DNA of 64,000 nucleotides from Chloroflexota bacterium (GTDB taxonomy: Bacteria; Chloroflexota; Anaerolineae; Anaerolineales; VGOW01): positions 46,499 through 110,498 of the forward strand of contig JACPWC010000126.1 of assembly GCA_016197225.1 (NCBI GenBank), written 5' to 3'. Under the pieces are notes generated by a model. The model was not told the origin of the DNA and searched no databases. It was given only the letters and a program-made list of their open reading frames with translations. Both the position numbers and the translations under genes were made by a program. Each line of letters starts with the position of its first letter. The first letter of the stretch is position 1. This document shows, in pieces, positions 1 to 64,000 of the stretch.

Positions 1-326
1 AGCCGGGCGGTATCGTCTTTCGAGGCCACGTCATCTGCGCCGCGCCGCAAACATTCGGCGATGGTTTGGTCGTCGGCATTCTCGGCGATGACGAGGACGG
101 GCAGGTCAATGTTGTGCTCGCGCAAGAGGTCGAGCGCGCGCAAAGAACCGGGTTGAGAAGTTGAAAGGGGGGAGAGGATTAAGTCGGGGGCCTGGGCCAG
201 CCCGGCCAGGTAGCCGGCTTCATCGGTCGCCGAAAAGCAAGCGGTGTCGAATCCGGCCTGGCGGAGGAGTGATGCGCCGTCGGCAATTTGATCGCCTAGA
301 ATAAGAACTCGAAGAGGGTCGGCCAT
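1..326 (-). CDS. Response regulator receiver domain protein (partial, C-terminus outside window)
   Basis: Reading from an ATG at 326, the protein begins MADPLRVLILGDQ and continues as an open frame to the window edge. The fold pattern is that of a CheY-like receiver: a hydrophobic first strand, a central PDLILS strand where the phospho-acceptor Asp normally sits, then LPVLVIAENADD and a C-terminal half ending ADDVASKDD. The acidic pair after strand 1 is weak (GDQ instead of DD), so metal-dependent phosphorylation is uncertain. It lies 55 bases downstream of the 382-834 receiver on the same strand and is probably the last member of a kinase-receiver-receiver operon. A C-terminal output domain cannot be assessed because the gene runs off the window. 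Confidence 0.7.
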   Translation of the reverse strand, partial: MADPLRVLILGDQIADGASLLRQAGFDTACFSATDEAGYLAGLAQAPDLILSPLSTSQPGSLRALDLLREHNIDLPVLVIAENADDQTIAECLRRGADDVASKDDTAR

Positions 327-381
327 GTCGGGTGATTGTATTGTAGATCGCCAATTTTTGCGCCGGGGTTTTAAAATCGTT

Positions 382-834
382 TCAGCTTCCTTGCGGCGGG
401 TGGTTGAGCGACAGCCAATATTGGCCCACCTGCCGCACAGTTTCGGTGAAACTTTCGAAATCCACTGGTTTGACGATGTAGCTGTTCGCGCCCAGTTCGT
501 AACTTTGAGCAATGTCGCGCGCTTCGCGAGAGGTGGAAAGCATGATGACCGGAAGCTGGCGGGTGCGGGTATCCGACTTGAGGCGCTGTAGAACTTCCAG
601 CCCGTCTACTTTAGGCAGTTTGAGATCCAGCAAAATCAGTTTTGGAAGGCGGCCTGGCGGGCGAGGGTCTTGAGGGTCAGAGCCGAAAATAAAATCAAGG
701 GCTTCGGCTCCGTCCCGCGCAACTTCGATGCGTTTGACCAGTTGAGTCCGTTTCAGGGCGCGCAGGGTCAACTCCAGGTCGTTCGGGTTATCTTCTATCA
801 ACAGAATTTCCACTTCATCATGCCGCATAAGCAA
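382..834 (-). CDS. Single-domain response regulator (Rcp1/CheY-like)
   Basis: A stand-alone receiver of about 150 residues. It shows the acidic pair in LLIEDNPND (about 14-15), the phospho-acceptor Asp70 in LILLDLKLPKVDG, the Ser/Thr switch in IMLSTSRE and the conserved Lys122 in YIVKPVDF. The long loop before Asp70 (SDPQDPRPPGRLPK) is typical of receivers that accept phosphate from PAS/GAF or phytochrome-type hybrid kinases. There is no output domain, so it probably works by protein contact or as a phosphorelay step. The stop of the upstream kinase gene is 8 bases away, so the two are almost certainly co-transcribed and the kinase is the likely partner. Confidence 0.93.
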   Translation of the reverse strand: MLMRHDEVEILLIEDNPNDLELTLRALKRTQLVKRIEVARDGAEALDFIFGSDPQDPRPPGRLPKLILLDLKLPKVDGLEVLQRLKSDTRTRQLPVIMLSTSREARDIAQSYELGANSYIVKPVDFESFTETVRQVGQYWLSLNHPPQGS

Positions 835-842
835 CTCTCGCT

Positions 843-3638
843 TCAGATTGTGAAGTAAAAGGTTGCGCCCTCATCCAGCCCGGCTTCGGCCCAAACCCGT
901 CCGCCGTGCCGCTGGATGATGCGTTGAACGATGGCCAGGCCGACGCCCGTGCCTTCGTAATCTTCGGCGCGGTGCAGGCGCTGGAATACACCGAAGAGTT
1001 TGTGCGCGTACTTCATGTCGAAGCCCACGCCGTTGTCTTTGACGAAGTATACGGTTTCGCCGTCTTCCCGGCAGGAGCCGATTTCGATGCGGGCCGCTTC
1101 ACGCTGGCGCGTAAATTTGATGGCGTTGGATAATAGATTGACGACGACTTGTTTAAGCAGAGGCGGGTCGCCCTGGGCGGGGGGCAGGTCGCCGACCACA
1201 AATTCCACCTGGCGGCCCTGATAGTCCAGCCGCAGATCGTCAATCGTCTGTTGCGCCAATTCATTCAGGGCGACGGTTTGCTTTTGCACCGGCTGGCGGC
1301 TCAGGCGCGAGAAAGCCAGCAAGTCGTCAATGAGTCGGCCCATGCGCCGCGCATTGTCCGTCACCAGGCGGGCGTAGCGTTGCGCTTCCGGGCTGAGTTG
1401 AGGCGCGAAGTCTTCGAGGAGGATGCGCGAGAATCCGTCAATGGCCCGCAGTGGGGCGCGCAAGTCGTGAGACACCGAATAGCTGAACGCTTCCAGTTCT
1501 TTATTGGCCGCCTCCAGTTGGGCGGTGCGCTCCTCAACCCGCCGCTCCAGTTCTTCGTTGAGTTTGCGAATCTCTTCCTCGGCCAGCTTGCGTTCAGTGA
1601 TGTCCACCGCCTGGCCAATAATGTATTTGGGCTGGCCGCCGGAATCGCGCAGGAGCGTGGCTTGAATAAGAATGTGGGCGATGTCGCCGCTTTTGCGGAT
1701 GTAGCGTTTCTCAAGCTGATAGAGCGGAATTTCATTTTGAGCCAGCCGCTTGAACAGAGAGACGTCCGCTTCCACATCGTCCGGGTGGGTGATCTCGACA
1801 AATGTCCGGCGCTTAAGCTCTTCCAGAGAATAGCCCACCAGATCGCAGTAGGCCCGGTTGGCGTGGATATAGCGCCCGTCTAAGGTGGTGACAGCCTTGC
1901 CGGTGGGCGCCAGATCGAAGAACTGGCGCAGTTGCTCTTCGCTCTCGCGCAAAGCGTCTTCTGTTCGTTTGCGGTCGGTGAGGTCGGTGACGACGGCGAT
2001 GGCGCCGACAACTTTGCCTTCCTGCCAGCGCGGCGCGCTGGTGGTAAGGGCGTGAATCAGGTTCCCGTCCGTTCGCCTCAGCCTGGCCTCGTAAGAACTG
2101 GTTTCGCCGGCTTTGCGCCGGGTATAAGCGTCGAACAGAATCGGATAATCTTCGGGCAGGGTGATGTCTTGCGGCGTCAGGCCGAGCAGGTCTTCGGGCG
2201 CGTAGCCGAGCATGTGAGCAAAGGCCGGGTTCACGTAGTCGAAATGTCCGCCGGGGCCGGTGACGGTGACCCCTTGCCCCAGGTTGTTCATCACCGTGAG
2301 GGCAAAGTCGCGCTCTCGTTGTAATGCTTCTTCGGCCTGCTGTCGTTCGGCCACCAGCGCCCGGAGAGTCTGGGCCGTTTGCTCAAGTTGCCGGGTGCGT
2401 TCGGCCAGCCGCCGCCGTATTTCTTCCACGCGGCGGCGCTCGCTCACTTCTTCGATGACCTGCTGATAGAGCGTTTGTTGGCGGCGCAAGGCCAGGTAAG
2501 CGCCGAAAGTTACGGCGAAACCGGTGAAGAGGGTGGTGAGCGCATAAGATTGCCAGGGGGACAAATTCGGTTTCACCAACTCTGTTATCAGTTCAAAGAT
2601 AAACATGATGATGACGGTGATCACCGTCACTGTCAGCAGGGTGGCTCTCAGCCGGATTTGGGGCGCGACTTGTTCGGGGAGGTCGTCGTGTTCCAGCGGC
2701 GAGGGCGCAGTTTGTTCCAGCGATTTGAGGCGCTCGATCAACAACTGCTGAGCATCAACGGCGTGTTTGCGTTCGCGGGTGGCGGCGGCTAAAAGCATGG
2801 ACACTACGGAGACGGCGTTGACATAGGCCCAAAGGAAGATCAGGTTGGGCTGAGGCGTTTCGCCGGCAAAAGCGCCGTGGCTGTGTGTTGTTCCAAAAAT
2901 GGCGAGGCCCGATACAATGAAGCTGACGGTGGCCGTTCCACGCGGGCCGAACCGGAGTGCCACCCATATCAAAAACACAAACAGGGCGTAGGCGGCCAGT
3001 TGGAGAAAAGCCACAGGAAACAATTCTGAGTCAAAGGCGATTTGACTCAAAACGATCAGTAGGGTCACGAGCGCGCCGGCTTCGATGATTTGCCGGGGCC
3101 GCCAGCGAGGCGCGGGCGAAGCGCCCCAGGTGAGCAAGACCGGGGCCATGACCAGAGCGCCCAGTGCGCCTCCCAGCCACCACACCAGCCAGGTGGAGCC
3201 AAAAGCAGCCCAGGGCGCCATGCCGGTCAGGCCAATGCTGAGCGCGCCAATAGTGGCGCTGAGAGTGGTGCTAACGACGGCTGAGAAAAAGATGAAATAG
3301 AGAACGTCCTGGATTCGATCCAGGGTGTTGTGGAAACGGACGCGGCGAAGCAGGGCCGCGCCGGCCAGAGCTTCGAGGGTGTTGCCGAGGGCGACGCCTA
3401 TCACAAACCCGGCTGGCGCGCCGGTTGAGGCGTTAGCGAGAAGAGAACCGAGCGCAATGCCCGGCCACAGGCGGTTGCCGTTCAACAGCAGGGCGGCCAG
3501 GGCAATGCCGGTTGGCGGCCAGATGAGGGTGACGTTGCCGGAGGCAGTCGCAAACTGCAATCCGAGTTTGGCTGAGACGTAATAGATGACGGCCAGAAGC
3601 CCTACACCTCCAACATAGCGCCACGTCGAAAACTTCAT
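843..3638 (-). CDS. MASE1-PAS-PAS sensor histidine kinase
   Basis: A 931-residue membrane sensor kinase. The first ~300 residues are hydrophobic with repeated membrane spans and match the MASE1 sensor pattern (LIWPPTGIALAALLL). A further membrane hairpin follows near 335-390, then a coiled coil, then two PAS domains (about 445-570, with NPAFAHMLGY; about 570-695, with NRAYCDLVGYSLEEL), a coiled linker, a HisKA domain with His724 in YSVSHDLRAPLRA, and a HATPase domain with the N-box NLLSNAIKF, DNGVGFD and GTGVGLAI. All catalytic motifs look intact. It is followed by two receivers on the same strand. The ligand of MASE1 is not predictable from sequence. Confidence 0.95.
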   Translation of the reverse strand: MKFSTWRYVGGVGLLAVIYYVSAKLGLQFATASGNVTLIWPPTGIALAALLLNGNRLWPGIALGSLLANASTGAPAGFVIGVALGNTLEALAGAALLRRVRFHNTLDRIQDVLYFIFFSAVVSTTLSATIGALSIGLTGMAPWAAFGSTWLVWWLGGALGALVMAPVLLTWGASPAPRWRPRQIIEAGALVTLLIVLSQIAFDSELFPVAFLQLAAYALFVFLIWVALRFGPRGTATVSFIVSGLAIFGTTHSHGAFAGETPQPNLIFLWAYVNAVSVVSMLLAAATRERKHAVDAQQLLIERLKSLEQTAPSPLEHDDLPEQVAPQIRLRATLLTVTVITVIIMFIFELITELVKPNLSPWQSYALTTLFTGFAVTFGAYLALRRQQTLYQQVIEEVSERRRVEEIRRRLAERTRQLEQTAQTLRALVAERQQAEEALQRERDFALTVMNNLGQGVTVTGPGGHFDYVNPAFAHMLGYAPEDLLGLTPQDITLPEDYPILFDAYTRRKAGETSSYEARLRRTDGNLIHALTTSAPRWQEGKVVGAIAVVTDLTDRKRTEDALRESEEQLRQFFDLAPTGKAVTTLDGRYIHANRAYCDLVGYSLEELKRRTFVEITHPDDVEADVSLFKRLAQNEIPLYQLEKRYIRKSGDIAHILIQATLLRDSGGQPKYIIGQAVDITERKLAEEEIRKLNEELERRVEERTAQLEAANKELEAFSYSVSHDLRAPLRAIDGFSRILLEDFAPQLSPEAQRYARLVTDNARRMGRLIDDLLAFSRLSRQPVQKQTVALNELAQQTIDDLRLDYQGRQVEFVVGDLPPAQGDPPLLKQVVVNLLSNAIKFTRQREAARIEIGSCREDGETVYFVKDNGVGFDMKYAHKLFGVFQRLHRAEDYEGTGVGLAIVQRIIQRHGGRVWAEAGLDEGATFYFTI

Positions 3639-3771
3639 CGTCGTTCTCCGAATAAGGCCGGCCTGCGATACAAAATCAGCAGAGGACGAGGCAATTGTGG
3701 GTGGAGGAACTGTGGGCTACAGAGTCGAAGGCAAAGTCCGTGGGTAGAGGCCGCTCGTGAACGTCGGCCTG

Positions 3772-3802
3772 AAGTGCGGCATCCGAGAGCCATGCCGCAC
3801 TT
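3772..3802. repeat. Perfect 11-bp inverted repeat (hairpin) between shell gene and kinase gene
   Basis: Arms AAGTGCGGCAT and ATGCCGCACTT are perfect reverse complements around a 9-base loop. A T-run follows only on the plus strand, although both flanking genes are on the minus strand. It may mark the 3' end of the ethanolamine locus, but the U-tract is on the wrong side for a classic minus-strand terminator. The remaining gap to 3832 shows nothing else. Confidence 0.6.
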
Positions 3803-3832
3803 TTTGATCGCAAGAGCCTTGTTGGAAGTTTT

Positions 3833-4150
3833 TTATTTGCCCTTGCCGCCAAAACTGCCTTTGGTGTTTTGGGGCAGGATCATTTCCACGTCGGAGTGGG
3901 GGCGGGGGATGACGTGGACGGAGACGAGTTCGCCGACGCGCTTGGCGGCGGCGGCCCCGGCGTCGGTGGCGGCTTTGACCGCGCCCACGTCGCCGCGCAC
4001 CATCACCGTCACGAATCCGCCGCCTACGTATTCACTGCCAATGAGGGTGACGTTGGCGGCTTTGACCATCGCATCCGCGGCTTCCACTGCGCCGATCAGG
4101 CCTTTGGTCTCGACCATTCCTAAAGCAATCATTGCGACATCTACGGGCAT
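3833..4150 (-). CDS. eutM: Bacterial microcompartment hexameric shell protein (EutM/PduA-like, BMC-H)
   Basis: A 105-residue single BMC domain. It begins [17 protein letters not shown], the classic start of BMC-H proteins, followed by [15 protein letters not shown], the strand [15 protein letters not shown] and the C-terminal strand SVHVIPRP. The last 15 residues form a Gly/Lys-rich tail. Such proteins form hexagonal tiles in the protein shell of metabolosomes. An AAGGAG ribosome site precedes the ATG. It is the distal gene after eutB, eutC and eutL. No pentameric EutN/CcmL-type vertex protein is present in the window, so a closed shell would need a vertex gene elsewhere. Confidence 0.93.
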
Positions 4151-4171
4151 TTTGGTGTCTCCTTGCGTGTT

Positions 4172-4243
4172 GGTTAGAAGTTAGAGATTAGAGATTAGAG
4201 GATTGGAGATTAACCAATCTCCAATCCTCTAATTCTCTAATAC
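4172..4243. repeat. Purine/pyrimidine hairpin repeat, family A
   Basis: A purine-rich arm built of AGAGATTAGAGGATTGGAGA-like words is followed by its pyrimidine-rich complement CCAATCTCCAATCCTCTAA. The same design occurs at 12117-12180, 15500-15560 and 43562-43606, always in gaps between genes. The left edge of this copy abuts the end of eutL. Confidence 0.75.
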
Positions 4244-4893
4244 TTGATCGGGTCTCTCGCCACTTCCAGCACCGTTTCGCGGAAGGCGACGGTGGCGGCT
4301 TTGCAGGCCGGTTGATCGCCGGTGAGCATGACGCCCATGTAGTTCGTCTCGGAGGGCGGCATGGTAAGGGCGACGATGCGCACGGCGGCGGCCTTGAGGG
4401 CGGCGTCGAGGGCGTACACACCCTCGAGCGGCGGCGCGATGAGGTAAGCGATCGGGTCGCCGAGCGGGATGTTGCACACTTTAGAAAGATAAGTGCCGGT
4501 GCGCGAGATGAGATGCGGGAAGAAGGCAATTGAAGCATCTTCGTTGGCCGAATACCAGATGGCCTCATTCTTCATGTAGCTCAGGGCGGCGCTCAGTCCG
4601 GCGCGGACTTCGGCGGGGTTGGGGCCGGCAATGACGGCCAGAATCTCGCCCGACAGCAAACCCGACGCATGTTTGGCTCCGGCGTAGAACGAGCGGGCGT
4701 ACACCACTTCCACATCGGCCATTTTGGTAGCTTCGTCAACCGAGACGTAAGTGGCGTCGTCGTTGTCGGCCGTGATCAAGCCGATGGATTTTTGCTCCGG
4801 CCTGAGCTTCAACTGCTCGGCGAAGTTCGGGTCAACGTTCGGGATCATGCGAACGGCGAGAGGGGTGGCGTAGATGGGATCGAGAACGGCCAT
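4237..4893 (-). CDS. eutL: Ethanolamine microcompartment shell protein EutL (tandem BMC, trimeric)
   Basis: At 218 residues this matches the usual EutL length of about 219. Two BMC folds occur in tandem, with EutL-like segments AVLDPIYATPLAVRMIPNV at the start, IGLITADNDDATYVSVDEAT, and LEGVYALDAALKAAAVRIV in the second half. EutL trimers occupy hexagonal positions in the shell and carry gated pores. A TGGAGA ribosome site lies 6 bases before the ATG. The gene sits between eutC (separated by a decayed gene remnant) and the eutM-like gene. Confidence 0.93.
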   Translation of the reverse strand: MAVLDPIYATPLAVRMIPNVDPNFAEQLKLRPEQKSIGLITADNDDATYVSVDEATKMADVEVVYARSFYAGAKHASGLLSGEILAVIAGPNPAEVRAGLSAALSYMKNEAIWYSANEDASIAFFPHLISRTGTYLSKVCNIPLGDPIAYLIAPPLEGVYALDAALKAAAVRIVALTMPPSETNYMGVMLTGDQPACKAATVAFRETVLEVARDPIKY

Positions 4894-4949
4894 AGAATCT
4901 CCAGAGAATAGAAGTCAGAGGTCAGATTGTTGGATGGTTTGGCTGGAAT

Positions 4950-5123
4950 AGTCCGCCAGTTTTCAATGAGACGATAGAGCATTTTGCAAATGACAACGTA
5001 GTCTTCAGTTAGAATGTTGCAGGTCTCTACTTTGGCATATTCGAGTTCACAAGCAATTTCAATATGCACAACCATTTCGTTCGCTGAACCAAGCGCCACG
5101 GAGAGGAAATGCTTGAAATCTTT
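4950..5123 (-). pseudogene. Remnant of a four-helix-bundle (23S rRNA intervening-sequence type) protein
   Basis: The minus-strand frame reads KDFKHFLSVALGSANEM, then CELEYAK, then a helix ending MLYRLIENWR. This pattern (FL.IA.GS..E, then a Leu/Tyr-rich turn, then a final L..LI..L helix) is the C-terminal half of the small four-helix-bundle family linked to 23S rRNA intervening sequences. The N-terminal half is missing and no start codon is in place. The frame just upstream is a hairpin-like repeat (GAAGTCAGAGG words). It fills the otherwise odd 268-base gap between eutC and eutL. Family assignment is from memory of the pattern. Confidence 0.5.
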
Positions 5124-5161
5124 AGCCGATTTACGCCCCTCTGACTTCCGGCCTCCAACCT

Positions 5162-6085
5162 CTATTTCGCCGCCAGCTTCAACTTCACCCCGCTGGCCTG
5201 ATGCTTGATCATCTTTTGCGCGATCTGGATGGTGAAGGCCGCGCCTTCGAGCGGATTGGTGCCGCCGTTGTTGAAGATGTTGCACACCACGTCGCGGTCG
5301 GCGTCGGTGTCGCCGCCTTTTGGACGATAAGCCATGTAGGCGCTCAACGACTCGGCCCGGCCCAGGCCGGGGCGCTCGCCGATGAGCAGAATGACCACAT
5401 CCGGCTTGAGCAGGTCGCCGATGTCGTTCAGCACGCCCACCCGGCAATATTTGATGAAGAACGGCGTGCCGACCGTCAGCCCGGCAGACTTCGCGCCCTG
5501 CATGATGACCGGGAACATTTCACGGGCGTTGGCTTCCACCGCCGCCGCGCTCAACCCGTCGCCGACGACGAGTTGAATGTTGGGCGACTTGGCGCACTTT
5601 TCACTGATTGCTTTTTTCGCCTCATCACTCAACTGTCGCCCTAAGTCTGGTCTCAGCAAATACTCCTGCTTGCCGCCCGTGATGTTGGTTTGCACGGTGA
5701 ACAGGCCCAGGTCGTCGAGCAGTTTCTGATCGACGTCGCGCATTAGGGCATCCTGGGTGATGGCATGGTCGCCCTGAAAGAGCAGGAGCGAGAAGGTGTT
5801 GTAGTGCGGTCCGGCGCGGCCCACGCCAATTCGAGACGTCGTCGAAGCGATGAGAGCCTTGACAGCGTCGGCGTCTTTTGGATTCTTGACTCGCGGCTTG
5901 TAGCGATGTTCGGGCAGGGTGGGATCGGGAAGATCGATGTTGAGACTTGCCGCCGAGGGCTGTCGAGAAGGGGACGCCGCCACTGGAGGGGCGGTTTCCG
6001 CTGAGGCGGGCGGCGTTGCAACTTTGGCCGCCGCCAGTTCTTTGACAACGGCTTCGATGATGGCGTTCAGTTGGGCTTCATCCAT
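5162..6085 (-). CDS. eutC: Ethanolamine ammonia-lyase small subunit EutC
   Basis: This is the light chain of the adenosylcobalamin-dependent lyase that splits ethanolamine into acetaldehyde and ammonia. Characteristic segments are RIGVGRAGPHYNT, QLVVGDGLSAAAVEAN, LLIGERPGLGRAESLSAYM and the Cys/Asn-rich CNIFNNGGTNP. I choose the ATG at 6085 (MDEAQLNAIIEAVVKEL) rather than 6121: its ATGGATGA overlaps the stop of the coiled-coil gene, implying translational coupling. The N-terminal ~18 residues form a short amphipathic helix followed by an Ala/Pro-rich linker to about residue 60, the layout of a microcompartment encapsulation peptide. The product is about 307 residues, close to the family norm. 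Confidence 0.95.
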   Translation of the reverse strand: MDEAQLNAIIEAVVKELAAAKVATPPASAETAPPVAASPSRQPSAASLNIDLPDPTLPEHRYKPRVKNPKDADAVKALIASTTSRIGVGRAGPHYNTFSLLLFQGDHAITQDALMRDVDQKLLDDLGLFTVQTNITGGKQEYLLRPDLGRQLSDEAKKAISEKCAKSPNIQLVVGDGLSAAAVEANAREMFPVIMQGAKSAGLTVGTPFFIKYCRVGVLNDIGDLLKPDVVILLIGERPGLGRAESLSAYMAYRPKGGDTDADRDVVCNIFNNGGTNPLEGAAFTIQIAQKMIKHQASGVKLKLAAK

Positions 6086-6473
6086 GGCGGGCGGCCTCCA
6101 GTTGCGCAACGCGGGCTTCAAGTTCTTCTATTCGTTCTTGCAGAGTTATTTGATCGACACGATGTCTTTTGGTGGTAACGGTCAGTTCGGCAATGTTATC
6201 GCTAGTCTTTTCCAGGCGGCTAAAAGCGTTTCCCACATCGTTTTTCAGAAGTCTCGTCGCTTCTTCCAGTTTGGCGACACGGGCTTCCAAAGCAGTGATG
6301 CGTTGGTTGATCTGGCGGAATTCTTGTTGAATGAGCGCGGCCTGATGGTCGAAAGCGGCATCAAGCTTTTCGTCAGTAACAGTCTTTGCCAGACGGGCCT
6401 CAACAGGCGCGAGCGCTTCCTGAATTACTTCGCGCACAACCTTTCTAATTTCATTCTGGTTTTGTGTTTCCAT
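6078..6473 (-). CDS. Coiled-coil protein translationally coupled between eutB and eutC
   Basis: About 131 residues, no recognised family. The ATG at 6473 shares its A with the TGA stop of eutB (TGATG), and its own TGA overlaps the start of eutC by 8 bases, so its output is tied to the lyase subunits. Residues ~5-22 (NEIRKVVREVIQEAL) form a short amphipathic helix like the encapsulation peptides that lead cargo into microcompartments. The rest is heptad-rich coiled coil (ITALEARVAKLEEATRLL; RIEELEARVAQLEAA). I infer a cargo adaptor or scaffold for the lyase. A GTG at 6476 is an alternative start. Standard eut operons do not carry such a gene between B and C. Confidence 0.75.
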   Translation of the reverse strand: METQNQNEIRKVVREVIQEALAPVEARLAKTVTDEKLDAAFDHQAALIQQEFRQINQRITALEARVAKLEEATRLLKNDVGNAFSRLEKTSDNIAELTVTTKRHRVDQITLQERIEELEARVAQLEAARHG

Positions 6474-7843
6474 CACTGCCTCTTCAAAAAGAACGTCGGG
6501 TCTCCCGCCTTCTCAGTCAGCACCCCGTTCTTCATCAGGCCGATGTCTACCATCCAGGCTTCGAACTCGGGCGCGGGGCGCAGGCCGAAGAGTTGACGCA
6601 AAGTCGGGGCGTCGTGGTAGCTAGTGCATTGGTAGGAGAGCATCGAGTCGTCGCCCATCGGCACGCCCATGAAGTAGTTGCAACCGGCGGCGGTGAGCAT
6701 CACCGCCAGGTTCTCGATGGCGTTCTGGTCGGCGCGGGCGTGGTTGGTGTAGCAGGCGTCAACGCCCATCGGGATGCCGGTCAGCTTGCCCATGAAGTGA
6801 TCTTCGAGACCGGCGCGCTGAATCTGGCGGGCGTCGTAGAGATATTCGGGGCCGATGAAGCCGACGACGGTGTTGACCTGATAAGGATGCCAACGTTTGG
6901 CGAGGCCGTAATTGCGGGCCTCGAGGGTGAGTTGATCCCAGCCGTTGTGCGCTTCAGCCGAGAGGGCCGAGCCTTGCCCGGTTTCAAAATACATGAAGTT
7001 GGGGCCGGCGGGGAAGCAATATTTTTTGGCGAGAGCGTAAGCTTCATCCAACATGCCGACGGAGATGCCGAAGGAGTCGTTGCCCTTCTGCGACCCGGCG
7101 ATGGATTGAAAGACCAGGCCGACCGGCGAGCCGGATTGCAGGCATTTCATCTGGGTGGTGACGTGAGAGAGGACACAGTTCTGGGTCGGAATGTTCCACG
7201 TCTTGATCACGTCGTAAGTCATGTCGAGCAGGCGGGCGACGGAGCCGTACGAGTCGTCCACGGGGTTGATGCCGATGACCGAGTCGCCGGAGCCGTAAGA
7301 CAGGCCCTCGTAAATTTCGGCGCGGATACCTTCGGGCGAGTCGGTGGGGTGGTTGGGCTGGTTGCGGCTGGAGAGCGTGCCGGGCGCGCCGATGGTGTTG
7401 GCGCAGTGGGCGGTGCGCGGAATCTTTTTGGCGCAATACATCAAGTCCAGGTTGGACATGAGTTTGGTGACGGCAGAGATCATTTCGGCGGTGAGGCCGG
7501 TGGAGAGGCGCTGGATCATGCCGCTGGTGGTGGTGTCGGCCAGAAGCCATTCGCGCAGTTGCCCCACCGTCCAATCCTTGATCTCGTTGTAGGATGTTTC
7601 GTTCACGGCGTCCTGAATCACCCGCGTGACTTCATCTTGATCGTAAGGGACAGCCGGGTTTTCGCGCAAGACCTGCAGTGGCACTTCGGCCAGAACGAAA
7701 CGAGCGGCCACCCGCTCGGCGGTCGTCTCGGCGGCCACCCCGGCCAGCCGGTCACCGCTCTTTTCCTCGTTGGCCTTGCCCATGAGGAGACGGATGTCGG
7801 GGAATTCGTAAGTCTTGCCGTGAAGTTTGGTGCGAAGGAGCAT
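6473..7843 (-). CDS. eutB: Ethanolamine ammonia-lyase large subunit EutB
   Basis: The 456-residue catalytic heavy chain (TIM barrel) matches the family length of about 453. It shows LMGKANEEKSGDRLAGVAA near the N-terminus, LDLMYCAKKIPRTAHCAN, SRNQPNHPTDSPEGI, the substrate-side loop YGSGDSVIGINPVDDS, and FMYFETGQGSALSAEAHN and GVDACYTNHARADQN in the C-terminal half. The lyase needs adenosylcobalamin; no cobalamin adenosyltransferase (EutT/PduO) occurs in the window, but the reactivase EutA does (14057-15496). A GAGG ribosome site precedes the ATG. It is the first gene of the tightly coupled eutB-coiled coil-eutC block. The gap upstream to 7983 holds no other gene. Confidence 0.97.
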   Translation of the reverse strand: MLLRTKLHGKTYEFPDIRLLMGKANEEKSGDRLAGVAAETTAERVAARFVLAEVPLQVLRENPAVPYDQDEVTRVIQDAVNETSYNEIKDWTVGQLREWLLADTTTSGMIQRLSTGLTAEMISAVTKLMSNLDLMYCAKKIPRTAHCANTIGAPGTLSSRNQPNHPTDSPEGIRAEIYEGLSYGSGDSVIGINPVDDSYGSVARLLDMTYDVIKTWNIPTQNCVLSHVTTQMKCLQSGSPVGLVFQSIAGSQKGNDSFGISVGMLDEAYALAKKYCFPAGPNFMYFETGQGSALSAEAHNGWDQLTLEARNYGLAKRWHPYQVNTVVGFIGPEYLYDARQIQRAGLEDHFMGKLTGIPMGVDACYTNHARADQNAIENLAVMLTAAGCNYFMGVPMGDDSMLSYQCTSYHDAPTLRQLFGLRPAPEFEAWMVDIGLMKNGVLTEKAGDPTFFLKRQ

Positions 7844-7983
7844 GAGACCTCAATTCAATAAAGGACTACTCTTCACAGTCGGCACAGTTGGGTATGCTTG
7901 CTCAAGCCGGTGGCCGGTTGGGAGGCACAAAGTATAGCCGAGAGATTGATCTCCCTCAAGCACAAATTTTGAACCATTTGCAT

Positions 7984-9237
7984 CTACAAGTTTACGCGCA
8001 AACTCAAGGCCTCGCCGCCTGGCTGGGCGTCTTTCACCCACTCGCCGGAAAAGCGCATGGACTCGTTGACGATCAGGTGGCGGAACGTTTGAGTGTGCAA
8101 GAGACGTTCGCCCTGATAGACTTGCACCTGAGCCTCACGGCGAAATTCGCGGGCGCGGAAAAGGAAACTGCTTGAAGGCGAATCGGCGGCCACGATGTTG
8201 GGGGACACCCACGCAAGAGGCGGCTCCACCTGAAGCGACAGGCCGTGTTCCGGCCACTGTCCGCCGCGCAGGAATTGGGCGATATGATGCGCGGCGCGTC
8301 TGCCCTCCAACGCGGCCCAGTCCGCTGTCTCCGCGCCGCGCAGGAGGTTGCCCGCCGCAAACACGCCGCGCTTGGACGTATGAAATGCGCCGTCAATCTG
8401 TGGCCCGCGCGTCCCCGGATCCATTTCCAGGCCGCCGAGGCGGGCGGTTTCGTGTTCCGGAATCCAGTCCCCGGTAAAAACGACGGTGTCACAGTCAATC
8501 CTTTCGATGCGGCCCGAGTCGAGATGGGTGAGTTCGATGCCCTCGACGCGCTTGTAGCCGATGATGTTGCTCACCTTCGCGCGCGGCACAACCGGCGTGC
8601 GCGTGAGCAGGTCGGCCAACAACCACTTCATGGGCCGATACGGAAAATAGAGTTGAGGCTCAGGCAGTTCCGTGACCATCATGGCAACCGGAATCTTTAT
8701 GCTCGTCAGAGTCATCAAAGCTGAAAGACTGACCAACTCCGCGCCGACGATGACCGCCCGCCGCCCGACTCCGGCGCTGCCGAGATGATGCTCGTGGGCA
8801 AAGCGCTGCAACGAGCCGGTGGTGAACACGCCCGCTGGCCGACTGCCCGGAACCAGCCGCGCCGAGCGCGGGCGCTCGCGACAGCCTGTGGCGAGCAACA
8901 CGGCGCGGGCTTCAATCTCGCCCAGGCCCTGTGGGCTGGTGAACGACAGCCTGTTTGGCCCCTGCCAGCCAGTGAGGGTAGTGTTAGTGTAAACAGGGAC
9001 GCCCGCCTCTTGCACCAGACGATGATAGCGTCTTGCATAATCGGGACCGGAGAGGAGGAGGCGCAGATCGCGCAGGCCAAAGCCGATGTGATGACACAAT
9101 CGCGGGATGCCGCCAGCTTCCGGCTCACGGTCGGCCACGACAACATCGCCCACGCCGAGTCGCTTCAACTCAATAGCCGCCGCCAGCCCGGCCGGGCCGG
9201 CGCCGACAATGAGGACTTCGGCGTGCTCAGGCAACAT
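7984..9237 (-). CDS. FAD/NAD(P)-dependent oxidoreductase (glycerol-type flavoprotein partner)
   Basis: A 417-residue pyridine nucleotide-disulfide-type flavoprotein. The N-terminal dinucleotide fold is VLIVGAGPAGLAAAIEL, followed by VVADREPEAGGIPRLCHH; a second GxGxxG-like strand is degenerate (RRAVIVGAELVSLSAL), and GVFAAGNLLRG marks the FAD-binding C-terminal motif. There is no CxxxxC redox disulfide. Its start overlaps the end of the GlpA-like gene by 11 bases. In other bacteria, glycerol kinase, a GlpA-like dehydrogenase and a flavoprotein of this type form a known cassette that often also has a small DUF1667 protein; that small gene is missing. I infer electron transfer with the upstream flavoprotein. 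Confidence 0.85.
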   Translation of the reverse strand: MLPEHAEVLIVGAGPAGLAAAIELKRLGVGDVVVADREPEAGGIPRLCHHIGFGLRDLRLLLSGPDYARRYHRLVQEAGVPVYTNTTLTGWQGPNRLSFTSPQGLGEIEARAVLLATGCRERPRSARLVPGSRPAGVFTTGSLQRFAHEHHLGSAGVGRRAVIVGAELVSLSALMTLTSIKIPVAMMVTELPEPQLYFPYRPMKWLLADLLTRTPVVPRAKVSNIIGYKRVEGIELTHLDSGRIERIDCDTVVFTGDWIPEHETARLGGLEMDPGTRGPQIDGAFHTSKRGVFAAGNLLRGAETADWAALEGRRAAHHIAQFLRGGQWPEHGLSLQVEPPLAWVSPNIVAADSPSSSFLFRAREFRREAQVQVYQGERLLHTQTFRHLIVNESMRFSGEWVKDAQPGGEALSLRVNL

Positions 9238-10639
9238 GATCCTGCTCCAGCATCATCAGTTGGCTCGGATTTTGATTCGTTTCACGCGCCAACAATGACA
9301 CGACTGCGCCGTGACAGTTGAAACCCTGACAACGCCCTTGCAGAACACGGGTGCGCCGCCTCAAGCCGTCCACCGTTCGCGCTGGAATAACCGTTCGAGT
9401 CGCGGCCAGAATTTCGCCAAGCGTCACACGCTCGCAATGGCAAACAATCTGACCATAGGTTGGGTTGGCCGCGATCATCTCGGCTGATTGATACGGGCGC
9501 GTGGCTGCTTCGCCAATGTTCGGCATGCGAATTGATTTGAATTGCAGCTTGGGCTTCAATGTAAGCCCTGCCTCTTGCAGAAGTCCGGCCACATATTCCG
9601 CGATGCCGAGTGAGGCCGACACGCCCGTGGAGCGGATGCCGCCCACGCACACGTAGCGTTGTCCGGCGTGCAACCGAATTTGATAGTCGCTATGCTCGGT
9701 GGCGGCGCGCAGTCCGGCGTAAGTAGCCGTCACTTCTTCGTTCAGCAACTCAGGTAGAATGGCCCGGCCTTTCTCCAACAACGTCTGCAAGCCGCTGGCG
9801 CTTGTGCTTGTGGCGGTCTTGTCGGGCAGGTCTTCGGCAGTAGGGCCGAGCAGAACGTTGCCGTACACGGTTGGGCTGATGAGGACGCCTTTGGTTTTGG
9901 CAGTAGGGACAGGCAACAAAATGTGATTGATCAGCGAGCGGGCGAATTTGTCGAAGACGATCAGCTCGCCCCGGCGCGGAGTGACGATGAAATCATGATG
10001 ACCCAGCAGGCGATCAATCTCATCTGAATAGAGTCCGGCGGCGTTGATGATCCAGCGGCACTCGACACTGCCGCCCGGCCCGCCGAGGACGTGGAAGCCG
10101 TCTCGTGACTGGATGGCCTTCACCGAATGATTCAGTTTGAGTGTTATGCCGTTGACAACGGCTTGGGTGGCGCAAGCCAGCGGAACGGTGTAGGTGCAAA
10201 GCACGTGCTCACCAGGGACAAGCATGCCGCCCAGCGCGCCGGGGCCGAGGCGAGGTTCAAGGCGGTAGACTTCGTCGGCGGCAATTAAATATACGTCGGC
10301 GACCCCGTTTTGTTTGGCTTTATCGAGCAGGGCGGGCAGAGTCGCAAGTTGCTCTTCGCTCCAGGCGATCAGCAATCCGCCCGTGCGCTCAATGGGAATG
10401 CCGGCCTCGGGCGCAAACTGCTCCATGAGGGCGTAACTGCGGCGCATGAGCCGCGCTTCGAGCGAGCCGGGCTTGGCGTCAAAGCCGGTGTGCCAGATGG
10501 CAGTGCTGGCTTTGGACGTGCCCATGCCCACGTCGGGCGCGGCTTCGAGGAGGGCAATGTTTAGTTCGTAACGGGAAAGTTCGCGGGCAATCGCCGAGCC
10601 AACTGCGCCCCCGCCGATGACGGCGACATCGTAGATCAT
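9227..10639 (-). CDS. GlpA-like FAD-dependent dehydrogenase with C-terminal [2Fe-2S] BFD domain
   Basis: About 470 residues from the ATG at 10639, which overlaps the stop of the FGGY kinase by ATGA. The N-terminus YDVAVIGGGAVGSAIAREL is the FAD-binding fold of the DAO/GlpA family; CVGGIRSTGVSASLGIAEY is the C-terminal FAD contact. The last ~70 residues carry a Cys pattern CHC ... RCQGFNC, the bacterioferritin-associated-ferredoxin-like [2Fe-2S] motif found in GlpA-type glycerol-3-phosphate dehydrogenases. The expected reaction is oxidation of glycerol 3-phosphate or a similar phosphorylated alcohol made by the adjacent kinase. I regard the exact substrate as open because the neighbouring kinase lacks one glycerol contact. 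Confidence 0.87.
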   Translation of the reverse strand: MIYDVAVIGGGAVGSAIARELSRYELNIALLEAAPDVGMGTSKASTAIWHTGFDAKPGSLEARLMRRSYALMEQFAPEAGIPIERTGGLLIAWSEEQLATLPALLDKAKQNGVADVYLIAADEVYRLEPRLGPGALGGMLVPGEHVLCTYTVPLACATQAVVNGITLKLNHSVKAIQSRDGFHVLGGPGGSVECRWIINAAGLYSDEIDRLLGHHDFIVTPRRGELIVFDKFARSLINHILLPVPTAKTKGVLISPTVYGNVLLGPTAEDLPDKTATSTSASGLQTLLEKGRAILPELLNEEVTATYAGLRAATEHSDYQIRLHAGQRYVCVGGIRSTGVSASLGIAEYVAGLLQEAGLTLKPKLQFKSIRMPNIGEAATRPYQSAEMIAANPTYGQIVCHCERVTLGEILAATRTVIPARTVDGLRRRTRVLQGRCQGFNCHGAVVSLLARETNQNPSQLMMLEQDHVA

Positions 10640-12108
10640 GCCCAACCGTGATAGCGCCCGAGGGCCGCCAGCGCCTTTCCCCATCGTTCCAGCCGTCGCT
10701 GACGTTCACCGTCGTCTATTTTTGGGCGATACACCGCCTCGGCCTGCCAGCGGGCGGCCAGCTCTTCGAGTGAGAGGCCGAGGGCCGAATGCCCGGCCAG
10801 GTTGGCAATGCCAATGGCCGTCGCTTCACGGGCGGCAGACACGCGGACTTCGAGGTTCAACAAGTCGGCGATGGCCTGCATGAGATACGGATTGCCCGAC
10901 GGGCCGCCATCTACTTTAAGATGTGCCGGCGACTGACCCGCGTCCTGGGCCATGGCCGTCACCACTTCGTAAACGCGGCAGGCGATGCCATCGAGGGTGG
11001 CGCGGGCGATGTCGGCGGGCGCCGTTCCACGGCTGAGACCGAAGATCGCGCCGCGAGCATCGGCCCGCCAGTGCGGGGCGGCTAAACCCTGCAAGGACGG
11101 CACAAAGACAACGTCAGAGTCTGTGGATTGAGAGGCGGCCTCGGCGCTGGCGGCTACGTTCGGCAGGAGGCGCAGGCTTTCGGCGATCCACTGCACCGCC
11201 GAGCCGGTGACAAAGATGCCGCCGTCGAAGGCGTAGGCCGTCTGGTCGCCGAAGCGCCAGGCGACGGTGGTGAGCAGGCCGTTGTTCGAGAGGCGCATCT
11301 CGCCGCCGATGTTCATGAGCAGGAAACTGCCGGTGCCAAAGGTGCATTTCATCTCGCCGGGCTTGAAGCATGCTTGGCCGAACAACGCCGCCTGCTGGTC
11401 AACAAGCAGAGCGTGCAATGGCAAAGGTTTGCCGACGCCAAAATCAAGATCGCCTGCGTGCCCCGCCGAGGGGACTACTTTGGGCAAGATGGATCGGTTA
11501 GCGCCGAAGAGCGAAAGCAGATCGTCATCCCAGTCAAAACGATTGGCGTCGAACAACAGGGTGCGTGAGGCGGTGGAGGGATCGGTGAGGTGCAATTTGC
11601 CGCCGCTGAGATTCCAAATCACCCAGGTCTCGGTGGTGCCAAAGCGGGCGCGGCCACTTTGCACAGCGTCGCGCAAGGCCGGGTCTTGTTCCAGGGCATA
11701 ACGCAATTTGGGCGCAGAAAAATAACTGTCGAGGAGCAGGCCGGTCTTGCGGCGCAGGGCGTTGTGATCAACCTGACTGGCGATGGCTTCGCATACCGAG
11801 ACGCCGCGCTTGTCCTGCCAGACGATGGCCGGGGTGAGGGGCTGGCCGGTGTCGGCGTCCCAGACGACGAATGTTTCGCCCTGGTTGTCAAAGCCGACGG
11901 CGGCAATTTCGTATTTTTCAATCAGTGGCGCGACGGCTTCGCGCACCGTCCTCACAATATCGTCCGGCTCTTGTTCCACCCAGCCCGGTTGCGGGAAGCG
12001 GGCGGGCAATTGCACCGAGTTCTTGGCGACGAGGCGGCCAGTGTCAGAAGCGACGAGGACGGCGGTGGTTTGGGTGGTGCCCTGGTCAATGCCGAGAAGG
12101 TGGGGCAT
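10636..12108 (-). CDS. FGGY-family carbohydrate kinase, closest to glycerol kinase
   Basis: About 490 residues from the ATG at 12108 (MPHLLGIDQGTTQTTAVL). GlpK-like motifs are the DQGTTQT phosphate loop, TPAIVWQDKRG, DPSTASRTLLFD, VDQQAALFGQ (the Asp-Gln pair that binds glycerol), GTGSFLLMN, LAAPHWRADARGAIFGL and KVDGGPSGNPYLMQ. The segment equivalent to NQRET of E. coli GlpK reads NQGET, so the Arg that contacts glycerol (Arg83 in E. coli numbering) is Gly; the Glu, the Tyr in DSYFSAPK and the Asp remain. The preferred substrate may therefore differ. The gene lies between the permease and the GlpA-like dehydrogenase inside the ethanolamine locus. Confidence 0.85.
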   Translation of the reverse strand: MPHLLGIDQGTTQTTAVLVASDTGRLVAKNSVQLPARFPQPGWVEQEPDDIVRTVREAVAPLIEKYEIAAVGFDNQGETFVVWDADTGQPLTPAIVWQDKRGVSVCEAIASQVDHNALRRKTGLLLDSYFSAPKLRYALEQDPALRDAVQSGRARFGTTETWVIWNLSGGKLHLTDPSTASRTLLFDANRFDWDDDLLSLFGANRSILPKVVPSAGHAGDLDFGVGKPLPLHALLVDQQAALFGQACFKPGEMKCTFGTGSFLLMNIGGEMRLSNNGLLTTVAWRFGDQTAYAFDGGIFVTGSAVQWIAESLRLLPNVAASAEAASQSTDSDVVFVPSLQGLAAPHWRADARGAIFGLSRGTAPADIARATLDGIACRVYEVVTAMAQDAGQSPAHLKVDGGPSGNPYLMQAIADLLNLEVRVSAAREATAIGIANLAGHSALGLSLEELAARWQAEAVYRPKIDDGERQRRLERWGKALAALGRYHGWA

Positions 12109-12116
12109 GGAATAAA

Positions 12117-12180
12117 AAGAGGATTGGAGAATCAGAGAATTGGTTGACGCCAATCCTCAATTCTCCAATCCTCTAATTGC
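12117..12180. repeat. Purine/pyrimidine hairpin repeat, family A
   Basis: AAGAGGATTGGAGAATCAGAG forms the left arm; CTCCAATCCTCTAATTG forms the right arm after a short spacer. It sits between the permease stop and the kinase start and would fold into an imperfect hairpin in the transcript. Confidence 0.7.
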
Positions 12181-12209
12181 TCACAAAGCGCGCGACAGAC
12201 GGAGGGCAA

Positions 12210-13784
12210 TCAGTCAGCCGCGCTATCTTTATACTTGGCTTCAATATCCGAGATCATCTTCTGGCGTTGCTCGATCTTATCGCCCATCGGCACACCCTCA
12301 AAGCGGTTGCGTTCAAGGGCATACCACAAAATGACCATGACTACGATCATGCCAACTGTGAGATAGAACACCTTCTCGTTAGGCGGGAAGAAACCGGTAA
12401 TGGCCAGCACAATGCCGCCCAACACGGCAATCACCGCATTGGGTTTAGACCATGCTCCAAGGTTGAAAGGCCCTTTCTCTTTCCAGGTTTTGCCTTCGGC
12501 AAGGAAGCCGGCCGCGATTGGCATCACGTATGATAGATAGAGGAACACGGCGCAACCTGTAGCCAATACAAAGAAGGCGTTGCCGTAGAGTGTGGAAACC
12601 CAAGCTAATACGATGCTGGTCCAAATCGCATAGGTGGGTGTGCGATATTGCGTGCTCACATGTGAGAGGACATTTGAGAAGGGCAGGCCGCCGTCGCGGG
12701 CAAAGGCAAACATCATGCGGGAGCAAGAGGTCAGGCCGGCCAAAGCACACAGGTAGTTGGAAACCGTCAAGCCAATGCTAAGGATAATCCGTAGCCAACC
12801 CGGCATTTTAGAGGCGTCATACAAGTAGAACCATGAATTGCCGCCTGTGGCCGCGCCCTCAGCTATGTTAGGCATCACCAGCACGAATGTGGAAACCATT
12901 ACAAATCCAAAGATCCATGACCACAAAACAGCTGACCACATACCCTTTGGCACGTTGACCTGCGCGTCGCGCGTCTCCTCTGAGGTATGCGCCGACGCAT
13001 CAAAGCCGGTGATGGTATATAACACAAACAGCAAGCCGAGCAGGAAGGCAAAGACACTTGCTTCTGTGCGCACCGGGAAATAAGAGCCGCCGGCTGGGCC
13101 TGTGTAGTTTGTGAATGCGAAGAGGCGTGAGAAATCCAACGACACAGGTGAGTAAATCAGCAGGGTGCCCGTCAACAGGATGGCGACCACAAAGATCAGG
13201 TAACCGCTGAAATCCGTCAATATGGTAGTGAGTTTGATGCCATAGTGATTTAACAGCGCCTGTGAAATCAGTATGCCGGCGATAAAAATCGTCTGCCACA
13301 TGTCAATGACAAAGCCGGGAGTGATAGTAAGCACCCAACTCGAAAAATCCAGGTTGGGAAACATCGGCGTCAAAATCAACGGTTTAAGGAACAGAGCATA
13401 GACGCCCCAGTCAACCGACGAAACCACAAAGATTAAGCCTAACAGGTTGAACCACGCCGTTGCCCATCCCCATGCTTTTCCGCCCAGAATGGACCCCCAA
13501 TGATATAGGCCGCCGGCGGTTGGGTAAGCGGAGGCAATTTGCCCCATCCCGAAGGCGACAATCATGGCAACGGCGCCTCCGAAGAGCCAGCCTATAGAAA
13601 CGGAAAAACCGCCGCCGGCGCTCAAGGCAGCAGGAAAGGCTGTGATGCCGCCCGCCAGAATACAGATGATCGAGAAGGAAATCGCGAAATTCGAGAACAG
13701 GCTCATCCGGCGAGCCAGTTCCTGGGCATAGCCCATCTTATGCAAATGTTTCTTATCGTCCTCAAGGTGTGTTTGACCCGACAT
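12210..13784 (-). CDS. APC-superfamily amino acid/amine permease (candidate ethanolamine importer)
   Basis: A 524-residue transporter with about 12 hydrophobic spans. It has the APC start pattern FSNFAISFSIICILAGGITAF, GAVAMIVAFGMGQIASAYPTAGGLYHW after span 2, and the loop GFDASAHTSEETRDAQVNVPKG found in amino acid/choline/GABA-type members of the family. No EutH is present, so this permease may bring in ethanolamine or a precursor; that is inference from position. An AGAGGAG ribosome site precedes the ATG, and a structured leader with an intrinsic terminator lies just upstream. Confidence 0.85.
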   Translation of the reverse strand: MSGQTHLEDDKKHLHKMGYAQELARRMSLFSNFAISFSIICILAGGITAFPAALSAGGGFSVSIGWLFGGAVAMIVAFGMGQIASAYPTAGGLYHWGSILGGKAWGWATAWFNLLGLIFVVSSVDWGVYALFLKPLILTPMFPNLDFSSWVLTITPGFVIDMWQTIFIAGILISQALLNHYGIKLTTILTDFSGYLIFVVAILLTGTLLIYSPVSLDFSRLFAFTNYTGPAGGSYFPVRTEASVFAFLLGLLFVLYTITGFDASAHTSEETRDAQVNVPKGMWSAVLWSWIFGFVMVSTFVLVMPNIAEGAATGGNSWFYLYDASKMPGWLRIILSIGLTVSNYLCALAGLTSCSRMMFAFARDGGLPFSNVLSHVSTQYRTPTYAIWTSIVLAWVSTLYGNAFFVLATGCAVFLYLSYVMPIAAGFLAEGKTWKEKGPFNLGAWSKPNAVIAVLGGIVLAITGFFPPNEKVFYLTVGMIVVMVILWYALERNRFEGVPMGDKIEQRQKMISDIEAKYKDSAAD

Positions 13785-14040
13785 GTAACAATTCTCCTCT
13801 CAAGATTAGTAATTTGGTTTACACGCAATCGCGTGAGCTACCCAGCCCCCAAAAAAACAGCGCCGTTCGGCCCGCCAAAGAGCGGGGAACAGGCGCTGTG
13901 TCAGGTGGCGGCCTTTGTCCCGGCGCAAGGCGCCGAAGAGGCCGCAAAACATACCCGGCACCAGAATGGCCGGGAACCAATAAAAGATAAATGTCCCATT
14001 ATTGCCATTAATAACCCCACGCTTGGGGAATAGTGACGGC
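13785..14040 (-). promoter_or_regulatory. Structured leader upstream of the permease gene (possible attenuator or riboswitch)
   Basis: The 270-base gap between eutA and the permease is strongly structured on the minus strand. Reading 5' to 3' it contains the stem CCCGGC/GCCGGG, then GCGGCCT ... AGGCCGC enclosing GGCGC-CTT-GCGCC, and then a terminator hairpin (separate entry) ending about 70 bases before the permease start. Such stacked stems ending in a terminator suggest transcription attenuation. I do not recognise the consensus of the cobalamin, c-di-AMP, guanidine, glycine or TPP riboswitches. It could equally be only the terminator of eutA. Confidence 0.5.
13854..13895 (-). terminator. 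Intrinsic terminator between eutA and the permease
   Basis: On the minus strand CAGCGCC pairs with GGCGCTG (7 bp) around an inner CCCGC/GCGGG stem, and seven T follow directly. This is a textbook rho-independent terminator. It lies at the end of the structured leader of the permease, so it may act conditionally. Confidence 0.88.
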
Positions 14041-14056
14041 AGAAGAAAACAAGGCC

Positions 14057-15496
14057 CTAATGATAGAAAATCAACGTCTTCACGCTCAACGGCACTACCC
14101 GCCCGTCCATCATCGGCGCACCCACGTCAATGTAGTCGCCCTCCTGCAGGCCCACCTGGTCAATCACCAGCAGGGGCCGGTCGGGGGCCATGGCCTTCAC
14201 CGTCTGGCCCAGCGCCTGGGCGTAATCGTGCTCAATAATAGCCACCAGCGGGCGGCCTTCAGGCAGAGTCCGGGCGAACTCGGCCAGGCCGGTGGCAAGC
14301 TGGAGAAGCAGGGAATAATTTAGCGATTGATCCAGTTCGAGGGCGACGGCAAAATTGTCCGTAGCCGGATTCACGTCCCAGCGGCGAACGGCGTCGGCAA
14401 TGGAGGCCGCCATTTGTAGGGGCGGCATCCCGGTGTTCATCACCGGCCTGATCACCGGCAGGTTCTTCATCGGCAAAATCTCGCGCTCGGCCCAGATCGT
14501 CGAACCGGACAGGGTGACGGTTTGCGAACTTGCGCCCAGCACGGTAGCCCTCAGCGTCTCTGCCGGTTTGACCGTCTCGTACGTTTTGATCACCGGGTGC
14601 TCGCGCAGCGACTCGGCCAACAGCGGCCCCACGTCGTCGTGGAGGGTGGCGTCGTCAACCGAGCGAATCGAAATCGGGCTGTAAAAGTAATGGCCGATGC
14701 CGCCCGACAGCATGAGCACCGTGCCTTTGCCGGAGACGGGCGCGGGCGGGGTGAGATACAGCTTTTGGGCCAGAGGCGACCCCGTTCCTTCGATCAGCTC
14801 GACAGTGAGATCGGCCATGCGGTCGGTGAAGCGTTTCAAGTCGGCCAGCGACGGCGCACTCCCCGTGACCAATCTCAAACCACAGTCTTCCAGAATGTGC
14901 TTTGCCGGTTCGGCGATGTGCCGCACCCGGCCCGTGCTGTGCTCAACTTCCAGGATGCGCCCGCCGTAGTTCATGGCCGCCGCCGCCACCAGCGCCCCGG
15001 CGTTGAACAGGGCCGAGTTGGCGCTCCCGCCGCCAATATCAATGCTGATTACTTTGCAGAAGTGTCGTTTGGAATAATCGGTTGCGCCCGCGCCGCGCCC
15101 GGCGATAAGCGACTCCAGATGCGGCCCGGCCACTGTCACCACAAACTCGCCGGCCAGCCCGCCCAGCCCGCGCAAAATTTCGTCGGCGTTCTTCTTCTTG
15201 GCCGTCTCGCCGGTGATGATGACGGCGCCGGTTTCGATCTGTTTTGGGTCAACGCCTGCCGCCGCATACTCGCGCTTCACCAGGTCGGTCAGGCGGACTA
15301 CATCAATCGTCTCGCGGTCGGCCAGTGGAGTAAAAGTAATTGGGGATTGGTAGATGACGGATTTGTCGGTGATGCCGATGCGTGGAATCTGGCCGGGGCG
15401 CGAGGTGTCGGCGAGGATGAGGCGCGAGAAGACGAGTTGCGTCGTCGTCGTGCCAACGTCAATGCCAACGCTGAGGACGGAACGGGAGTCGGGCAT
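14057..15496 (-). CDS. eutA: Ethanolamine ammonia-lyase reactivating factor EutA
   Basis: A 479-residue actin-like ATPase-fold protein that frees damaged cobalamin from EutBC in an ATP-dependent way. It shows VGIDVGTTTTQLVFS at the N-terminus (phosphate 1 loop), AVIITGETAKKKNADE, and VISIDIGGGSANSALF (phosphate 2 region), with LMLSGGIGHYF later. These are EutA family features and the length fits (E. coli EutA is 467). It is the most upstream recognisable eut gene here and is separated from the permease by a terminator-containing leader. Confidence 0.93.
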   Translation of the reverse strand: MPDSRSVLSVGIDVGTTTTQLVFSRLILADTSRPGQIPRIGITDKSVIYQSPITFTPLADRETIDVVRLTDLVKREYAAAGVDPKQIETGAVIITGETAKKKNADEILRGLGGLAGEFVVTVAGPHLESLIAGRGAGATDYSKRHFCKVISIDIGGGSANSALFNAGALVAAAAMNYGGRILEVEHSTGRVRHIAEPAKHILEDCGLRLVTGSAPSLADLKRFTDRMADLTVELIEGTGSPLAQKLYLTPPAPVSGKGTVLMLSGGIGHYFYSPISIRSVDDATLHDDVGPLLAESLREHPVIKTYETVKPAETLRATVLGASSQTVTLSGSTIWAEREILPMKNLPVIRPVMNTGMPPLQMAASIADAVRRWDVNPATDNFAVALELDQSLNYSLLLQLATGLAEFARTLPEGRPLVAIIEHDYAQALGQTVKAMAPDRPLLVIDQVGLQEGDYIDVGAPMMDGRVVPLSVKTLIFYH

Positions 15497-15499
15497 GGT

Positions 15500-15560
15500 T
15501 CAGAGATTGGAGATTAGAGAATTGGAGATTGGAGGCAATCTCCAATTCTCTAATCTCTGT
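15500..15560. repeat. Purine/pyrimidine hairpin repeat, family A
   Basis: AGAGATTGGAGATTAGAGAA and its near-complement CAATCTCCAATTCTCTAATC form a long hairpin with more than 20 paired bases. It covers the gap between eutA and the membrane protein gene and reaches the last codons of the latter. Confidence 0.78.
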
Positions 15561-16626
15561 TTTTCAGCGCCTGAAGCGCCGCTTCAACTCCGGCGCGCGA
15601 GACGACGTAGTAGGCAATGGGCGCTTTCTGGCGCACTTCGGAGATGCCGGGCGCAGGCTCGGCGGCCTGTTGAACCCAGCCCTGGTCGTCGGGTGACTTG
15701 AGCAAGTCCAGCGCCAGTTTTTCCAGTTCAGCCAGCGGCAGTTCCACCAGTTTCTTCACCGCCGTTTCGGTCGGCGAATCGGCAGAGGCGGCTGAGGGGA
15801 TGGGCGCGGCGGCTGAAACCGTAGTGGAAGTCTCCTTCCGGGCTTTGGCCCTGGCGATCAAATCCACGTATCCCACCCCGCCCAGTTCAAGCACAAAAAG
15901 GCCCAGGTTAATCCGCGCCACTTCCGGCGGCACCTGCGGATCAATCAACTCTTGCAAGTCTTTGAGGCGCGCCTCTTCCGCTTCCGCAGCCAGGTTGGTG
16001 CGAGTTTTGAGGGTGTAAAGAGCCAACTGATACAGTTCCTGAATCGTCGGATACTGCTCGATCAGCCGGTTGGCGACGACCTGGCGAAAGGTGAAAATCT
16101 CCTTGTCAATCTCCTGCCGGCAAAAGTTTTGAAACTGGTCATACAGCCAGCCGAGGTTCAGGGCAATGTCGGAGCCGCCTTCGCCGCCAAACTGCTTGAC
16201 CAGCGTGAACTTGGTGCGAATTAACGCCGGGAAGCCCACGCCGACGCTGATCGCCAGGAGAAACGGATCGGTGTCGGGCATGTAGGCCCGGACGGCGACG
16301 TAGGCCAGCGCCGCCACCGCCGTGTTGAGCAGGATCAAATACATGCCCCAGCGCGCAATAATGGCCTCCCGCCACAAATCCTTGTACGACGCTAACTCGG
16401 TCACGCCTACGCCCGCGCCCAGAACGGCGGCGCTGGCCAGAGGCCACAAGAGCGCCAACAGCGCCCGGCCCTGCTCCTGAATCAGAAGCACGAGCGCCAC
16501 CGGTTGCGGATCCAACCGCTCCAGCGGAAAGGCGAAAAAAATCGCCGCCGTTCCGAGGAGGATTCCCCAGAACGCCGACGCAAAACTGAATCGAAACGGC
16601 TGACGAAGGTTACGGACTTCCATCAT
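15550..16626 (-). CDS. Unrecognised membrane protein upstream of eutA
   Basis: About 358 residues. The N-terminal third has four likely membrane spans (near 18-35, 55-80, 95-120 and a weaker one near 125-145). The rest is soluble and helical, with a Ser/Ala/Pro-rich linker (about 265-290) and a final segment ending KAPIAYYVVSRAGVEAALQAL. I do not recognise the family. In-frame starts are ATG 16626 or 16623 (GTG 16629 is possible). Only a family-A hairpin separates it from eutA, so co-transcription is likely, but no link to ethanolamine use can be shown from sequence. Confidence 0.7.
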   Translation of the reverse strand: MMEVRNLRQPFRFSFASAFWGILLGTAAIFFAFPLERLDPQPVALVLLIQEQGRALLALLWPLASAAVLGAGVGVTELASYKDLWREAIIARWGMYLILLNTAVAALAYVAVRAYMPDTDPFLLAISVGVGFPALIRTKFTLVKQFGGEGGSDIALNLGWLYDQFQNFCRQEIDKEIFTFRQVVANRLIEQYPTIQELYQLALYTLKTRTNLAAEAEEARLKDLQELIDPQVPPEVARINLGLFVLELGGVGYVDLIARAKARKETSTTVSAAAPIPSAASADSPTETAVKKLVELPLAELEKLALDLLKSPDDQGWVQQAAEPAPGISEVRQKAPIAYYVVSRAGVEAALQALKNRD

Positions 16627-16641
16627 CACTCACTCACTTTT

Positions 16642-16705
16642 AGGTGACTGTCACTGGCTCCGAGCGCCCAGAATCTTGCGGTCTTACAGCCAGTGACAGT
16701 CACCT
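16642..16705. repeat. Perfect 18-bp inverted repeat
   Basis: AGGTGACTGTCACTGGCT and AGCCAGTGACAGTCACCT are exact reverse complements separated by 28 bases. It lies in the 90-base gap between the winged-helix gene and the membrane protein gene. Each arm itself contains the partly palindromic word GTGACTGTCAC. No T-tract follows on the minus strand. Confidence 0.85.
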
Positions 16706-16713
16706 TATCACTG

Positions 16714-16965
16714 CTACTTGCGCTTAATTTGCTTGAACTGGCTCATCGTCCGTTGGGCATTGGCCAGCACCAGCGCCCCATCCACGCTGTCTGGGTCGTC
16801 GCGGATGACCACGTAACCCCACTCGGCCATCTGGTTGAGCATGCTCCACGTCTCCTTGGGCGAAAGCCCCGTCTCTGCCGAGAGGCGGCTGGGGCTGGCG
16901 GCGCCGGCCTTTTCGATCCAGGCCAGCATCTTCTTTTGGGCATCGTTGAGTTCTTTAGGTTCCAT
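16714..16965 (-). CDS. Small winged-helix-like DNA-binding protein
   Basis: 83 residues from the ATG at 16965, chosen because GGAGAGG lies 8 bases upstream; an ATG at 16986 overlaps the stop of the glycosyltransferase gene (ATGA) and is possible. The helix pattern AQKKMLAWIEKAG, SPSRLSAETGLSPKETWSMLNQM (helix-turn-helix) and GYVVIRDD (wing) resembles MarR/IclR-type winged helices. No ligand domain. Its targets are unknown. Confidence 0.6.
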   Translation of the reverse strand: MEPKELNDAQKKMLAWIEKAGAASPSRLSAETGLSPKETWSMLNQMAEWGYVVIRDDPDSVDGALVLANAQRTMSQFKQIKRK

Positions 16966-16982
16966 CTGGCTTGCCTCTCCCT

Positions 16983-17711
16983 TCATTGACGATTATATAG
17001 CAAAACAGCTATCGCAAACTGCGGGAGAGCCAGCATTCTTTTCCAGCGCCAGGGCTGGCGAATGAGGCGGTGCAGCCACTCCAGCCCAAGCTTCTGCATC
17101 CAGCGCGGCGCGCGCTCGGCCACGCCGGCGACGAAGTCGAATGCCCCGCCCACGCCCATCATCACCGGCACGCGCAAGCGGTCGCGGTTGCGGGCGATCC
17201 ACTTGTCTTGCGCCGGAGCGCCGTAAGCCACCAACAACACGTCGGGCCGCGCGGCGCGGATGCGGGCGGTAATGGCTTCCTCTTCTTTTGAATCAGGCGA
17301 CCCGGCCCACGTTCCGGCGACGATCAAGTTGGGATGACGTGATTTGAGAATGGATGCAGTTTGATCGGCCACGCCCTCCGCCGCTCCCAACAAAAACAGC
17401 CGCCACCCATGTTTGGCCGCCTCTGTTGCAATGGCCGGAACCAGGTCCGACCCGGCCACCCGCTCGCGCAGAGGCTCGCCCAACACTTTAGACGCCCACA
17501 GCAGTCCAACGCCGTCCGGCAAACACAAATCGGCGTCGCGCAAAATCGTCATGAACTCCGAGTCAGCCCGGGCCGCCATCACGAACTCCGGGTTGGCCGT
17601 GCAAAGCTGGTGCGGCTGGCGGCTAGTGACGAAGTCAGCAATGAGACTCAGCGTCTCGGCTTGAGTAACGTTGTGAACGGGAACGGAGAGGATGTTTACG
17701 GTCGCTGGCAT
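16983..17711 (-). CDS. WecG/TagA/CpsF-family glycosyltransferase
   Basis: 242 residues from the ATG at 17711; the TTG at 17783 would add an atypical extension. The family's hallmarks are visible: TANPEFVMAAR, DLCLPDGVGLLWASK, FLLGAAEGVADQTA, PDVLLVAYGAPAQDKWI and VMMGVGGAFDFVAG. Members transfer a UDP-activated N-acetyl amino sugar to a lipid-linked acceptor in polysaccharide or teichoic acid assembly. It follows a GT4 glycosyltransferase on the same strand, so both probably serve cell-surface glycan synthesis. Confidence 0.92.
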   Translation of the reverse strand: MPATVNILSVPVHNVTQAETLSLIADFVTSRQPHQLCTANPEFVMAARADSEFMTILRDADLCLPDGVGLLWASKVLGEPLRERVAGSDLVPAIATEAAKHGWRLFLLGAAEGVADQTASILKSRHPNLIVAGTWAGSPDSKEEEAITARIRAARPDVLLVAYGAPAQDKWIARNRDRLRVPVMMGVGGAFDFVAGVAERAPRWMQKLGLEWLHRLIRQPWRWKRMLALPQFAIAVLLYNRQ

Positions 17712-17779
17712 AATTTGGTCAACGGACGCTTCGCGAGCGGATTGAACGGAACAACAAAAAAACAATCTGTTGAATACGT

Positions 17780-18886
17780 TCAATCCGTTGACCCTTTCCC
17801 TGATTCTTCAATTACCTTCAACGTCTGCTCTGCCGCGCGCTTCCACGAGAAGCGGGCCAGGTTGCGGAAGCCGTTCATCGTCATCGTCCGGCGCAACTCA
17901 GAGTCGGCCACAACTTGGCGGATGGCTTCGGCCAGAGCTTGAGTGTCGCGGGCCGGGATGATAAGGGCGGCATCCCCGGCCACTTCGGGCAGTGAGCCGC
18001 CGTCGGAGCAGATGACGGGCGTGCCGCAGGCCATCGCTTCCAGCACGGTGAAACCGAAGCCTTCATATAAAGAAGGCGCAACGTAGGCCGTGGCCGACGA
18101 GTACAAGGCGGCCAACTCGTCGTCGGCCACGTAATCCAAAAACATCACGCCTCTGGCCTTGCCCTTCTCGTAAATTGAATCGGCCAGCCAACCGCGCCGC
18201 CCGGCCAGCACCAGAGCGATTTGCGAAGGGTCGTAAGCGTCAATCAACCGCTCCAGATTCTTGCGCGGTTGGATCGTGCCAACGTGAAGCAGAAAGTTTT
18301 GGGTGAGGTTGTATTTTTCGAGGACAGGACTGCGACGCGAAGGATGACGAACAGGCTTGAGCGAGTCGTCGTAGCCGGGGTAGACGACGGCGATTTTTTC
18401 GGGCGGGGTGTAATAGTGTTCGACGAGGTCGCGTTTGGTAGCTTCGCTGTCGGCGATTAAGGCCGAGGCGTAGCGGGCGCTGAAGCGCGTTGACCAGTCG
18501 AGGTAGAGCCGCTGGCCGGGCGGGTGAGCGTCGGGGAAGCGCAGGTAGCCCAGGTCGTGAACGGTGACGACCGACGGGCAGGGATGGTAGAGAGGCAGAA
18601 CATGGGCCGGGATGAAGAGGCGGTTTGGCCTGGATCGGCGCAGTTCATTGGAGAGGCCGAGGTGAGTCCACAGGCGTCGTTGATGGATGATTACGTTAGT
18701 GACTCGATGGTTGGGCAGTTCGCGCCAGCGGGTTAGGTGGTTGGGCGGCGGCTCGTCACGAAAATAGAGCCGCCACTCGTGGGGCGAGTCCAGGTTGAGC
18801 AGGGCGCGAGTGATGGCCAGCGAGTAGGCTTCGGTGCCGGTGCGGCGGGCGGCCGTCGCCCGGCTGGCGTCAACGCCGATGATCAT
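17780..18886 (-). CDS. GT4-family (GT-B fold) glycosyltransferase
   Basis: A 368-residue two-Rossmann-domain enzyme. It begins MIIGVDASRATAARRTGTE, has TVHDLGYLRFPD in the N-terminal domain, and the linker FLLHVGTIQPRKNLERLI that opens the nucleotide-sugar domain. The donor-binding signature is APSLYEGFGFTVLEAMACG with the catalytic E-x7-E pattern, then VICSDGGSLPEVAGDAAL. It probably adds a hexose during surface polysaccharide assembly. One base separates its start from the stop of the small membrane protein gene on the same strand. Confidence 0.93.
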   Translation of the reverse strand: MIIGVDASRATAARRTGTEAYSLAITRALLNLDSPHEWRLYFRDEPPPNHLTRWRELPNHRVTNVIIHQRRLWTHLGLSNELRRSRPNRLFIPAHVLPLYHPCPSVVTVHDLGYLRFPDAHPPGQRLYLDWSTRFSARYASALIADSEATKRDLVEHYYTPPEKIAVVYPGYDDSLKPVRHPSRRSPVLEKYNLTQNFLLHVGTIQPRKNLERLIDAYDPSQIALVLAGRRGWLADSIYEKGKARGVMFLDYVADDELAALYSSATAYVAPSLYEGFGFTVLEAMACGTPVICSDGGSLPEVAGDAALIIPARDTQALAEAIRQVVADSELRRTMTMNGFRNLARFSWKRAAEQTLKVIEESGKGSTD

Positions 18887-19408
18887 TTAGACGTTACTGC
18901 GGCGCGACAAACTGTTCACCAGCACCAGCAGGCCGGCCAGGATGAGAGCCACCGGCCAGTATTGCACGGCCTGACGCACCAGGGCCGAGTCGAACAGCCC
19001 CAGAACCGGGGCCAGAAAGACAAAACCGACCACCAGAGCGATGACAGCCGGGACGAGCAGGCCGCGCCGCGACGGGTCAACGATCCATTGAACAAGGAAA
19101 GCAACGCCGCCGATGAGAACGAACACAGGCCAGTATTGCTCCATTTGCCCCCAGCCGAGATAGCCGAGGGTGAAGGCGAAAAAGAAAGCGCCGGCCAGCG
19201 TGGCGGCCACGCCCATAAACACCTGCCCCGAGTCTTGCCTGCCGCCGGCGAAGTATCGTACCAGGAGGTTCAGGCCAAAGAGGAACGGAATGGCCGGCCA
19301 GAGCGCAGTCAGGTCGGGCAGTTGGACGCCAAGATTCTGCGCCAACAGCCACCCGCCAAGCGCCACCAGAATGAGGCCGACGAGAATTGGGGAGCGAGTT
19401 TTATACAT
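18887..19408 (-). CDS. Small multi-span membrane protein (LiaF/DUF5668-type N-terminal fold)
   Basis: 173 residues from the ATG at 19408, chosen because GGAGGG stands upstream. It has about six hydrophobic segments in pairs: PILVGLILVALGGWLLAQN, WPAIPFLFGLNLLV, MGVAATLAGAFFFAFTLG and so on, with the repeated word ALWP/QYWPV. This resembles the LiaI/LiaF-like transmembrane module found in envelope-stress proteins. No soluble domain follows. Confidence 0.72.
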   Translation of the reverse strand: MYKTRSPILVGLILVALGGWLLAQNLGVQLPDLTALWPAIPFLFGLNLLVRYFAGGRQDSGQVFMGVAATLAGAFFFAFTLGYLGWGQMEQYWPVFVLIGGVAFLVQWIVDPSRRGLLVPAVIALVVGFVFLAPVLGLFDSALVRQAVQYWPVALILAGLLVLVNSLSRRSNV

Positions 19409-19445
19409 GGAGACCCTCCGTTGAGATGATAGATCGCAATGATGA

Positions 19446-20066
19446 CTATTCTTCCAAGACCGCAACAATGGCCTCGATGGAGATTGGCCCGACGCGCAAA
19501 ATTTCCGGCGGCTCAACTGTGCAATCCAATACGGTTGAAGGCATGCCGCCCGGACACGGGCCGCCGTCAATCAACAACTCAATCCGGCCATTGAGGTCGG
19601 CCAGCACAGCGGGCGCGTGCAAGTGGCTGTTCATGCCAGAGAGGTTGGCGCTGGTGACGGCCAGCGGACCGGCGAGCGTGAGCAGAGCACGGGCAACCGC
19701 ATGGTTGGGCAGGCGCACGCCGATCGTTGGATAGGCCGAGACGATTTCCGGCACGGTTGATAATTTGGGGACGACGATGGTGAGCGCGCCCGGCCAGAAG
19801 GCTTCAGCCAGTTTTTTTGCGGAGGGTGTGACCCTGGCCGCCACTTTGCTCACATCCCCGGTTTGGCCGACGAGGACGGGGATAGCCTTTTCTGGCGGTC
19901 GCCCTTTCGCCTCGTAGAGCCGAGCCACCGCGTCGGCGTCGAACACAATCGCCCCAATACCGTACACAGTGTCGGTCGGGAAGGCCACGACACCGCCGCG
20001 TTTCAAAACTTCGAGGGCGTGAGGCAGGGTGTCGGGAGAGTCGGCGGAGAGAACTTCGGTCTTCAT
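19446..20066 (-). CDS. Threonylcarbamoyl-AMP synthase (Sua5/YciO/YrdC family)
   Basis: 206 residues from the ATG at 20066 (MKTEVLSADSPDT); the longer frame runs through a hairpin repeat. It makes threonylcarbamoyl-AMP for t6A37 of tRNAs reading ANN codons. Visible motifs are GGVVAFPTDTVYGIGA, the KGRPPEKAIPVLV segment with the conserved Lys/Arg that bind triphosphate, GVRLPNHAVARALL and PLAVTSANLSG. No Sua5 C-terminal domain is present, so it is the TsaC-length type. Confidence 0.93.
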   Translation of the reverse strand: MKTEVLSADSPDTLPHALEVLKRGGVVAFPTDTVYGIGAIVFDADAVARLYEAKGRPPEKAIPVLVGQTGDVSKVAARVTPSAKKLAEAFWPGALTIVVPKLSTVPEIVSAYPTIGVRLPNHAVARALLTLAGPLAVTSANLSGMNSHLHAPAVLADLNGRIELLIDGGPCPGGMPSTVLDCTVEPPEILRVGPISIEAIVAVLEE

Positions 20067-20067
20067 G

Positions 20068-20118
20068 CCAGTGATCAGTGAACAGTGATCAGTCAGACTG
20101 ATCACTGCTCACTGATGA
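20068..20118. repeat. Inverted repeat of CAGTGATCAGTGAACAGTG words
   Basis: CAGTGATCAGTGAACAGTGATCAG-type words are followed by CTGATCACTGCTCACTGATG. The hairpin fills the gap between the Sua5 gene and the HAD gene and its right arm encodes the last codons of the HAD protein (SSVSSDQSD). This is a different hairpin word from family A but the same architecture. Confidence 0.7.
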
Positions 20119-20937
20119 CTTATCTTCAAGATACTTCTCCAACGCCACCGCCGCTCCATCTTCACTCAACGGCGGCGCGACCCAGTCGGCGGCGGCGCGG
20201 GCGGCGGGGCTACAGTTGCCCATCGCCACGCCCACACCCGCCCACTTCAACATCTCGGCGTCGTTGTCGTTGTCGCCCACCGCCAGCACTTCTTCACGAG
20301 AAATGTTCAGATGCGCCGCCAGCCATTCGAGGCCGGTCGCCTTGCTCATGCCGCGCGGCAGGCCCTCGACCAGAATCGGGTGCGAGGGTACGACGGTGAT
20401 CGCGGCCAGCGTCTTGTCGAAGCTGGCTCTGAGTTCGGCGGCCAGGGCGTCGCGCTCGGCGGTGTCGTGCAAAGAGAGGATAAACTTATGTGGCGTTTCT
20501 GGCAAGTCGGTGAGGAAATTGTCCACCCGCTTCCAGTTGGACACTTTGAGCAAGTTGAACAGCGCTTCAGGATGGTTGGACTCGCGGGGCAGGTAGATCA
20601 TGTCCGGGCTTTCGAACTGCAAGTTCCAGCCGCGCTCTTCGGCCAGCCGGACGATGATAGGCACTACGGCGGGGTCGAGCCGGGTTTCGTGCAAAACCTT
20701 GTGGGCGCGGTAGTCGTAGACGATGCCGCCCTGAAAGCAGATGAGGGGCGCGGTGAGGCCGAGTTCGGCGGCGAACTGGTCGGTGGGCGAAGGGCCGCGC
20801 CCGGTGGCCAGGGTGACGACCACGCCCTGCGCCTGAGCGCGGGCAATGGCGGCTTTGACGCGCGGGCCAAGTGTGAGATCGTGGCCGACGAGCGTGCCGT
20901 CGAGGTCGAAGGCGGCGAGACGAATCACGAAATTCAC
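20089..20937 (-). CDS. Cof-type HAD-superfamily phosphatase
   Basis: About 282 residues. HAD motif I is AAFDLDGTLVG (nucleophile Asp and acid Asp), motif II is VVTLATGRG, the Cof cap domain follows, and motif III/IV are KATGLEWLAAHL and VLAVGDNDNDAEMLKWAGVGVAMGN. Such enzymes dephosphorylate small sugar or vitamin phosphates. The start is uncertain: GTG 20937, GTG 20928 or TTG 20946 are in frame and no ATG lies before motif I. The C-terminal tail is partly encoded by a hairpin repeat. Confidence 0.9.
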   Translation of the reverse strand: MNFVIRLAAFDLDGTLVGHDLTLGPRVKAAIARAQAQGVVVTLATGRGPSPTDQFAAELGLTAPLICFQGGIVYDYRAHKVLHETRLDPAVVPIIVRLAEERGWNLQFESPDMIYLPRESNHPEALFNLLKVSNWKRVDNFLTDLPETPHKFILSLHDTAERDALAAELRASFDKTLAAITVVPSHPILVEGLPRGMSKATGLEWLAAHLNISREEVLAVGDNDNDAEMLKWAGVGVAMGNCSPAARAAADWVAPPLSEDGAAVALEKYLEDKSSVSSDQSD

Positions 20938-20973
20938 AATTCTCAATTAGAGATTGGAGACAGTATACAACAG

Positions 20974-22179
20974 CTACGGTTGCCACTGAGGCGAGAGGTT
21001 GTCTCCGGCGTTAATGGTCAACTGGGCGTGTTGATATGTGTCGTAAACGTTGACGATGTAAATGTTGGCTTGGTCGTCTGCTTTTGAGTTGTAGGCCAGC
21101 CACTGGCCGTCGGGCGACAAGCTGAGCGCACTGCCTTCCATCATTTCCGCGTCAAGCAACACTTCTCTGCGGTCCGATCCATCATCGTTCACCACGTAGA
21201 CTTTCAGTTTGGGGGCGTTGAAATTGCTGGCAACGTAAAGCATGAAATCGCCTGTTGGCAGCCAGAGGATAGCTGTAGGATAACTGCTCGTAAAACTGAT
21301 CAGAGATTGCCCGCCCGTGCCGTCCGGGTTAACGATCGCCAGCCTGTCTCCCGCATAACAAGTTAACTTGCTGTCTGGCGACCAGGTGTAGTTGTAGCAA
21401 GAGTTGCTCGTGAAACGGTTCAAGCTGAACGGCGTTTCCTCGGGCCGGCCCAGGTAGAGTTGTGACTCTTGCAAAGGGCCGGCCATTATTAAAGCAACGT
21501 AGTTGCCGTCGGGCGACCAACTCGGTTGCCACACATAAGTATCCTTGTTCTGATAAAGGGTTGTGGCGCCGGAGCCATTGGCCCGAATCAGATCAAGCGA
21601 GCCGGGGCGGGGTTGCTGGCCAACCTGCCAGACTCTGCCTCTCAGCGCCAGAATCCGTTCCCCATCCGGCGACCACGACAAAGGATAGCTGTAAGCTGTG
21701 TTCGTGCCTTTAGTCTTCGTGAGTTGCTTTAAGTTTGAGCCATCGGCGTTCATCGCGTAAATTTCCAGCCAGCCGGTGCGGGTGGAGAAGAAGGCAAGGC
21801 GCGAGCCGTCGGGCGACCAGAGCGGCGCGTAATCCTCAGCCGGGTTATCAGTCAGATTAATGGGGAAGGCGTTACCTGCATCCACAACGTAGATTTCAGA
21901 GTTGCCATCTCGATTAGACTCGAAAGCAATGAGGCCGGCGGGCTGGGTGATGGCGGGAGTTGTTGGCGTTGGAGACGGGATAGTGGTTTCAGCAGGATGA
22001 TCGCTAGTGGCGGTGAGGGTGGGCGCAGGTTTGGCGGTCTTGACCGGGAGTGGCGTTGCTGTCGGTTGCAGTGTTGGCGCTGGGTCTCGCCCCTTGAACG
22101 CGCCGCCGATGTACATGACGAAGACGACCAGCCCGCCGAGGAGGACGACTTCGATGAGGGTAAATACTTTCTGACTCAT
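20974..22179 (-). CDS. Membrane-anchored TolB-like (PD40) beta-propeller protein, paralogue 1
   Basis: About 401 residues from the ATG at 22179, which overlaps the stop of the upstream paralogue (ATGA). A single N-terminal span (FTLIEVVLLGGLVVFVMYIGG) anchors the protein; a Pro/Thr-rich linker (TPLPVKTAKPAPT and similar) follows to about residue 85. The rest consists of PD40 blades with the repeated signature WSPDGSRLAF / SWSPDGNYVAL and NRDGNSEIYVVDAG. Such proteins are probably extracytoplasmic binding propellers; the partner is unknown. It is clearly a tandem duplicate of 22176-23399. Confidence 0.9.
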   Translation of the reverse strand: MSQKVFTLIEVVLLGGLVVFVMYIGGAFKGRDPAPTLQPTATPLPVKTAKPAPTLTATSDHPAETTIPSPTPTTPAITQPAGLIAFESNRDGNSEIYVVDAGNAFPINLTDNPAEDYAPLWSPDGSRLAFFSTRTGWLEIYAMNADGSNLKQLTKTKGTNTAYSYPLSWSPDGERILALRGRVWQVGQQPRPGSLDLIRANGSGATTLYQNKDTYVWQPSWSPDGNYVALIMAGPLQESQLYLGRPEETPFSLNRFTSNSCYNYTWSPDSKLTCYAGDRLAIVNPDGTGGQSLISFTSSYPTAILWLPTGDFMLYVASNFNAPKLKVYVVNDDGSDRREVLLDAEMMEGSALSLSPDGQWLAYNSKADDQANIYIVNVYDTYQHAQLTINAGDNLSPQWQP

Positions 22180-23399
22180 GGCATTTGCTTTGGCCTCGGT
22201 TGCCATTGCGGCGAGAAGTTATAACTGGTGTCGCTGGTTAACTGGCGATATTGGCTGGGCTCATAAATGTTGACTATGTAAATATCGGCGAGATCGCCTT
22301 TCACCAGGCTATAAGCGATCCACTGCCCATCCGGCGACCAGCTTGGGATGATATTGAAGGCTGTTTCTGATTCGCGGACATCAATGATTTTTAGATTCTC
22401 TGAGCCATTGGCGTTAATGGCAAAGAGTCTTCGAGTGGGGTTCTGATCACTCTGTGGAATGAACATGGTGGCGAGAAAGAGAAGGTGTTGCCCGTCGGGT
22501 GACCAAGCGACGCCCTCAACAAAGCCGTCGCCGGACAAGCCGGTTGGCCTTGTCTTGGCTTCTGACCCGTCAGGATTCATAGTAACACTCTCTCGATCTC
22601 CGAAGCAGGTAATTTTGCTGTCCGGCGACCAAATATATTTGTCGCATGGGTTGCCCTGGAAATAGTTCAAGCCGAAAGGCGCCTCTCCGACCTCTCCAAC
22701 GTGGACTCTTAGCGCCGAAGAGGAAGAATCACTTCCGGTGACGGCAATGTATTTGCCATCAGGCGACCAGCTTGCCTGCAAAATATAAAACTCGGTACTG
22801 CTGTACAGGGTCTTGACGCCGGAACCGTCAGACCGAATCAGGTCTAGCGAACTCAACACATATCGCTGGCCGGGCCGGGCCTCGTGTCTCACGATCACAA
22901 TCTGCCTGCCATCCGGCGACCAGGAAACAAAAGGATAGTAGCCAGTCTTCGTGTCCTGGGTGTCTTGGGTGTGGGTGAGTTGGATAACCTCAGCGCCGTC
23001 GGCGTTCATCACGTAGATTTCCGGCTCGCCGCTTCGATCAGAGGTGAAGGCCAGGCGCGAACCGTCAGGCGACCAGGCAATCAATCCATCAGACTCCGGG
23101 TTATTCGTCAGGTTGGTTTGAATACCTGTCTCGACATCCACCACGTAAATCTCAGGGTTGCCGTCCCGGAAAGAGTCGAAAGCGATGAGGCCGATGGGTT
23201 GAGTGAGGGCGGGCGGTGCGGGCGTGACAGAAGGAACAGGAGTGATGTTGAGTGTTGCGGTTGGCGCGAGTTGGGTAGGGGCGGGTTGTGGCGTCGGCAC
23301 CGCGTCCGGCGCTTTGAACGCGCCGCCGATGTACATGACGAAGACGACCAGCCCGCCGAGCACAACGACTTCGATGAAGGTGAAGAGTTTCTGATTCAT
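22176..23399 (-). CDS. Membrane-anchored TolB-like (PD40) beta-propeller protein, paralogue 2
   Basis: 407 residues with the same plan as its downstream neighbour: N-terminal span (FTFIEVVVLGGLVVFVMYIGG), a Pro/Thr-rich linker, then about six PD40 blades (AWSPDGSRLAFTSDRSG, SWSPDGRQIVIV, SWSPDGKYIAVTG, PSWSPDGQWIAYS). The first 45 codons and the blade signatures are close to identical to paralogue 1, while ligand loops differ. Both encode a LIAFDS/LIAFES-R-GNPEIYVVD segment at the start of the propeller. The pair is likely one operon. Confidence 0.9.
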   Translation of the reverse strand: MNQKLFTFIEVVVLGGLVVFVMYIGGAFKAPDAVPTPQPAPTQLAPTATLNITPVPSVTPAPPALTQPIGLIAFDSFRDGNPEIYVVDVETGIQTNLTNNPESDGLIAWSPDGSRLAFTSDRSGEPEIYVMNADGAEVIQLTHTQDTQDTKTGYYPFVSWSPDGRQIVIVRHEARPGQRYVLSSLDLIRSDGSGVKTLYSSTEFYILQASWSPDGKYIAVTGSDSSSSALRVHVGEVGEAPFGLNYFQGNPCDKYIWSPDSKITCFGDRESVTMNPDGSEAKTRPTGLSGDGFVEGVAWSPDGQHLLFLATMFIPQSDQNPTRRLFAINANGSENLKIIDVRESETAFNIIPSWSPDGQWIAYSLVKGDLADIYIVNIYEPSQYRQLTSDTSYNFSPQWQPRPKQMP

Positions 23400-23523
23400 A
23401 ACTGTAGGAGCAAGTTAGCGCTTGCCCCTACAGGATTATACAGCGGCGAATCATTGTCGAGCGGCGCGAGCGGAGCGAGTCAAGGGGCGCTCCGCTTAGG
23501 GTGCTTGCCAGGGTTTAGGAGAG

Positions 23524-24237
23524 TCAGGCCGCGACGGCCTGGGAATGAGTCACGGGTTGAGGGTTGGTGGCGGCGATGAACCCGGCGAACATGATCGCCG
23601 CGCCGAGCAGTTCGCTCACATACAGCCAGTCGCCCAGTCCAAACTTGATGAACACTCCAGCCATCGCCGGCATCAGCGCCCCGGCGGCGATCAACGCGTT
23701 GCCGATCACGCGATGAGGCAGGACGCGCTTGCGGGCGAAGAGATAGGCCGACCAGGCCGCGCCGCCGATGAGGCCGATGGAGCCGTAGATATTCAAGATG
23801 ACGGTGAGGAACCGGGTGAGGCCGTCTCTGGTCATCAACTCTTTGTACTGCGCCGAGACCGGAACGTGCGGGTTGAACGCCGCGCCGTCCACATGCGAGC
23901 CAAAGACGCTGATGATGGCGAAGATGGAGACAGCGGTGAGCAGGGCGGTGAGCATGTCGGCCACGCCGCGCCGCCGAACCAGCAGATGCACCGTGCCCTG
24001 CCCCAGCCAGGCGGCAGTGAGCATGGCTCCGCTGAGATACCAGACGCGCAGGGCAACCTCGCTCCAGCCGAGCGCGAGGTACGACTCGGTGAACGTGCCC
24101 GCCGCATACAAAATCAGGCCGACGCCCCACAACAACAGGTGGATGCCACGACGTTGAGCGTAGCGTTGAAACACGGCCGCGGCGAACACAAGCGTGACGA
24201 GGGTTGAGAGGAAGGGAAGGTATTTGAGGATGGTCAT
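23524..24237 (-). CDS. Seven-span membrane protein of unknown function
   Basis: About 237 residues from the ATG at 24237 (MTILKYLPFLSTLVTLV). Seven hydrophobic segments are visible, with loops FQRYAQRRG after span 1, FTESYLALGWSEVALRVWYLSG and ARKRVLPHRVIGN. The arrangement resembles the 7TM sensor-type or regulator membrane proteins but I see no ligand motif. It stands alone between the PD40 pair and the BldC-like regulator. The gap 23400-23523 shows only a GCGAGCG/CGCTC-type small hairpin. Confidence 0.65.
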   Translation of the reverse strand: MTILKYLPFLSTLVTLVFAAAVFQRYAQRRGIHLLLWGVGLILYAAGTFTESYLALGWSEVALRVWYLSGAMLTAAWLGQGTVHLLVRRRGVADMLTALLTAVSIFAIISVFGSHVDGAAFNPHVPVSAQYKELMTRDGLTRFLTVILNIYGSIGLIGGAAWSAYLFARKRVLPHRVIGNALIAAGALMPAMAGVFIKFGLGDWLYVSELLGAAIMFAGFIAATNPQPVTHSQAVAA

Positions 24238-24289
24238 GTTCAGCTCTGTTGCCTCAAACGTCAAACGCAACACGTAAATAATTTACGGC

Positions 24290-24931
24290 TTACGTTTTAC
24301 GTTCGGTTTCATGGGCCTCGACGAGGGCTACCAGAATTTCGTTGGTGAAGTGAGATGTCAATTGGTGAAGCTCGGCCAGCGATTGCGGCGGACGATTGCC
24401 GGCGGCTTCGACCATTTGCAGAACACTTTCAGTGAGAAAGGCGCGAAAGTATAGAAAGGCGCGCACACTTTCAGCAAGTGAAAGCTTGCCGGCTTTGCCC
24501 AGGCGGTAATAATCGGCGCCCATTTGCCGGGCTTCAATTAGAAGCGGCTCACGCTCGCCGTTTTGGGCGCCGGCAAGATACCGTCTCAGAAGGTCAAGCA
24601 GTTTATGGCTGGCTTCTCGATGCGCCGCCCGCGCCGTCTCAGATAGTTTTGCATACCAGGGCAGTTGGCTTAAGTGGCCGTCGCTCATTTCCATCCGCGC
24701 CCGGCCCAGGGCCGACTGGATGACGAGCGACGCGCCGGGCGGCGGCCCCTTGCGCTGATGGACGGCCCATTGCTCCAGGTCGGGCCGTCGAAAACGGCGG
24801 TGCCCCCCGCTCGTCCTCTGCGACGGCAGTTCGCCCTTGTCGGCCCAGGTGCGCACACTGGACGGGTGAACGCCCAGCAGATGCGCCGCCTCGGATAGAT
24901 TCAACCATTCGCGGTCAGGAATATCGGCCAT
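24290..24931 (-). CDS. BldC/MerR-type helix-turn-helix regulator with C-terminal sensor-like domain
   Basis: A 213-residue protein. Residues 8-55 are a MerR/BldC-like winged helix: WLNLSEAAHLLGVHPSSVRTWADKGELPSQRTSGGHRRFRRPDLEQW, read here as helix-turn-helix plus wing. The C-terminal ~130 residues are helical with no recognised ligand motif and contain a repeated LL-Y-rich helix (RRYLAGAQNGEREPLLIEARQMG). A near-consensus promoter lies 13-40 bases upstream, so the transcript has almost no 5' leader. Confidence 0.83.
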   Translation of the reverse strand: MADIPDREWLNLSEAAHLLGVHPSSVRTWADKGELPSQRTSGGHRRFRRPDLEQWAVHQRKGPPPGASLVIQSALGRARMEMSDGHLSQLPWYAKLSETARAAHREASHKLLDLLRRYLAGAQNGEREPLLIEARQMGADYYRLGKAGKLSLAESVRAFLYFRAFLTESVLQMVEAAGNRPPQSLAELHQLTSHFTNEILVALVEAHETERKT

Positions 24932-24943
24932 AAAGTTGGGTGA

Positions 24944-24971
24944 ATCTTATCGCCGTGTGAGATTTTGTCAA
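24944..24971 (-). promoter_or_regulatory. Sigma-70-type promoter of the BldC-like regulator gene
   Basis: On the minus strand TTGACA (24971-24966) and TAAGAT (24949-24944) are separated by 16 bases. Transcription would start about 24937, only a few bases before the ATG at 24931, so the mRNA would be nearly leaderless. Confidence 0.65.
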
Positions 24972-25043
24972 TTTACAAATGTCATATAAGGTGGAGTATA
25001 CTCGTCAGGGGCTTTACGACAGCCAAACTGTCCAGGTAAACAG

Positions 25044-25106
25044 ATGGCAACTATTTCTAGACAGGAAATTATAGAGGCGCTTTCACAGTATGGCAGTAAC
25101 AATTGA
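25044..25106 (+). CDS. Short upstream reading frame, possible gene remnant
   Basis: A 20-codon frame starting MATISRQEIIEAL that overlaps the start of the next gene in another frame. The peptide resembles the first residues of nucleotidyltransferase-type antitoxin partners. It may be a leader peptide or the N-terminal scar of a deleted gene. No clear ribosome site. Confidence 0.3.
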   Translation: MATISRQEIIEALSQYGSNN

Positions 25107-25449
25107 GCAAATTGCTCAGGCCGCGCTTGATGGCGAGAGCCTTCTCCTCAGAAGTTTGACTCAAGATTTTCTCCAACAGAAACTCCGTTTGAGCGAGTAT
25201 CCATTGCCTAAAACCGAAGACCGGCGCTTGCTAGCGGCGGCGGCGGCGCTCATTGAATTGTTTGCTATGCGCCTGCAACAAAATCCGCCGGATTGGACTA
25301 AGGATGTTGAGCCTCTGCCTGAACCTGTCTTCTTGGTCAAAGCCGCAACGACGATGAAACGGTTGCGTGCTCTTTGCGAAACTCAATCGCCAGAACCGCT
25401 CCGCAAACGCGGCTTCTATGCGCCGCCAAATTTCCTGGAATTTGCTTGA
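25090..25449 (+). CDS. Small helical protein of unknown function (possible toxin-antitoxin partner)
   Basis: 119 residues: a helical N-terminus (VTIEQIAQAALDGESLLLRSLTQDF), an Ala/Leu-rich helix (RLLAAAAALIELFAMRL) and a conserved-looking end KRGFYAPPNFLEFA. From memory, proteins with this ending are often encoded next to nucleotidyltransferase-like genes, but no such partner follows here. No recognised catalytic motif. The 55-base gap after it is featureless. Confidence 0.55.
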   Translation: MAVTIEQIAQAALDGESLLLRSLTQDFLQQKLRLSEYPLPKTEDRRLLAAAAALIELFAMRLQQNPPDWTKDVEPLPEPVFLVKAATTMKRLRALCETQSPEPLRKRGFYAPPNFLEFA

Positions 25450-25503
25450 GCCTATGGCAAACTCAGCCGATCAACTTCTACCCACTGTTCCACAATGAGA
25501 TCA

Positions 25504-25938
25504 CTATTTTGATGTGGCAGATGCAATTATCAACAAAGCCCATTCCAAACAAATGCATAGCAAAACCAGAGGTGCAAGTGATGCTGACGGGATTATGAGA
25601 TTCGTTGCCGCCTCCCTCTTTTGCCGATCTTCGATTTGCTCGACAGTTTTCCACAACCATTTGATATGCACGGGAACGTTTCTTGGAGATTCGTGCCTGT
25701 GCGGATTGAAAACACTCCGGTAGTCGCGCCACGCCCTCAAATATGTACTAGCTGACGCAAGACAGGTTATCGGCAACATTAATGTTGCAGCGGCCAAAAA
25801 CTGATGCAATGCCGTCACAACATCTTTCGTTTCGAGTAACACGATAACTAACATTGCTAATGACAAGCCGCCGCCAAATAAAATCATAAGTTTGGTAAAG
25901 CCGAGCCACGTTTTGTGTTCCTCAGAATTTCTGTCCAT
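25504..25938 (-). CDS. Small membrane protein of unknown function
   Basis: 144 residues from the ATG at 25938; the longer frame overlaps priA and is rejected. Four hydrophobic spans: LMILFGGGLSLAMLVIVLL, LAAATLMLPITCLASAS, and a C-terminal SASLAPLVLLCICLEWALLI. A basic middle loop (NPHRHESPRNVPVHIKWLWK) is likely cytoplasmic. Codon use is AT-richer than neighbours, which may indicate acquisition. It follows priA by 14 bases on the same strand. Confidence 0.6.
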   Translation of the reverse strand: MDRNSEEHKTWLGFTKLMILFGGGLSLAMLVIVLLETKDVVTALHQFLAAATLMLPITCLASASTYLRAWRDYRSVFNPHRHESPRNVPVHIKWLWKTVEQIEDRQKREAATNLIIPSASLAPLVLLCICLEWALLIIASATSK

Positions 25939-25952
25939 TGGTCGCTCTCTGA

Positions 25953-28883
25953 TCACAACAAACTCAACGGATCCACTTCCACCCGCCAATCCTTCAGCGC
26001 CAGCCCAGCCACCAGCGGCGCAGGGTTCGGGCCGCGCAAAACGATCTGCCAGCGATATTCGCCGGCGATGCGGTCGAAGAAGCACGGAGCCGGGCCGATC
26101 AGGGCTGTGCTTTGCGCCTCGGCGCGCTTCATTTGCGCGCGAACGATGGCGGCGACTCGTTGGGCCTCGGTTTCGGCGCGGTCAGGTTTGGGGTGACGGT
26201 AGGTGAGGCGCACGAGGCGGCCAAACGGGGGATAGCCGTGTTCACGGCGATAGGCCGTCTCTTTTTCATAGAAGCCGGCGAAGTCATGGGCGGCGGCGGC
26301 CTGCACCGCGTAATGCTCCGGTTGATACGATTGAATGATGACGCGCCCGCCCAGCATCGAGCGCCCGGCCCGCCCGGCCACCTGAGTCAGAACTTGAAAG
26401 ACACGCTCGGCGGCGCGGTAGTCGGGCAGGTTGAGGCCCACATCGGCAGAGACGACGCCCACCAGAGTCACCAGCGGCAAGTCGAGTCCTTTGGCGATCA
26501 TTTGCGTGCCGATCAACACCTCGGCCTGGTGTTCGCGGAAGTGATGCAGGATGATCTCGTGCGCGCCGCGAGTCTTGGTCGTGTCGCGATCCCAGCGGAG
26601 CGCGCGCACTTCGGGAAACAACGCCCGCAGTTCGGCCTCCACCCGCTCAGTGCCCGCGCCAAAATATTTCACCCGCTTGCTCTTGCAGTTCGGGCAGGCG
26701 TTGGGCTGGCGACGGGTCACGCCGCAGTGATGGCACTGCAACTGCGCCTCGTCGCCGTGAAAGGTGAGCGGCATGCCGCACTTCGAGCAAACGAGCGCCT
26801 GGCCGCAGTCACGGCAAAACACATACGTGGCCGAGCCGCGCCGGTTGAGAAACAGAATCGCCTGCTCGCCGCGCTCCAGTGTCTCGAGCAAGGCCGCCTC
26901 CAGCGCCCGACTGAAGATTGAACGATTTCCCGCCCGAAGTTCCTGCCGCATATCTACCAGAGTCGTTTGCGGCAGATCAATGTATTGCGCCACGTCGTTG
27001 TCAGTCGAAATGGGCCGGTAATGCGACTCCAGGTTGAGCCGACTCTGTTGGGCGGCGATGTACTCGCCATGCGCCATGATTCGTTGCGGCAGTTCAAGTA
27101 GACGATAGTCGCCGCGTTGCGCTTTAGCAAAAGAGACGATGTCGGGCGTGGCCGAGCCGAGAATGCAAATCGCGCCCAGGCGGCGCGCATATTCAACAGC
27201 GGCGTCGCGGGCGTGGTAGCTGGGCGTGATCGGCGGGTCTTGCTGATAGGCTTCGTCGTGCTCTTCGTCCAACACAATCAGGCCGATGTTTGGCAGGGGC
27301 GCAAACAGGGCCGAGCGCGGGCCGATGATGACCTCAATCGCGCCTGCCCGCGCCCGCCGCCAGGTGTCGTAACGCTCGCCCTCGGTGAGGCCGGAGTGGA
27401 TGACGCCGACTCTGCCGGGGAAGCGCGAGGCGAATCGTTGAACGGTTTGTGGCGTGAGGGCGATTTCCGGGACAAGGATGATGGCCTGACGGCCTCCTTC
27501 TAAGGTTGAGCCGACAGCCCGAAGATAAATTTCGGTCTTGCCCGACCCGGTGATGCCGTGAAGCAGAAACGGAGGTTGCGAGACGGACGCCCCGGCGGAG
27601 GTCAAGGCAAAGGCGGCCTCCACTGCCTCCCACGCTTCTTCTTGATCAGCAGTGAGAGCCGGTGGCTCGGTCGGCACAAAAATCTTGTCGGCCAGAGGGT
27701 CGCGCAACAATTCTTCTTCGCCCAAGTCAATCAGATCGCGCTCGGCCAACTCTTTGAGAGTGGCAAGTGTTGTGTCCGTTTCGGCATAAACCCAACTGAC
27801 CGACACCGGCTTGTTTTGTTTGGCAAGATAGTCGAGCACGGCGGCGCGCTTGCTGGGCTTGCGCAGGCTGTCGGTTTGTTTGGCGAGTTGCGCGCCCGTG
27901 AGCTTGAGAACGATGCGCGGCGGGTTGACCGAGTAGCGAAGCATGTCCTGCTGGTCGAGCGCCTTGATCACTTCGAGCGGAATGGTCGGCAGTTCGGCCA
28001 GCGGCACGGCACGGCCTTCACACAAAGCTCGAAGCGCAGAGGCGGCCTCGGGTTGATGGGCTTCGTGTTTGGCGATCCATTTTTGCATCACCTCAACCGG
28101 ATAAGTCGGGGCGATGACGGGTTCGGGTTGGGTGATCTCGATCCAGCCGCGCTCGACGAGCAGTCCCAGGTCGGCTTCGGTGGATTGAGTCACGCGCAGA
28201 AAATCCGGCAGGGCGGGCTGGCCAGGCCAGAGGCTGAAGAGGTAGTCGAGTAGGTCGGCGTGGCGCGGGCTGTGGCGGAGGCGAAACTTGGCGCTGGCGA
28301 CTTCGGCGGGCGGGACGAGGAGGCGGGCGGTGCGAATGTTTTTGGGCCGCACCGAGGGCGGCTGAAGCACGGGCCGCTTTTTGATCGCGCCGCGCTTGAC
28401 GAGCGTGGTTGCGGCGGCCCGCCAGTTTCGTTTGGGCAGGGCGCGGTCGAGTTGCTTGCCACGCAGTGGGCCGCGCCCCTCGAGCAGTTGCAGGATGCGA
28501 AATTGGGCGTCGGTCTCGGCGTCGAATTTTACGTCGGCCAGTTCGTATTCAGTGTCGCCCTGCTTGGCCAGGCCGGGCGGGAGCATGAGAGCCAGGCAGT
28601 CGGCCAGCGGCGCAAGATAGTGGCGGCTGAGGTAGTAGCCGAGGTCGAGTTGGTGGCGGGTGAGGACGGGTTGCTCGTCGAGCAGGGCCTCGACCGGCTT
28701 GAAGTCGCTCACGCCCTGCGGCGCATCTTCGTCGAGAGTGACGACGATGCCCTGCACGCGCTGTTGCCCAAACGACACTTCCACCAGATGCCCGGCGGCG
28801 AGTTTGTCCGCCAACTCATCCGGAATGCTGTAGTGAAAGGTGGAGCTTAGAGGGAGACCGAGGGGGAGGACTTCGGCGAACAT
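25953..28883 (-). CDS. priA: Primosomal replication restart helicase PriA
   Basis: About 976 residues from the ATG at 28883 (MFAEVLPLGLPLSSTFHYS); longer than the ~730 of E. coli. The N-terminal 3'-DNA-binding domain is followed by an enlarged winged-helix region, then the helicase core: Walker A GITGSGKTEIYL, VLDEEHDEAYQQD (DEEH box), GSATPDIVSF, and RAGRSMLGG near motif VI. The zinc-binding Cys cluster CRDCGQALVCSKCG ... CHHCG ... CPNCKS is intact. PriA reloads the replicative helicase at stalled forks. The extra length (between the N-terminal domain and the helicase) is seen in some phyla. Confidence 0.95.
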   Translation of the reverse strand: MFAEVLPLGLPLSSTFHYSIPDELADKLAAGHLVEVSFGQQRVQGIVVTLDEDAPQGVSDFKPVEALLDEQPVLTRHQLDLGYYLSRHYLAPLADCLALMLPPGLAKQGDTEYELADVKFDAETDAQFRILQLLEGRGPLRGKQLDRALPKRNWRAAATTLVKRGAIKKRPVLQPPSVRPKNIRTARLLVPPAEVASAKFRLRHSPRHADLLDYLFSLWPGQPALPDFLRVTQSTEADLGLLVERGWIEITQPEPVIAPTYPVEVMQKWIAKHEAHQPEAASALRALCEGRAVPLAELPTIPLEVIKALDQQDMLRYSVNPPRIVLKLTGAQLAKQTDSLRKPSKRAAVLDYLAKQNKPVSVSWVYAETDTTLATLKELAERDLIDLGEEELLRDPLADKIFVPTEPPALTADQEEAWEAVEAAFALTSAGASVSQPPFLLHGITGSGKTEIYLRAVGSTLEGGRQAIILVPEIALTPQTVQRFASRFPGRVGVIHSGLTEGERYDTWRRARAGAIEVIIGPRSALFAPLPNIGLIVLDEEHDEAYQQDPPITPSYHARDAAVEYARRLGAICILGSATPDIVSFAKAQRGDYRLLELPQRIMAHGEYIAAQQSRLNLESHYRPISTDNDVAQYIDLPQTTLVDMRQELRAGNRSIFSRALEAALLETLERGEQAILFLNRRGSATYVFCRDCGQALVCSKCGMPLTFHGDEAQLQCHHCGVTRRQPNACPNCKSKRVKYFGAGTERVEAELRALFPEVRALRWDRDTTKTRGAHEIILHHFREHQAEVLIGTQMIAKGLDLPLVTLVGVVSADVGLNLPDYRAAERVFQVLTQVAGRAGRSMLGGRVIIQSYQPEHYAVQAAAAHDFAGFYEKETAYRREHGYPPFGRLVRLTYRHPKPDRAETEAQRVAAIVRAQMKRAEAQSTALIGPAPCFFDRIAGEYRWQIVLRGPNPAPLVAGLALKDWRVEVDPLSLL

Positions 28884-28905
28884 GCGAGTAGAGGTAGCGC
28901 TGAAT

Positions 28906-29358
28906 TCACGGCAAGAACTCATCTAAATCATAGTTGCCGCTGTTGAACTCGACCAATTTTGCCCATTCAACGGCGCCTGTTGAGTCGCAGAAACGGTCAA
29001 TGAATTGTTTCGTAAACAGGTTTATCACCCGGCTTCGTTCGCCAATGAAGTTTTCGTTATGCTCTTTTGCCCGGTAACCTATTGGCTCTATGATGTCCGT
29101 GTACAAGTCCTTGTTCTCGCTAATCAGATACCAGAAGTTCTGACCGACAACTTTCAAGTAGCCCCGGATGTAACTTGTCTTGGTCTTACCATAGCAGATA
29201 CCCAAGACGGGCTGAACATTCGCGCTGCGCTTCAACTGCTTGACTCTGGCAACCGCTTTTTTCAAATCCTGTTCAAGTTTGGTCTGCTGTGAACTGTTGC
29301 CCCAATTGGGGCCTGACTTGATCGAGACAACGTAGTGAACTTTTGGCCTTCGCCCCAT
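28906..29358 (-). pseudogene. 5'-truncated type II restriction endonuclease (PmeII-like)
   Basis: From the only plausible ATG (29358) the frame reads GRRPKVHYVVSIKSGPNWGN, which is the middle of PmeII-family endonucleases, the VSIKSG strand carrying the catalytic Lys. After it come CYGKTKTSY, YWFLI-like QNFWYLISENKDLY and a final IDRFCDSTGAVEWAKLVEFNS. The N-terminal half (usually ~100 residues including the acidic catalytic residues) is missing; upstream codons belong to the 3' end of the methyltransferase frame. No ribosome site precedes the ATG. It is therefore most likely inactive. Family assignment is from memory of the conserved segment. Confidence 0.7.
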
Positions 29359-30232
29359 TTTTAGAACGTGACTTTGCCGTTGGGTAGGATGCGCGTCTCT
29401 CAGCAATGTTAGGCAACCGAATTTGCTGATCGGCCGTGCGCTTTTTCGCCAATTCGATGTACTCTTTGCTAATGTCGATACCAACAAAGTTTCTGCCGTG
29501 CTGAATGGCCGCGAGCGCCGTTGTTCCAGAACCCATGAAAGGGTCTAATACGACATCCCCCGATTTGGTGAAGAGCTTGATAAACCAGGCGGGCAACTCC
29601 ACCGGGAAGGCGGCGCTGTGATTACGATTCGAGCATTCGGTCGCCAGGTGAATAACGTTGGTCGGGTAAACCATACTGCGGCCAAGCCAGTTAGACACAT
29701 TCTTGCCAAAGCCGCTCCCAACTTTCGACTCATCCCGACTCTTATCGGTTTCGCTCAGGTTGGTTAAACGGTCTTTTGCCCAATCGCCAACCGGTACCAT
29801 CACCGCTTCCTGGTGCATATGAAATTTCTTGTCTTTATTGAACTGAATGAGCCGTTCCCAATTGTCTCTAAAGCGGTTAGGCCATTTGCCTGGGTATGAG
29901 TTCTTTTTATGCCACATGAACTCTTCAGTCCAAAGCCATCCTTGCTCACGCATCTTCATAATCAGCTCAAGCACGTAGGTATGCCTCTCGCCACCTACAA
30001 CACGCTCTTTGATGTTCAGGATGAAAGTCCCAGCAGGCTTTAGTACGCGCATGAACTGGCCGGCTTTGGGCAGGAACCAGTCAACATATTCATCGGGGCC
30101 TACGCCACCATAGGTCTTCTTTCTCTGATCAGCGTAAGGCGGCGAGGTGAAAATCAAGTCAATGCAATTGTCGGGTAATTGTTGTAAAACTTTCTCACAG
30201 TCGCCATGAAGAAACCTGTTTATGAATTCCAT
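29273..30232 (-). CDS. Site-specific DNA methyltransferase (adenine-N6 or cytosine-N4)
   Basis: Starts at the ATG 30232 (GGAG six bases before; a GTG at 30244 is possible). Motif IV is DLIFTSPPYAD, motif I is VVLDPFMGSGTTALAA, and GRNFVGIDISKEYIELAKKR completes the AdoMet fold; the order IV before I is that of beta-class enzymes. TSPPY fits N4-cytosine or N6-adenine methylation. The last ~50 residues (AERRASYPTAKSRSKNG...) do not look like the family and run in another frame through the remnant endonuclease, so the natural C-terminus was probably lost with a deletion. It can probably still methylate and would be an orphan. Confidence 0.88.
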   Translation of the reverse strand: MEFINRFLHGDCEKVLQQLPDNCIDLIFTSPPYADQRKKTYGGVGPDEYVDWFLPKAGQFMRVLKPAGTFILNIKERVVGGERHTYVLELIMKMREQGWLWTEEFMWHKKNSYPGKWPNRFRDNWERLIQFNKDKKFHMHQEAVMVPVGDWAKDRLTNLSETDKSRDESKVGSGFGKNVSNWLGRSMVYPTNVIHLATECSNRNHSAAFPVELPAWFIKLFTKSGDVVLDPFMGSGTTALAAIQHGRNFVGIDISKEYIELAKKRTADQQIRLPNIAERRASYPTAKSRSKNGAKAKSSLRCLDQVRPQLGQQFTADQT

Positions 30233-30244
30233 TTCTATCTCCAC

Positions 30245-30647
30245 TAGTTGCCAGAACGTTTATTCTAAACACAAGTATATTGCAAGCCAAAGTGACGGTC
30301 AACTATACTGCCCACGGGCACTAATTGCGGTTTTGCCGCTCGCCCCGATTCGGCGAATTTGCGGCAGAATCCGGCGAAATCTGGCATTTTGATGCGTCCG
30401 AAAAAAGCGCAGTTTATGCCCACACAATGTATTTGATTTGACGGGGGATGACAGGCATCAGTTAGACTCCTGTTGGTAATTGTACTGCAAACAGAGCGTT
30501 GAACCGCGAAGGCGCGAAGGGGATTCGGAGATTCTCTGTCAACGAATGCTAAACGAATAAACGAATGACACACTGCGAATGCTTTGATGGCAGAGTCGTT
30601 CCAAACAGCCCTAATTTAGCAACTCGCGCTATGCGCTCACCTGGCCT
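30245..30647. other. Intergenic stretch, no gene seen
   Basis: About 400 bases between the methyltransferase and the next gene. The reading frames here are short and lack homology. The stretch CCGCGAAGGCGCGAAGG near 30500 is a common intergenic word in such genomes. A possible minus-strand promoter for the methyltransferase is not clear. Confidence 0.5.
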
Positions 30648-30725
30648 GTCATTCCGAGCCGCGTTTTTTGGCGGCGAGGAATCTCTACTTTGGGCCAGAG
30701 ACTCCTCGCTTCGCTCGGAGTGACA
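30648..30725. repeat. Palindromic intergenic repeat with TGTCATTCCGAGC/GCTCGGAGTGACA ends
   Basis: The ends TGTCATTCCGAGC and GCTCGGAGTGACA are near-perfect reverse complements; the middle carries GAATCTCTACTTTG and GACTCCTCGCTTCG. This REP-like word pattern is widespread in many bacterial genomes. It lies just downstream of the 30747-31064 gene. Confidence 0.75.
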
Positions 30726-30746
30726 TGAAAAGGTACGTAAGATGAG

Positions 30747-31064
30747 TTAGTAACGAAGCCAAGCTTTATCACCCTCAATGTGCAACAAAAACTTGTCAAT
30801 GGAGTTGCGGCTGTTAGTATTCACTAAACACAAGCCCAGAGCTTCTATCTGTTCGTAAATGCCTTCCCAGGCATCCCAGTCTTCGATGTTCATTAAGCGT
30901 AGTTCTTCTACAAATAGAGGGTGGACATCTTCGAAGGCGGCAGTAGGCACAAACAAGCACATCACCCATGGAAAGTCGAGATCGTAAACTTCGAGCCTGC
31001 CAAGCAGAGAATCTTTGCGTTTGAGTTCCAGCGTCTTTGGAGAATTAAGGGCAGACGTTTCCAT
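30747..31064 (-). CDS. Conserved hypothetical protein, 105 residues
   Basis: No recognised domain. It has a Leu/Phe/Trp-rich beta-like first half (LEVYDLDFPWVMCLFVP) and an acidic helix (IEDWDAWEGIYEQIEALG). Codon AT content is slightly higher than neighbours. The ATG lies one base after the stop of the RNase H-fold gene (TGAGATG), so they are co-transcribed and translationally coupled. Confidence 0.6.
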   Translation of the reverse strand: METSALNSPKTLELKRKDSLLGRLEVYDLDFPWVMCLFVPTAAFEDVHPLFVEELRLMNIEDWDAWEGIYEQIEALGLCLVNTNSRNSIDKFLLHIEGDKAWLRY

Positions 31065-31065
31065 C

Positions 31066-32304
31066 TCAAGAATCCATCTTCCTCCCCAACCTCTCCAACC
31101 GATGCTTCACCTCTTTCCAAGCTTCGTCGCGTTGCCAACCTTTACGCCAGTGGCTCAGGCAAAGTAAGGCGCGGCTGGCCCACTCTTTGGCCTGAGCCAT
31201 GTCACGCGCCTCGGCGTCCCACTCGTAGTATTTTGCCAACTCAATGCACGGCGTCGGGTCGTCGGGCGCAAGCTCGGCCCAGCTTTGCCAGAGCGCTGTT
31301 GCCTCGGCCCGGCGGTCGGCGCGTTTGAGGAAGGTTGCGAAACGTTCGTAAGCGACGAGGGCTTGAGCATCTGGCAAAGGCCGGTCGAGGGCGGCGCGAT
31401 AGGCCGCTTCGGCTTGCTTGCTCTCGCCGGCGTCGTCGTGCCACATTGCCAGCCGCAAACAGTCTTCGCCGGAGCGGCGCTTGTTCAGCGGGTCGGCAAA
31501 GGTTTCGAGAATGTGAGTCGCCAGTGTCACCATGCTCAGGATGTCTTCGGCGTTGTGGTAGATCACCCGCAACATCTCGCTCGCGTCGCCGGTGTGCAGG
31601 TAGTTCACGTACATCTGCGGAATCAGAGCGCCCGGCACGTCGTCCTCGGTGCGCGCCAGGCCCAGCACTGCGCCCTCCAGCGTGCCGAGCGAGCAGTTCT
31701 CGTAGCGACCGCGCCACAAACGACGGGCGGGGTGCAGAAGATCGAGATTGGGGAATGAGGCCAGATCGAAGCGGCGGCGATTCAGGGTGAACCGGCTCTG
31801 GACGATGGGCACGTCGAACGAACGGCCATTGTAAGTGACCAGGCCAACGCGGCCTACGAGCGAGTCGGCTACCCCGGCCAGCATGGCTTTTTCTTCCTTC
31901 GGCTCGCGCAGAAAGTATTGTCGCAGAATAAATTGATCCGCCTGGATCAGACCAACCCCGATCAGAAAAGCCAGCGTGCCGGCGCCGCCGGCGAGGCCGG
32001 TGGTCTCGATGTCAAAGAAAGCCAAACCGGAAAGGTCAGCGTCGTGAAGTTCTTTGCGCTTGCTCAGGCGGGCGGCGGTGCCCGAGTCGCATTCGAGCAG
32101 TTCGGCCAACGCCCGCGTGCCGTGTTGATGATCGAGCGGGTAAGTTTTTTCGACGACGAAGCACGGGCCGAGAGTCGTTTCAACTTCGTGGCCGGGGAGG
32201 TCGTGGCGGGCCGGGCGCGGCTGAGGCGGCCTGGGCTTGAGGCCGTCGCGTCCTTGCTTCACGCCGAGCCGCCGCAATCGTTCGCGCAGGTCGCCGGTGC
32301 TCAT
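31066..32304 (-). CDS. RNase H-fold exonuclease-like protein with C-terminal TPR
   Basis: 412 residues from the ATG at 32304 (MSTGDLRERL), which overlaps the stop of the lipoprotein gene by ATGA. The middle is the DEDD-type ribonuclease H-like domain: LAFFDIETTGL (first DxE), VTYNGRSFDVPIVQ (second Asp), and YHNAEDILSM (final Asp); these acid positions support nuclease activity, as in the YprB-type family. The C-terminal ~120 residues are TPR-like helices (AEAAYRAALDRPL, ECIELAKYYEWDAE-type). Cellular role is unknown. Confidence 0.85.
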   Translation of the reverse strand: MSTGDLRERLRRLGVKQGRDGLKPRPPQPRPARHDLPGHEVETTLGPCFVVEKTYPLDHQHGTRALAELLECDSGTAARLSKRKELHDADLSGLAFFDIETTGLAGGAGTLAFLIGVGLIQADQFILRQYFLREPKEEKAMLAGVADSLVGRVGLVTYNGRSFDVPIVQSRFTLNRRRFDLASFPNLDLLHPARRLWRGRYENCSLGTLEGAVLGLARTEDDVPGALIPQMYVNYLHTGDASEMLRVIYHNAEDILSMVTLATHILETFADPLNKRRSGEDCLRLAMWHDDAGESKQAEAAYRAALDRPLPDAQALVAYERFATFLKRADRRAEATALWQSWAELAPDDPTPCIELAKYYEWDAEARDMAQAKEWASRALLCLSHWRKGWQRDEAWKEVKHRLERLGRKMDS

Positions 32305-32867
32305 GGTGGGCAGGTGATGGGTGAGAAGTAATAGGCTTGCGAGTCGGTTTGACCGTCGGCAGAGTCCACGCGCACGGTGTGCACCAGAGTCGCCCCGCAC
32401 GAGGTCAGGGCGTCAACCGGGTTGCCCTTCTGCTTGAGGCCTTCGTCGTAAAACGTGAACGGCGGCTTGCCGCCACTGAATTCTATCTTAATTTTGGCGA
32501 TGGCCCCGTTCGGGCGCGTGTCATCTTTAATGACTTGCTCAAGGAAGATGTTGGTGATGTTGAGCGGAGGCAACGGCGTGGCGGTGGCAAAGACGACGGG
32601 CCGAGTCGCTGTCGGTGTGGGCGTGTCGGTGATGAGGGCGGTCGGCGTCGGGGAAGCCGTCACTGATAAGTCCGGCTGGGTGGGTGTCGCAGTAGCGGGC
32701 AGTGATGCGTTAGGAGTCGCGGTCGCCGGACCGCCGCCGATGGGCGCAAACGTGGCGGTGGGCGTGGAAGTCGGGCGAGGCGTGGCGGTGGGTTGCGGCC
32801 CAAAGCCGGGGAAGTTGCAGGCCAGGGCGGCGAGTAATAACGTCAGAGGCAAGAGCAAGCGGCGCAT
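32301..32867 (-). CDS. Putative lipoprotein with Thr/Pro-rich linker
   Basis: About 188 residues from the ATG at 32867. The signal peptide MRRLLLPLTLLLAALAC ends in a lipobox (LAALAC), so Cys17 is likely lipid-modified. A long Thr/Pro/Ala linker (about residues 22-95) separates it from a small C-terminal beta domain (NITNIFLEQVIKDD ... SGGKPPFTFYDEG ... YYFSPITC). The C-terminal domain has two Cys that could pair. Function unknown; coupled to the downstream nuclease-like gene. Confidence 0.75.
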   Translation of the reverse strand: MRRLLLPLTLLLAALACNFPGFGPQPTATPRPTSTPTATFAPIGGGPATATPNASLPATATPTQPDLSVTASPTPTALITDTPTPTATRPVVFATATPLPPLNITNIFLEQVIKDDTRPNGAIAKIKIEFSGGKPPFTFYDEGLKQKGNPVDALTSCGATLVHTVRVDSADGQTDSQAYYFSPITCPP

Positions 32868-32909
32868 CCGGTCAAGGGCCTGCGATTGAAAATCGCGGCA
32901 ACAAAAGCA

Positions 32910-32960
32910 CGAAGTCCGCCTGCGCGGACTGATAGCCTGCGAAGGCAGGCTTCGCGTTTT
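32910..32960. repeat. Twin-hairpin intergenic repeat
   Basis: AGTCCGCCTGCGCGGACT and AGCCTGCGAAGGCAGGCT are two adjacent perfect hairpins. Together with the flanking CACGAAG/CTTCGCG words they form a compact repeat just upstream of the lipoprotein gene. Confidence 0.72.
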
Positions 32961-33003
32961 GTAGGCGCGGTTTCCCCACAGGGGTGCTGTACGTAACCAC
33001 CGG

Positions 33004-35094
33004 TTACAACAGTTCGTCAATCGCCTTCAAAATATCCTCGGCGGAAGCAAAACGTTCGCTCTGGTCACGGCCAAGCAGGCGCAGAAGGAACTGCTCAAGC
33101 TCTGCCGAAAGATTGGGGCGGAAGACGCGGGGCGAGAGCGGCGTGCCCTGCAATTGCTGGGCGATGATCAACTCTTCCATTTCGGCGGTGAAGGGGTGCG
33201 TGCCCACCAGCGCTTCGTAGAGCAGGACGCCCAGGGCAAAATGATCGGAGCCGGGCGTGGCCGCCTCGCCGCGTAACTGCTCCGAAGCGCGGTAGGCCGA
33301 GGGCAGAACGCCGACGGGCGGGAAGAGCGGCGCGCGCGAGATTCGGGCGTGGCCGTTGTTGAAGACGAAACACTCCGGGCGCAATTCGCCATGAACCACG
33401 CCGTGCCGGTGAGCGTGATCGAGCGCATCCACCATTTCGCGCATCCAGAGCAGGCCAGGCTGCGGTTGAAGACGACTGCCATTGGCCCTCAGCCACTCGC
33501 CCCAGGTGTCGCCGGTCGGGCGCTCGCCCACAAAGGCGATCAGCTTCCCGTTCTCGATCAACTCCCGGCCCCGGATAAGGCGGGGGTGGGTAAGCTGGCA
33601 CCAGCGTTTGGCCGACTCGGCAAACGACTGCCTCTGTTTCAGGTTAATCTCCAAACCCATCACCTGAATGACCAGCGGCGTTTCGTCGCGAAGTTTGGAG
33701 GCGGAGTAGATTGCGCCGAAGTCGTCGGCGGCGATGGTGTCGGCCAGATGGTAGCCGGCCAGGGTTTGCTCGTGCAGGTGCAGGTGGGCCGGGCCGACAA
33801 GGGCGGCGATGGCGTGCGAGCGGCGGCGGAAGATGGGGCCAATCTCGCGCGTTTCAGAATTTTCCAGGGCGCGGCGGACAAAGGCCGCCGGGGCCACGAA
33901 CGCCACCCGCGACCCGGACACGTGGCGGGCGGCTTCCAGCATGGCCTTCACGCCCACCGGGTCAATGGCGGCCAGCAGAGTCAAATCAATAATGACCCGG
34001 TTGCCCGGCGCTTTGGCGATGAAACGTTTGAGATGGGCTTCGGCCTGACTTGCGGTTTCCAGGCCAAGCCTGCCGGCGAAGGCCGTGAGCCAGATGTCGG
34101 CTTCACAGTCTTCCAATATTTCCAGCTTGAGCGGCGGGCCGAGGAAGAGTTCCAGGCCCTCGGCGCCGACGATGATCTCGACCGAGCCGGGCGATGGAAT
34201 CAAATCGGCGTAGCGGCGGGCCGACTCGGCGATGTTGTAAACCTGATCGTCGTTGTCGGTGGGGTCGTAGTGGGTGGTGATGAGCTTCTTCACCCGCGCC
34301 CGCTCGGCGATGTCCACCCCGATCATGGCCGATGAGTGGCCCCAGTCGGCTTTGGAGATTAACACGTCGCGCAGAGAATACTGGCAGTCGAAAGCCAGGG
34401 CGTCGGCGTTGGCGTAGAACTCGACGAAGCGGCTGAGGTTGGCCTCGTCCAGTTGCTTGTATTCGCCGTCGGAGGCAAAGACGAAGACGCTTTCACCGTC
34501 GTCGAAGCGGTAGGCGTAAGCCGTGCCGGGGTGATAAAGGGCCAGGCTGGTGACACACACCCGCCCGATCTGCACCATCTCACCTTCTTTAAGTTGAACG
34601 AAGGACATGTCGGCCCGCATTTGACCGGGCGAGATGGGGAAGTAGGCGGGGGCGGTCTGTTGATGTTGCAAATACTGGCGCGGGTCGTTGTTGACGGCGT
34701 AGAAGATGAGTTTGTTGCCGGGGACGTAAGCCGGGTTGAAAAAGGGAAAGCCCTGGAGGTGATCCCAGTGGGCGTGGGTGAGGAAGATGTTAGCCGTGCC
34801 CTGCCCCCGGCCAAATTCGTGAGCCATGAGCGAGAGGCCGAGCGGCCTCATGCCGGAGCCGCTGTCAATGATGATGGTCTCGTCGCCGCTGTTGATTTCG
34901 ACGCAAGTGGTGTTGCCGCCGACCACGCTTCGGGTGGAAGGCGGCAGGGTGGCAATGAAAGCTCGCACCTCAGCCGGGTCGGACAGGTCAATTCCGCCCG
35001 CGGCGCTCAGGGCGCGGAAGAGCTTTTCTTGCAGTTGTTCCGTGGAGAGCGGCGTGGGAACAGACCCGCGCACGCCCCAAAATTTCACGCGCAC
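33004..35094 (-). CDS. Fusion: metallo-beta-lactamase hydrolase + STAS + protein pseudokinase
   Basis: A 696-residue three-part protein read from a GTG at 35094. Residues ~1-305 are a metallo-beta-lactamase fold beginning MRVKFWGVRGSVPTP with HAHWDHLQGF, HPGTAYAY, FASDGEY and an ITTHYDPTDND strand, so the metal site looks intact. Residues ~325-435 resemble a STAS domain (RVIIDLTLLAAIDPVGVKAML). Residues ~445-696 have the protein kinase fold but are degraded: the Gly-rich loop reads AADDFGAIY, the Lys strand LVIQVM (Lys to Gln), the catalytic loop HGELRPEC (Asp to Glu570) and no DFG. I infer a pseudokinase signalling hub controlling the hydrolase. Function is not deducible. Confidence 0.85.
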   Translation of the reverse strand: MRVKFWGVRGSVPTPLSTEQLQEKLFRALSAAGGIDLSDPAEVRAFIATLPPSTRSVVGGNTTCVEINSGDETIIIDSGSGMRPLGLSLMAHEFGRGQGTANIFLTHAHWDHLQGFPFFNPAYVPGNKLIFYAVNNDPRQYLQHQQTAPAYFPISPGQMRADMSFVQLKEGEMVQIGRVCVTSLALYHPGTAYAYRFDDGESVFVFASDGEYKQLDEANLSRFVEFYANADALAFDCQYSLRDVLISKADWGHSSAMIGVDIAERARVKKLITTHYDPTDNDDQVYNIAESARRYADLIPSPGSVEIIVGAEGLELFLGPPLKLEILEDCEADIWLTAFAGRLGLETASQAEAHLKRFIAKAPGNRVIIDLTLLAAIDPVGVKAMLEAARHVSGSRVAFVAPAAFVRRALENSETREIGPIFRRRSHAIAALVGPAHLHLHEQTLAGYHLADTIAADDFGAIYSASKLRDETPLVIQVMGLEINLKQRQSFAESAKRWCQLTHPRLIRGRELIENGKLIAFVGERPTGDTWGEWLRANGSRLQPQPGLLWMREMVDALDHAHRHGVVHGELRPECFVFNNGHARISRAPLFPPVGVLPSAYRASEQLRGEAATPGSDHFALGVLLYEALVGTHPFTAEMEELIIAQQLQGTPLSPRVFRPNLSAELEQFLLRLLGRDQSERFASAEDILKAIDELL

Positions 35095-35242
35095 AAAATC
35101 CCTCCGGTTTGTCGAGGGAGTGTAGCATGGAGACTAGTTTAGTGCGAGGGGGCCACTCGTCATAAGGCCATTACAATGTGCTTGCGATGAGTTTGGAGGT
35201 GGTAACGAAATATTAAGCCGCAGGCCAGGTTGCCCGATCGGC

Positions 35243-35878
35243 CTACGAATTGGCGATCTTTTTAGCCAGCGACTTGCGCCAGGCCGCCGAAAGCTCGGCC
35301 ACGGCCAGCACGCGCTGAAGACTCTCCGGGTCGGTTCGTTGATGGTACATGACTTGGTTGGCGAACGTTACCGTCACTCCCGCCGGGTGGCGGCTCACCC
35401 GCTCAAACGGGTCGCCCGCTCTCACCAGTCCTTCCTCCAACACTCGCAAATAAAATCCGCTGAAGCTGTTTTCGTGGATGAGGCCCGGCAGGTCTTTACT
35501 GCCGCGCTTGCCGGCCAGCTTGGAACACGGCTGGCGCGGCTGGCTGATCTGCGCCAGCGCCTCGCCGACTCGGAAAGTGTCGCCGAGGCAAACCTCCGAC
35601 TCGCGCAGGCCGACGATGGTCAGGTTCTCGCTGAACGCGCCGGGTTCGAGCTTCTCGCCCAGCGTCGCTTCCCAGAATAAGTAATGGTCAAACGAATAGA
35701 CGCACACGGCCTTGTCGGGGCCGCCGTGATTTTTGCGATCAGCCTGACGGTCGCCGTCGAAGTTGGTGAAGCGGAGCATGGCCGAGGCTACAGGTGTCTT
35801 GTGTCCGGCGGTGAGCACTTCCTTGCCGCCATAGGTTTGAGTTTGAGGCGCGCCGATGTTGAGGGAGATGATGTGCAT
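35243..35878 (-). CDS. MOSC-domain protein (YiiM-like)
   Basis: 211 residues. MOSC features: KTPVASAMLRF, DRKNHGGPDKAVCVYS (conserved His and Gly-Gly-Pro), GAFSENLTI, FRVGEALAQISQPRQPCSKLAGK with the conserved Cys that holds molybdenum cofactor in this family, and a C-terminal helical tail. Such proteins handle N-hydroxylated compounds or serve as sulfur/molybdopterin carriers. It stands alone; the adjacent GMC gene ends 31 bases downstream. Confidence 0.9.
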   Translation of the reverse strand: MHIISLNIGAPQTQTYGGKEVLTAGHKTPVASAMLRFTNFDGDRQADRKNHGGPDKAVCVYSFDHYLFWEATLGEKLEPGAFSENLTIVGLRESEVCLGDTFRVGEALAQISQPRQPCSKLAGKRGSKDLPGLIHENSFSGFYLRVLEEGLVRAGDPFERVSRHPAGVTVTFANQVMYHQRTDPESLQRVLAVAELSAAWRKSLAKKIANS

Positions 35879-35909
35879 GGAATTTGCCAGTGGGGCGGGT
35901 TACCGCGCC

Positions 35910-37907
35910 CTACAAACGGGTTTTGATGTATTGCGCTGTCCTGTAAGCAATGGCCTGAATGGTGATCATCGGGTTGACGCCGGACGAGGTGGGAAAGGCG
36001 CTGGCGTCGGCCACGAAGAGGTTGGGCGCTTCCCAACTCTGGCCGGTGTGGTCAACCACCGAGTAGGCGCGCTCGCCGCCCATCCGGCAAGTGCCCATTT
36101 GGTGAGCCGAGAACAGGCCAAGCTTGTTGAGGGTTGTCCCGGCTCCCCTGACGCGCCGCAAATAATTTTCGAGCGCATCCGAGTCGCCGTTGGGCCGGAA
36201 CTCGGGCAGGCCGGAGTGCAGAGTGCCGATTTCAACTGCGCCTGCGGCGGCGGCGATCCTCAGCCCGGCCTCGATTCCGGCTTGTAGATGTTTGGCATCA
36301 AGGGACGAAAGATGATAGCGCAGCCGCGGCCTGCCGCTGGAATCTACGGTGACGCGGCCACTGCCTTTGTCGCGGGTGAGGACGATGAAGGCCGCCTGGT
36401 TCGCCAGTCGCGACATGAGCGTTTTGTAGTGGCGGGCCGACAGCCAGGGCAGGGCAAAACCCAGCAGGCCGGGGTGCGCCGGCGGCGTCTCGATTTTGAC
36501 TCCGTAGTGTTCGCCGTCTTGATTCCCCAACTGGTCTGAATAAACGCTCATCATCACCCCGCGCCACGTTTCAACCAGCGACTCGAACTCGCCGCGAATA
36601 GCTGTCGTCGGGTGAAGCCGCAGGTTGAGGCCGATGTTTGGATTCGGGATACTGCTTCTCAACAACAAGGCCGGCGAATGAATCGCGCCGGCGGCGGCGA
36701 CGACGATTCTGGCCTTGACGGTGAGCGAAAATTTCCCGACTGTGGCGGCGACCCCGACGGCTTTGCCGTTTTCGGTCAGCACTTTATCAGCGTGGCAGTC
36801 CGTCACGATCTCTGCGCCCGCGTCCGCCGCATCCTGCAACCACGTCTTCAACACGCTTTGCTTGGCCCCGGTGGGGCAACCGAAGCCGCACCAGCCGCAC
36901 GCCGGAGGCGAGCCGCAACCGTTCACGTTGCGCGGGATCGGGCCGACGTGATAGCCAAGTTTTTGGCAGCCGTCGAAGAGCGCCTGGTTCTGCGGGTTGG
37001 GCTGCGACTCGTCTGTGTCCACGTGTTCGCGAGCGCACACAATGTCGAGCGCCTGTTGAAATTCGGGGCCGGTGAAACCGGTGAGGTGATATTGGGTTTC
37101 CCATTCGTCGAGAACGTAATCAGGCGTGCGGAACGACGCGGCCCAGTTGATGGTGGCGCCGCCACCCAGGGTTGAACCGGCCAGCACCACCAGTCCGATG
37201 TCTTCGGTGGTCAGGTTGCCGGCCTTCTCGTACATGCGCTCGAAGGCTTCGTACTCGCGCCCGGTGAAGTCAGTCTCGGCGTGGTAGCCGCCCTTCTCCA
37301 GGACGATGACGTGATGCCCGGCCTGCGCCAGCACGCCGGCGACCACCCCGCCGCCCGCGCCCGAGCCGACGATGACTACGTCGCAGTTGAGCGTTGTATC
37401 TTGAGTGACGGGGCGCGGTTGGATGGGCTTTGGTTTGTTTGAGGCGCCGAAGCCCGGAGGCGGCCCGGGGTAGTGGATGGCGGCCCAGTTAGGGTTGCTG
37501 CCGTTTTCGTCCAGCACCGAGAAGTACAAGCTGTGCGCGAGTCGTTTGACTCCTTGAAAACCTTGCCGGAGCAAACCGATGGGCGAGACGGCCCAGCTTT
37601 GCAAAACTTTTTCGCGGGCTTCGAACGGCAAATCGGCGAAGCGGCGGAAGTGGCCGGTGAGGGGGCCGGCGCTGAGGGGCGCGTTGAGCAGATCGAGCAG
37701 CTGCCTGAATTGCTTTTGCGATTCGGGCGTGGCATAATCGCGGAGGGTGGCGGCGAGGCGGCGGGCGATGTCGAGGTCGGCGGCGGAGCGTTTGAAATAG
37801 GCGGCCACGTTTTCGTCGGCTCCGGGCGGCGGGTCGAGCGACGGCAGAAGCGTGTCGCACAGCGCCTTGAGCGTTTCAAATTGCGGGTCGGTGAGGAAGT
37901 GAGTCAT
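35910..37907 (-). CDS. GMC-family FAD-dependent oxidoreductase
   Basis: 665 residues from the ATG at 37907 (MTHFLTDPQFETL). The N-terminal ~130 residues resemble the small gluconate-2-dehydrogenase-like helical segment that some GMC enzymes carry. FAD binding is visible as VVIVGSGAGGGVVAGVLAQ, STLGGGATINWAAS, and the C-terminal APNLFVADASAFPTSSGVNP with the catalytic His region HQMGTCRMG. A Cys-rich loop CGSPPACGWCGFGCPTGAK may hold a metal or disulfides. Likely an alcohol or sugar oxidase/dehydrogenase. No signal peptide seen. Confidence 0.9.
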   Translation of the reverse strand: MTHFLTDPQFETLKALCDTLLPSLDPPPGADENVAAYFKRSAADLDIARRLAATLRDYATPESQKQFRQLLDLLNAPLSAGPLTGHFRRFADLPFEAREKVLQSWAVSPIGLLRQGFQGVKRLAHSLYFSVLDENGSNPNWAAIHYPGPPPGFGASNKPKPIQPRPVTQDTTLNCDVVIVGSGAGGGVVAGVLAQAGHHVIVLEKGGYHAETDFTGREYEAFERMYEKAGNLTTEDIGLVVLAGSTLGGGATINWAASFRTPDYVLDEWETQYHLTGFTGPEFQQALDIVCAREHVDTDESQPNPQNQALFDGCQKLGYHVGPIPRNVNGCGSPPACGWCGFGCPTGAKQSVLKTWLQDAADAGAEIVTDCHADKVLTENGKAVGVAATVGKFSLTVKARIVVAAAGAIHSPALLLRSSIPNPNIGLNLRLHPTTAIRGEFESLVETWRGVMMSVYSDQLGNQDGEHYGVKIETPPAHPGLLGFALPWLSARHYKTLMSRLANQAAFIVLTRDKGSGRVTVDSSGRPRLRYHLSSLDAKHLQAGIEAGLRIAAAAGAVEIGTLHSGLPEFRPNGDSDALENYLRRVRGAGTTLNKLGLFSAHQMGTCRMGGERAYSVVDHTGQSWEAPNLFVADASAFPTSSGVNPMITIQAIAYRTAQYIKTRL

Positions 37908-38080
37908 AGGAAAATCCCAAATTCCAAAATCCCAATGAAGAGATTCTACCGCGCATTTGGAAGAGAAGATGGTGTAAACTTCCGGCACTGAATCCACCAC
38001 ACAGACTCGAAGGCACAAAGGATCACCAAGAAAAACTTTGTGACTCTTCGGGTCTTGGTGTCTTCGTGGTGAAGGGGTTT
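37908..38080. repeat. Two hairpin words upstream of the GMC and CDF genes
   Basis: AAAATCCCAAATTCCAAAATCCC at 37911-37934 is a one-arm copy of the family B repeat found at 44363-44442. Around 38000-38075 a second word type, CGAAGGCACAAAGGATCACC ... CTTTGTG ... TCTTGGTGTCTTCGTGG, forms an imperfect hairpin. This divergent gap holds no gene. Confidence 0.55.
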
Positions 38081-38100
38081 TACTGATAAGGAGCGCTTTT

Positions 38101-39057
38101 ATGGCGGTAACTGAAATTCACACAGGACATCAGCACGGCCAGGCCGACGCGGCCATGACTTCGGCGGAAGGGATTCGGGCGCTGAAAATTTCGCTGGCCG
38201 GTTTGCTGGCGACGGCCATCTTTCAAGGGGTCATCGCCGTTGCCGGGGGAAGCGCCGGCCTGCTGGCCGACACCATCCACAACTTCGCCGACGCCTTCAC
38301 CGCCGTGCCGCTGTGGATCGCCTTCTCGCTGGCGCGGCGGGCGGCGAATAGGCGCTTCACTTACGGTTACGGTCGGGCCGAAGATTTGGCTGGCCTCGTC
38401 GTGTTGTTATTTGTTATTTTCAGCGCCGCCGCCGCCGGCTACGAGTCGTATCGCAAATTGATCAACCCGGAGAGGCCGACGCTGATCGGCTGGAGCATTG
38501 TGGCGGCGGTGGTGGGGATGATTGGCAATGAGATGGTGGCCCGTTACAAAATCAGAGTGGGCAAAAAGATTGGCAGTGCCTCGTTGGTGGCCGAGGGCCA
38601 TCACTCGCGGATTGACAGCCTGACATCGCTGGCCGCCGGGGCCGGGCTGGTCGGCGTTCTTCTCGGCTTCCCGCTGGCCGACCCGATTGCGGGCTTCATT
38701 ATCACCTTTGCTATTCTCGGAATTTTGCTCGAAGTGGGGCGCGAGATTTTGAGCCGCCTGATGGATGCGATGGAGCCGGAGACGATTGACAAGATCGAAC
38801 GCATCGCGGCGAGCGTGAAGGGCGTTCAGGAGGTGCACGACGTTCGCGCCCGCTGGCTGGGCCACAACATCACGGTTGAATTACATATCTGTATTGACGG
38901 CGGCAAGTCGCTGGTTGAGGCGCACGCGATTTGCGAAGAAGCGCGGCACGAACTGTTGGAACACGTGCCGCGACTCTCAGAGGTGATCGTTCACGCCGAC
39001 CCGGTGGAGAGCTTTCCGAATGAGCATCACCCGGAGAGGCATCATCACGGCAATTGA
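38101..39057 (+). CDS. Cation diffusion facilitator (CDF) family metal transporter
   Basis: 318 residues with six spans. The metal-binding span signatures are GLLADTIHNFADAF (H-x3-D) and EGHHSRIDSLTS (second H-x3-D), the classic pair of CDF Zn/Fe/Mn/Co exporters. The cytosolic tail (VKGVQEVHDVRARWLGHNITVELHI) is the ferredoxin-like regulatory domain. A His-rich N-terminus (HTGHQHGQ) and C-terminus (NEHHPERHHHGN) may bind metal. AAGGAG lies 9 bases before the ATG. Its stop precedes the type IIG gene tail by 8 bases, converging. Confidence 0.95.
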   Translation: MAVTEIHTGHQHGQADAAMTSAEGIRALKISLAGLLATAIFQGVIAVAGGSAGLLADTIHNFADAFTAVPLWIAFSLARRAANRRFTYGYGRAEDLAGLVVLLFVIFSAAAAGYESYRKLINPERPTLIGWSIVAAVVGMIGNEMVARYKIRVGKKIGSASLVAEGHHSRIDSLTSLAAGAGLVGVLLGFPLADPIAGFIITFAILGILLEVGREILSRLMDAMEPETIDKIERIAASVKGVQEVHDVRARWLGHNITVELHICIDGGKSLVEAHAICEEARHELLEHVPRLSEVIVHADPVESFPNEHHPERHHHGN

Positions 39058-39065
39058 GAATTAGC

Positions 39066-42000
39066 TTATTTGCGCCCTGCCAACTTCCAAAGTTCCTTCA
39101 CCACCCGCTCCTGCATCTGTTCATCCGCAGTATAACCCGCCGCCGCGTTGGTGAAAACATCTGAGAGGTTGTTCGCGTATTTGCGGTATTCCCGCAAAGC
39201 TTTTTCGCATATCTTCGAATCAACCGGGATCGCCACCTGTCCGTTGATTCCATCTTCCGATAGTTGCAGAGCAAACTCCACCCGCTCCAGTGATCCCAAC
39301 GGAATAAACTGCCCGCCAAACTGCAGCGCGTGAGGGTTGAACATATCATTCGACGTTGACTTGGCTTTGCCTTGAGGCAAAGTCGCCGTTTCAGTCTTGG
39401 CCTTCGACGGAACGAAGTCGGCCAGTGTCTTCGCTACCGGCTTTTCGTTGAACGTCTCCCAAATTTCTTCAGCCAGTGATCCCGGTGAGGGCCGCCCGCG
39501 CCGGGCGGAAGCCGCTCGGAATTTTTGCATCTTCTTTTCGGTAGTGCGGATTTCGCGGTAGAGCTTTGTCATCTCCCCGTACAGTTCGGCGCGCAAGGCT
39601 TTGCGCTCTCTTGCGCTGGCAATGCCCAGCAGTTCCAGCACCGCGTCGTCCAGTTCTTGCCGATCCTCCTGGGCAAGTTCACCTGACCACTCATCGCCTG
39701 TGCCGTCTACATCAACCAGAGTCACAATATCGCGTTTGCTGATTGCGTTTAGCGCAGAACGAAGACGTTTGATAGTCAACGGATGGGCCTGTTCTGGATC
39801 AGGGACAAGCATCATTTTGGCGTCGAGAACTTCGGTATCCAAACTGCCTTCGCGCCCTACGTATCTGCCAAACAAACTTTTTGTGAGAGCAACTACTGTT
39901 GAGTTAAGAACCGCGCACAAGATTTCGGGCTTGATTCCTTGATTGGGGAACAAATCATACATCCTGCAGTTTGAAATCAAGTCTTGGGGATTCAGGAAAG
40001 CCAGATGACGATATTGATGCGCCTTTGACCAGAGAACCGGCGCTCGTTCTTTTGACGTAACGTCGTACCACAAGCGCCCCGATTGCACGCGCCCCTGCAC
40101 GGTTTTTGTCTGATCGTAACCTTCTCGTTCTCCCCACCCAATGTATCGAAGGGTATAAGTGCTTTTGAGCTTGCGCTTGGGATCGTCTACAAGAAGCACG
40201 CAACGATTCAGCAATTCCGGCAAGACTTTTACGGCATTAAGCTCCATGATGCTATGGACTTCTGGCTGAAGATACTTTGCTTCTATGAGATGCGCCGATC
40301 CGTCACCTGCACGCACAACGCGCAACTTTTTTGTTTCGGTTGGCGTAATTCCATAGATTTTCTTGAATTCGCCTGCCTCGGCTAGTCTCGCCAACTCTTC
40401 GTCTGTGATGTCTTCTGGATAAAAGAAATCATCGGCACCACTCTTGAGTCCGTACTTAATACGACAAATCTCTCCTAGCGGCGTCAGCCTCCCCTTCGCC
40501 CGGTCGCGCAATTTGAAGAAAATTTCCGGCGCGCGCAGGAAGATGCCCCACTTGTAGCCAACGTAATCGTCAGGGTGAGCGTGATACTCGGCTGGCTCCT
40601 CCTTCAGCGTATGTTGGTTGGCCCCGTTCTCGCCGTTTTCATCTTCCTCGTCGTCGCTCATCTCAATTGCCAACTGCCCCAGCTTGTAAAGTTCGCCCTG
40701 TTGAACACAGCGAATGCGCCAATTCTCGGTCGTCTCGTTAGTCGTTAACCCTTCAACATGATCCCGCAACTGCTCAAGAAAGCGGCGGCGAGAGTCGTCA
40801 TCCTCGTTGCCGTTGAGAATGTCGGAGAGTTCACGCTGGATTTTGACGAAGTGAACGATGTTGGCGGCGCGTTTGGCCGGGTCGGCCTGTTTGCGAAGGA
40901 TGGTGGCCGCCGTGGTGACCCTGGCCCCGGTGAACCAGGGTTCACTGGCCGACTCGAAGATGGCGATGATCTCAAAGTTGTCGAGCAAATACTTTTGCAA
41001 GCGGAAACCATAACCCGTGTCGAGCCAGGTGGAACTGGTGAGCAGGCCGAGGTAGCCGCCGTCTTCGAGAAATGAAGCCGCATGCGGAAAAAAATAAACG
41101 TGGATGTCAGAGCGCCCCGACAACGCCGCGCCGGGCGCTTCTTTTTTGGCGATCTCGTCTTGCAGGTGTCGCTTGTATTCGGAGCCGTAATACTCGGTGA
41201 TCTTCTCCTGTCGCACGTAAGGCGGGTTGCCAACCACCGCATCCACTTTGCCCATGGCCTCCATGGTAATCTGTCCGCCGTTGCTTCCGAACGGAACATT
41301 GAAGGGTGTGTCGTTGCGGCGGACTTTGAAGAAGTCGCGGCGGGCGACGAGCGGATAATTGGCCTCGTCAATCAAATCGCGAGTAACAAGGTTGATTGTG
41401 GTCAGATGGACAGGGTAAGCCGAAACGTCGAAGCCATATAACTGGCGAATAAGATCGCGGTGATGAAGTTGACCATTGGACAAAGCTCGCTTACGAGCGT
41501 AGGCGCGAACAAGGAATGTGCCGCCGCCACAAGCCGGATCCAACACTCGCGCTTCCGGCTTACGGATGCAGAAGGTGTTGATCAAATCCACCACTTCGCT
41601 TCGGGTGTAGTGTTGGCCGTATTTATGGCGTTCTTCAGTCGAGAGCAGGCGCTCAAATATCTGGCCGATAAATTCATGATTGATTTGAGTGAAGTCAAAG
41701 GCGTCGGTCTGCTCACTCAACTCGCGCCAGCTATCCACAGCCTCGTCGCTGAGATAGGGCAAACTGTCGCCAAAGTTGCCTTTGAAAACCGTCTCGTAGT
41801 CGCCAGTGACCTCAATGGCTTGCCGGAATAGCTCGGCCAGATGCTTGCCAAGTTCAATACCGGTGGTAACCGACTTCGGCATCCGTAACGCGCGCAGTTT
41901 GGCAAAGCGGCGGCGGAGGGCCTTGTAGAAAACGATCTTGTTTGCCAGCACGTAACAACTGAACTTGGCGGCGCGTTCCAGATTGTCGCGCAAAATGCCT

Positions 42001-42668
42001 TCTTCGTTCGATAGCACCCAGCCCTGCTCGTCGCGCATCCACCTGTCGAGTTCGCGGCGGACATCGCGGTTGCGCTCATAATAGTGATTGAGGGCGGCAA
42101 GGGTCTGGGCGACAGGCTGTTCAAGGCTGGCCTCATAGACAAAGATAAACTTCTCGTCCAGCGGCAACAACAACATGGGCCGTTCGCCAGAGAGCAAGGC
42201 GGCGAACCGCGCCAGAAATTCAAGCAGGAAAGCGTCTATCTGCGATTGCACACGAGGGTGTTGCGTTTCATCACTGTTGCGAATGGGCGATGGCAGAACG
42301 TTGTACTGTTCGACTGCCCTTTCGGTAATGGGCTTGCCATGTTCAAAAGTATTCCACAACACAAAGCGGTTAATGTTCCAGGTGAAGTTGTAATTTACGC
42401 CGATGGCATCGGCTTTTCGGTGAGCGTCCTCGACCACGCCCTGTTGAAATGGCGTCCGCCCCTCGGGATTGTCGGGCATCTTGACTTCGCCCGTGAGCAC
42501 TGGCTTGCCATTCCTGTCGTAGAGAGTCAAATCGCGGCGTTTGACACTGCCTTTGGCCCTTGCTTCAGCCCGCACTTCTGAAAATGGCAAATTGCCATGT
42601 TCGCGCAGAAGCAGATTGATGCGTGAAGCGATGTCGGCAGTAAATTCCCATTCGGTGACTTGTGGCAT
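39066..42668 (-). CDS. Type IIG-like restriction-modification enzyme (Eco57I/N-6 methylase type)
   Basis: About 1200 residues from the ATG at 42668 (MPQVTEWEFT), which has only a weak ribosome site. Residues ~50-85 show a nuclease-like DLTLYDRNGKPVLTGEVK pattern (PD-(D/E)xK style). The methylase core follows: RVLDPACGGGTFLVRAY (motif I) and VVGNPPYVRQEKI (motif IV, NPPY for N6-adenine). The C-terminal half would hold the target recognition domain, ending VKELWKLAGRK. Single-chain architecture suggests restriction and modification in one polypeptide that needs AdoMet. It lies next to a metal transporter and a PadR system; no partner subunits are visible. Confidence 0.88.
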   Translation of the reverse strand: MPQVTEWEFTADIASRINLLLREHGNLPFSEVRAEARAKGSVKRRDLTLYDRNGKPVLTGEVKMPDNPEGRTPFQQGVVEDAHRKADAIGVNYNFTWNINRFVLWNTFEHGKPITERAVEQYNVLPSPIRNSDETQHPRVQSQIDAFLLEFLARFAALLSGERPMLLLPLDEKFIFVYEASLEQPVAQTLAALNHYYERNRDVRRELDRWMRDEQGWVLSNEEGILRDNLERAAKFSCYVLANKIVFYKALRRRFAKLRALRMPKSVTTGIELGKHLAELFRQAIEVTGDYETVFKGNFGDSLPYLSDEAVDSWRELSEQTDAFDFTQINHEFIGQIFERLLSTEERHKYGQHYTRSEVVDLINTFCIRKPEARVLDPACGGGTFLVRAYARKRALSNGQLHHRDLIRQLYGFDVSAYPVHLTTINLVTRDLIDEANYPLVARRDFFKVRRNDTPFNVPFGSNGGQITMEAMGKVDAVVGNPPYVRQEKITEYYGSEYKRHLQDEIAKKEAPGAALSGRSDIHVYFFPHAASFLEDGGYLGLLTSSTWLDTGYGFRLQKYLLDNFEIIAIFESASEPWFTGARVTTAATILRKQADPAKRAANIVHFVKIQRELSDILNGNEDDDSRRRFLEQLRDHVEGLTTNETTENWRIRCVQQGELYKLGQLAIEMSDDEEDENGENGANQHTLKEEPAEYHAHPDDYVGYKWGIFLRAPEIFFKLRDRAKGRLTPLGEICRIKYGLKSGADDFFYPEDITDEELARLAEAGEFKKIYGITPTETKKLRVVRAGDGSAHLIEAKYLQPEVHSIMELNAVKVLPELLNRCVLLVDDPKRKLKSTYTLRYIGWGEREGYDQTKTVQGRVQSGRLWYDVTSKERAPVLWSKAHQYRHLAFLNPQDLISNCRMYDLFPNQGIKPEILCAVLNSTVVALTKSLFGRYVGREGSLDTEVLDAKMMLVPDPEQAHPLTIKRLRSALNAISKRDIVTLVDVDGTGDEWSGELAQEDRQELDDAVLELLGIASARERKALRAELYGEMTKLYREIRTTEKKMQKFRAASARRGRPSPGSLAEEIWETFNEKPVAKTLADFVPSKAKTETATLPQGKAKSTSNDMFNPHALQFGGQFIPLGSLERVEFALQLSEDGINGQVAIPVDSKICEKALREYRKYANNLSDVFTNAAAGYTADEQMQERVVKELWKLAGRK

Positions 42669-42908
42669 TTTGACAAACCCTAACTGTCGAGATAATGGTT
42701 CACAGTATAGCCAGATGTAATAGCAGTTGCAAGCAAGGTTTGCTTTAGCCAGCAAAAAACTCTATCAGACTTTTTTACTTCAACATTCCTACCAACAGAG
42801 GAGCCAGCGCCCCCTGATGCGGCCCGTTCGGCATCCCTAGATACCGAGCGCCTCTGAATTCGCCAACAGTATCAACCTTTGCGTGCACACTAATGTCACA
42901 ACTCCATA

Positions 42909-42937
42909 TTGACAAACCTATTAACTCGTCGTATTAT
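42909..42937 (+). promoter_or_regulatory. Consensus promoter of the PadR-ABC operon with candidate operator
   Basis: TTGACA (42909-42914) and TATTAT (42932-42937) are spaced 17 bases. Just downstream, AACTA (42947-42951) and TAGTT (42965-42969) form an interrupted palindrome in the 5' leader that could be an autoregulatory PadR site. The gene starts at 42977. The stretch 42669-42908 shows no gene. Confidence 0.7.
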
Positions 42938-42976
42938 TTTCCCCGTAACTAGAAACTTGTAGATTAGTTTGATGAT

Positions 42977-43564
42977 ATGTCAGTCCGCAACGCCCTTTTA
43001 GGGCTTTTAGCACAGAGACCTCGGCACGGCTACGAGCTTCATGCGGCCTTTGAGGCGGTAGTTGGCGGCGAGCAGAACTGGGACGTGAAGCCGGCTCAAA
43101 TTTACACCACTCTCGCCCGGCTTGAGGAAGGCGGCCTGGTGGCCGAAGAGGGGATAGAACAAGGCGGCGGCCCGGAGAAGCGCATCTACGTGATCACGGC
43201 TGAGGGCCGGGTGGCGCTGTCCCGGTGGTTTGCCTCCGGCGTCGAGCTTGGGCATCAGCGTGACGAGTTCTTCATCAAACTGCTCCTGGCAATTGCCACC
43301 AGCGAGGCCAACCCGCGAAGCGTCATCCAGACTCAGCGGAGCAAGCTGTATCAGGAATTGCACAACCTGACCGCTCAACGCAACAAAACCGACTCGAAGC
43401 GGGCGCTGGCGCAAGTGCTCCTGCTCGACAAAGCCATCATGCACCTCGAGGCCGACTTGCGCTGGCTGGACATGGTGGAAGCTCGCCTCGAGGACGTAAA
43501 ACGCCAACCCTTGCCTGAGCCGGAAGTGAAGCCAAGAGGACGGCCAAAAAAATCAGAGAATTAG
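42977..43564 (+). CDS. PadR-family transcriptional regulator
   Basis: 195 residues. The N-terminal winged helix SVRNALLGLLAQRPRHGYEL, IYTTLARLEEGGLVAEE and KRIYVITAEGRVAL is the PadR signature; the helical C-terminus (TQRNKTDSKRALAQVLLLDKAI) forms the dimer arm, and a basic tail ends it (KPRGRPKKSEN). PadR proteins repress efflux and stress genes and are often induced by the drug they export. It precedes a MacB-like transporter on the same strand, so it is the likely regulator. Confidence 0.93.
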   Translation: MSVRNALLGLLAQRPRHGYELHAAFEAVVGGEQNWDVKPAQIYTTLARLEEGGLVAEEGIEQGGGPEKRIYVITAEGRVALSRWFASGVELGHQRDEFFIKLLLAIATSEANPRSVIQTQRSKLYQELHNLTAQRNKTDSKRALAQVLLLDKAIMHLEADLRWLDMVEARLEDVKRQPLPEPEVKPRGRPKKSEN

Positions 43565-43606
43565 AGGAATAGAGAATTCTCCTATTCTCTATTCCTCCAA
43601 TCTCCA
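43562..43606. repeat. Purine/pyrimidine hairpin repeat, family A
   Basis: TTAGAGGAATAGAGAATTCTC pairs with TATTCTCTATTCCTCCAA in a hairpin just after the PadR stop and before the ABC ATPase ribosome site. Confidence 0.75.
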
Positions 43607-43622
43607 TATTGAGGAGACTTAC

Positions 43623-44363
43623 ATGGACATCATTCAAACAGTTGACCTGACCAAAACCTACGGCAAAGGGGAAGCCGCCGTGAACGCCCTCGACCGGGTC
43701 AACGTCAACATCCACCCCGGCGAGTTCGTGGCCGTCATGGGGCCGAGCGGTTGCGGCAAGTCCACCCTCCTGCACCTCATCGGCGGCCTCGACCGCGTTA
43801 CCTCGGGCCGGGTGCTGATTGACGGCGACGACCTCTCGAAGCTCGGCGACTCGAAGCTCACCGAACTGCGCCGCCGCAAAATCGGATTCGTCTTTCAATT
43901 CTTCAATTTGATTCCGGTGCTAGACGCAACCGAGAACGCCGCTTTGCCGCTCACCCTCGACAGCGTTAAACCGGCTGAGGCCAAAGCGAAAGCCGCCGAC
44001 TGGCTGAAGAAGATCGGGCTGGGCAACCGCCTCGGCAACCGTCCCGATCAACTCTCCGGCGGCCAGCAACAACGCGTCGCCCTCGCCCGCGCCCTCGTCG
44101 CCGAACCGAAGCTCGTCCTGGCCGACGAGCCGACGGGCAACCTCGACACTAAGGCCTCGGACGAGATCGCCGTTCTGCTTCGTCAGGTGGCCGACGACTG
44201 GGGCCGCACCGTGCTCATGGTCACCCACGACCCGCGCATCGCCGCCTACGCCGACCGCATCATCTTCCTCAAAGACGGCACCGTCGTGGACGAGACGCGC
44301 CTCAGCTCCAACGGCGACAGCGCCGAAGCCAAGCTGGTGCGGGAGAAAGTGGAAGCTCTATAG
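43623..44363 (+). CDS. ABC transporter ATP-binding protein (MacB/LolD type)
   Basis: 246 residues with a GAGGAG ribosome site. Walker A is [17 protein letters not shown], the signature is [15 protein letters not shown], Walker B is [14 protein letters not shown], and the H-loop is LMVTHDPR. The closest group is the MacB/LolD/FtsE-like ATPases that pair with FtsX-type permeases. The downstream gene is such a permease. Confidence 0.95.
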
Positions 44364-44442
44364 AAAATCCCAAATTCCAAAAACCCAACCTCCAAACTTC
44401 GCGCTTTGGGATTTTGGAAGTTGGAAATTGGGATTTCCGCAA
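44363..44442. repeat. Inverted repeat of AATCCCAAATTCC words, family B
   Basis: AAATCCCAAATTCCAAAAAC and its near-complement TTTTGGAAGTTGGAAATTGG (44363-44442) form a long imperfect hairpin in the gap before the permease. Shorter copies occur at 37911-37934 and 47006-47034. Confidence 0.72.
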
Positions 44443-44449
44443 AGCCGCT

Positions 44450-47005
44450 ATGAACATTCAACTCACCCTCGCCGCCCGTTACCTCTGGGGCCGCAAACTG
44501 CGAACCACCCTCACCACCCTCGCCGTCGTCTTCGGCGTGGTGGTGCTCTTCGGCATGAACATCCTGCTCCCCTCGATGTTGCAATCGTTTCAGGCCAACA
44601 TCCTGGCCGCCTCCAATCAGGTGGACGTGACCATCTCTCACAAAACGGGCGAGGCCTTTTCGCCCGACCTGTTGGATAAAGTTGCCAGGGTGGAAGGCGT
44701 TGTGGCTTCTACCGGCCTGCTCAATCGCCCGGTGAACCTGCCCGCCGAATTTTATGATAACGATCCGAACACGCCCGACGCCGTTTCCACGTTGTCGCTG
44801 GTGGGCCTCGACCCCGACACCGCCCGCACCGTCCGCAATTATTCGGTGGACGAGGGCCGCTTCCTGGAAAACGGCGACAAGGATGCGGCGGTGATTGCGA
44901 AGACTCTGGCCGACGCGCTTGGCCTGAAATTGGGCGATACGCTAACTCTGCCCAGCACGCAAGGCACGGCGGCGCTGACCATCGTCGGCATCCGCCCGGC
45001 CCGCACAATCCCCGGTAACGAAGAAGTGCTGGTCACGCTGGCCGAAGCCCAGCGGTTACTCAATCAATCGAGTCAAATCAACATCATCGAAGCCAACTTT
45101 GCGCCGGGCGACGAAGCCAAACGCAAAGAGATTCTGTCTAACATTGAAGCGGCTTTGGGCGACAACTTCCAGTTTGGGGCGCTCTCCTCGGGCACCGAGC
45201 TTTTTGCCAGTTTGAAGATTGGGCAGGTTGTGATCAGCCTGTTCGGTTTTGCCGCCCTGGTCATGGGCGGCTTTATCATCTTCAACACCTTCCGCACCAT
45301 CGTGTTGGAACGCCGCCGCGACATCGCCATGCTGCGTTCGGTGGGCGCGAGCCGTAACACCATCCTCGGCTTCATCCTCGCCGAAGGCTTTTTGCAGGGC
45401 GTGCTTGGCACAGCCATTGGCGTCTTGCTGGGCTATCTCTTGGGCGTGGGCAGCCTCAGCGGCATGTCGGGCATGATGGAACGCTTTATCCACATTAAAC
45501 TGGGTGGCCCGGTGATTTCGCCCGGCCTCATTGTCACGACCATCCTGTTGGGCATAGGCACGCCGATAGCGGCCGGTCTCTTCCCGGCGCTTGCCGCCAG
45601 CAACGTGGCTCCGCTCGAAGCCCTGCGCCCGACCCCGTTGGAGGTGGAGGAGCGGGCGATGGGGCGCGGCGGCATCATCGGCGTGGTGTTGATTGTGCTG
45701 GCCGTGCTGGGATTGTTTTCGGGCCAGACGGGTCTGGCCGGGCTGGGGTTGTTGCTGTTCCTCATCGGCCTCATCCTCATCGCGCCGGTGCTGGTTAAGC
45801 CCATTGCCCGCTTCTTTAGCGCGTTAATGGCAGTGGCGTTTGCGCGTGACGGCATCGGCTCACTCGCTCAGGGCAATCTCACCCGCCAGCCCACCCGCGC
45901 CGCCGTCACCACCAGCGTCACCATGATTGCCCTGGCTATCATCGTCAGCGTGGGCGGCATGGTGGCCAGCATCCGCGGCAGTTTTCTGGATATCGTGAAG
46001 CGCAGTCTGGGCAGTGATTACTTGCTCATCCCGCCCGCTATCGCCGTGTGGGGCAACAACGTCGGTGCCGACAACTCACTGGCCGACCAATTGCGCGCCG
46101 TAGACGGCGTGGGTGTGGTCGGCACCACCCGGTTTGCGGCGGCGGCGGCTAATGACTCGGCGGTGTCGCTGTTGGGCATTGACCCGGTGGAATTTCCGCA
46201 AGTGGCTAATCTGGTGTTCGACTCAGGTGAGGCGCAGACCGCCTACGCCGAAATGGGTTCCGGGCGCGCCCTCATCATCAACGCCATCATGGCCGCCAAC
46301 CTGCGCCTCAAAGTGGGCGACACGGTCGCGTTGACGACGCCCGAAGGCATGCTGGACTATCGCGTGGCCGCCGTCGCCTCCGACTACTTCAACGCCAAAA
46401 TCATCACCGCCTACATCTCGCAAGCCAATCTCGAACAGGACTTTCACAAGACCGAGGATGTCTTCATTCAATTCAACCTGGCCCCCGGCGCTGACCGGGC
46501 GGCGGTCGAACCCAGGTTGAGGGCCATTGTGGCCGAGTATCCGCAGTTTCGCTTTGTGTCCGGGCAGGCGTATTACGAAGAGAACGCTTTGATTTTTGAG
46601 CAAGTCTTCACCGGCTTATACGTATTATTCCTCGTGCTGGCCATTCCGTCGCTCATCGCCATCCTCAACACGTTGGCGATTGGGGTGCTGGAGCGCACGC
46701 GCGAAATTGGAATGTTGCGGGCGGTGGGCGCTACCCAAAGCCAAGTCCGAAGGATGGTGCTGGCCGAGGCCGTTTTGCTCTCGGCAATTGGCACGGCCTT
46801 CGGCCTGCTGGCCGGAGTCTATCTGAGTTACGTGATGGTGACGGCGATGCAGGCGGCGGGCTTCCCGTTCCTGTCCTATGCCTTCCCCTTGTATGGCATT
46901 CTTTCGGCGGTTGCCATCGGCCTCATCTTTGGCGTAGTCGCCGCTCTCATCCCGGCGCGGCAGGCGGCAAAGCTGGAGATTGTGCAGGCGTTGCGGTACG
47001 AATAA
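44450..47005 (+). CDS. FtsX/MacB-like ABC transporter permease (two FtsX domains)
   Basis: 851 residues from the ATG at 44450 (MNIQLTLAARYLWGRK). N-terminal span, periplasmic domain (~40-260), three spans with LFGFAALVMGGFIIFNTFRT (FtsX domain), a middle spans region, a second periplasmic domain (~510-700) and a C-terminal FtsX domain (LFLVLAIPSLIAILNTLAIGVLERTREIGMLRAVGATQSQV). The double FtsX layout matches macrolide/peptide export permeases. Its partner ATPase precedes it. Confidence 0.93.
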   Translation: MNIQLTLAARYLWGRKLRTTLTTLAVVFGVVVLFGMNILLPSMLQSFQANILAASNQVDVTISHKTGEAFSPDLLDKVARVEGVVASTGLLNRPVNLPAEFYDNDPNTPDAVSTLSLVGLDPDTARTVRNYSVDEGRFLENGDKDAAVIAKTLADALGLKLGDTLTLPSTQGTAALTIVGIRPARTIPGNEEVLVTLAEAQRLLNQSSQINIIEANFAPGDEAKRKEILSNIEAALGDNFQFGALSSGTELFASLKIGQVVISLFGFAALVMGGFIIFNTFRTIVLERRRDIAMLRSVGASRNTILGFILAEGFLQGVLGTAIGVLLGYLLGVGSLSGMSGMMERFIHIKLGGPVISPGLIVTTILLGIGTPIAAGLFPALAASNVAPLEALRPTPLEVEERAMGRGGIIGVVLIVLAVLGLFSGQTGLAGLGLLLFLIGLILIAPVLVKPIARFFSALMAVAFARDGIGSLAQGNLTRQPTRAAVTTSVTMIALAIIVSVGGMVASIRGSFLDIVKRSLGSDYLLIPPAIAVWGNNVGADNSLADQLRAVDGVGVVGTTRFAAAAANDSAVSLLGIDPVEFPQVANLVFDSGEAQTAYAEMGSGRALIINAIMAANLRLKVGDTVALTTPEGMLDYRVAAVASDYFNAKIITAYISQANLEQDFHKTEDVFIQFNLAPGADRAAVEPRLRAIVAEYPQFRFVSGQAYYEENALIFEQVFTGLYVLFLVLAIPSLIAILNTLAIGVLERTREIGMLRAVGATQSQVRRMVLAEAVLLSAIGTAFGLLAGVYLSYVMVTAMQAAGFPFLSYAFPLYGILSAVAIGLIFGVVAALIPARQAAKLEIVQALRYE

Positions 47006-47102
47006 AAAACCCAAAAACCCAATTTCCAAAACCCCAAAGCGGGCGGCCTTTATGGTTTAGCCCGCTTTGGTTTTTCCAGAGGCGACGGCGCCTTTTGAAA
47101 AT

Positions 47103-47247
47103 TCGGGCTCTACCGGGTTTGGCGTGAAAAGACATTTTGGACGCGGACGCTTTGCGCGCTGATTTTCGCGGATAAAAAAGAAAATCCGCGTTCATCTGCG
47201 TAAATCCGCGTCCTATTTCCCGTTAAAGTCGGGAGACCCAAAATTCG
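47103..47247 (+). mobile_element. MITE-like repeat copy 1
   Basis: Starts CGGGCTCTACCGGGTTTGGC and ends GTCGGGAGACCCAAAATTCG; the ends are imperfect inverted repeats of one another. The interior holds GGACGCGGACGCTTTGCGCG and TCATCTGCGTAAATCCGCG, which also pair. Two related copies lie at 57617-57743 (opposite orientation) and 61957-62105. It lies between the ABC permease and the DGPF gene. Confidence 0.78.
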
Positions 47248-47257
47248 TAGACCGGGA

Positions 47258-47284
47258 TGTCGATTCCGACGACTCTCCTGCGTC
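47258..47284 (+). promoter_or_regulatory. Candidate ECF42-type promoter upstream of the DGPF gene
   Basis: TGTCGA (47258-47263) is followed after 17 bases by CGTC (47281-47284). From memory, ECF42-group sigma factors recognise TGTCGA in the -35 region and a CGA/TC-containing -10 region before DGPF genes. The gene starts at 47337 with an AAGGAG ribosome site. The match is suggestive, not proven. Confidence 0.55.
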
Positions 47285-47336
47285 GGTATAACAAAGGGAC
47301 AGAAAAACTGCCCGACATTCAAAAGGAGATCAAGCC

Positions 47337-47696
47337 ATGCAATACCTGATTCTTATCTACAGCGACGAGAAGGCCGACGCCAGCGCGACGAAGGAAGAAA
47401 TGGATGCCTGGATGGGTGAATACTGGGCCTATACTGAGGCCATACAAAAGTCCGGCGCATACAAGGGCGGCGAGGCCCTGCAACCCACCGCTACCGCCAC
47501 CACCGTTCGGGTGAAAGACGGCAAGAAGGTCACCACTCACGGCCCGTTCGCCGAAACCAAAGAGCAACTCGGCGGCTACTACCTGATTGATTGCAAGAAC
47601 CTCGACGAGGCTATTGACTGGGCGGCCAAATGTCCCGGCGCGCGCGTCGGCTCCATCGAAGTCCGCCCGATCATGGACTTCAGCCAGGCGCAGTAG
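47337..47696 (+). CDS. DGPF/YCII-domain protein
   Basis: 119 residues. The YCII-related fold shows a first strand MQYLILIYSDEKADAS, the DGKKVTTHGPFAETKEQLGGYY region with the GPF motif, and LDEAIDWAAKCPGARVGSIEVRP. DGPF proteins are encoded next to ECF42 sigma factors and are their main targets. It heads a four-gene set with an SRPBCC protein, a Lys/Ala-rich protein and the sigma gene. Confidence 0.92.
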   Translation: MQYLILIYSDEKADASATKEEMDAWMGEYWAYTEAIQKSGAYKGGEALQPTATATTVRVKDGKKVTTHGPFAETKEQLGGYYLIDCKNLDEAIDWAAKCPGARVGSIEVRPIMDFSQAQ

Positions 47697-47714
47697 ACCT
47701 CTTGTCCCTTCCAG

Positions 47715-47753
47715 GCAGACCTGTGAGGTCTTGAAGACCTCACAGGTCTGCCC
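47715..47753. repeat. Perfect palindrome with GACCTGTGAGGTCTT arms
   Basis: GGCAGACCTGTGAGGTCTT is directly followed by AAGACCTCACAGGTCTGCC after one G (loop GA). The same kind of word (AGACCTGTCAGGTTT) is found inside the STAND gene at 53851-53883. It lies between the DGPF and SRPBCC genes. Confidence 0.8.
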
Positions 47754-47826
47754 AACTCCAATTTCCCTTGCCCAAAATTAGTGCTATCATGACCCACAGC
47801 GTCGTGCTGGCTGAGGAGGATCACCC

Positions 47827-48252
47827 ATGAAATCTTTCAGCGTCACCACCAACATCAAAGCTTCGCCCGAAACCGTCTGGAAGATTCTGACCGACGCCTC
47901 GCGCTGGCTGGAGTGGAACACGACGGTGGACAAAATCGAAGGCAAGATCGTCCCCGGTGAAAAGGTCACCGTGTGGGTGAAGATCAACCCCGGTCGCGCC
48001 TTCCCGCTCAAGGTCACCGAGTTTACTCCGCCTCAGCGGATGGTGTGGGCCGACGGCATGCCATTCGGTTTGTTCAGAGGCGCGCGCACCTACACCCTGA
48101 CCAAGCAGGCCGACGGGAGTGTGGACTTCGCCATGCGCGAAGATTACACCGGGCTGATGGCCCCGATGATCACCGGCTCGATCCCCGACCTGCAACCCGC
48201 CTTCGACGAGTTCGCCGCCGCCCTGAAAAAACGGGCCGAGAGCGAAAAGTAA
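47827..48252 (+). CDS. SRPBCC-family protein (START/polyketide-cyclase fold)
   Basis: 141 residues after a GAGGAGG ribosome site. The start MKSFSVTTNIKASPETVWKIL, the strand HP-like WVKINPGRAFPLKVTEF, RMVWADGMPFGLFRGARTY and the long C-terminal helix SIPDLQPAFDEFAAALKK fit the ligand-cavity SRPBCC fold. Ligand unknown. Such genes often stand next to ECF42/DGPF modules. Confidence 0.85.
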   Translation: MKSFSVTTNIKASPETVWKILTDASRWLEWNTTVDKIEGKIVPGEKVTVWVKINPGRAFPLKVTEFTPPQRMVWADGMPFGLFRGARTYTLTKQADGSVDFAMREDYTGLMAPMITGSIPDLQPAFDEFAAALKKRAESEK

Positions 48253-48274
48253 AAGAACATTTTTGGAGGCAACC

Positions 48275-48769
48275 ATGGCCACAAAAACAAAAGCCGCAAC
48301 AAAGGCGAAGCCGTCCGCCAGGAAAGCCGCGCCCAAGCCAAAGGCGAAAGCAAAAGCAAGCGGCGGCAAAGGGCAGGGCACGCGAGAGAAACCCTGGCAG
48401 TTGAAAACCGCGAGCGGCAGTTCCGAGTTCCAGATGTATCGCGACGAAGCGGCAGACCCGCCGGCCCTCGTCTGCGTCGTGGGCAAGACGGAACTGCGCT
48501 ATCACCTGCGTTGCCTCGAAGACCTGCGCGCCATGCTCAAGGCGCGCGGCGACTGGATGCCGCTGGGCGGCGCGGACGAGCAGAAACCGGCGGCGGAAGG
48601 AACCGTTGAAGCCTGGGGGCGCTCGCCGAAGAATCCGGTTGGCGGCTGGTACGGCCTGAAGAAAGGCCTGCGGGGTCGCTTCGGCGTGTACGTGCCGCCG
48701 CTCATGGAAGCGCTTGGGCTGGCCGAGGTCGAGCACAACCCCAAGAATAATCGCATGCGGGCGCTGTAG
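48275..48769 (+). CDS. Hypothetical protein with histone H1-like Lys/Ala-rich N-terminal tail
   Basis: 164 residues from the ATG at 48275 (GGAGG nearby). The first ~40 residues are Lys/Ala/Pro-rich (AKPSARKAAPKPKAKAKAS) like nucleic-acid-binding histone H1-type tails. The globular part (residues 45-164: WQLKTASGSSEFQMY, LRYHLRCLEDLRAMLK, GGWYGLKKGLRGRFGVYV) is a small domain family I cannot name. It lies between the SRPBCC gene and the sigma gene and is likely part of the same operon. Confidence 0.7.
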   Translation: MATKTKAATKAKPSARKAAPKPKAKAKASGGKGQGTREKPWQLKTASGSSEFQMYRDEAADPPALVCVVGKTELRYHLRCLEDLRAMLKARGDWMPLGGADEQKPAAEGTVEAWGRSPKNPVGGWYGLKKGLRGRFGVYVPPLMEALGLAEVEHNPKNNRMRAL

Positions 48770-48788
48770 CGGGGCGGCGTTGTAGCCT

Positions 48789-50051
48789 CTGACTGACACC
48801 ACGCCTCAATTCCTCGAACGCGTTCACAGGCAGGAATACGGTCAACTCCTCGCCACTCTCATCGGCTGGCTGGGTGACTTTGAGTTGGCCGAGGAAGCTT
48901 TGCAGGACGCCTTCCTCTCGGCGCTGGAGCACTGGTCACGCGACGGCGCGCCCCACAAGCCCGGCGCGTGGCTCACCACCGTCGCCCGCCGCAAAGCCGT
49001 TGATCGCCTGCGGCGGAATCGCTCAGCCCCGGTTGAGCCGGGACAACTTGAAGACCTGCCGCCGGATCAGTTGACCGTCTCCGAGAACTTCGACGACCTC
49101 GAAGAGATTCCCGACGAACGTCTCAAACTAATCTTCACCTGTTGCCACCCGGCCCTGCCGGTGGAGCAACAGATCGCCCTCACCCTGCAAACGCTGGGCG
49201 GCCTGACCACCGCCGAGATCGCCGCCGCCTTTCTCCTCCCCGTGCCCACCCTGGCCCAACGGTTGGTGCGAGCCAAACGCAAAATTAAAAACGCCGGCAT
49301 CCCCTACTACGTCCCGCCTGCTCACTTATTGGCTGAACGGCTCGACTCCGTCCTCACCGTCCTCTATTTGATCTTCACCGAAGGGTATGCCGCCACTGGC
49401 GGTGAGGCCTTGATCCGGCACGAGCTGTGCGACGACGCCATCCGCCTGGGCCGTGTGCTTGAGCTACTGATCCGGCAAACGCACACCGACGTGCCGCCCG
49501 CGCAACACGCCGAAGTGTTGGGCCTGCTGGCGCTGATGTTGCTCCAGCACTCGCGCCGCGCGGCGCGGGTGGGGACGCGCGGCGAATTAATTTTGCTCGG
49601 CGATCAGGATCGTTCGTTGTGGGACAAGCGCAACATTCAAGAGGGGTTGGCGCTGGTGGACAAGGCGTTTGAGATGCGACAGGTCGGGCCGTATCAAATT
49701 CAGGCCGCCATTGCCGCCCTGCACGCTCGCGCCCCAACGGCTGAAGCCACGAACTGGCGGCGCATCACTGCGCTCTATGGTGAACTGCGACGCTTCATTG
49801 ACACCCCCATCATTCGCCTCAATCAGGCCGTCGCCATTTCTATGGCCTCCAACCCGCAAGACGGCCTGCTCCTGCTCGAACCGCTCGCCGACGCGTTGAG
49901 CGCCTACGCGCCCTATCACCTCGCCCGGGCCGACATGTTTCGCCGCCTGGGTCAGCCTGACTCGGCGCGTGAAGCCTATCGTCTCGCGTTAGACCTCACC
50001 CAGAATCAAGTCGAGCGCGAGTTCATTCTTGGACGGATTGCAGTGTTGTAA
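48789..50051 (+). CDS. ECF42-type RNA polymerase sigma factor with C-terminal TPR-like extension
   Basis: About 420 residues. Region 2: [29 protein letters not shown]; the recognition helix region (region 4) is [31 protein letters not shown]. The C-terminal ~230 residues are the helical SnoaL-free TPR-like extension typical of this group ([29 protein letters not shown]). The open frame extends upstream of the first listed TTG (48885) to the TAG at 48783, and the homology does too. Between those points the only unusual initiator candidate is CTG 48789; no ATG/GTG/TTG is in frame. A sequencing shift or CTG start is possible. With DGPF gene and candidate promoter it forms a complete module. Confidence 0.87.
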
Positions 50052-50360
50052 AAAGATAGGCCGCGAATTTCGCCAATGAACGCGAATTGGTTTTGAAAAT
50101 TAGCGTCAATTCGCGCAATTCGCGGCGGAAGGTTTATCAAGCGCCCGCTTCGTTGAACTCCGGCGCATATTTCACCACGCCGTGAAGCAAAAAGATAGGC
50201 CGCGAATTTCGCCAATGAACGCGAATTGGTTTTGAAAATTAGCGTCAATTCGCGTAATTCGCGGCGGAAGGTTTATCAAGCGCCCGCTTCGTTGAACTCC
50301 GGCGCATATTTCACCACGCCGTGAAGCAAAAAGATAGGCCGCGAATTTCGCCAATGAAAC
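50052..50360. repeat. Tandem repeat, 139-bp period (two full copies plus a partial third)
   Basis: AAAGATAGGCCGCGAATTTC starts at 50052, 50191 and 50330, a period of exactly 139 bases. Each unit carries the hairpin words CCGCGAATTTCGCCAATGAACG/AATTCGCGGCGG and, at its end, 48 bases that read in minus strand HGVVKYAPEFNEAGA-stop, the C-terminus of a GNAT acetyltransferase. Copies 1 and 2 differ by one base (CGCAATTC vs CGTAATTC). Confidence 0.9.
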
Positions 50361-50571
50361 CGGCGTTGGCTGGGTCAAGCGTCACCGGCGAGAACAGGGC
50401 GTGGCCCACCACTTCCCCTTCAGTGACGGCCACCAATGAGATCACCGCCTTGCCCGCCGCCCGAAGCGAATCCACCAGCCGGGCCTCGTTCGGGCGATTG
50501 TCAAAGGCTTGCACGTTCAAACGATGAATAGCCGGAATCTCGCCGGCGGTTTCAGGATGGATTTCAATCAT
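50137..50571 (-). pseudogene. Broken GNAT acetyltransferase gene with duplicated 3' end
   Basis: The N-terminal part (50571 to about 50363) reads MIEIHPETAGEIPAIHRLN, then ARLVDSLRAAGKAVISLVA and EVVGHALFSPVTLD, clearly a YhbS-type GNAT start. At 50363 the homology stops and the frame enters the repeat unit. The authentic-looking C-terminus HGVVKYAPEFNEAGA is found twice, at 50276-50323 and 50137-50184. The acetyl-CoA binding core (about 60-70 residues) is missing, so the enzyme is inactive. A deletion joined the 5' part to the duplicated 3' tail. Confidence 0.75.
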
Positions 50572-50583
50572 GACTATCGCCCC

Positions 50584-52002
50584 TCAAGAGTCGAACCCCA
50601 GCCCTAGCCCGTCCAACATCCGCAACCACCAATTGCGGCGGCCATGATTGCGATCCGCTTGATCCAGCGACCAGCGAGTCAGGTTGATGCCAATGGATCG
50701 GATCGGCTCCGGCGGGAAGGGTGTGGGCTGGGTGCGCACCATTTCGAGCGCCGTCCGCTCGGTGTCGCGCCCGTCGAGCAGGTCGAGCATCACCTGCGCC
50801 CCAAAGCGCGACGCGCCCACGCCCAGCCCGGTGTAGCCCAGGGCGTAGGCCAGCCGCCCGCGATAGGCCGTGCCCCAGAAGGGGCTGAACCGGCTGCAAG
50901 TGTCAATGGCCCCGCCCCAGGCGTGGGTGAAGCGCAACCCCTCAAGCTGGGGAAAGGTTTGGAAGAGGTGCTCGGCCAGCCGCCCGAACGATTCCGTATC
51001 GCGCTCCAGGTGCGGCCCGAACCCGTTGTTCCAATAATAGACCGCGTCGTAGCCGCCCCAGACGATTCGCCCGTCAGCCGTCATCTGCGAATAGTGGAAC
51101 TGGTTGCCCGCGTCGCTCAACCCCTCCCGGCCCTGCCAGCCGATTGTTGCGCGTTGCGCGGCAGAGAGCGGCTCGGTGGCCAGCACGTAGTCGTAAACCG
51201 GAACCACGTAATACGAAAGCCGCTTCAACAGCGGCGGGAAGGCGTTGGTCGCCAGCGCCACTCGCGCCGTTTGGATGCATCCATGCGGAGTCTGCACGAC
51301 GACGCGCTTGTCGTCTTCGAGCAAACCCACAGCCGGCGTGTGCTCAAACAAGCGCACGCCAGATGCCAGACAGGCCTGCCGCAAACCCCAGGCCAGGCGC
51401 GCCGGGTTGACCATCGCGACTCCCGATGCGGTGTACAGCGCCCCGAGAAAGAGCGGCGAGTTGACTCGGGCCCGAGTTTGCTCGCCGTCCAACCATTCAA
51501 GTTTTTCGCCGTAGGGCGCGGTCAGCGCCGGGGCCGGGCGCATGTCGTTCACCTGGTAAGGTTCGGTGGCGGCGACCAACTCGCCCGAACGCACGAAGTC
51601 GCAGTCGAGGCCGAGGCGGATCACCGTCGTTTCAATTGCTTCGAGATTGGCCTGACCCAAAGCGATGAGGGTCGCCAGTTCTTTCGGCCAACGGGCGTAG
51701 CCGTTTTGGAAACCGTGTGTCAACGAGGCGGCGACGAAGCCGCCGTTGCGGCCGGTTGCGCCGTCGGCGGTTTCCCCGGCCTCCAACAGCACGACGTCGC
51801 GCGCCGGGTCAGCCTCCTTTGCTAGCAGGGCCGTCCACAAGCCGGTGAAGCCGGCGCCGACGACGACCAGATCGGCCTTCGTGTCCTGGGTCAGCGGAGC
51901 GGCCGGCTCCGGGCGTCTGGGATCGTCGAGCCAGAACGGGGTGAAGGCGGCCTCGGCCAGCGCGGTCAGCGTTTTGGGGCGGGGAGTTTGGGCAAAAGGC
52001 AT
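50584..52002 (-). CDS. FAD-dependent amine/amino-acid oxidase (DadA/PuuB-like)
   Basis: 472 residues from the ATG at 52002 (MPFAQTPRPKTLTAL). The FAD-binding start is VVVGAGFTGLWTALLAKEADPARDV, with GATGRNGGFVAASLTHG, LATNAFPPLLKRL and C-terminal YALGYTGLGVGASRFGAQVM. This is the DadA/gamma-glutamylputrescine oxidase-like group, oxidising amino acids or amines to imines. It is followed (12-base gap in transcript order) by a LysE-type exporter on the same strand, which suggests a pair dealing with an amine or amino acid. Confidence 0.92.
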   Translation of the reverse strand: MPFAQTPRPKTLTALAEAAFTPFWLDDPRRPEPAAPLTQDTKADLVVVGAGFTGLWTALLAKEADPARDVVLLEAGETADGATGRNGGFVAASLTHGFQNGYARWPKELATLIALGQANLEAIETTVIRLGLDCDFVRSGELVAATEPYQVNDMRPAPALTAPYGEKLEWLDGEQTRARVNSPLFLGALYTASGVAMVNPARLAWGLRQACLASGVRLFEHTPAVGLLEDDKRVVVQTPHGCIQTARVALATNAFPPLLKRLSYYVVPVYDYVLATEPLSAAQRATIGWQGREGLSDAGNQFHYSQMTADGRIVWGGYDAVYYWNNGFGPHLERDTESFGRLAEHLFQTFPQLEGLRFTHAWGGAIDTCSRFSPFWGTAYRGRLAYALGYTGLGVGASRFGAQVMLDLLDGRDTERTALEMVRTQPTPFPPEPIRSIGINLTRWSLDQADRNHGRRNWWLRMLDGLGLGFDS

Positions 52003-52012
52003 GAAGGCCGCT

Positions 52013-52648
52013 CTACTTCCGGCCCGCGTCGGCGAAAGCGGCGGTGACTCCCAGCCCGATGTAGACACTGCCGGCAATATAACGCTCGGCCCGCAGGAAG
52101 TTGCGGTTGCCTTTGAGCCACTGCCCCGCAGTCCCGGCCAACAAGGCATACATCCCGTCGCTGAAAATTGCCATCACCACAAAGATGCAACCCAGTGCGA
52201 ACATCTGCGGCGCGATCGGCCCCCGGGTGCTGTCGGCGAACTGCGGCAGGAAGGCGAAGAAGAACAAGGCGGTCTTGGGGTTGAGGACGGCGACGAGCAC
52301 GCCCTGCGAAAAGGTGCGGCGGTGACTCTGCGCCTCGACGGTTGGGACAGCCCCGGCCTCTTCGCGCGAGAGCAGTTTGCGAATGCCCAGATAGATGAGA
52401 TAGGCCGCGCCGAGGTATTTGACGACGGCAAAGGCTGTGGCTGATGAGAGCAATATCGCCGACAGGCCGAACGTGGCCGCCAGCACGTGAAAGAAGTTGC
52501 CGATTTCGACGCTCAACACCGAAACCAGCCCGGCCAGGCGGCCCTGGTCAACACTACGGGCAATGATGTACAACACCGCCGGGCCGGGGGTGAGGAGGAG
52601 GATTAATGAGGCGATGAGGAAGAGGGGAAGCTTTGCAGGTTCTAGCAT
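52013..52648 (-). CDS. LysE/RhtB-family amino acid exporter
   Basis: About 211 residues from the ATG at 52648 (MLEPAKLPLFLIASLILLL). Features: LTPGPAVLYIIARSV at span 1, EIGNFFHVLAATFGLSAIL, LIYLGIRKLLSREEA (the conserved LG.r.. loop) and NPKTALFFFAFLPQFAD. Exports amino acids such as homoserine or lysine; its pairing with the FAD oxidase suggests an amino acid or amine substrate. A deleted copy of the same gene lies at 63069-63230. Confidence 0.93.
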   Translation of the reverse strand: MLEPAKLPLFLIASLILLLTPGPAVLYIIARSVDQGRLAGLVSVLSVEIGNFFHVLAATFGLSAILLSSATAFAVVKYLGAAYLIYLGIRKLLSREEAGAVPTVEAQSHRRTFSQGVLVAVLNPKTALFFFAFLPQFADSTRGPIAPQMFALGCIFVVMAIFSDGMYALLAGTAGQWLKGNRNFLRAERYIAGSVYIGLGVTAAFADAGRK

Positions 52649-52788
52649 GTCTGTCTCCAAGTGCCATATGATACCGCAACCTGACTGACAACGGATTGCC
52701 TTCGGCGAAACGGATAAGCGGGTGAAAACGGAATGGCACCCTTCAACTGCGTAAGCTCTATACTCAACACGGTCATGTTTTGCGCTTT

Positions 52789-52873
52789 TTGGCAACGGAT
52801 TATGTAGCCGCTTCGCGTGTAACGGATGTTTGCGCCGCCTTGTCCGCTACATCCGTTACCACATCCGTTGCCA
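52789..52873. repeat. Nested inverted repeats built of AACGGAT words
   Basis: GTAACGGATGT (52819-52829) and ACATCCGTTAC (52849-52859) pair perfectly, and outside them TTGGCAACGGAT and ATCCGTTGCCAA pair. The rest of the divergent gap 52649-52963 contains further AACGGA words and no gene. Confidence 0.7.
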
Positions 52874-52963
52874 ATGGGAACGAGTAAAGCACAGCTTGTG
52901 CCCGCGTCCAGTATATTCAGATTGGAGTAGAATACCCATCATCTCTCGCGCGAGGCCGTGTCC

Positions 52964-55873
52964 ATGCCCAACCCAACCACCGACGTTCTGCTCGTCACTG
53001 CCACCAACGTTGAAACCCGCGCCGTCTTTCAGGCCTTTCGCGAGGCGACCGGGCGCGACCCGCAACCGCAGGCGCTGGGCGACAAGACCTATCACGACCT
53101 CGGCGTGGTGAACGACACGCGCGTGTCGCTCGTGCAATCTGAAATGGGCGCGGCGAGTTTGGGCGCGACTCTCCAGACGGTGCAAAAAGGACTCGAGGCC
53201 CTCAAGCCGGGCGCGGTGGTGATGGTGGGCATCGCCTTTGGCGTGAACGAGGCCAAACAGAAGATGGGCGACATTCTGGTGGCCAAACAATTGACGCTGT
53301 ACGAGCCGGGACGGGTGGGCGCGACCGAGACCCTGCCGCGCGGTACGCGCGCCGACTGCTCACCGCGATTGCTCGACCGTTGCCGGAGCGCCGAACTGTA
53401 TTGGGACGGCCCCGCCGTGCGCTTTGGCTTGATCCTCTCCGGCGAAAAATTGGTGGACAACCTGGAGTTCCGGCAGGCACTGTTGAAGCACGAACCCGAA
53501 GCGATTGGCGGCGAGATGGAAGGCGCGGGCCTGTACGTAGCCTGTCAGGATGCGCGCGTGGACTGGATTCTGGTGAAGGCCATTTGCGATTGGGGTGACG
53601 GCCACAAAGCCGATGACAAAGCCAAACGACAAGCAGAGGCCGCCCGCAACGCCGCCCAGTTTGTTCTGCACACCTTACAGAAGGTGGGGTTGAAGTTGGA
53701 ACGGCCCGCCGCGCCGCCGTCAGCCGACGCTGGAGAGACGACGATTCAAATGGGCGGCGTGCAACTGGAGAAAGACGCCCAGGTGACAATCGGCGCTGGC
53801 GACATGGCAGGCCGGGACAACATCAAAATCGAAACGCACTACCACGGCGCAGACCTGTCAGGTTTCCAAAACCCGACAGGTCTCAAATCCTCCTTCCCCT
53901 CCCAACCTTACTTCTTTGGCCGCGAGAAGGAACTGGCCAGCATTGCCGAAGCCATCGCGCCCGAGGCCCGCACCTGGGGCGCGCTGATTGACGGCCCGGG
54001 CGGCATTGGCAAAACCGCGCTGGCGATTCGCGCCGGGCACCTTGCCCCCGCCGCGCACTTCGCCCGCAAAATCTTCCTCTCGGCCAAGATCCGCCAGCTC
54101 ACCCCGGCTGGCGAGGAGAAGCTGGAAGACTTCATGCTCCCCAACTACCTGGACTTGCTGAAAGAACTGGCGATGGAGTTGGGCGAGGCCGACATTGCCA
54201 GGAGCGACCCCAACGAACGGGCCAACGCCGTCCGTCGCGCCCTGGCCGGGGCGCATGCCCTGATCGTGATTGACAATTTGGAGACCTTTGGCGAAGGTGA
54301 ACAGGCACGGGTCTTTCAGTTTTTGGCGCGCCTGCCGGAGGGCAACAAGGCCCTGGTCACCAGCCGCCGCCGTCGCCCCGAGGTGGACGCCCGCGCCATC
54401 CGCCTCGACCGGCTGGAGCAGGCCGACGCGCTGGCCCTGCTGGCCGAACTGGCCCAGAACAACAAGCTCCTCGCCCGCGCAAGCGAGGCCGAACGGCAAA
54501 TGCTCTACGAGCTTACCCACGGCAACCCCCTGCTGTTGCAGTGGGCGGCCGGGCAGTTGGGGCGCGGGCAGTGCCGCACCGTGGCTCAGGCCTGCGACTT
54601 CCTCAAAGCCGCGCCGCTCGCTTCTGAAAACGACCCGCTGGAATACATCTTTGGCGACCTGGTGGAGACCTTTACCGAGAGCGAGACCAAAGTGCTGGCC
54701 GCCCTGACGCACTTCACCCAGCCCGCCGAACTGACCTGGATTGCCGACATGGCCGGCCTTCCCCAACCCGCCGCCCAAACCGCCCTCGAAGACCTCACCG
54801 ACCGCTCCATCCTAATCTCCACTAATCTCCAATCCTCTAATTCTCCACGCGAAGCGTCTAATCTCCGACCCTCCAATCTCTTTTTCCTCCCTCCCCTCGC
54901 CGCCCTCTTCCTCAAACGCAAACGCCCGGAGGCCGTGCGACAGACCGGCGACCGCCTGACCGACCAGATATTTGCGCTGGCGCTGGAGAACGGCTACGAA
55001 AAATACGACCGCTTCCCGGCGCTGGAGGCCGCGTGGCCGCGCCTGAGCGCCGCCCTGCCGCTGTTTTTGCAAGGCGAGAACGACCGCCTGCAAACGCTGT
55101 GCGACGCGTTTCAGAAATTCTTACAATTTTCCGGGCTGTGGGATGAACAACTGGCGCTGAGCGAACAGGCCGAGGCCAAAGCAGAGGCCGCCAAAGACTG
55201 GCGCAAGGCGGGCTGGCGCGCCTACGACGCGGGCTGGGTGTGCAACCTGCGCGGCCAGGGGGCCGAGGTCTTGCGCTGGGCGGCGCGGGCCGAGGGCCAC
55301 TGGCAAACCGCATCTTCGACCGGAGCGCGGGAGCGGGCCCTCGCCATCCACCTGCGTGGCATCGGCCACCAGTTGAACAAAGACTATGCCGCCGCCATCG
55401 CCGCCTTCCGCGAGTCGCTGGAGTTAACGCGCACTCTGCAGGCGGAGAGCGAGGATGTGACGATTGACCTCACCGCCCTCGCTTGGGCCGAGCACGCGTT
55501 GGGCGACTACGCCGCCGCCGAGCGCGACTACACCGAGGCCCTGCGAATAGCGCGGAAAGTCAATTACCAGGAAGGTGTGGTCAGTTTCACCGGCAACCTC
55601 GCCGAACTTGCCAATGATCGCCAGCAATGGCCGGAGGCCGAACGACTGGCACGGGAGGCGTTGCCGCTGGCCGAGAAACTGGGGCAACAGGAGTTGGTTG
55701 GCGTGGATTGCCATCGCCTCGCCCTCGCCCTGCTCCGGCAGGGCAACGCCGCCGAGGCCCTGCCCCACGCCCGGCGCGCAGTGGAGATTTATACGAAGTT
55801 GCGCTACCGGGAATTGGACGAGGCTCGACAGGTGTTGGCGGAGTGCGAGGCGGCGGTGGCTGGCCCGGCGTGA
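52964..55873 (+). CDS. Nucleosidase-STAND (NB-ARC-like NTPase)-TPR protein, candidate antiphage sensor
   Basis: About 969 residues from the ATG 52964 (GAGG 8 bases before; GTG 52958 is too close to it). Residues ~1-245 are a PNP/MTAN-like nucleoside phosphorylase-nucleosidase domain: VLLVTATNVETRAV, VGIAFGVNEAKQKMGDILVA, GGEMEGAGLYVA (ribose-binding Glu) and AICDWGDGHK (catalytic Asp ~209). A short low-complexity linker (GDMAGRDNIKIE) follows, then PYFFGREKELASIAE, Walker A DGPGGIGKTALAI (~K350), Walker B HALIVIDNLE (~D437), the sensor LVTSRRR (~466-469) and GNPLLL (~521). The C-terminal ~280 residues are TPRs (e.g. ALAWAEHALGDYAAAERDYTEAL). In known defence proteins this PNP-type effector degrades ATP; here that is inference. 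Two intergenic repeat words are embedded in the frame. Confidence 0.9.
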   Translation: MPNPTTDVLLVTATNVETRAVFQAFREATGRDPQPQALGDKTYHDLGVVNDTRVSLVQSEMGAASLGATLQTVQKGLEALKPGAVVMVGIAFGVNEAKQKMGDILVAKQLTLYEPGRVGATETLPRGTRADCSPRLLDRCRSAELYWDGPAVRFGLILSGEKLVDNLEFRQALLKHEPEAIGGEMEGAGLYVACQDARVDWILVKAICDWGDGHKADDKAKRQAEAARNAAQFVLHTLQKVGLKLERPAAPPSADAGETTIQMGGVQLEKDAQVTIGAGDMAGRDNIKIETHYHGADLSGFQNPTGLKSSFPSQPYFFGREKELASIAEAIAPEARTWGALIDGPGGIGKTALAIRAGHLAPAAHFARKIFLSAKIRQLTPAGEEKLEDFMLPNYLDLLKELAMELGEADIARSDPNERANAVRRALAGAHALIVIDNLETFGEGEQARVFQFLARLPEGNKALVTSRRRRPEVDARAIRLDRLEQADALALLAELAQNNKLLARASEAERQMLYELTHGNPLLLQWAAGQLGRGQCRTVAQACDFLKAAPLASENDPLEYIFGDLVETFTESETKVLAALTHFTQPAELTWIADMAGLPQPAAQTALEDLTDRSILISTNLQSSNSPREASNLRPSNLFFLPPLAALFLKRKRPEAVRQTGDRLTDQIFALALENGYEKYDRFPALEAAWPRLSAALPLFLQGENDRLQTLCDAFQKFLQFSGLWDEQLALSEQAEAKAEAAKDWRKAGWRAYDAGWVCNLRGQGAEVLRWAARAEGHWQTASSTGARERALAIHLRGIGHQLNKDYAAAIAAFRESLELTRTLQAESEDVTIDLTALAWAEHALGDYAAAERDYTEALRIARKVNYQEGVVSFTGNLAELANDRQQWPEAERLAREALPLAEKLGQQELVGVDCHRLALALLRQGNAAEALPHARRAVEIYTKLRYRELDEARQVLAECEAAVAGPA
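53851..53883. repeat. Palindromic word inside the STAND gene (linker)
   Basis: AGACCTGTCAGGTTT and AAACCCGACAGGTCT form a 15-bp hairpin with one mismatch. The intergenic palindrome at 47715-47753 uses related words. It is read in frame as residues DLSGFQNPTGLKS just before the NTPase domain (~297-309), without breaking the protein. Confidence 0.72.
54825..54885. repeat. Pyrimidine-arm copy of family A repeat inside the STAND gene
   Basis: The run CTAATCTCCACTAATCTCCA followed by ATCCTCTAATTCTCC and GTCTAATCTCCGACCCTCC is typical of the family A pyrimidine arm. It is translated in frame as STNLQSSNSPREASNLRPSN, a low-complexity insertion between the NTPase and the TPR part. Confidence 0.7.
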
Positions 55874-55921
55874 GGCGGCAGTGAAGTCCAGCAACCCGTT
55901 GACAGAAACTCAGCCCCACCC

Positions 55922-56599
55922 ATGCTAACCCTCTCCAAAACCTGGCAAACCACCTACCCCGGCGCCTCACAAGGGCTTCTGGTCATGTACGGCCTGGCCA
56001 ACCCGGAGCAGCACGCCGAACTGGAGCGCCGCAAAGCCGAGTTGGAGGCCGGGTTACGCGCGCGCTATGCCGGTTACGACCGGGCGGCCTTCAACGCCCT
56101 GCCCGTCATCCGAGCCTACAACGCCTACTACGGGCGCTTCAAAAAAAGTTATCACGTTCAATTGCAATTGGAGTCGGTCGTCCTCAAGGGCAAGTCCCTG
56201 CCGTGCGCCGCCGCCCTGGTCGAGTGCATGTTCATGGCCGAACTCAAGAACGGATTGCTCACCGCCGGTCACGACCTCGATACCCTGCGCCAGCCCCTGA
56301 GGCTGGGCGTGGCCCAGGGCGACGAGGCTTATACCCTGCTGAACGGCAAAGACGAAACTCTGAAGGCGGGCGACATCTTCATGGCCGATGCCGAAGGCGT
56401 GACTTCCAGCATCATTTATGGCCCCGACCGGCGCACGCGCATCACCCCCGCCACCCGAAACGCTCTTTTCACCGTCTACGCCCCGCCAGGCATTGACCAC
56501 GCCGCCGTGCAAGCGCACCTCGAAGACATTCAAATGGACGTCCGGCTGATTGCGCCCGGGGCCACGACGGAGTTGTTGACGGTCTACGCCGCAACTTGA
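55922..56599 (+). CDS. B3/4-domain protein (PheT tRNA-editing-like fold)
   Basis: 225 residues. The segment RAAFNALPVIRAYNAYYGRFKKSYHVQLQLESVV and GKSLPCAAALVECMFMAELKNGLLTAGHDLDTL matches the B3/4 domain found as a free-standing protein and in the beta subunit of phenylalanyl-tRNA synthetase. VTSSIIYGPDRRTRI follows. Possible role: editing of misacylated tRNA, or a transcriptional-regulator-type ligand binder. No clear ribosome site upstream; 48 bases after the STAND gene. Confidence 0.8.
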   Translation: MLTLSKTWQTTYPGASQGLLVMYGLANPEQHAELERRKAELEAGLRARYAGYDRAAFNALPVIRAYNAYYGRFKKSYHVQLQLESVVLKGKSLPCAAALVECMFMAELKNGLLTAGHDLDTLRQPLRLGVAQGDEAYTLLNGKDETLKAGDIFMADAEGVTSSIIYGPDRRTRITPATRNALFTVYAPPGIDHAAVQAHLEDIQMDVRLIAPGATTELLTVYAAT

Positions 56600-56665
56600 A
56601 CTTTTTGTCCCTACCCGGCGTCTATCAACTGCGTGACGATAGCCAATCGCAGAGGTAGCCTCAAC

Positions 56666-57565
56666 ATGAAAATCAACCATCTCGCTACGGTCATTCTGGT
56701 TGTATTTTTTGCCGCCTGTGGCTCCGGCCCGGCCTCTGCGCCGACTCCGGCTTCGGAAGCGACCGGTGTTGTGGCGGGCGCTACCGAGTTGAAGTATCAA
56801 GTGCTGGCCCAATTCCCAAACCTGTTCTTTTGCGATCCTGACTATTACCCGATAGCCCGGGCCGATGAGGCCGACCTCGCCCGCCAGCACTTCCCCGAAC
56901 TTCAGGCCAATATCGAAGAGTTCAATGCCATCCTTGCCCATCACAACCTGAGCGGCGCGACAAATTTCACCGACGAGCAAAAGTTGCTCATTTACCGCGA
57001 ACACAAGAAACTGGGCGCCATCTTGTTCAACCTGTCAGGGGACGGTTATGAGTTTCAACTGCAAATTTCAGACAACCAGCAGGAGGGGTTTATCGTCCAG
57101 GGGTTTATTGATAGCGCCGGAGGAATCACCGTTCACCAAAAGACGGCCTCCATCGCCGCCTGCCCTATCTGCCTCGCCGCCAACACGCGCATTGACACGC
57201 CGGCCGGGCCGGTAGCCGTGAGCGAATTGCGCGCCGGGATGACGGTTTGGACGGTAGACGCGGCTGGCAGGCGAGTGGCGGCTCCCATTCTTGAAGTTGT
57301 GCGGGTCGCGGTTCCATCTACTCATCGGGTGGTTCACCTCCAATTGAGTGATGGCCGCGAATTGTGGGCCTCACCCGGCCACCCGACGGCTGACGGGCGC
57401 GAGTTAGGCGATCTTCAAGGCGGCGACCGGCTCGACGGTGGCGCCGTCACTTTTATCGAGCGTATTCCCTACGACCAGGCCGCCACCTATGACTTGTTGC
57501 CGGCAGGCGCTACCGGCGCTTACTGGGCGAACGGCATTCTGATAGGCAGTACGCTGTCCAAGTGA
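56666..57565 (+). CDS. Lipoprotein with C-terminal Hint (hedgehog/intein-type) domain
   Basis: About 299 residues from the ATG at 56666. The signal MKINHLATVILVVFFAAC ends in a lipobox (FFAAC). Residues ~25-165 are an unrecognised domain (DPDYYPIARADEADLARQHFPEL). The last ~135 residues are a Hint domain: CLAANTRIDTPAGPVAVSEL (nucleophilic Cys, block A), DGRELWASPGHPTADGRELGD (block B His) and TYDLLPAGATGAYWANGIL. The terminal His-Asn of inteins is absent (LIGSTLSK), so excision with ligation cannot occur; cleavage or ester formation at the Cys can. Function unknown. Confidence 0.83.
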   Translation: MKINHLATVILVVFFAACGSGPASAPTPASEATGVVAGATELKYQVLAQFPNLFFCDPDYYPIARADEADLARQHFPELQANIEEFNAILAHHNLSGATNFTDEQKLLIYREHKKLGAILFNLSGDGYEFQLQISDNQQEGFIVQGFIDSAGGITVHQKTASIAACPICLAANTRIDTPAGPVAVSELRAGMTVWTVDAAGRRVAAPILEVVRVAVPSTHRVVHLQLSDGRELWASPGHPTADGRELGDLQGGDRLDGGAVTFIERIPYDQAATYDLLPAGATGAYWANGILIGSTLSK

Positions 57566-57616
57566 CCATACGGTTTCACGGGGTTTGGGGTTTTGTTTTA
57601 GCAGGCATGATAGAGA

Positions 57617-57743
57617 ACTTGGGTCTCCCGGCTTGAGCGTGAATTGGGACGCAGATTTTGTTTTTTATCAGCGAAAATCAGCGCGCAGAGCGTCTGCGTC
57701 CCAAAACTTTTTTTCACGTTAAATCTGGTAGAGCCAGAACTTG
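57617..57743 (-). mobile_element. MITE-like repeat copy 2 (inverted)
   Basis: Starts AACTTGGGTCTCCCGGCTTG and ends ACGTTAAATCTGGTAGAGCC. The interior GGGACGCAGATTTTG and GCGTCTGCGTCCC pair. Relative to copies 1 and 3 it lies in opposite orientation and has lost part of the interior. It fills the gap between the Hint gene and the permease gene. Confidence 0.7.
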
Positions 57744-57744
57744 C

Positions 57745-58632
57745 CTACCCGTTCCCCCTCAACCGCGGATCGAGCGTGTCGCGCAAGCCATCGCCGATAA
57801 AATTGAAGGCGGTGACTGTCAGGAGAATAGACAGGCCGGGGAAGAGGGAGAGCCAGGGCTGGGTGCTGATAAACTTCCGGCCCTCGCTGATCATGACCCC
57901 CCACTCCGGCGTGGGCGGCTGCGCCCCAAAGCCAATGAAACTCAGGCCCGCCGCCGAGAGGATGGCCCCGCCCATGTCGAAGCTGGCTTGCACCAGGATC
58001 GGCGCCAGGCTGTTTGGCAGGAGATGACGCCAGATGATACGCCCCGGCGAAGCGCCGAGCGCGCGGGTGGCCTCCACAAATTCGCGCTCTCGCAAGGACA
58101 GCACCTGGCCACGCGCCAGCCGGGCATACACCGGCCAGGTCACCACCGCAATCGCAATCATGGCGTTGTTCAGGCTGGGGCCGAGCGCCCCGGCAATTGC
58201 CATTGCCAGGATGAGCGCGGGGAATGCCAGGAAGACATCGGTCACTCGCATCAAGGCCTCGTCCACCAGCCCGCGTTGGTAGCCAGCCACCAACCCCACC
58301 AACGTTCCAAACGTCCCGGCAGAGCCGACCACCACCAAACCAATCGTCAGCGAAATGCGTGTTCCGAAAAGAATGCGACTCAACACGTCCCGGCCCAATT
58401 GATCGGTGCCGAGCCAATGGGTCGAGGATGGCGGCTTGAGGCGAAATGACAGGTCTTGTTCGAGCGGGTCGGCGGGCGCTAACACCGGGGCCAGCAATCC
58501 GCTCAGGGCAAAGAAGAGCATTAGCGCCAGACCGGCCACAGTCAACGGACTGCGCAGGAATGCTGGCCGCCGCCGAACCGGGGCGGTCGTTTCAAGCGAG
58601 GACAATACGCTTGTCTCTGAAGGTTCAGCCAT
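57745..58632 (-). CDS. Dipeptide/oligopeptide/nickel ABC transporter permease (DppC/OppC type)
   Basis: 295 residues, five or six spans. N-terminal span LTVAGLALMLFFALSGLLA, the family loop HWLGTDQLGRDVLSRILFGTRISL, and the EAA-like motif region VEATRALGASPGRIIWRHLLPNSLAPILVQ. Its start overlaps the end of the DppB-like gene by 8 bases. Substrate-binding protein and permeases are present but no ATPase gene is seen in the window. Confidence 0.95.
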   Translation of the reverse strand: MAEPSETSVLSSLETTAPVRRRPAFLRSPLTVAGLALMLFFALSGLLAPVLAPADPLEQDLSFRLKPPSSTHWLGTDQLGRDVLSRILFGTRISLTIGLVVVGSAGTFGTLVGLVAGYQRGLVDEALMRVTDVFLAFPALILAMAIAGALGPSLNNAMIAIAVVTWPVYARLARGQVLSLREREFVEATRALGASPGRIIWRHLLPNSLAPILVQASFDMGGAILSAAGLSFIGFGAQPPTPEWGVMISEGRKFISTQPWLSLFPGLSILLTVTAFNFIGDGLRDTLDPRLRGNG

Positions 58633-59638
58633 GTTGGATGCGCGGGTCGAGCCAGTGATAGCCCAGGTCTACCAGCAAGTTTGCCAGCGGATAGATCACG
58701 GCGGCTAATAGTGTTACGCCCATCACCGCCGGGAAGTCGAGGCTGATGGCTGAGGCCGTCGCGTAACGGCCTAACCCCGGCCAACTGAAGATGGTCTCCG
58801 TCAGTACCGCGCCGGAGAGAAGACTGCCGAACGTCACGCCGATAATGGTCAGGGTGGGGATCAGCGCATTGCGCAACCCGTGCCGCAGGATGACGGCCCG
58901 CTGGCGCAACCCTTTGGCCCGGGCGACCAGCATGTAATCCTGACGCATGACTTCCAACATGCTCGACCGCATCATGCGGGCGATGACCGCCGTCGAAAAA
59001 TAGCCGAGGGTGAAGGCCGGCAGGAGCAAGTGATGCAGACTGCTTTGGAGGGCAGCCACGTTGCCGGTGAGCAGACTGTCCACGACGTACAGCCCGGTGA
59101 TCGAATGCGGCGGGTCGAGGAATTGATCGAGGCGGGCCCCGCTGGGCAGCCAGTCGAGCCGGCTGTAGAAGAGGCTGATGAGCATCAACCCCAGCCAGAA
59201 GATCGGCAGGGAGCCGCCGACGAGCGAGAACACGCGCACGAAGTGATCGGGCAGGCGGTTGCGGGCGACGGCCGAGATCATGCCAGCCGGGAGGCCGATG
59301 AACAACGACACGATCAATGCGGCAAACGACAGTTCAAACGTCGCCGGCAAAAAATCGCGCAGGTCGTCGGCCACCGGCCGCCGGGTGCGGATGCTCCGGC
59401 CCAGATCGCCGTGGAGCAGGCCGGTCATGTAAATCACATATTGCTCGGCCAGCGGCTTGTCGAGTCCGTACTCGGCCCGGAAGGCGGCGATTTGGTCGTC
59501 GGTGGCGTGGTCGCCCAGGGCCGCCGCGACCGGGTCGGCGGGCACGACGTGGGAGATGGCGAAGGTGATGATGGACACGCCGACCATCACGAACACGATG
59601 CCAACCAACCGGCGGATAAAATAAGTAAGCAGGCGCAT
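58625..59638 (-). CDS. Dipeptide/oligopeptide/nickel ABC transporter permease (DppB/OppB type)
   Basis: About 337 residues from the ATG 59638 (the TTG at 59641 is less likely). Six spans; the DppB/OppB features are the start LLTYFIRRLVGIVFVMVGVS, the GLDKPLAEQYVIYMTGLLHGDLG loop and the EAA region QDYMLVARAKGLRQRAVILRHGLRNALIP. Follows the substrate-binding protein on the same strand. Confidence 0.95.
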   Translation of the reverse strand: MRLLTYFIRRLVGIVFVMVGVSIITFAISHVVPADPVAAALGDHATDDQIAAFRAEYGLDKPLAEQYVIYMTGLLHGDLGRSIRTRRPVADDLRDFLPATFELSFAALIVSLFIGLPAGMISAVARNRLPDHFVRVFSLVGGSLPIFWLGLMLISLFYSRLDWLPSGARLDQFLDPPHSITGLYVVDSLLTGNVAALQSSLHHLLLPAFTLGYFSTAVIARMMRSSMLEVMRQDYMLVARAKGLRQRAVILRHGLRNALIPTLTIIGVTFGSLLSGAVLTETIFSWPGLGRYATASAISLDFPAVMGVTLLAAVIYPLANLLVDLGYHWLDPRIQHG

Positions 59639-59648
59639 CAAAGTTGTC

Positions 59649-59686
59649 AGGCCCTAAGGGTCTCGCGAAGCGGACCCTTAGGGTCT
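59649..59686. repeat. Inverted repeat of CCCTAAGGGTC words
   Basis: GGCCCTAAGGGTC and GACCCTTAGGGTC pair almost perfectly around TCGCGAAGCG in the gap before the dppB-like gene. A short hairpin family member. Confidence 0.65.
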
Positions 59687-59710
59687 GAGGAAAACTGAAG
59701 GAAAACAGAC

Positions 59711-59747
59711 GACGCGCCAATCTGTCGGGAAACAGAATCGGCGCGTC
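59711..59747. repeat. Stem-loop between the binding-protein and permease genes
   Basis: GACGCGCC and GGCGCGTC, with an inner CTGT/ACAG, form a stable hairpin. On the minus strand it is followed by GTCTGTTTTCC, so it may partly terminate transcription and protect the upstream message, as is common after binding-protein genes. Confidence 0.65.
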
Positions 59748-59780
59748 GCTGTGATCTAAAGTGACAAGCCTCGTGTTCCT

Positions 59781-61457
59781 TTACTTGCCAATTGTCCAGA
59801 AATCGGTGTAGCCCATCGGGTTCCAGGCAAAACCCGTGACGTTCGCCCGGATGCCGAACAACTGAGTGGGCTGATAGAGAACGGCATACGGGCCGTTGTG
59901 AAGCACGTAATCGGTGATTTCCTTGTAGGCCGCCGCGCGTTCAGCCGGGTCTGTGATCAGCGCCGCGGCGCGGGTCTTCTCGGCGATCGGGTCATCCCAG
60001 GCATTGCGGAAGGCAATGGAATGGGCGTTGATGTCAGTCCACGGCCCGGCGTTCGCATCGGGATCGGGGAAGTCTGGCCCCCACAGGACGAGCACCAATT
60101 GTCCTTTCTGCGCCCGATACGACCCGAGCAGTTCGGCGAAGGCGACTTGCTTGATATCCACCTTGACTCCGATCTTGTCCCAGTCCGATTGCAGTTTGGC
60201 GGCCAGGTCGGCCCAGGCGATGCCGCCCGGCCCGGCCCCGGTGGGAACCAGCATTTCTATCGAGAAGCCGTTCTCCTGCCCGGCTTCCTTCAACAGGGCT
60301 TTGGCCTTGTCTACATCCTGTTGGAACGGAGCGTCGGAGTTGTAGCCGAGAAGGCCGGCGGGCACGAGCGTCTGCACCTTCTTGCCGTTGCCCGACAGCA
60401 GGCCGTTGATGATGCCGTCGTAGTCAATGGCGGCGCGCAACGCCTCGCGAACTTTGACGTCGTCGAGCGGTTTGACGGTGGCGTTCATGCCCACGTAGAA
60501 GAGCAACAGGCTGTCGCCGGTCGTCGTCGCTACGCCCTCCGCGCCCGAAACTGCCGCGATTTGTTCGGGCGTGAGGTTCTGCACCAGGTCGGCGTCGCCG
60601 GCTTCCAACTCAGCCTGCTGGTTGGCCGACTCCGGCACGTGTTTGACCAGCACCGACGACAACAGGGGCGGCGTGCCGCCGTAATTGGGATTGGCGTTCA
60701 GCAGGACTTCGACATCTTTCTCCCAGTGAGCGACCATGTAGGGGCCGCTGCCGGCCGAGTGGTCAAGCAACCAGTTGGAGCCAAAGTCGCCGTCGGCCTC
60801 GTGCGCCTTCACCTCTTTGGAATCCACGATGCCGCCGATGGTGAAGGTCAGGATCGAGAGGAAGGCCTGCGGGCTGGCCGTCTTGGGCATGGTGACGACG
60901 ACGGTCTTGGCATCGGCGGCCTGGATGCTGTCGGTTGTCAGTTGCGCAATATCAATGAAGAGGAACGCCGGGGATTTGTTCAACGAGATCACGCGCTGGA
61001 AGGAATACACTACGTCGTCGGCGGTGATCGGGTTGCCGCTGGCGAACTTGGCCCCGTCGCGCAAGTGGAAGGTCACTTCCCAATTATCCCCCGCTTCCTT
61101 CACGTCCCAGGTCTCAGCCAGGCCGGGCTTCAGGTCGCTGAGGTCAGACCCCACAAACTGCACCAGGCCCTCGTAGACATTGTGGACGATCAGCACGCCG
61201 CTGAACTCGTAAGCCACCGCCGGGTCGAGGGTGATCAAGTCGTCAATGTTGGAATCGTAGACGAGGGTGTTGGCCGCGCCGAGCGGCGCGGCGGTGGGAA
61301 CCTCGGTCGGCACGGCAGTCGGCGGCGGGGCCGATGCCGGGGCCGAGGTGGCCTGCGGCGCGGCGGTGGGCGTGGTGGCCGCCTGACCGCAGGCGGCCAG
61401 AGTCACCAGGGTGGCAATAATTAGTAGTCTCCATAGGTTGTGGTAATGCTTGTTCAT
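59781..61457 (-). CDS. Peptide/nickel-type ABC transporter substrate-binding lipoprotein
   Basis: 558 residues. The signal LLIIATLVTLAAC ends in a lipobox, followed by a long Ala/Pro/Thr linker. Family features: NTLVYDSNIDDLITLDPAVAYE, TWDVKEAGDNWEVTFHLRDGAKFASGNPITADDVVYS, and the family-5 binding signature VREALRAAIDYDGIINGLL. A strong AGGAGG ribosome site and a consensus promoter lie upstream. It feeds the two permeases that follow; substrate not predictable beyond peptide-like. Confidence 0.96.
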   Translation of the reverse strand: MNKHYHNLWRLLIIATLVTLAACGQAATTPTAAPQATSAPASAPPPTAVPTEVPTAAPLGAANTLVYDSNIDDLITLDPAVAYEFSGVLIVHNVYEGLVQFVGSDLSDLKPGLAETWDVKEAGDNWEVTFHLRDGAKFASGNPITADDVVYSFQRVISLNKSPAFLFIDIAQLTTDSIQAADAKTVVVTMPKTASPQAFLSILTFTIGGIVDSKEVKAHEADGDFGSNWLLDHSAGSGPYMVAHWEKDVEVLLNANPNYGGTPPLLSSVLVKHVPESANQQAELEAGDADLVQNLTPEQIAAVSGAEGVATTTGDSLLLFYVGMNATVKPLDDVKVREALRAAIDYDGIINGLLSGNGKKVQTLVPAGLLGYNSDAPFQQDVDKAKALLKEAGQENGFSIEMLVPTGAGPGGIAWADLAAKLQSDWDKIGVKVDIKQVAFAELLGSYRAQKGQLVLVLWGPDFPDPDANAGPWTDINAHSIAFRNAWDDPIAEKTRAAALITDPAERAAAYKEITDYVLHNGPYAVLYQPTQLFGIRANVTGFAWNPMGYTDFWTIGK

Positions 61458-61541
61458 TTTCTCCTCCTGAGAAGAAATGGGGCGCGCCGGGTTGCGGCGC
61501 TATTTAGGTATGAAGATGGCGTGTCACCGTTGGATGGCGGC

Positions 61542-61570
61542 ATTATAGGGGGGCAGAACAGCGATGTCAA
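61542..61570 (-). promoter_or_regulatory. Consensus sigma-70 promoter of the Dpp-type operon
   Basis: On the minus strand TTGACA (61570-61565) and TATAAT (61547-61542) are separated by exactly 17 bases, a perfect consensus. Transcription would start near 61535, about 78 bases before the substrate-binding protein gene. Confidence 0.85.
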
Positions 61571-61600
61571 TTCAATCGGGCGGAGAGTGGCGGTGGTGAT

Positions 61601-61936
61601 TCATGCCGTCCCTGCCCGCAACCAGGCCACAATTTCCTTCAGCGATTCGTAAGCCGCTACCCTGGCTTCATCCGTCCCGATTGCCTCAGCCTTCGCAACG
61701 TGACTCTCCATCTGTTGCAGAACAACCGGCCCCATCGCCAGCAAAGCATCTGCGCCGGAGGCCGCGTACTTCACCAGCACGTAGCGAACGAGACAAGGAA
61801 CAGGGATGCCGGTGCTCTCGCTCAACACTTCCAGCGTTGGCAATGGGTCGGCGACGGTGTAAAGCGCAACTTCGGCTTTGAAGTTGGCGTGGCGGTCGTT
61901 TTCGGCCCAGGAGTCGGTGTAGGGGTAAAGTTCCAT
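61601..61936 (-). CDS. Conserved hypothetical protein, 111 residues
   Basis: Helical protein beginning MELYPYTDSWAENDRHANFKAEVALYTV, with GIPVPCLVRYVLVKYAASGADALLA and VVLQQMESHVAKAEA. No named family recognised. Two partial relatives lie nearby: an N-terminal remnant at 63281-63349 (MNLFYPYIETREPTDRHANLK) and a C-terminal-like stretch fused to HepT (VLRQMEDHIQKYG). The region has thus had at least three copies of this gene. Confidence 0.68.
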   Translation of the reverse strand: MELYPYTDSWAENDRHANFKAEVALYTVADPLPTLEVLSESTGIPVPCLVRYVLVKYAASGADALLAMGPVVLQQMESHVAKAEAIGTDEARVAAYESLKEIVAWLRAGTA

Positions 61937-61956
61937 TTGAGCCGCTCTCTAAAAAC

Positions 61957-62105
61957 TCGGGCTCTACCGGATTTAGCGTGAAAGAAATTTGGGACGCAGA
62001 CGCTTCGCGCGCTGATTTTCGCTGATAAAAAATAAAATCTGTGTTTATCCGCGCGCTTTGCGTCTGCGTCCCATTTCCCGTTAAAGCCGGGAGACCCAAA
62101 ATTCG
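61957..62105 (+). mobile_element. MITE-like repeat copy 3
   Basis: Starts CGGGCTCTACCGGATTTAGC and ends GCCGGGAGACCCAAAATTCG. The interior pair is GGGACGCAGACGCTTCGCGC and GCGTCTGCGTCCC. It is the most symmetrical copy and has the same orientation as copy 1. Confidence 0.8.
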
Positions 62106-62127
62106 TCGCAGTTTGGCATTAAACAAA

Positions 62128-62157
62128 AGCGGGCACGGTCATTGCAACCCGCCCGCT
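62128..62157 (-). terminator. Intrinsic terminator, minus strand
   Basis: AGCGGGC and GCCCGCT form a stem, and on the minus strand TTTTGTTT follows. It lies after the PIN remnant. The same unit recurs at 63395-63422. Confidence 0.7.
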
Positions 62158-62177
62158 TGCTTCTCTGCGCAATAGCT

Positions 62178-62291
62178 CTACAACAAGGGGTTCAAGATTT
62201 GCAGATGTTGCTCAATCATCAACTCATGTTGCATATCTTCTGAATATAGCACCGGCACGTCGAAGCAGGCGACCACCGAATTATCGGACAT
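62178..62291 (-). pseudogene. Scar of a PIN-domain toxin gene
   Basis: 37 codons overlapping the end of the antitoxin. The first residues (MSDNSVVACFDV) recall the N-terminal FVDTNV/L-YAFD strand of PIN toxins and the last (VLYSEDMQHELMIEQHLQILNPLL) recall their usual ending with SEDLQ...NPF. The ~100 codons between are gone, including catalytic acids. It is most likely the leftover of an internal deletion. Confidence 0.5.
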
Positions 62292-62493
62292 ATACGGCTT
62301 CGCGTTTTAAAGGTTGAAAGCCTTTGACTCTCAGCGGATTAGCAAGAAGTTGATCGATCAGATTGACGCCTGAGGCTTGCGAGTCGTCAGCCAGCAAGAT
62401 GACTCGCACCAGGCTCTTAAAATGCTCCTTATACTCCTGGGGAATTTCAATCATCCCGTTCTTAACTTTGGCCCGGAATTCCACGGCATTCAT
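62281..62493 (-). CDS. Antitoxin-like protein of a PIN toxin-antitoxin pair
   Basis: 70 residues from the ATG at 62493 (MNAVEFRAKVKNGMIEIPQEY). This is the short beta-strand antitoxin N-terminus typical of PIN-toxin partners, followed by a helix (EHFKSLVRVILLADD) and a flexible tail for neutralising the toxin. The cognate PIN toxin is reduced to a scar that overlaps its stop. The gene may be expressed but now has no toxin to bind. Confidence 0.65.
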   Translation of the reverse strand: MNAVEFRAKVKNGMIEIPQEYKEHFKSLVRVILLADDSQASGVNLIDQLLANPLRVKGFQPLKREAVYVR

Positions 62494-62529
62494 GATGCAC
62501 CTCATATTCTTTGTGAAGTTCTGCGAGAG

Positions 62530-62773
62530 TTGTGGGCTTACCCCCGCTACACGATAGAATACCATATTTCTGAATATGATCCTCCATCTGCCGCAATACA
62601 ATCGGCATCACCTTACTGGCGGCTTCACCGACAACTTCTATCAGGCGCACAACAGCCAGTGAGAACATGTCATCGCTGTCCAGGTTAGCGCGTTGGTGGC
62701 CTTCGCTAAACTGCACAGCTTTTTGTGCCGCATCGAGCATGTGCTGCAAGCGAATAATGTTACTCTTGTGCAT
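62530..62773 (-). pseudogene. Truncated HepT toxin fused to another gene's tail
   Basis: From the ATG at 62773 the frame reads HKSNIIRLQHMLDAAQKAVQ and SLAVVRLIEVVGEAASKV, the first ~58 residues of HepT (HEPN RNase toxin). It then changes to MPIVLRQMEDHIQKYG, which resembles the C-terminal helix of the 61601-61936 gene, and runs into a nonsense tail. The HEPN active-site motif RN..IHxY is absent. The frame overlaps the MntA stop by 14 bases as in a normal operon. Confidence 0.7.
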
Positions 62774-63053
62774 AGAGCAACTTTGCTTCTTTGAGAACTT
62801 GCTCCCAGAAATATCTGCTCAGGCTTTTGGGCGTGTGCAAGTCAACGGCCCGGCCAAACATCGCCGCCAACTCGTCCTGCAAGGCGAAGAATGCCAGCCC
62901 CGGCACATGGCCCGGCTCGAATTCCACCAGCACGTCTATATCACTGTCTGGCTGGAAGTCGTCGCGAATGGCCGAGCCAAAGAGGGCCAGCCGGTTGATG
63001 TAGTTGCGACGGCAGAATTCGACCAATTTGCTGAGATCGAAGGGTAAAGCCAT
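62760..63053 (-). CDS. MntA-type nucleotidyltransferase (antitoxin of HepT)
   Basis: 97 residues from the ATG at 63053 (MALPFDLSKLVEF). The minimal nucleotidyltransferase motif GSAIRDDFQPDSDIDVLVEF (GSx10DxD) is intact. MntA transfers AMP to HepT to silence it. Since the neighbouring HepT is truncated before its catalytic motif, this antitoxin appears to be orphaned. Confidence 0.9.
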   Translation of the reverse strand: MALPFDLSKLVEFCRRNYINRLALFGSAIRDDFQPDSDIDVLVEFEPGHVPGLAFFALQDELAAMFGRAVDLHTPKSLSRYFWEQVLKEAKLLYAQE

Positions 63054-63068
63054 TATAAGTTGAGGCAA

Positions 63069-63230
63069 TTATACGGCAAACGATGGCGGCAGGCCGCCCT
63101 GTTTTCGCCCGGCATCGGCGCGGCCCTGGGCAACACTGCGGGCGATGATGTACAGCACCGTCGGGCCAGGGGTGAGGAGGAGGATTAATGAGGCGATGAG
63201 GAAGTGGGGGAGTTTTGAAGGGTCGAGCAT
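63069..63230 (-). pseudogene. Internally deleted LysE/RhtB exporter copy
   Basis: The first 33 codons (MLDPSKLPHFLIASLILLL to ARSVAQGR) are almost identical to the start of the 52013-52648 exporter; they are then joined to ADAGRK, the exact end of that protein, and read on to a new stop. The ~165 codons in between are missing. It is a non-functional paralogue. Confidence 0.85.
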
Positions 63231-63280
63231 GAGGGCTTCAGATTGAGAAGGCCGTTTGAGAATCGGAACACGGGCGCTTT

Positions 63281-63349
63281 TTCGGCTTTGAGGTTGGCGT
63301 GGCGGTCGGTGGGTTCCCGGGTTTCGATGTAGGGATAGAAGAGGTTCAT
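63281..63349 (-). pseudogene. N-terminal remnant related to the 61601-61936 gene
   Basis: The 23 codons MNLFYPYIETREPTDRHANLKAE resemble MELYPYTDSWAENDRHANFKAE; after that the similarity ends and the frame reads into the LysE remnant region. Confidence 0.7.
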
Positions 63350-63394
63350 AGAAGTTGTCAGTTGAAGTTGCGCCGCAGTGTAGCATTAAACAAA

Positions 63395-63422
63395 AGCGGG
63401 CAAGATGTGATTCCCGCCCGCT
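63395..63422 (-). terminator. Intrinsic terminator, minus strand
   Basis: AGCGGGC pairs with GCCCGCT, and TTTTGTTT follows on the minus strand. It lies 43 bases after the stop of the 63465-63878 frame and is nearly the same as 62128-62157. Confidence 0.72.
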
Positions 63423-63464
63423 CGGTTTCGTGTGAGAAATTCCAGACCGACGTCAGCAATGATA

Positions 63465-63878
63465 TTATCTGAGTGAAAGTCGACCTGTATTAATCATCTC
63501 AACGATTTTTGCGAGCATGATTACTTGTACTACATGCGTGTCGCTATCACGGCGAAGTAGATGAGTAACGCCAGGATATCTCCGTTCATCAATGTTCTGG
63601 GACGTAATTTCCTCTAATGTATAACCCGCGAACGAGTCGACTACTTGGCCCCAACACGCGCAAATATCAATGTGGGAAAATGCCTTGCGAGTATCTCCTT
63701 CAGCTCTGTTTAACTCGCTAATCAAAGCATCCAAGTTATTCTTGTATTCTAGTGTCAAGTAGCGCGTGCTGAATTTGTTGCTGTCGCCCAAAATATAAGG
63801 GGAAACGCCAAGAGGATCCTTGTCAGCCGCGGAATACCGCAGACCGGATGTATTAATGTCGCAGTCATATCTAACCAA
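63465..63878 (-). CDS. Hypothetical protein, probably a C-terminal fragment
   Basis: 137 residues if read from a TTG. It ends MLAKIVEMINTGRLSLR and contains ADKDPLGVSPYILGDSNKF and ERRYPGVTHLLRRDSDTH. No start with a ribosome site is visible and an in-frame TAA stands just upstream, so it may be the 3' part of a larger gene or a small gene with a rare start. AT-richer than the neighbours. Family unknown. Confidence 0.45.
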   Translation of the reverse strand: MVRYDCDINTSGLRYSAADKDPLGVSPYILGDSNKFSTRYLTLEYKNNLDALISELNRAEGDTRKAFSHIDICACWGQVVDSFAGYTLEEITSQNIDERRYPGVTHLLRRDSDTHVVQVIMLAKIVEMINTGRLSLR

Positions 63879-63947
63879 AGAATCATAGGTCTTAATTCTC
63901 CCGTTTCGAGTAAAATTTTAGGGTTAAAGTTGAATTAGGTGAGTTAT

Positions 63948-63970
63948 GCTGGGGTATATGATACCCCAGC
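63948..63970. repeat. Perfect hairpin GCTGGGGTAT-loop-ATACCCCAGC
   Basis: Ten-base arms around a 3-base ATG loop, near the window edge. No T-tract on either side. It may be a transcription or repeat element end; the flanking DNA is AT-rich. Confidence 0.7.
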
Positions 63971-64000
63971 TCCCCATAACCTCGACCCGAATAGATGACA

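What the first reader, a model, noticed from the sequence alone, without database searches (positions are those of the whole stretch)
52964..55873. Nucleosidase-STAND-TPR protein: candidate ATP/nucleoside-degrading antiphage sensor
Seen: an N-terminal PNP/MTAN-type domain with the ribose-binding Glu motif (EMEGAG) and catalytic-type Asp in CDWGDG, an NB-ARC-like NTPase (intact Walker A and B, GNP motif) and C-terminal TPRs. Known: PNP-type domains act as effectors in Detocs, CBASS, Avs-like and NLR-like immune proteins, where they cleave ATP. Inference: TPRs sense a phage cue, the STAND part oligomerises and the nucleosidase is switched on. No helper gene is adjacent, so it would be a one-gene system.
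Basis: partly seen in the sequence, partly recalled or inferred. Interest (0 to 1): 0.82.

Follow-up and report, generated by a model that had tools for sequence, protein, structure and literature searches.

The report
Nucleotide-destroying immune receptor with swappable effectors
This bacterial gene fuses an enzyme domain with conserved active-site residues to an NLR-type sensor whose relatives in several bacterial phyla carry other enzyme-type domains in the same place, so it is likely a one-gene immune receptor predicted to destroy the cell's own nucleotides (probably ATP) when triggered, as would happen in phage infection.

Summary
In detail: window 52964-55873 (+) encodes 969 aa, an MTAN-fold PNP_UDP_1 domain, a STAND NTPase and TPRs. 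E17, E186, D209 and the Walker A/B residues are kept in all 118 PNP-bearing sequences of the best 120 (window included). The strongest evidence for an effector role is modularity: the STAND-TPR cassette (residues 305-963) carries TIR or DUF4062 domains (NADase families) in 43 of 53 scanned non-PNP relatives, and the same PNP clade meets STAND/AAA genes through matched adaptors in three of five neighbourhoods inspected. Not in the finding: the linker holds a GAGDMAGRDNI motif found at 14 places in this genome, 8 of them N-terminal to a STAND domain in 7 proteins, some effector-less: a possible shared signalling adaptor. The TPR sensor keeps about 51-59% median identity across effector classes, suggesting a conserved cue. 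Best reading: a one-gene NLR-like receptor with a nucleosidase effector. ATP as substrate, phage as trigger and amyloid behaviour are untested; seven PNP homologue loci show neither a defence island nor a shared partner. Kind: new variant of a known kind.

The parts
52964..55873 (+). whole gene: PNP - motif linker - STAND NTPase - TPR, 969 aa
52964..53683 (+). PNP/MTAN-fold nucleosidase domain, residues 1-240; catalytic-type residues E17 (53012-53014), E186 (53519-53521), D209 (53588-53590)
   Evidence: Pfam; kept in 118 of 118; MTAN folds
53741..53830 (+). linker motif, residues 260-289 (TIQMGGVQLEKDAQVTIGAGDMAGRDNIKI), shared with other STAND proteins of the genome
   Evidence: unstructured in the model
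53912..54388 (+). STAND/NB-ARC-like nucleotide-binding domain, residues 317-475; Walker A 53993-54016, Walker B 54260-54277
   Evidence: boundaries set by eye
54389..54928 (+). ARC/winged-helix-like part, residues 476-655 (GNP motif 520-522)
   Evidence: boundaries set by eye on the model
54929..55861 (+). helical TPR sensor array, residues 656-966
   Evidence: boundary set by eye
52819..52859 (.). 11-bp perfect inverted repeat (GTAACGGATGT/ACATCCGTTAC) upstream of the gene, between it and the divergent LysE gene; possible operator or dispersed repeat
   Evidence: one further place in the genome; no function shown

Best explanation
The gene encodes an NLR-like receptor in one polypeptide, a PNP-fold nucleosidase domain with conserved catalytic-type residues, a STAND NTPase with intact Walker motifs and a TPR array; it likely stays inactive until the TPRs meet a cue, then would oligomerise through the STAND domain and is predicted to strip bases from cellular nucleotides (probably ATP), stopping an infected cell and its phage. 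Shown here: the domains, their conserved residues, the recurrent exchange of this PNP for TIR or DUF4062 domains on the same cassette, and the same PNP clade beside STAND/AAA genes with matching adaptors. Inferred: sensing, oligomerisation, substrate, trigger, cell fate. The linker motif would help to nucleate or share the assembly; that step is untested.
For: Residues: E17/E186/D209 and Walker A/B in 118 of 118 PNP-bearing sequences, window included. Effector swapping: of 72 cassette loci among the 80 kept, 8 carry PNP and 64 do not; in 53 of those 64, N-termini match TIR_2 (26), DUF4062 (18) or EAD7 (2) in Pfam, TIR or DUF4062 in 43 of 53 by own HMMs; a tree of 97 cassettes needs 14 label changes (least possible 5; shuffled mean 48.1), well-supported branches alone forcing 5 for PNP. 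DUF4062 is a TIR-like NADase in the antiphage system Swarozyc (PMC13174449, abstract and passages). PNP as a separable effector: in three of five inspected PNP neighbourhoods the next STAND/AAA gene shares an adaptor, scores 97, 144, 107 against shuffle maxima 48, 55, 58 of 5000. 119 of 120 shorter PNP proteins (250-529 aa) keep E-E-D. PADLOC's 'Effector, PN-superfamily' model matches at 1.7e-16. Patchy spread: 12 of 301 genomes of the phylum match at E<=1e-60, own included, 4 with the cassette (two candidates scored per genome). Of eight PF01048 places in the genome only this one carries the motif.
Against: No substrate evidence: the nearest named enzymes are MTA/SAH nucleosidases. No defence island at the seven PNP homologue loci: neighbours are diverse and look mostly housekeeping, and the PADLOC hits among 59 of 73 neighbours trace chiefly to one kinase-like protein (30 of 33 families) and a GlgB-like one; no control set was run. 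TPR conservation is unusual for a direct phage sensor. A tryptophanase-like gene (named by eye) recurs near DUF4062- or TM-bearing cassettes in 11 loci, as for a vertically kept gene. Four cassette proteins without PNP have no PADLOC match at 1e-5, and the window's STAND part has none beyond a weak TPR model.
Confidence: 0.66

Rival explanations
1. A conserved stress or metabolic regulator: the STAND-TPR part senses a host cue and controls an MTA/SAH-type nucleosidase, with no role against phages.
For: Closest enzymes are MTANs; TPRs conserved across phyla; no defence genes clustered near the PNP homologues; cassettes with other N-termini in a shared neighbourhood.
Against: PNP replaced on the same cassette by TIR, DUF4062 and EAD7; patchy occurrence; the same PNP clade fused to TIR and, by Pfam or tail patterns, to effector-associated domains.
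Confidence: 0.2
2. The PNP domain makes a second messenger (a freed base or ribose phosphate) that activates another effector, as proposed for PNPases in conflict systems.
For: That proposal is in PMC7159879 (passages).
Against: No neighbour family is shared by two of the seven PNP loci; a PNP effector studied since then is reported to cleave ATP (PMC11249213, PMC10952713 passages).
Confidence: 0.12
3. The linker motif is only a flexible, Gly-rich spacer spread by recombination between STAND genes, with no signalling role.
For: P0002, 81% identical overall, has a plain linker, as do many of the 120 sequences printed; the region is unmodelled; resemblance to the published PUASM peptide is no better than shuffles for the window copy (613 of 3000 as good).
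Against: A GxGDxxGRD-type core at 14 places, 8 of them before STAND domains of different kinds, where the effector slot lies; in relative L082 a different Gly-rich motif matches between the PNP C-terminus and the next STAND gene's N-terminus.
Confidence: 0.4

Closest known systems
Detocs (DtcC) and Cap17 PNP effectors
   Same: PNP-fold effector in bacterial immunity; ATP cleavage reported for Detocs (PMC11249213, PMC10952713 passages); a table in the latter lists PNP also in 'NLR-like systems'
   Different: Detocs is a three-gene system; Cap17 is listed with a SLOG domain (PF18178). Here PNP is fused to STAND-TPR, with no SLOG match at E<=1 and no two-component genes among the flanking genes checked
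Fungal PNP_UDP NLRs, and PUASM amyloid pairs
   Same: PNP_UDP effector on NLRs, 145 of them NB-ARC in Sordariales (PMC12258605 passage); in PUASM pairs a motif joins a PNP effector to an NLR (PMC9815663 passages)
   Different: Bacterial; motif sequence not demonstrably PUASM; PNP, motif and STAND lie in one protein
Antiviral STAND (Avs) and bNACHT proteins
   Same: N-terminal effector, STAND NTPase, C-terminal sensor; Avs3 8dgc appears in the fold search (rank 40)
   Different: No PADLOC Avs match at E<=1; other effector; sensor conserved across phyla
Swarozyc (DUF4062)
   Same: DUF4062, a TIR-like NADase, occupies the effector slot of sister cassettes
   Different: The passages read describe a DUF4062 protein with an auxiliary domain and a phage portal as trigger; the held text has no 'TPR'
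BASS amyloid signalling sequences
   Same: Motifs at NLR N-termini and effector C-termini (PMC7889193, PMC8086366 passages); PMC8086366 notes motifs between effector and NB domain
   Different: BASS profiles were not available, so family assignment is untested; the passages name Bell, CHAT and TIR partners, here PNP

Membership tests
STAND / NLR-like receptor | P-loop NTPase of STAND type with Walker A, Walker B and GNP | tested here: met
STAND / NLR-like receptor | ligand-driven oligomerisation | not testable with these tools
   needs biochemistry
PNP/MTAN nucleosidase fold | fold and E12/E174/D197-type residues (E12 and D197 seen as mutant names, E174 recalled) | tested here: met
   E17 matched by position only
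ATP-cleaving immune PNP (Detocs/Cap17) | ATP nucleosidase activity | not testable with these tools
   no assay; no DtcC sequence was compared
Detocs system | three-gene two-component operon | tested here: not met
   flanking genes LysE, FAD oxidoreductase, B3/4, Hint, sigma factor
Cap17 | SLOG (PF18178) next to PNP | tested here: not met
   no such match at E<=1
PUASM motif | sequence match to PUASM | tested here: inconclusive
   against one published peptide: window copy 613 of 3000 shuffles as good, two other copies of the genome 273 and 76 of 3000
BASS/ASM amyloid motif | matched motif on effector and receptor of neighbouring genes | tested here: not met
   at the window PNP, motif and STAND are fused; met only in relative L082, with a different Gly-rich motif (97 against shuffle maximum 48)
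BASS/ASM amyloid motif | amyloid formation | not testable with these tools
   needs ThT/AFM
Defence island gene | homologues beside known defence genes | tested here: inconclusive
   seven loci, no control set

The most novel reading that the evidence does not exclude
The window protein is the shared executioner of a motif-wired immune network: its GAGDMAGRDNI motif lets effector-less STAND receptors of the same genome (C72 paralogue, nSTAND1-WD40, NB-ARC-TPR and NACHT-FGE proteins with the same motif before their STAND domain) recruit this single PNP nucleosidase by homotypic, amyloid-like templating: a bacterial counterpart of fungal PNP-motif-NLR signalling in which one nucleotide-destroying effector serves many sensors.
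Probability: 0.22. Interest if true: 0.87.

Novelty: new variant of a known kind. Interest (0 to 1): 0.6.

Why it matters
Sensors of immune receptors usually vary fast. Here one receptor cassette, recognisable at about 50-60% identity across phyla, carries interchangeable N-terminal domains, and the assigned enzymatic ones (PNP, TIR, DUF4062) belong to families that cleave a base from a nucleotide. That points to a conserved cue and gives a natural set of receptors for effector swapping. If the linker motif is a signalling amyloid, one nucleosidase could serve many receptors, linking bacterial STAND immunity to the PNP-amyloid-NLR signalling of fungi; a two-protein co-assembly test would settle it.

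Tried and rejected
Membership in Detocs or Cap17: rejected on gene context and the missing SLOG domain. A conserved helper gene: 841 neighbour ORFs of 80 loci fell into 61 clusters (E<=1e-15); none joins two of the seven PNP loci. Motif as PUASM: not supported for the window copy. Rows dropped: of 64 non-PNP cassette loci, 11 were not scanned for N-terminal domains (8 truncated or frame-broken: L020, L037, L045, L058, L073, L078, L079, L080; 3 effector-less: L053, L060, L061). L066's N-terminus looks out of frame by eye but stayed among the 53. The tree used 37 of 120 proteins and 60 loci, a quick search with LG+G4 and 40 of 93 inner branches open; P0007 is labelled 'motif' in it though its contig ends just upstream, so its N-terminus is unknown. 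Tail classes of the shorter PNPs come from hand-written patterns; 50 of 120 stayed 'other', and P0164, filed under STAND, really carries a GGDFVGRDK motif. PADLOC was run on 59 of 73 neighbours. Motif counts in relatives are biased: three of the five model rows come from this genome and two from close relatives of the window protein. Loci were found with two peptide patterns of a PNP-led alignment, so proportions are not population frequencies. Adaptor pairs: five of the eight PNP-only loci were inspected; L086, L089 and L090 were not.
Full report
OBSERVATION. The reading frame, domains and motifs named in the finding are present. The 969-aa product of 52964-55873 matches PNP_UDP_1, AAA_16/NB-ARC and TPR models. 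Its AlphaFold2 model (mean pLDDT 84.1) retrieves a STAND-TPR crystal structure first (6mfv_A) and then a long series of MTA/SAH nucleosidases. The homologue search scored 7995 candidates, found 1919 at E<=1e-3 and listed the best 120, the window's own protein first. All 120 were aligned: 118 have the PNP domain; P0006 (complete, effector-less) and P0007 (cut by its contig end) do not. E17, E186, D209, Walker A K350 and Walker B D437 are present in 118 of 118.

MODULARITY, SIDE ONE: THE RECEPTOR. A scan of GTDB genomes with the family alignment found 209 related loci and kept 80. Of these, 72 hold the STAND-TPR cassette, query residues about 305-963; in most intact copies it ends within about 10 residues of the stop codon, with exceptions of 29 to 434 residues. 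Eight carry PNP (one cut at its 5' end). Of the other 64, 53 had a readable N-terminal region of 60 residues or more: TIR_2 in 26, DUF4062 in 18, SEFIR in 3, TIR in 3, EAD7 in 2 (one protein can match several models). HMMs built here gave 26 TIR and 17 DUF4062, 43 of 53; four more begin with hydrophobic, transmembrane-like segments. DUF4062 was recently reported as a TIR-like NADase in an antiphage system, Swarozyc (PMC13174449, abstract and passages). A tree of 97 cassettes needs 14 changes of N-terminal type; shuffled labels need 48.1 on average (quick method, many weakly supported forks). The window protein falls in a set of four (support 100) with P0002 (PNP, plain linker), P0006 (motif, no PNP) and P0007 (N-terminus unknown), so exchange is recent here.

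MODULARITY, SIDE TWO: THE EFFECTOR. The same PNP clade occurs with other partners: fused to TIR (L130, Pfam TIR_2 plus PNP), to a NACHT-FGE-like protein (L084, by eye), to WD-like or TPR-like repeats (L137, L083, L089; by eye), and as smaller proteins with a C-terminal adaptor. Of eight loci with PNP but no cassette, five were inspected; in three of them the neighbouring gene carries a matching adaptor: L082, a Gly-rich motif at the very C-terminus of PNP and near the N-terminus of the next gene (NACHT plus FGE-sulfatase), score 97 against a maximum of 48 in 5000 shuffles; L085, a helical adaptor shared with the overlapping gene (NACHT-type ATPase with TPRs), 144 against 55; L081, an EAD-like adaptor shared with an AAA/NACHT-type ATPase, 107 against 58. 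L083 and L084 showed none. A search with the L082 PNP gave 1324 proteins at E<=1e-3, best 120 listed; 119 of 120 keep the E-E-D triad, P0136 having N for D. In PADLOC the PNP domain matches an effector model ('PN-superfamily') and one candidate model, over part of each profile.

THE LINKER MOTIF. Between PNP and STAND lies TIQMGGVQLEKDAQVTIGAGDMAGRDNIKI. Many of the 120 sequences have a plain, often proline-rich linker instead, some a different Gly-rich motif. A model of the motif from five rows finds 14 places in this genome, all at E<=9.2e-4. Eight of the 14, in seven proteins, lie N-terminal to a STAND domain: the window gene, the C72 paralogue (same cassette, no PNP), two nSTAND1-WD40 proteins on C7, a 1739-aa nSTAND1-WD40 protein on C93 (two copies; two nSTAND1 stretches), an NB-ARC-TPR protein on C31 and a NACHT-FGE protein on C71. 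The other six are two proteins without Pfam matches (helical by eye) beside nSTAND-like genes (by eye; C60, C117), a 168-aa protein with the motif at its C-terminus (C35), a zinc-ribbon protein (C93) and two short ORFs. Of 60 relatives only five genomes have one or two matches, though the model favours this genome. Of the eight PF01048 places in the genome only the window's coincides with a motif place. Effector-less motif-STAND-TPR proteins also exist elsewhere (L053, L060, L061, L126). Amyloid-type motifs at these positions are described in bacteria (BASS) and, with PNP effectors, in fungi (PUASM) (passages). The window motif is not significantly like the one published PUASM peptide available to me (613 of 3000 shuffles as good; two other copies of the genome 273 and 76 of 3000). 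I therefore hold the shared-motif network as an open, testable reading.

THE SENSOR. Median identity to the window protein in NBD / ARC-WHD / TPR: PNP-bearing 0.72 / 0.66 / 0.59 (41 rows), TIR 0.49 / 0.52 / 0.57 (25), DUF4062 0.63 / 0.63 / 0.55 (17), motif 0.69 / 0.54 / 0.51 (7), TM 0.64 / 0.63 / 0.52 (4), EAD7 0.67 / 0.62 / 0.56 (2). So the TPRs exceed the NTPase only in the TIR group; in the others they are the less conserved part, and they hold fewer columns that are at least 95% uniform (24 of 308, against 41 of 159 in the NBD). Still, unrelated TPR arrays of the same genome are only 26-31% identical to it. A sensor this recognisable across phyla probably meets a conserved cue, perhaps of the host; recombination of the TPR part between receptors is the alternative for the TIR group.

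CONTEXT. In the window the gene stands between a divergent LysE-type gene and a B3/4-domain gene on the same strand 48 bases downstream, which could be co-transcribed; a Hint-domain gene, an FAD oxidoreductase and a sigma factor are nearby. None looks like a helper or a defence gene. The seven PNP homologue loci with flanks show diverse neighbours, and none of 61 neighbour clusters joins two of them. PADLOC at 1e-10 on 59 of their 73 neighbour ORFs gave 33 families, one member each in the 25 shown; 30 families match one protein in L028, chiefly PD-T4-6 and kinase models, and one a GlgB-like model in L017. In the phylum survey 12 of 301 genomes match at E<=1e-60, own included; four have the cassette and the rest only the PNP part (two candidates scored per genome).

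MECHANISM. Shown: domains, conserved residues, modular exchange, matched adaptors. Inferred from families: TPR sensing, STAND oligomerisation, activation of the nucleosidase. Inferred from Detocs (passages; the Cell 2023 paper itself was not read): ATP as substrate. Untested: antiphage activity, amyloid behaviour.

NOVELTY. PNP effectors on NLR-like proteins are in print for fungi (passages) and listed for bacterial 'NLR-like systems'; PNPases as conflict-system domains are in PMC7159879 and PMC8195603 (passages). The listings of my searches and the passages read showed no description of this cassette with its exchange of PNP, TIR and DUF4062, nor of this motif; papers outside the held library are not covered. 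Hence: new variant of a known kind.

Noticed in passing
L130 907-2238; L131, L133, L136: TIR-like domain fused to the same PNP clade in proteins of about 440 aa from one bacterial family (f40): two nucleotide-cleaving domain types in one protein (Pfam checked for L130 only).
   Followed up: partly
L138 1468-3180 (-); L132, L140, L144: PNP with an N-terminal region of about 320 aa that has no Pfam match in L138 but looks SIR2-like by eye: a possible double nucleotide-depleting effector.
   Followed up: partly
L020, L022, L024, L026, L031, L034, L036, L041, L054, L058, L078: A tryptophanase-like gene (named by eye) recurs in 11 loci, median about 1 kb from STAND-TPR genes; five of them carry DUF4062 and three TM-like N-termini, three are unclassified. 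Looks like a vertically kept sister group.
   Followed up: partly
L113 (G000:C93) 3741-14775: Cluster of motif-bearing genes: a zinc-ribbon protein, a 1739-aa protein with two motif copies and nSTAND1-WD40, and a short motif ORF near the contig end.
   Followed up: partly
L120 2396-2902 (G000:C35): 168-aa protein ending in two kinds of Gly-rich motif, one gene away from a P-loop gene whose N-terminus has another motif: resembles an effector-plus-motif pair (by eye).
   Followed up: no
window 52789-52874: Nested inverted and direct repeats of AACGGATG/CATCCGTT upstream of the gene, overlapping the start of the divergent LysE gene; the 11-bp pair occurs at one other place in the genome (C56).
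   Followed up: partly
P0043, P0045, P0087: Three PNP-STAND-TPR relatives carry an extra 260-320 aa (PF13749, precomputed) between PNP and STAND.
   Followed up: no
window 56633-57562: Protein with a lipoprotein-like start (by eye) and a Hint_2 domain, two genes downstream of the finding.
   Followed up: no
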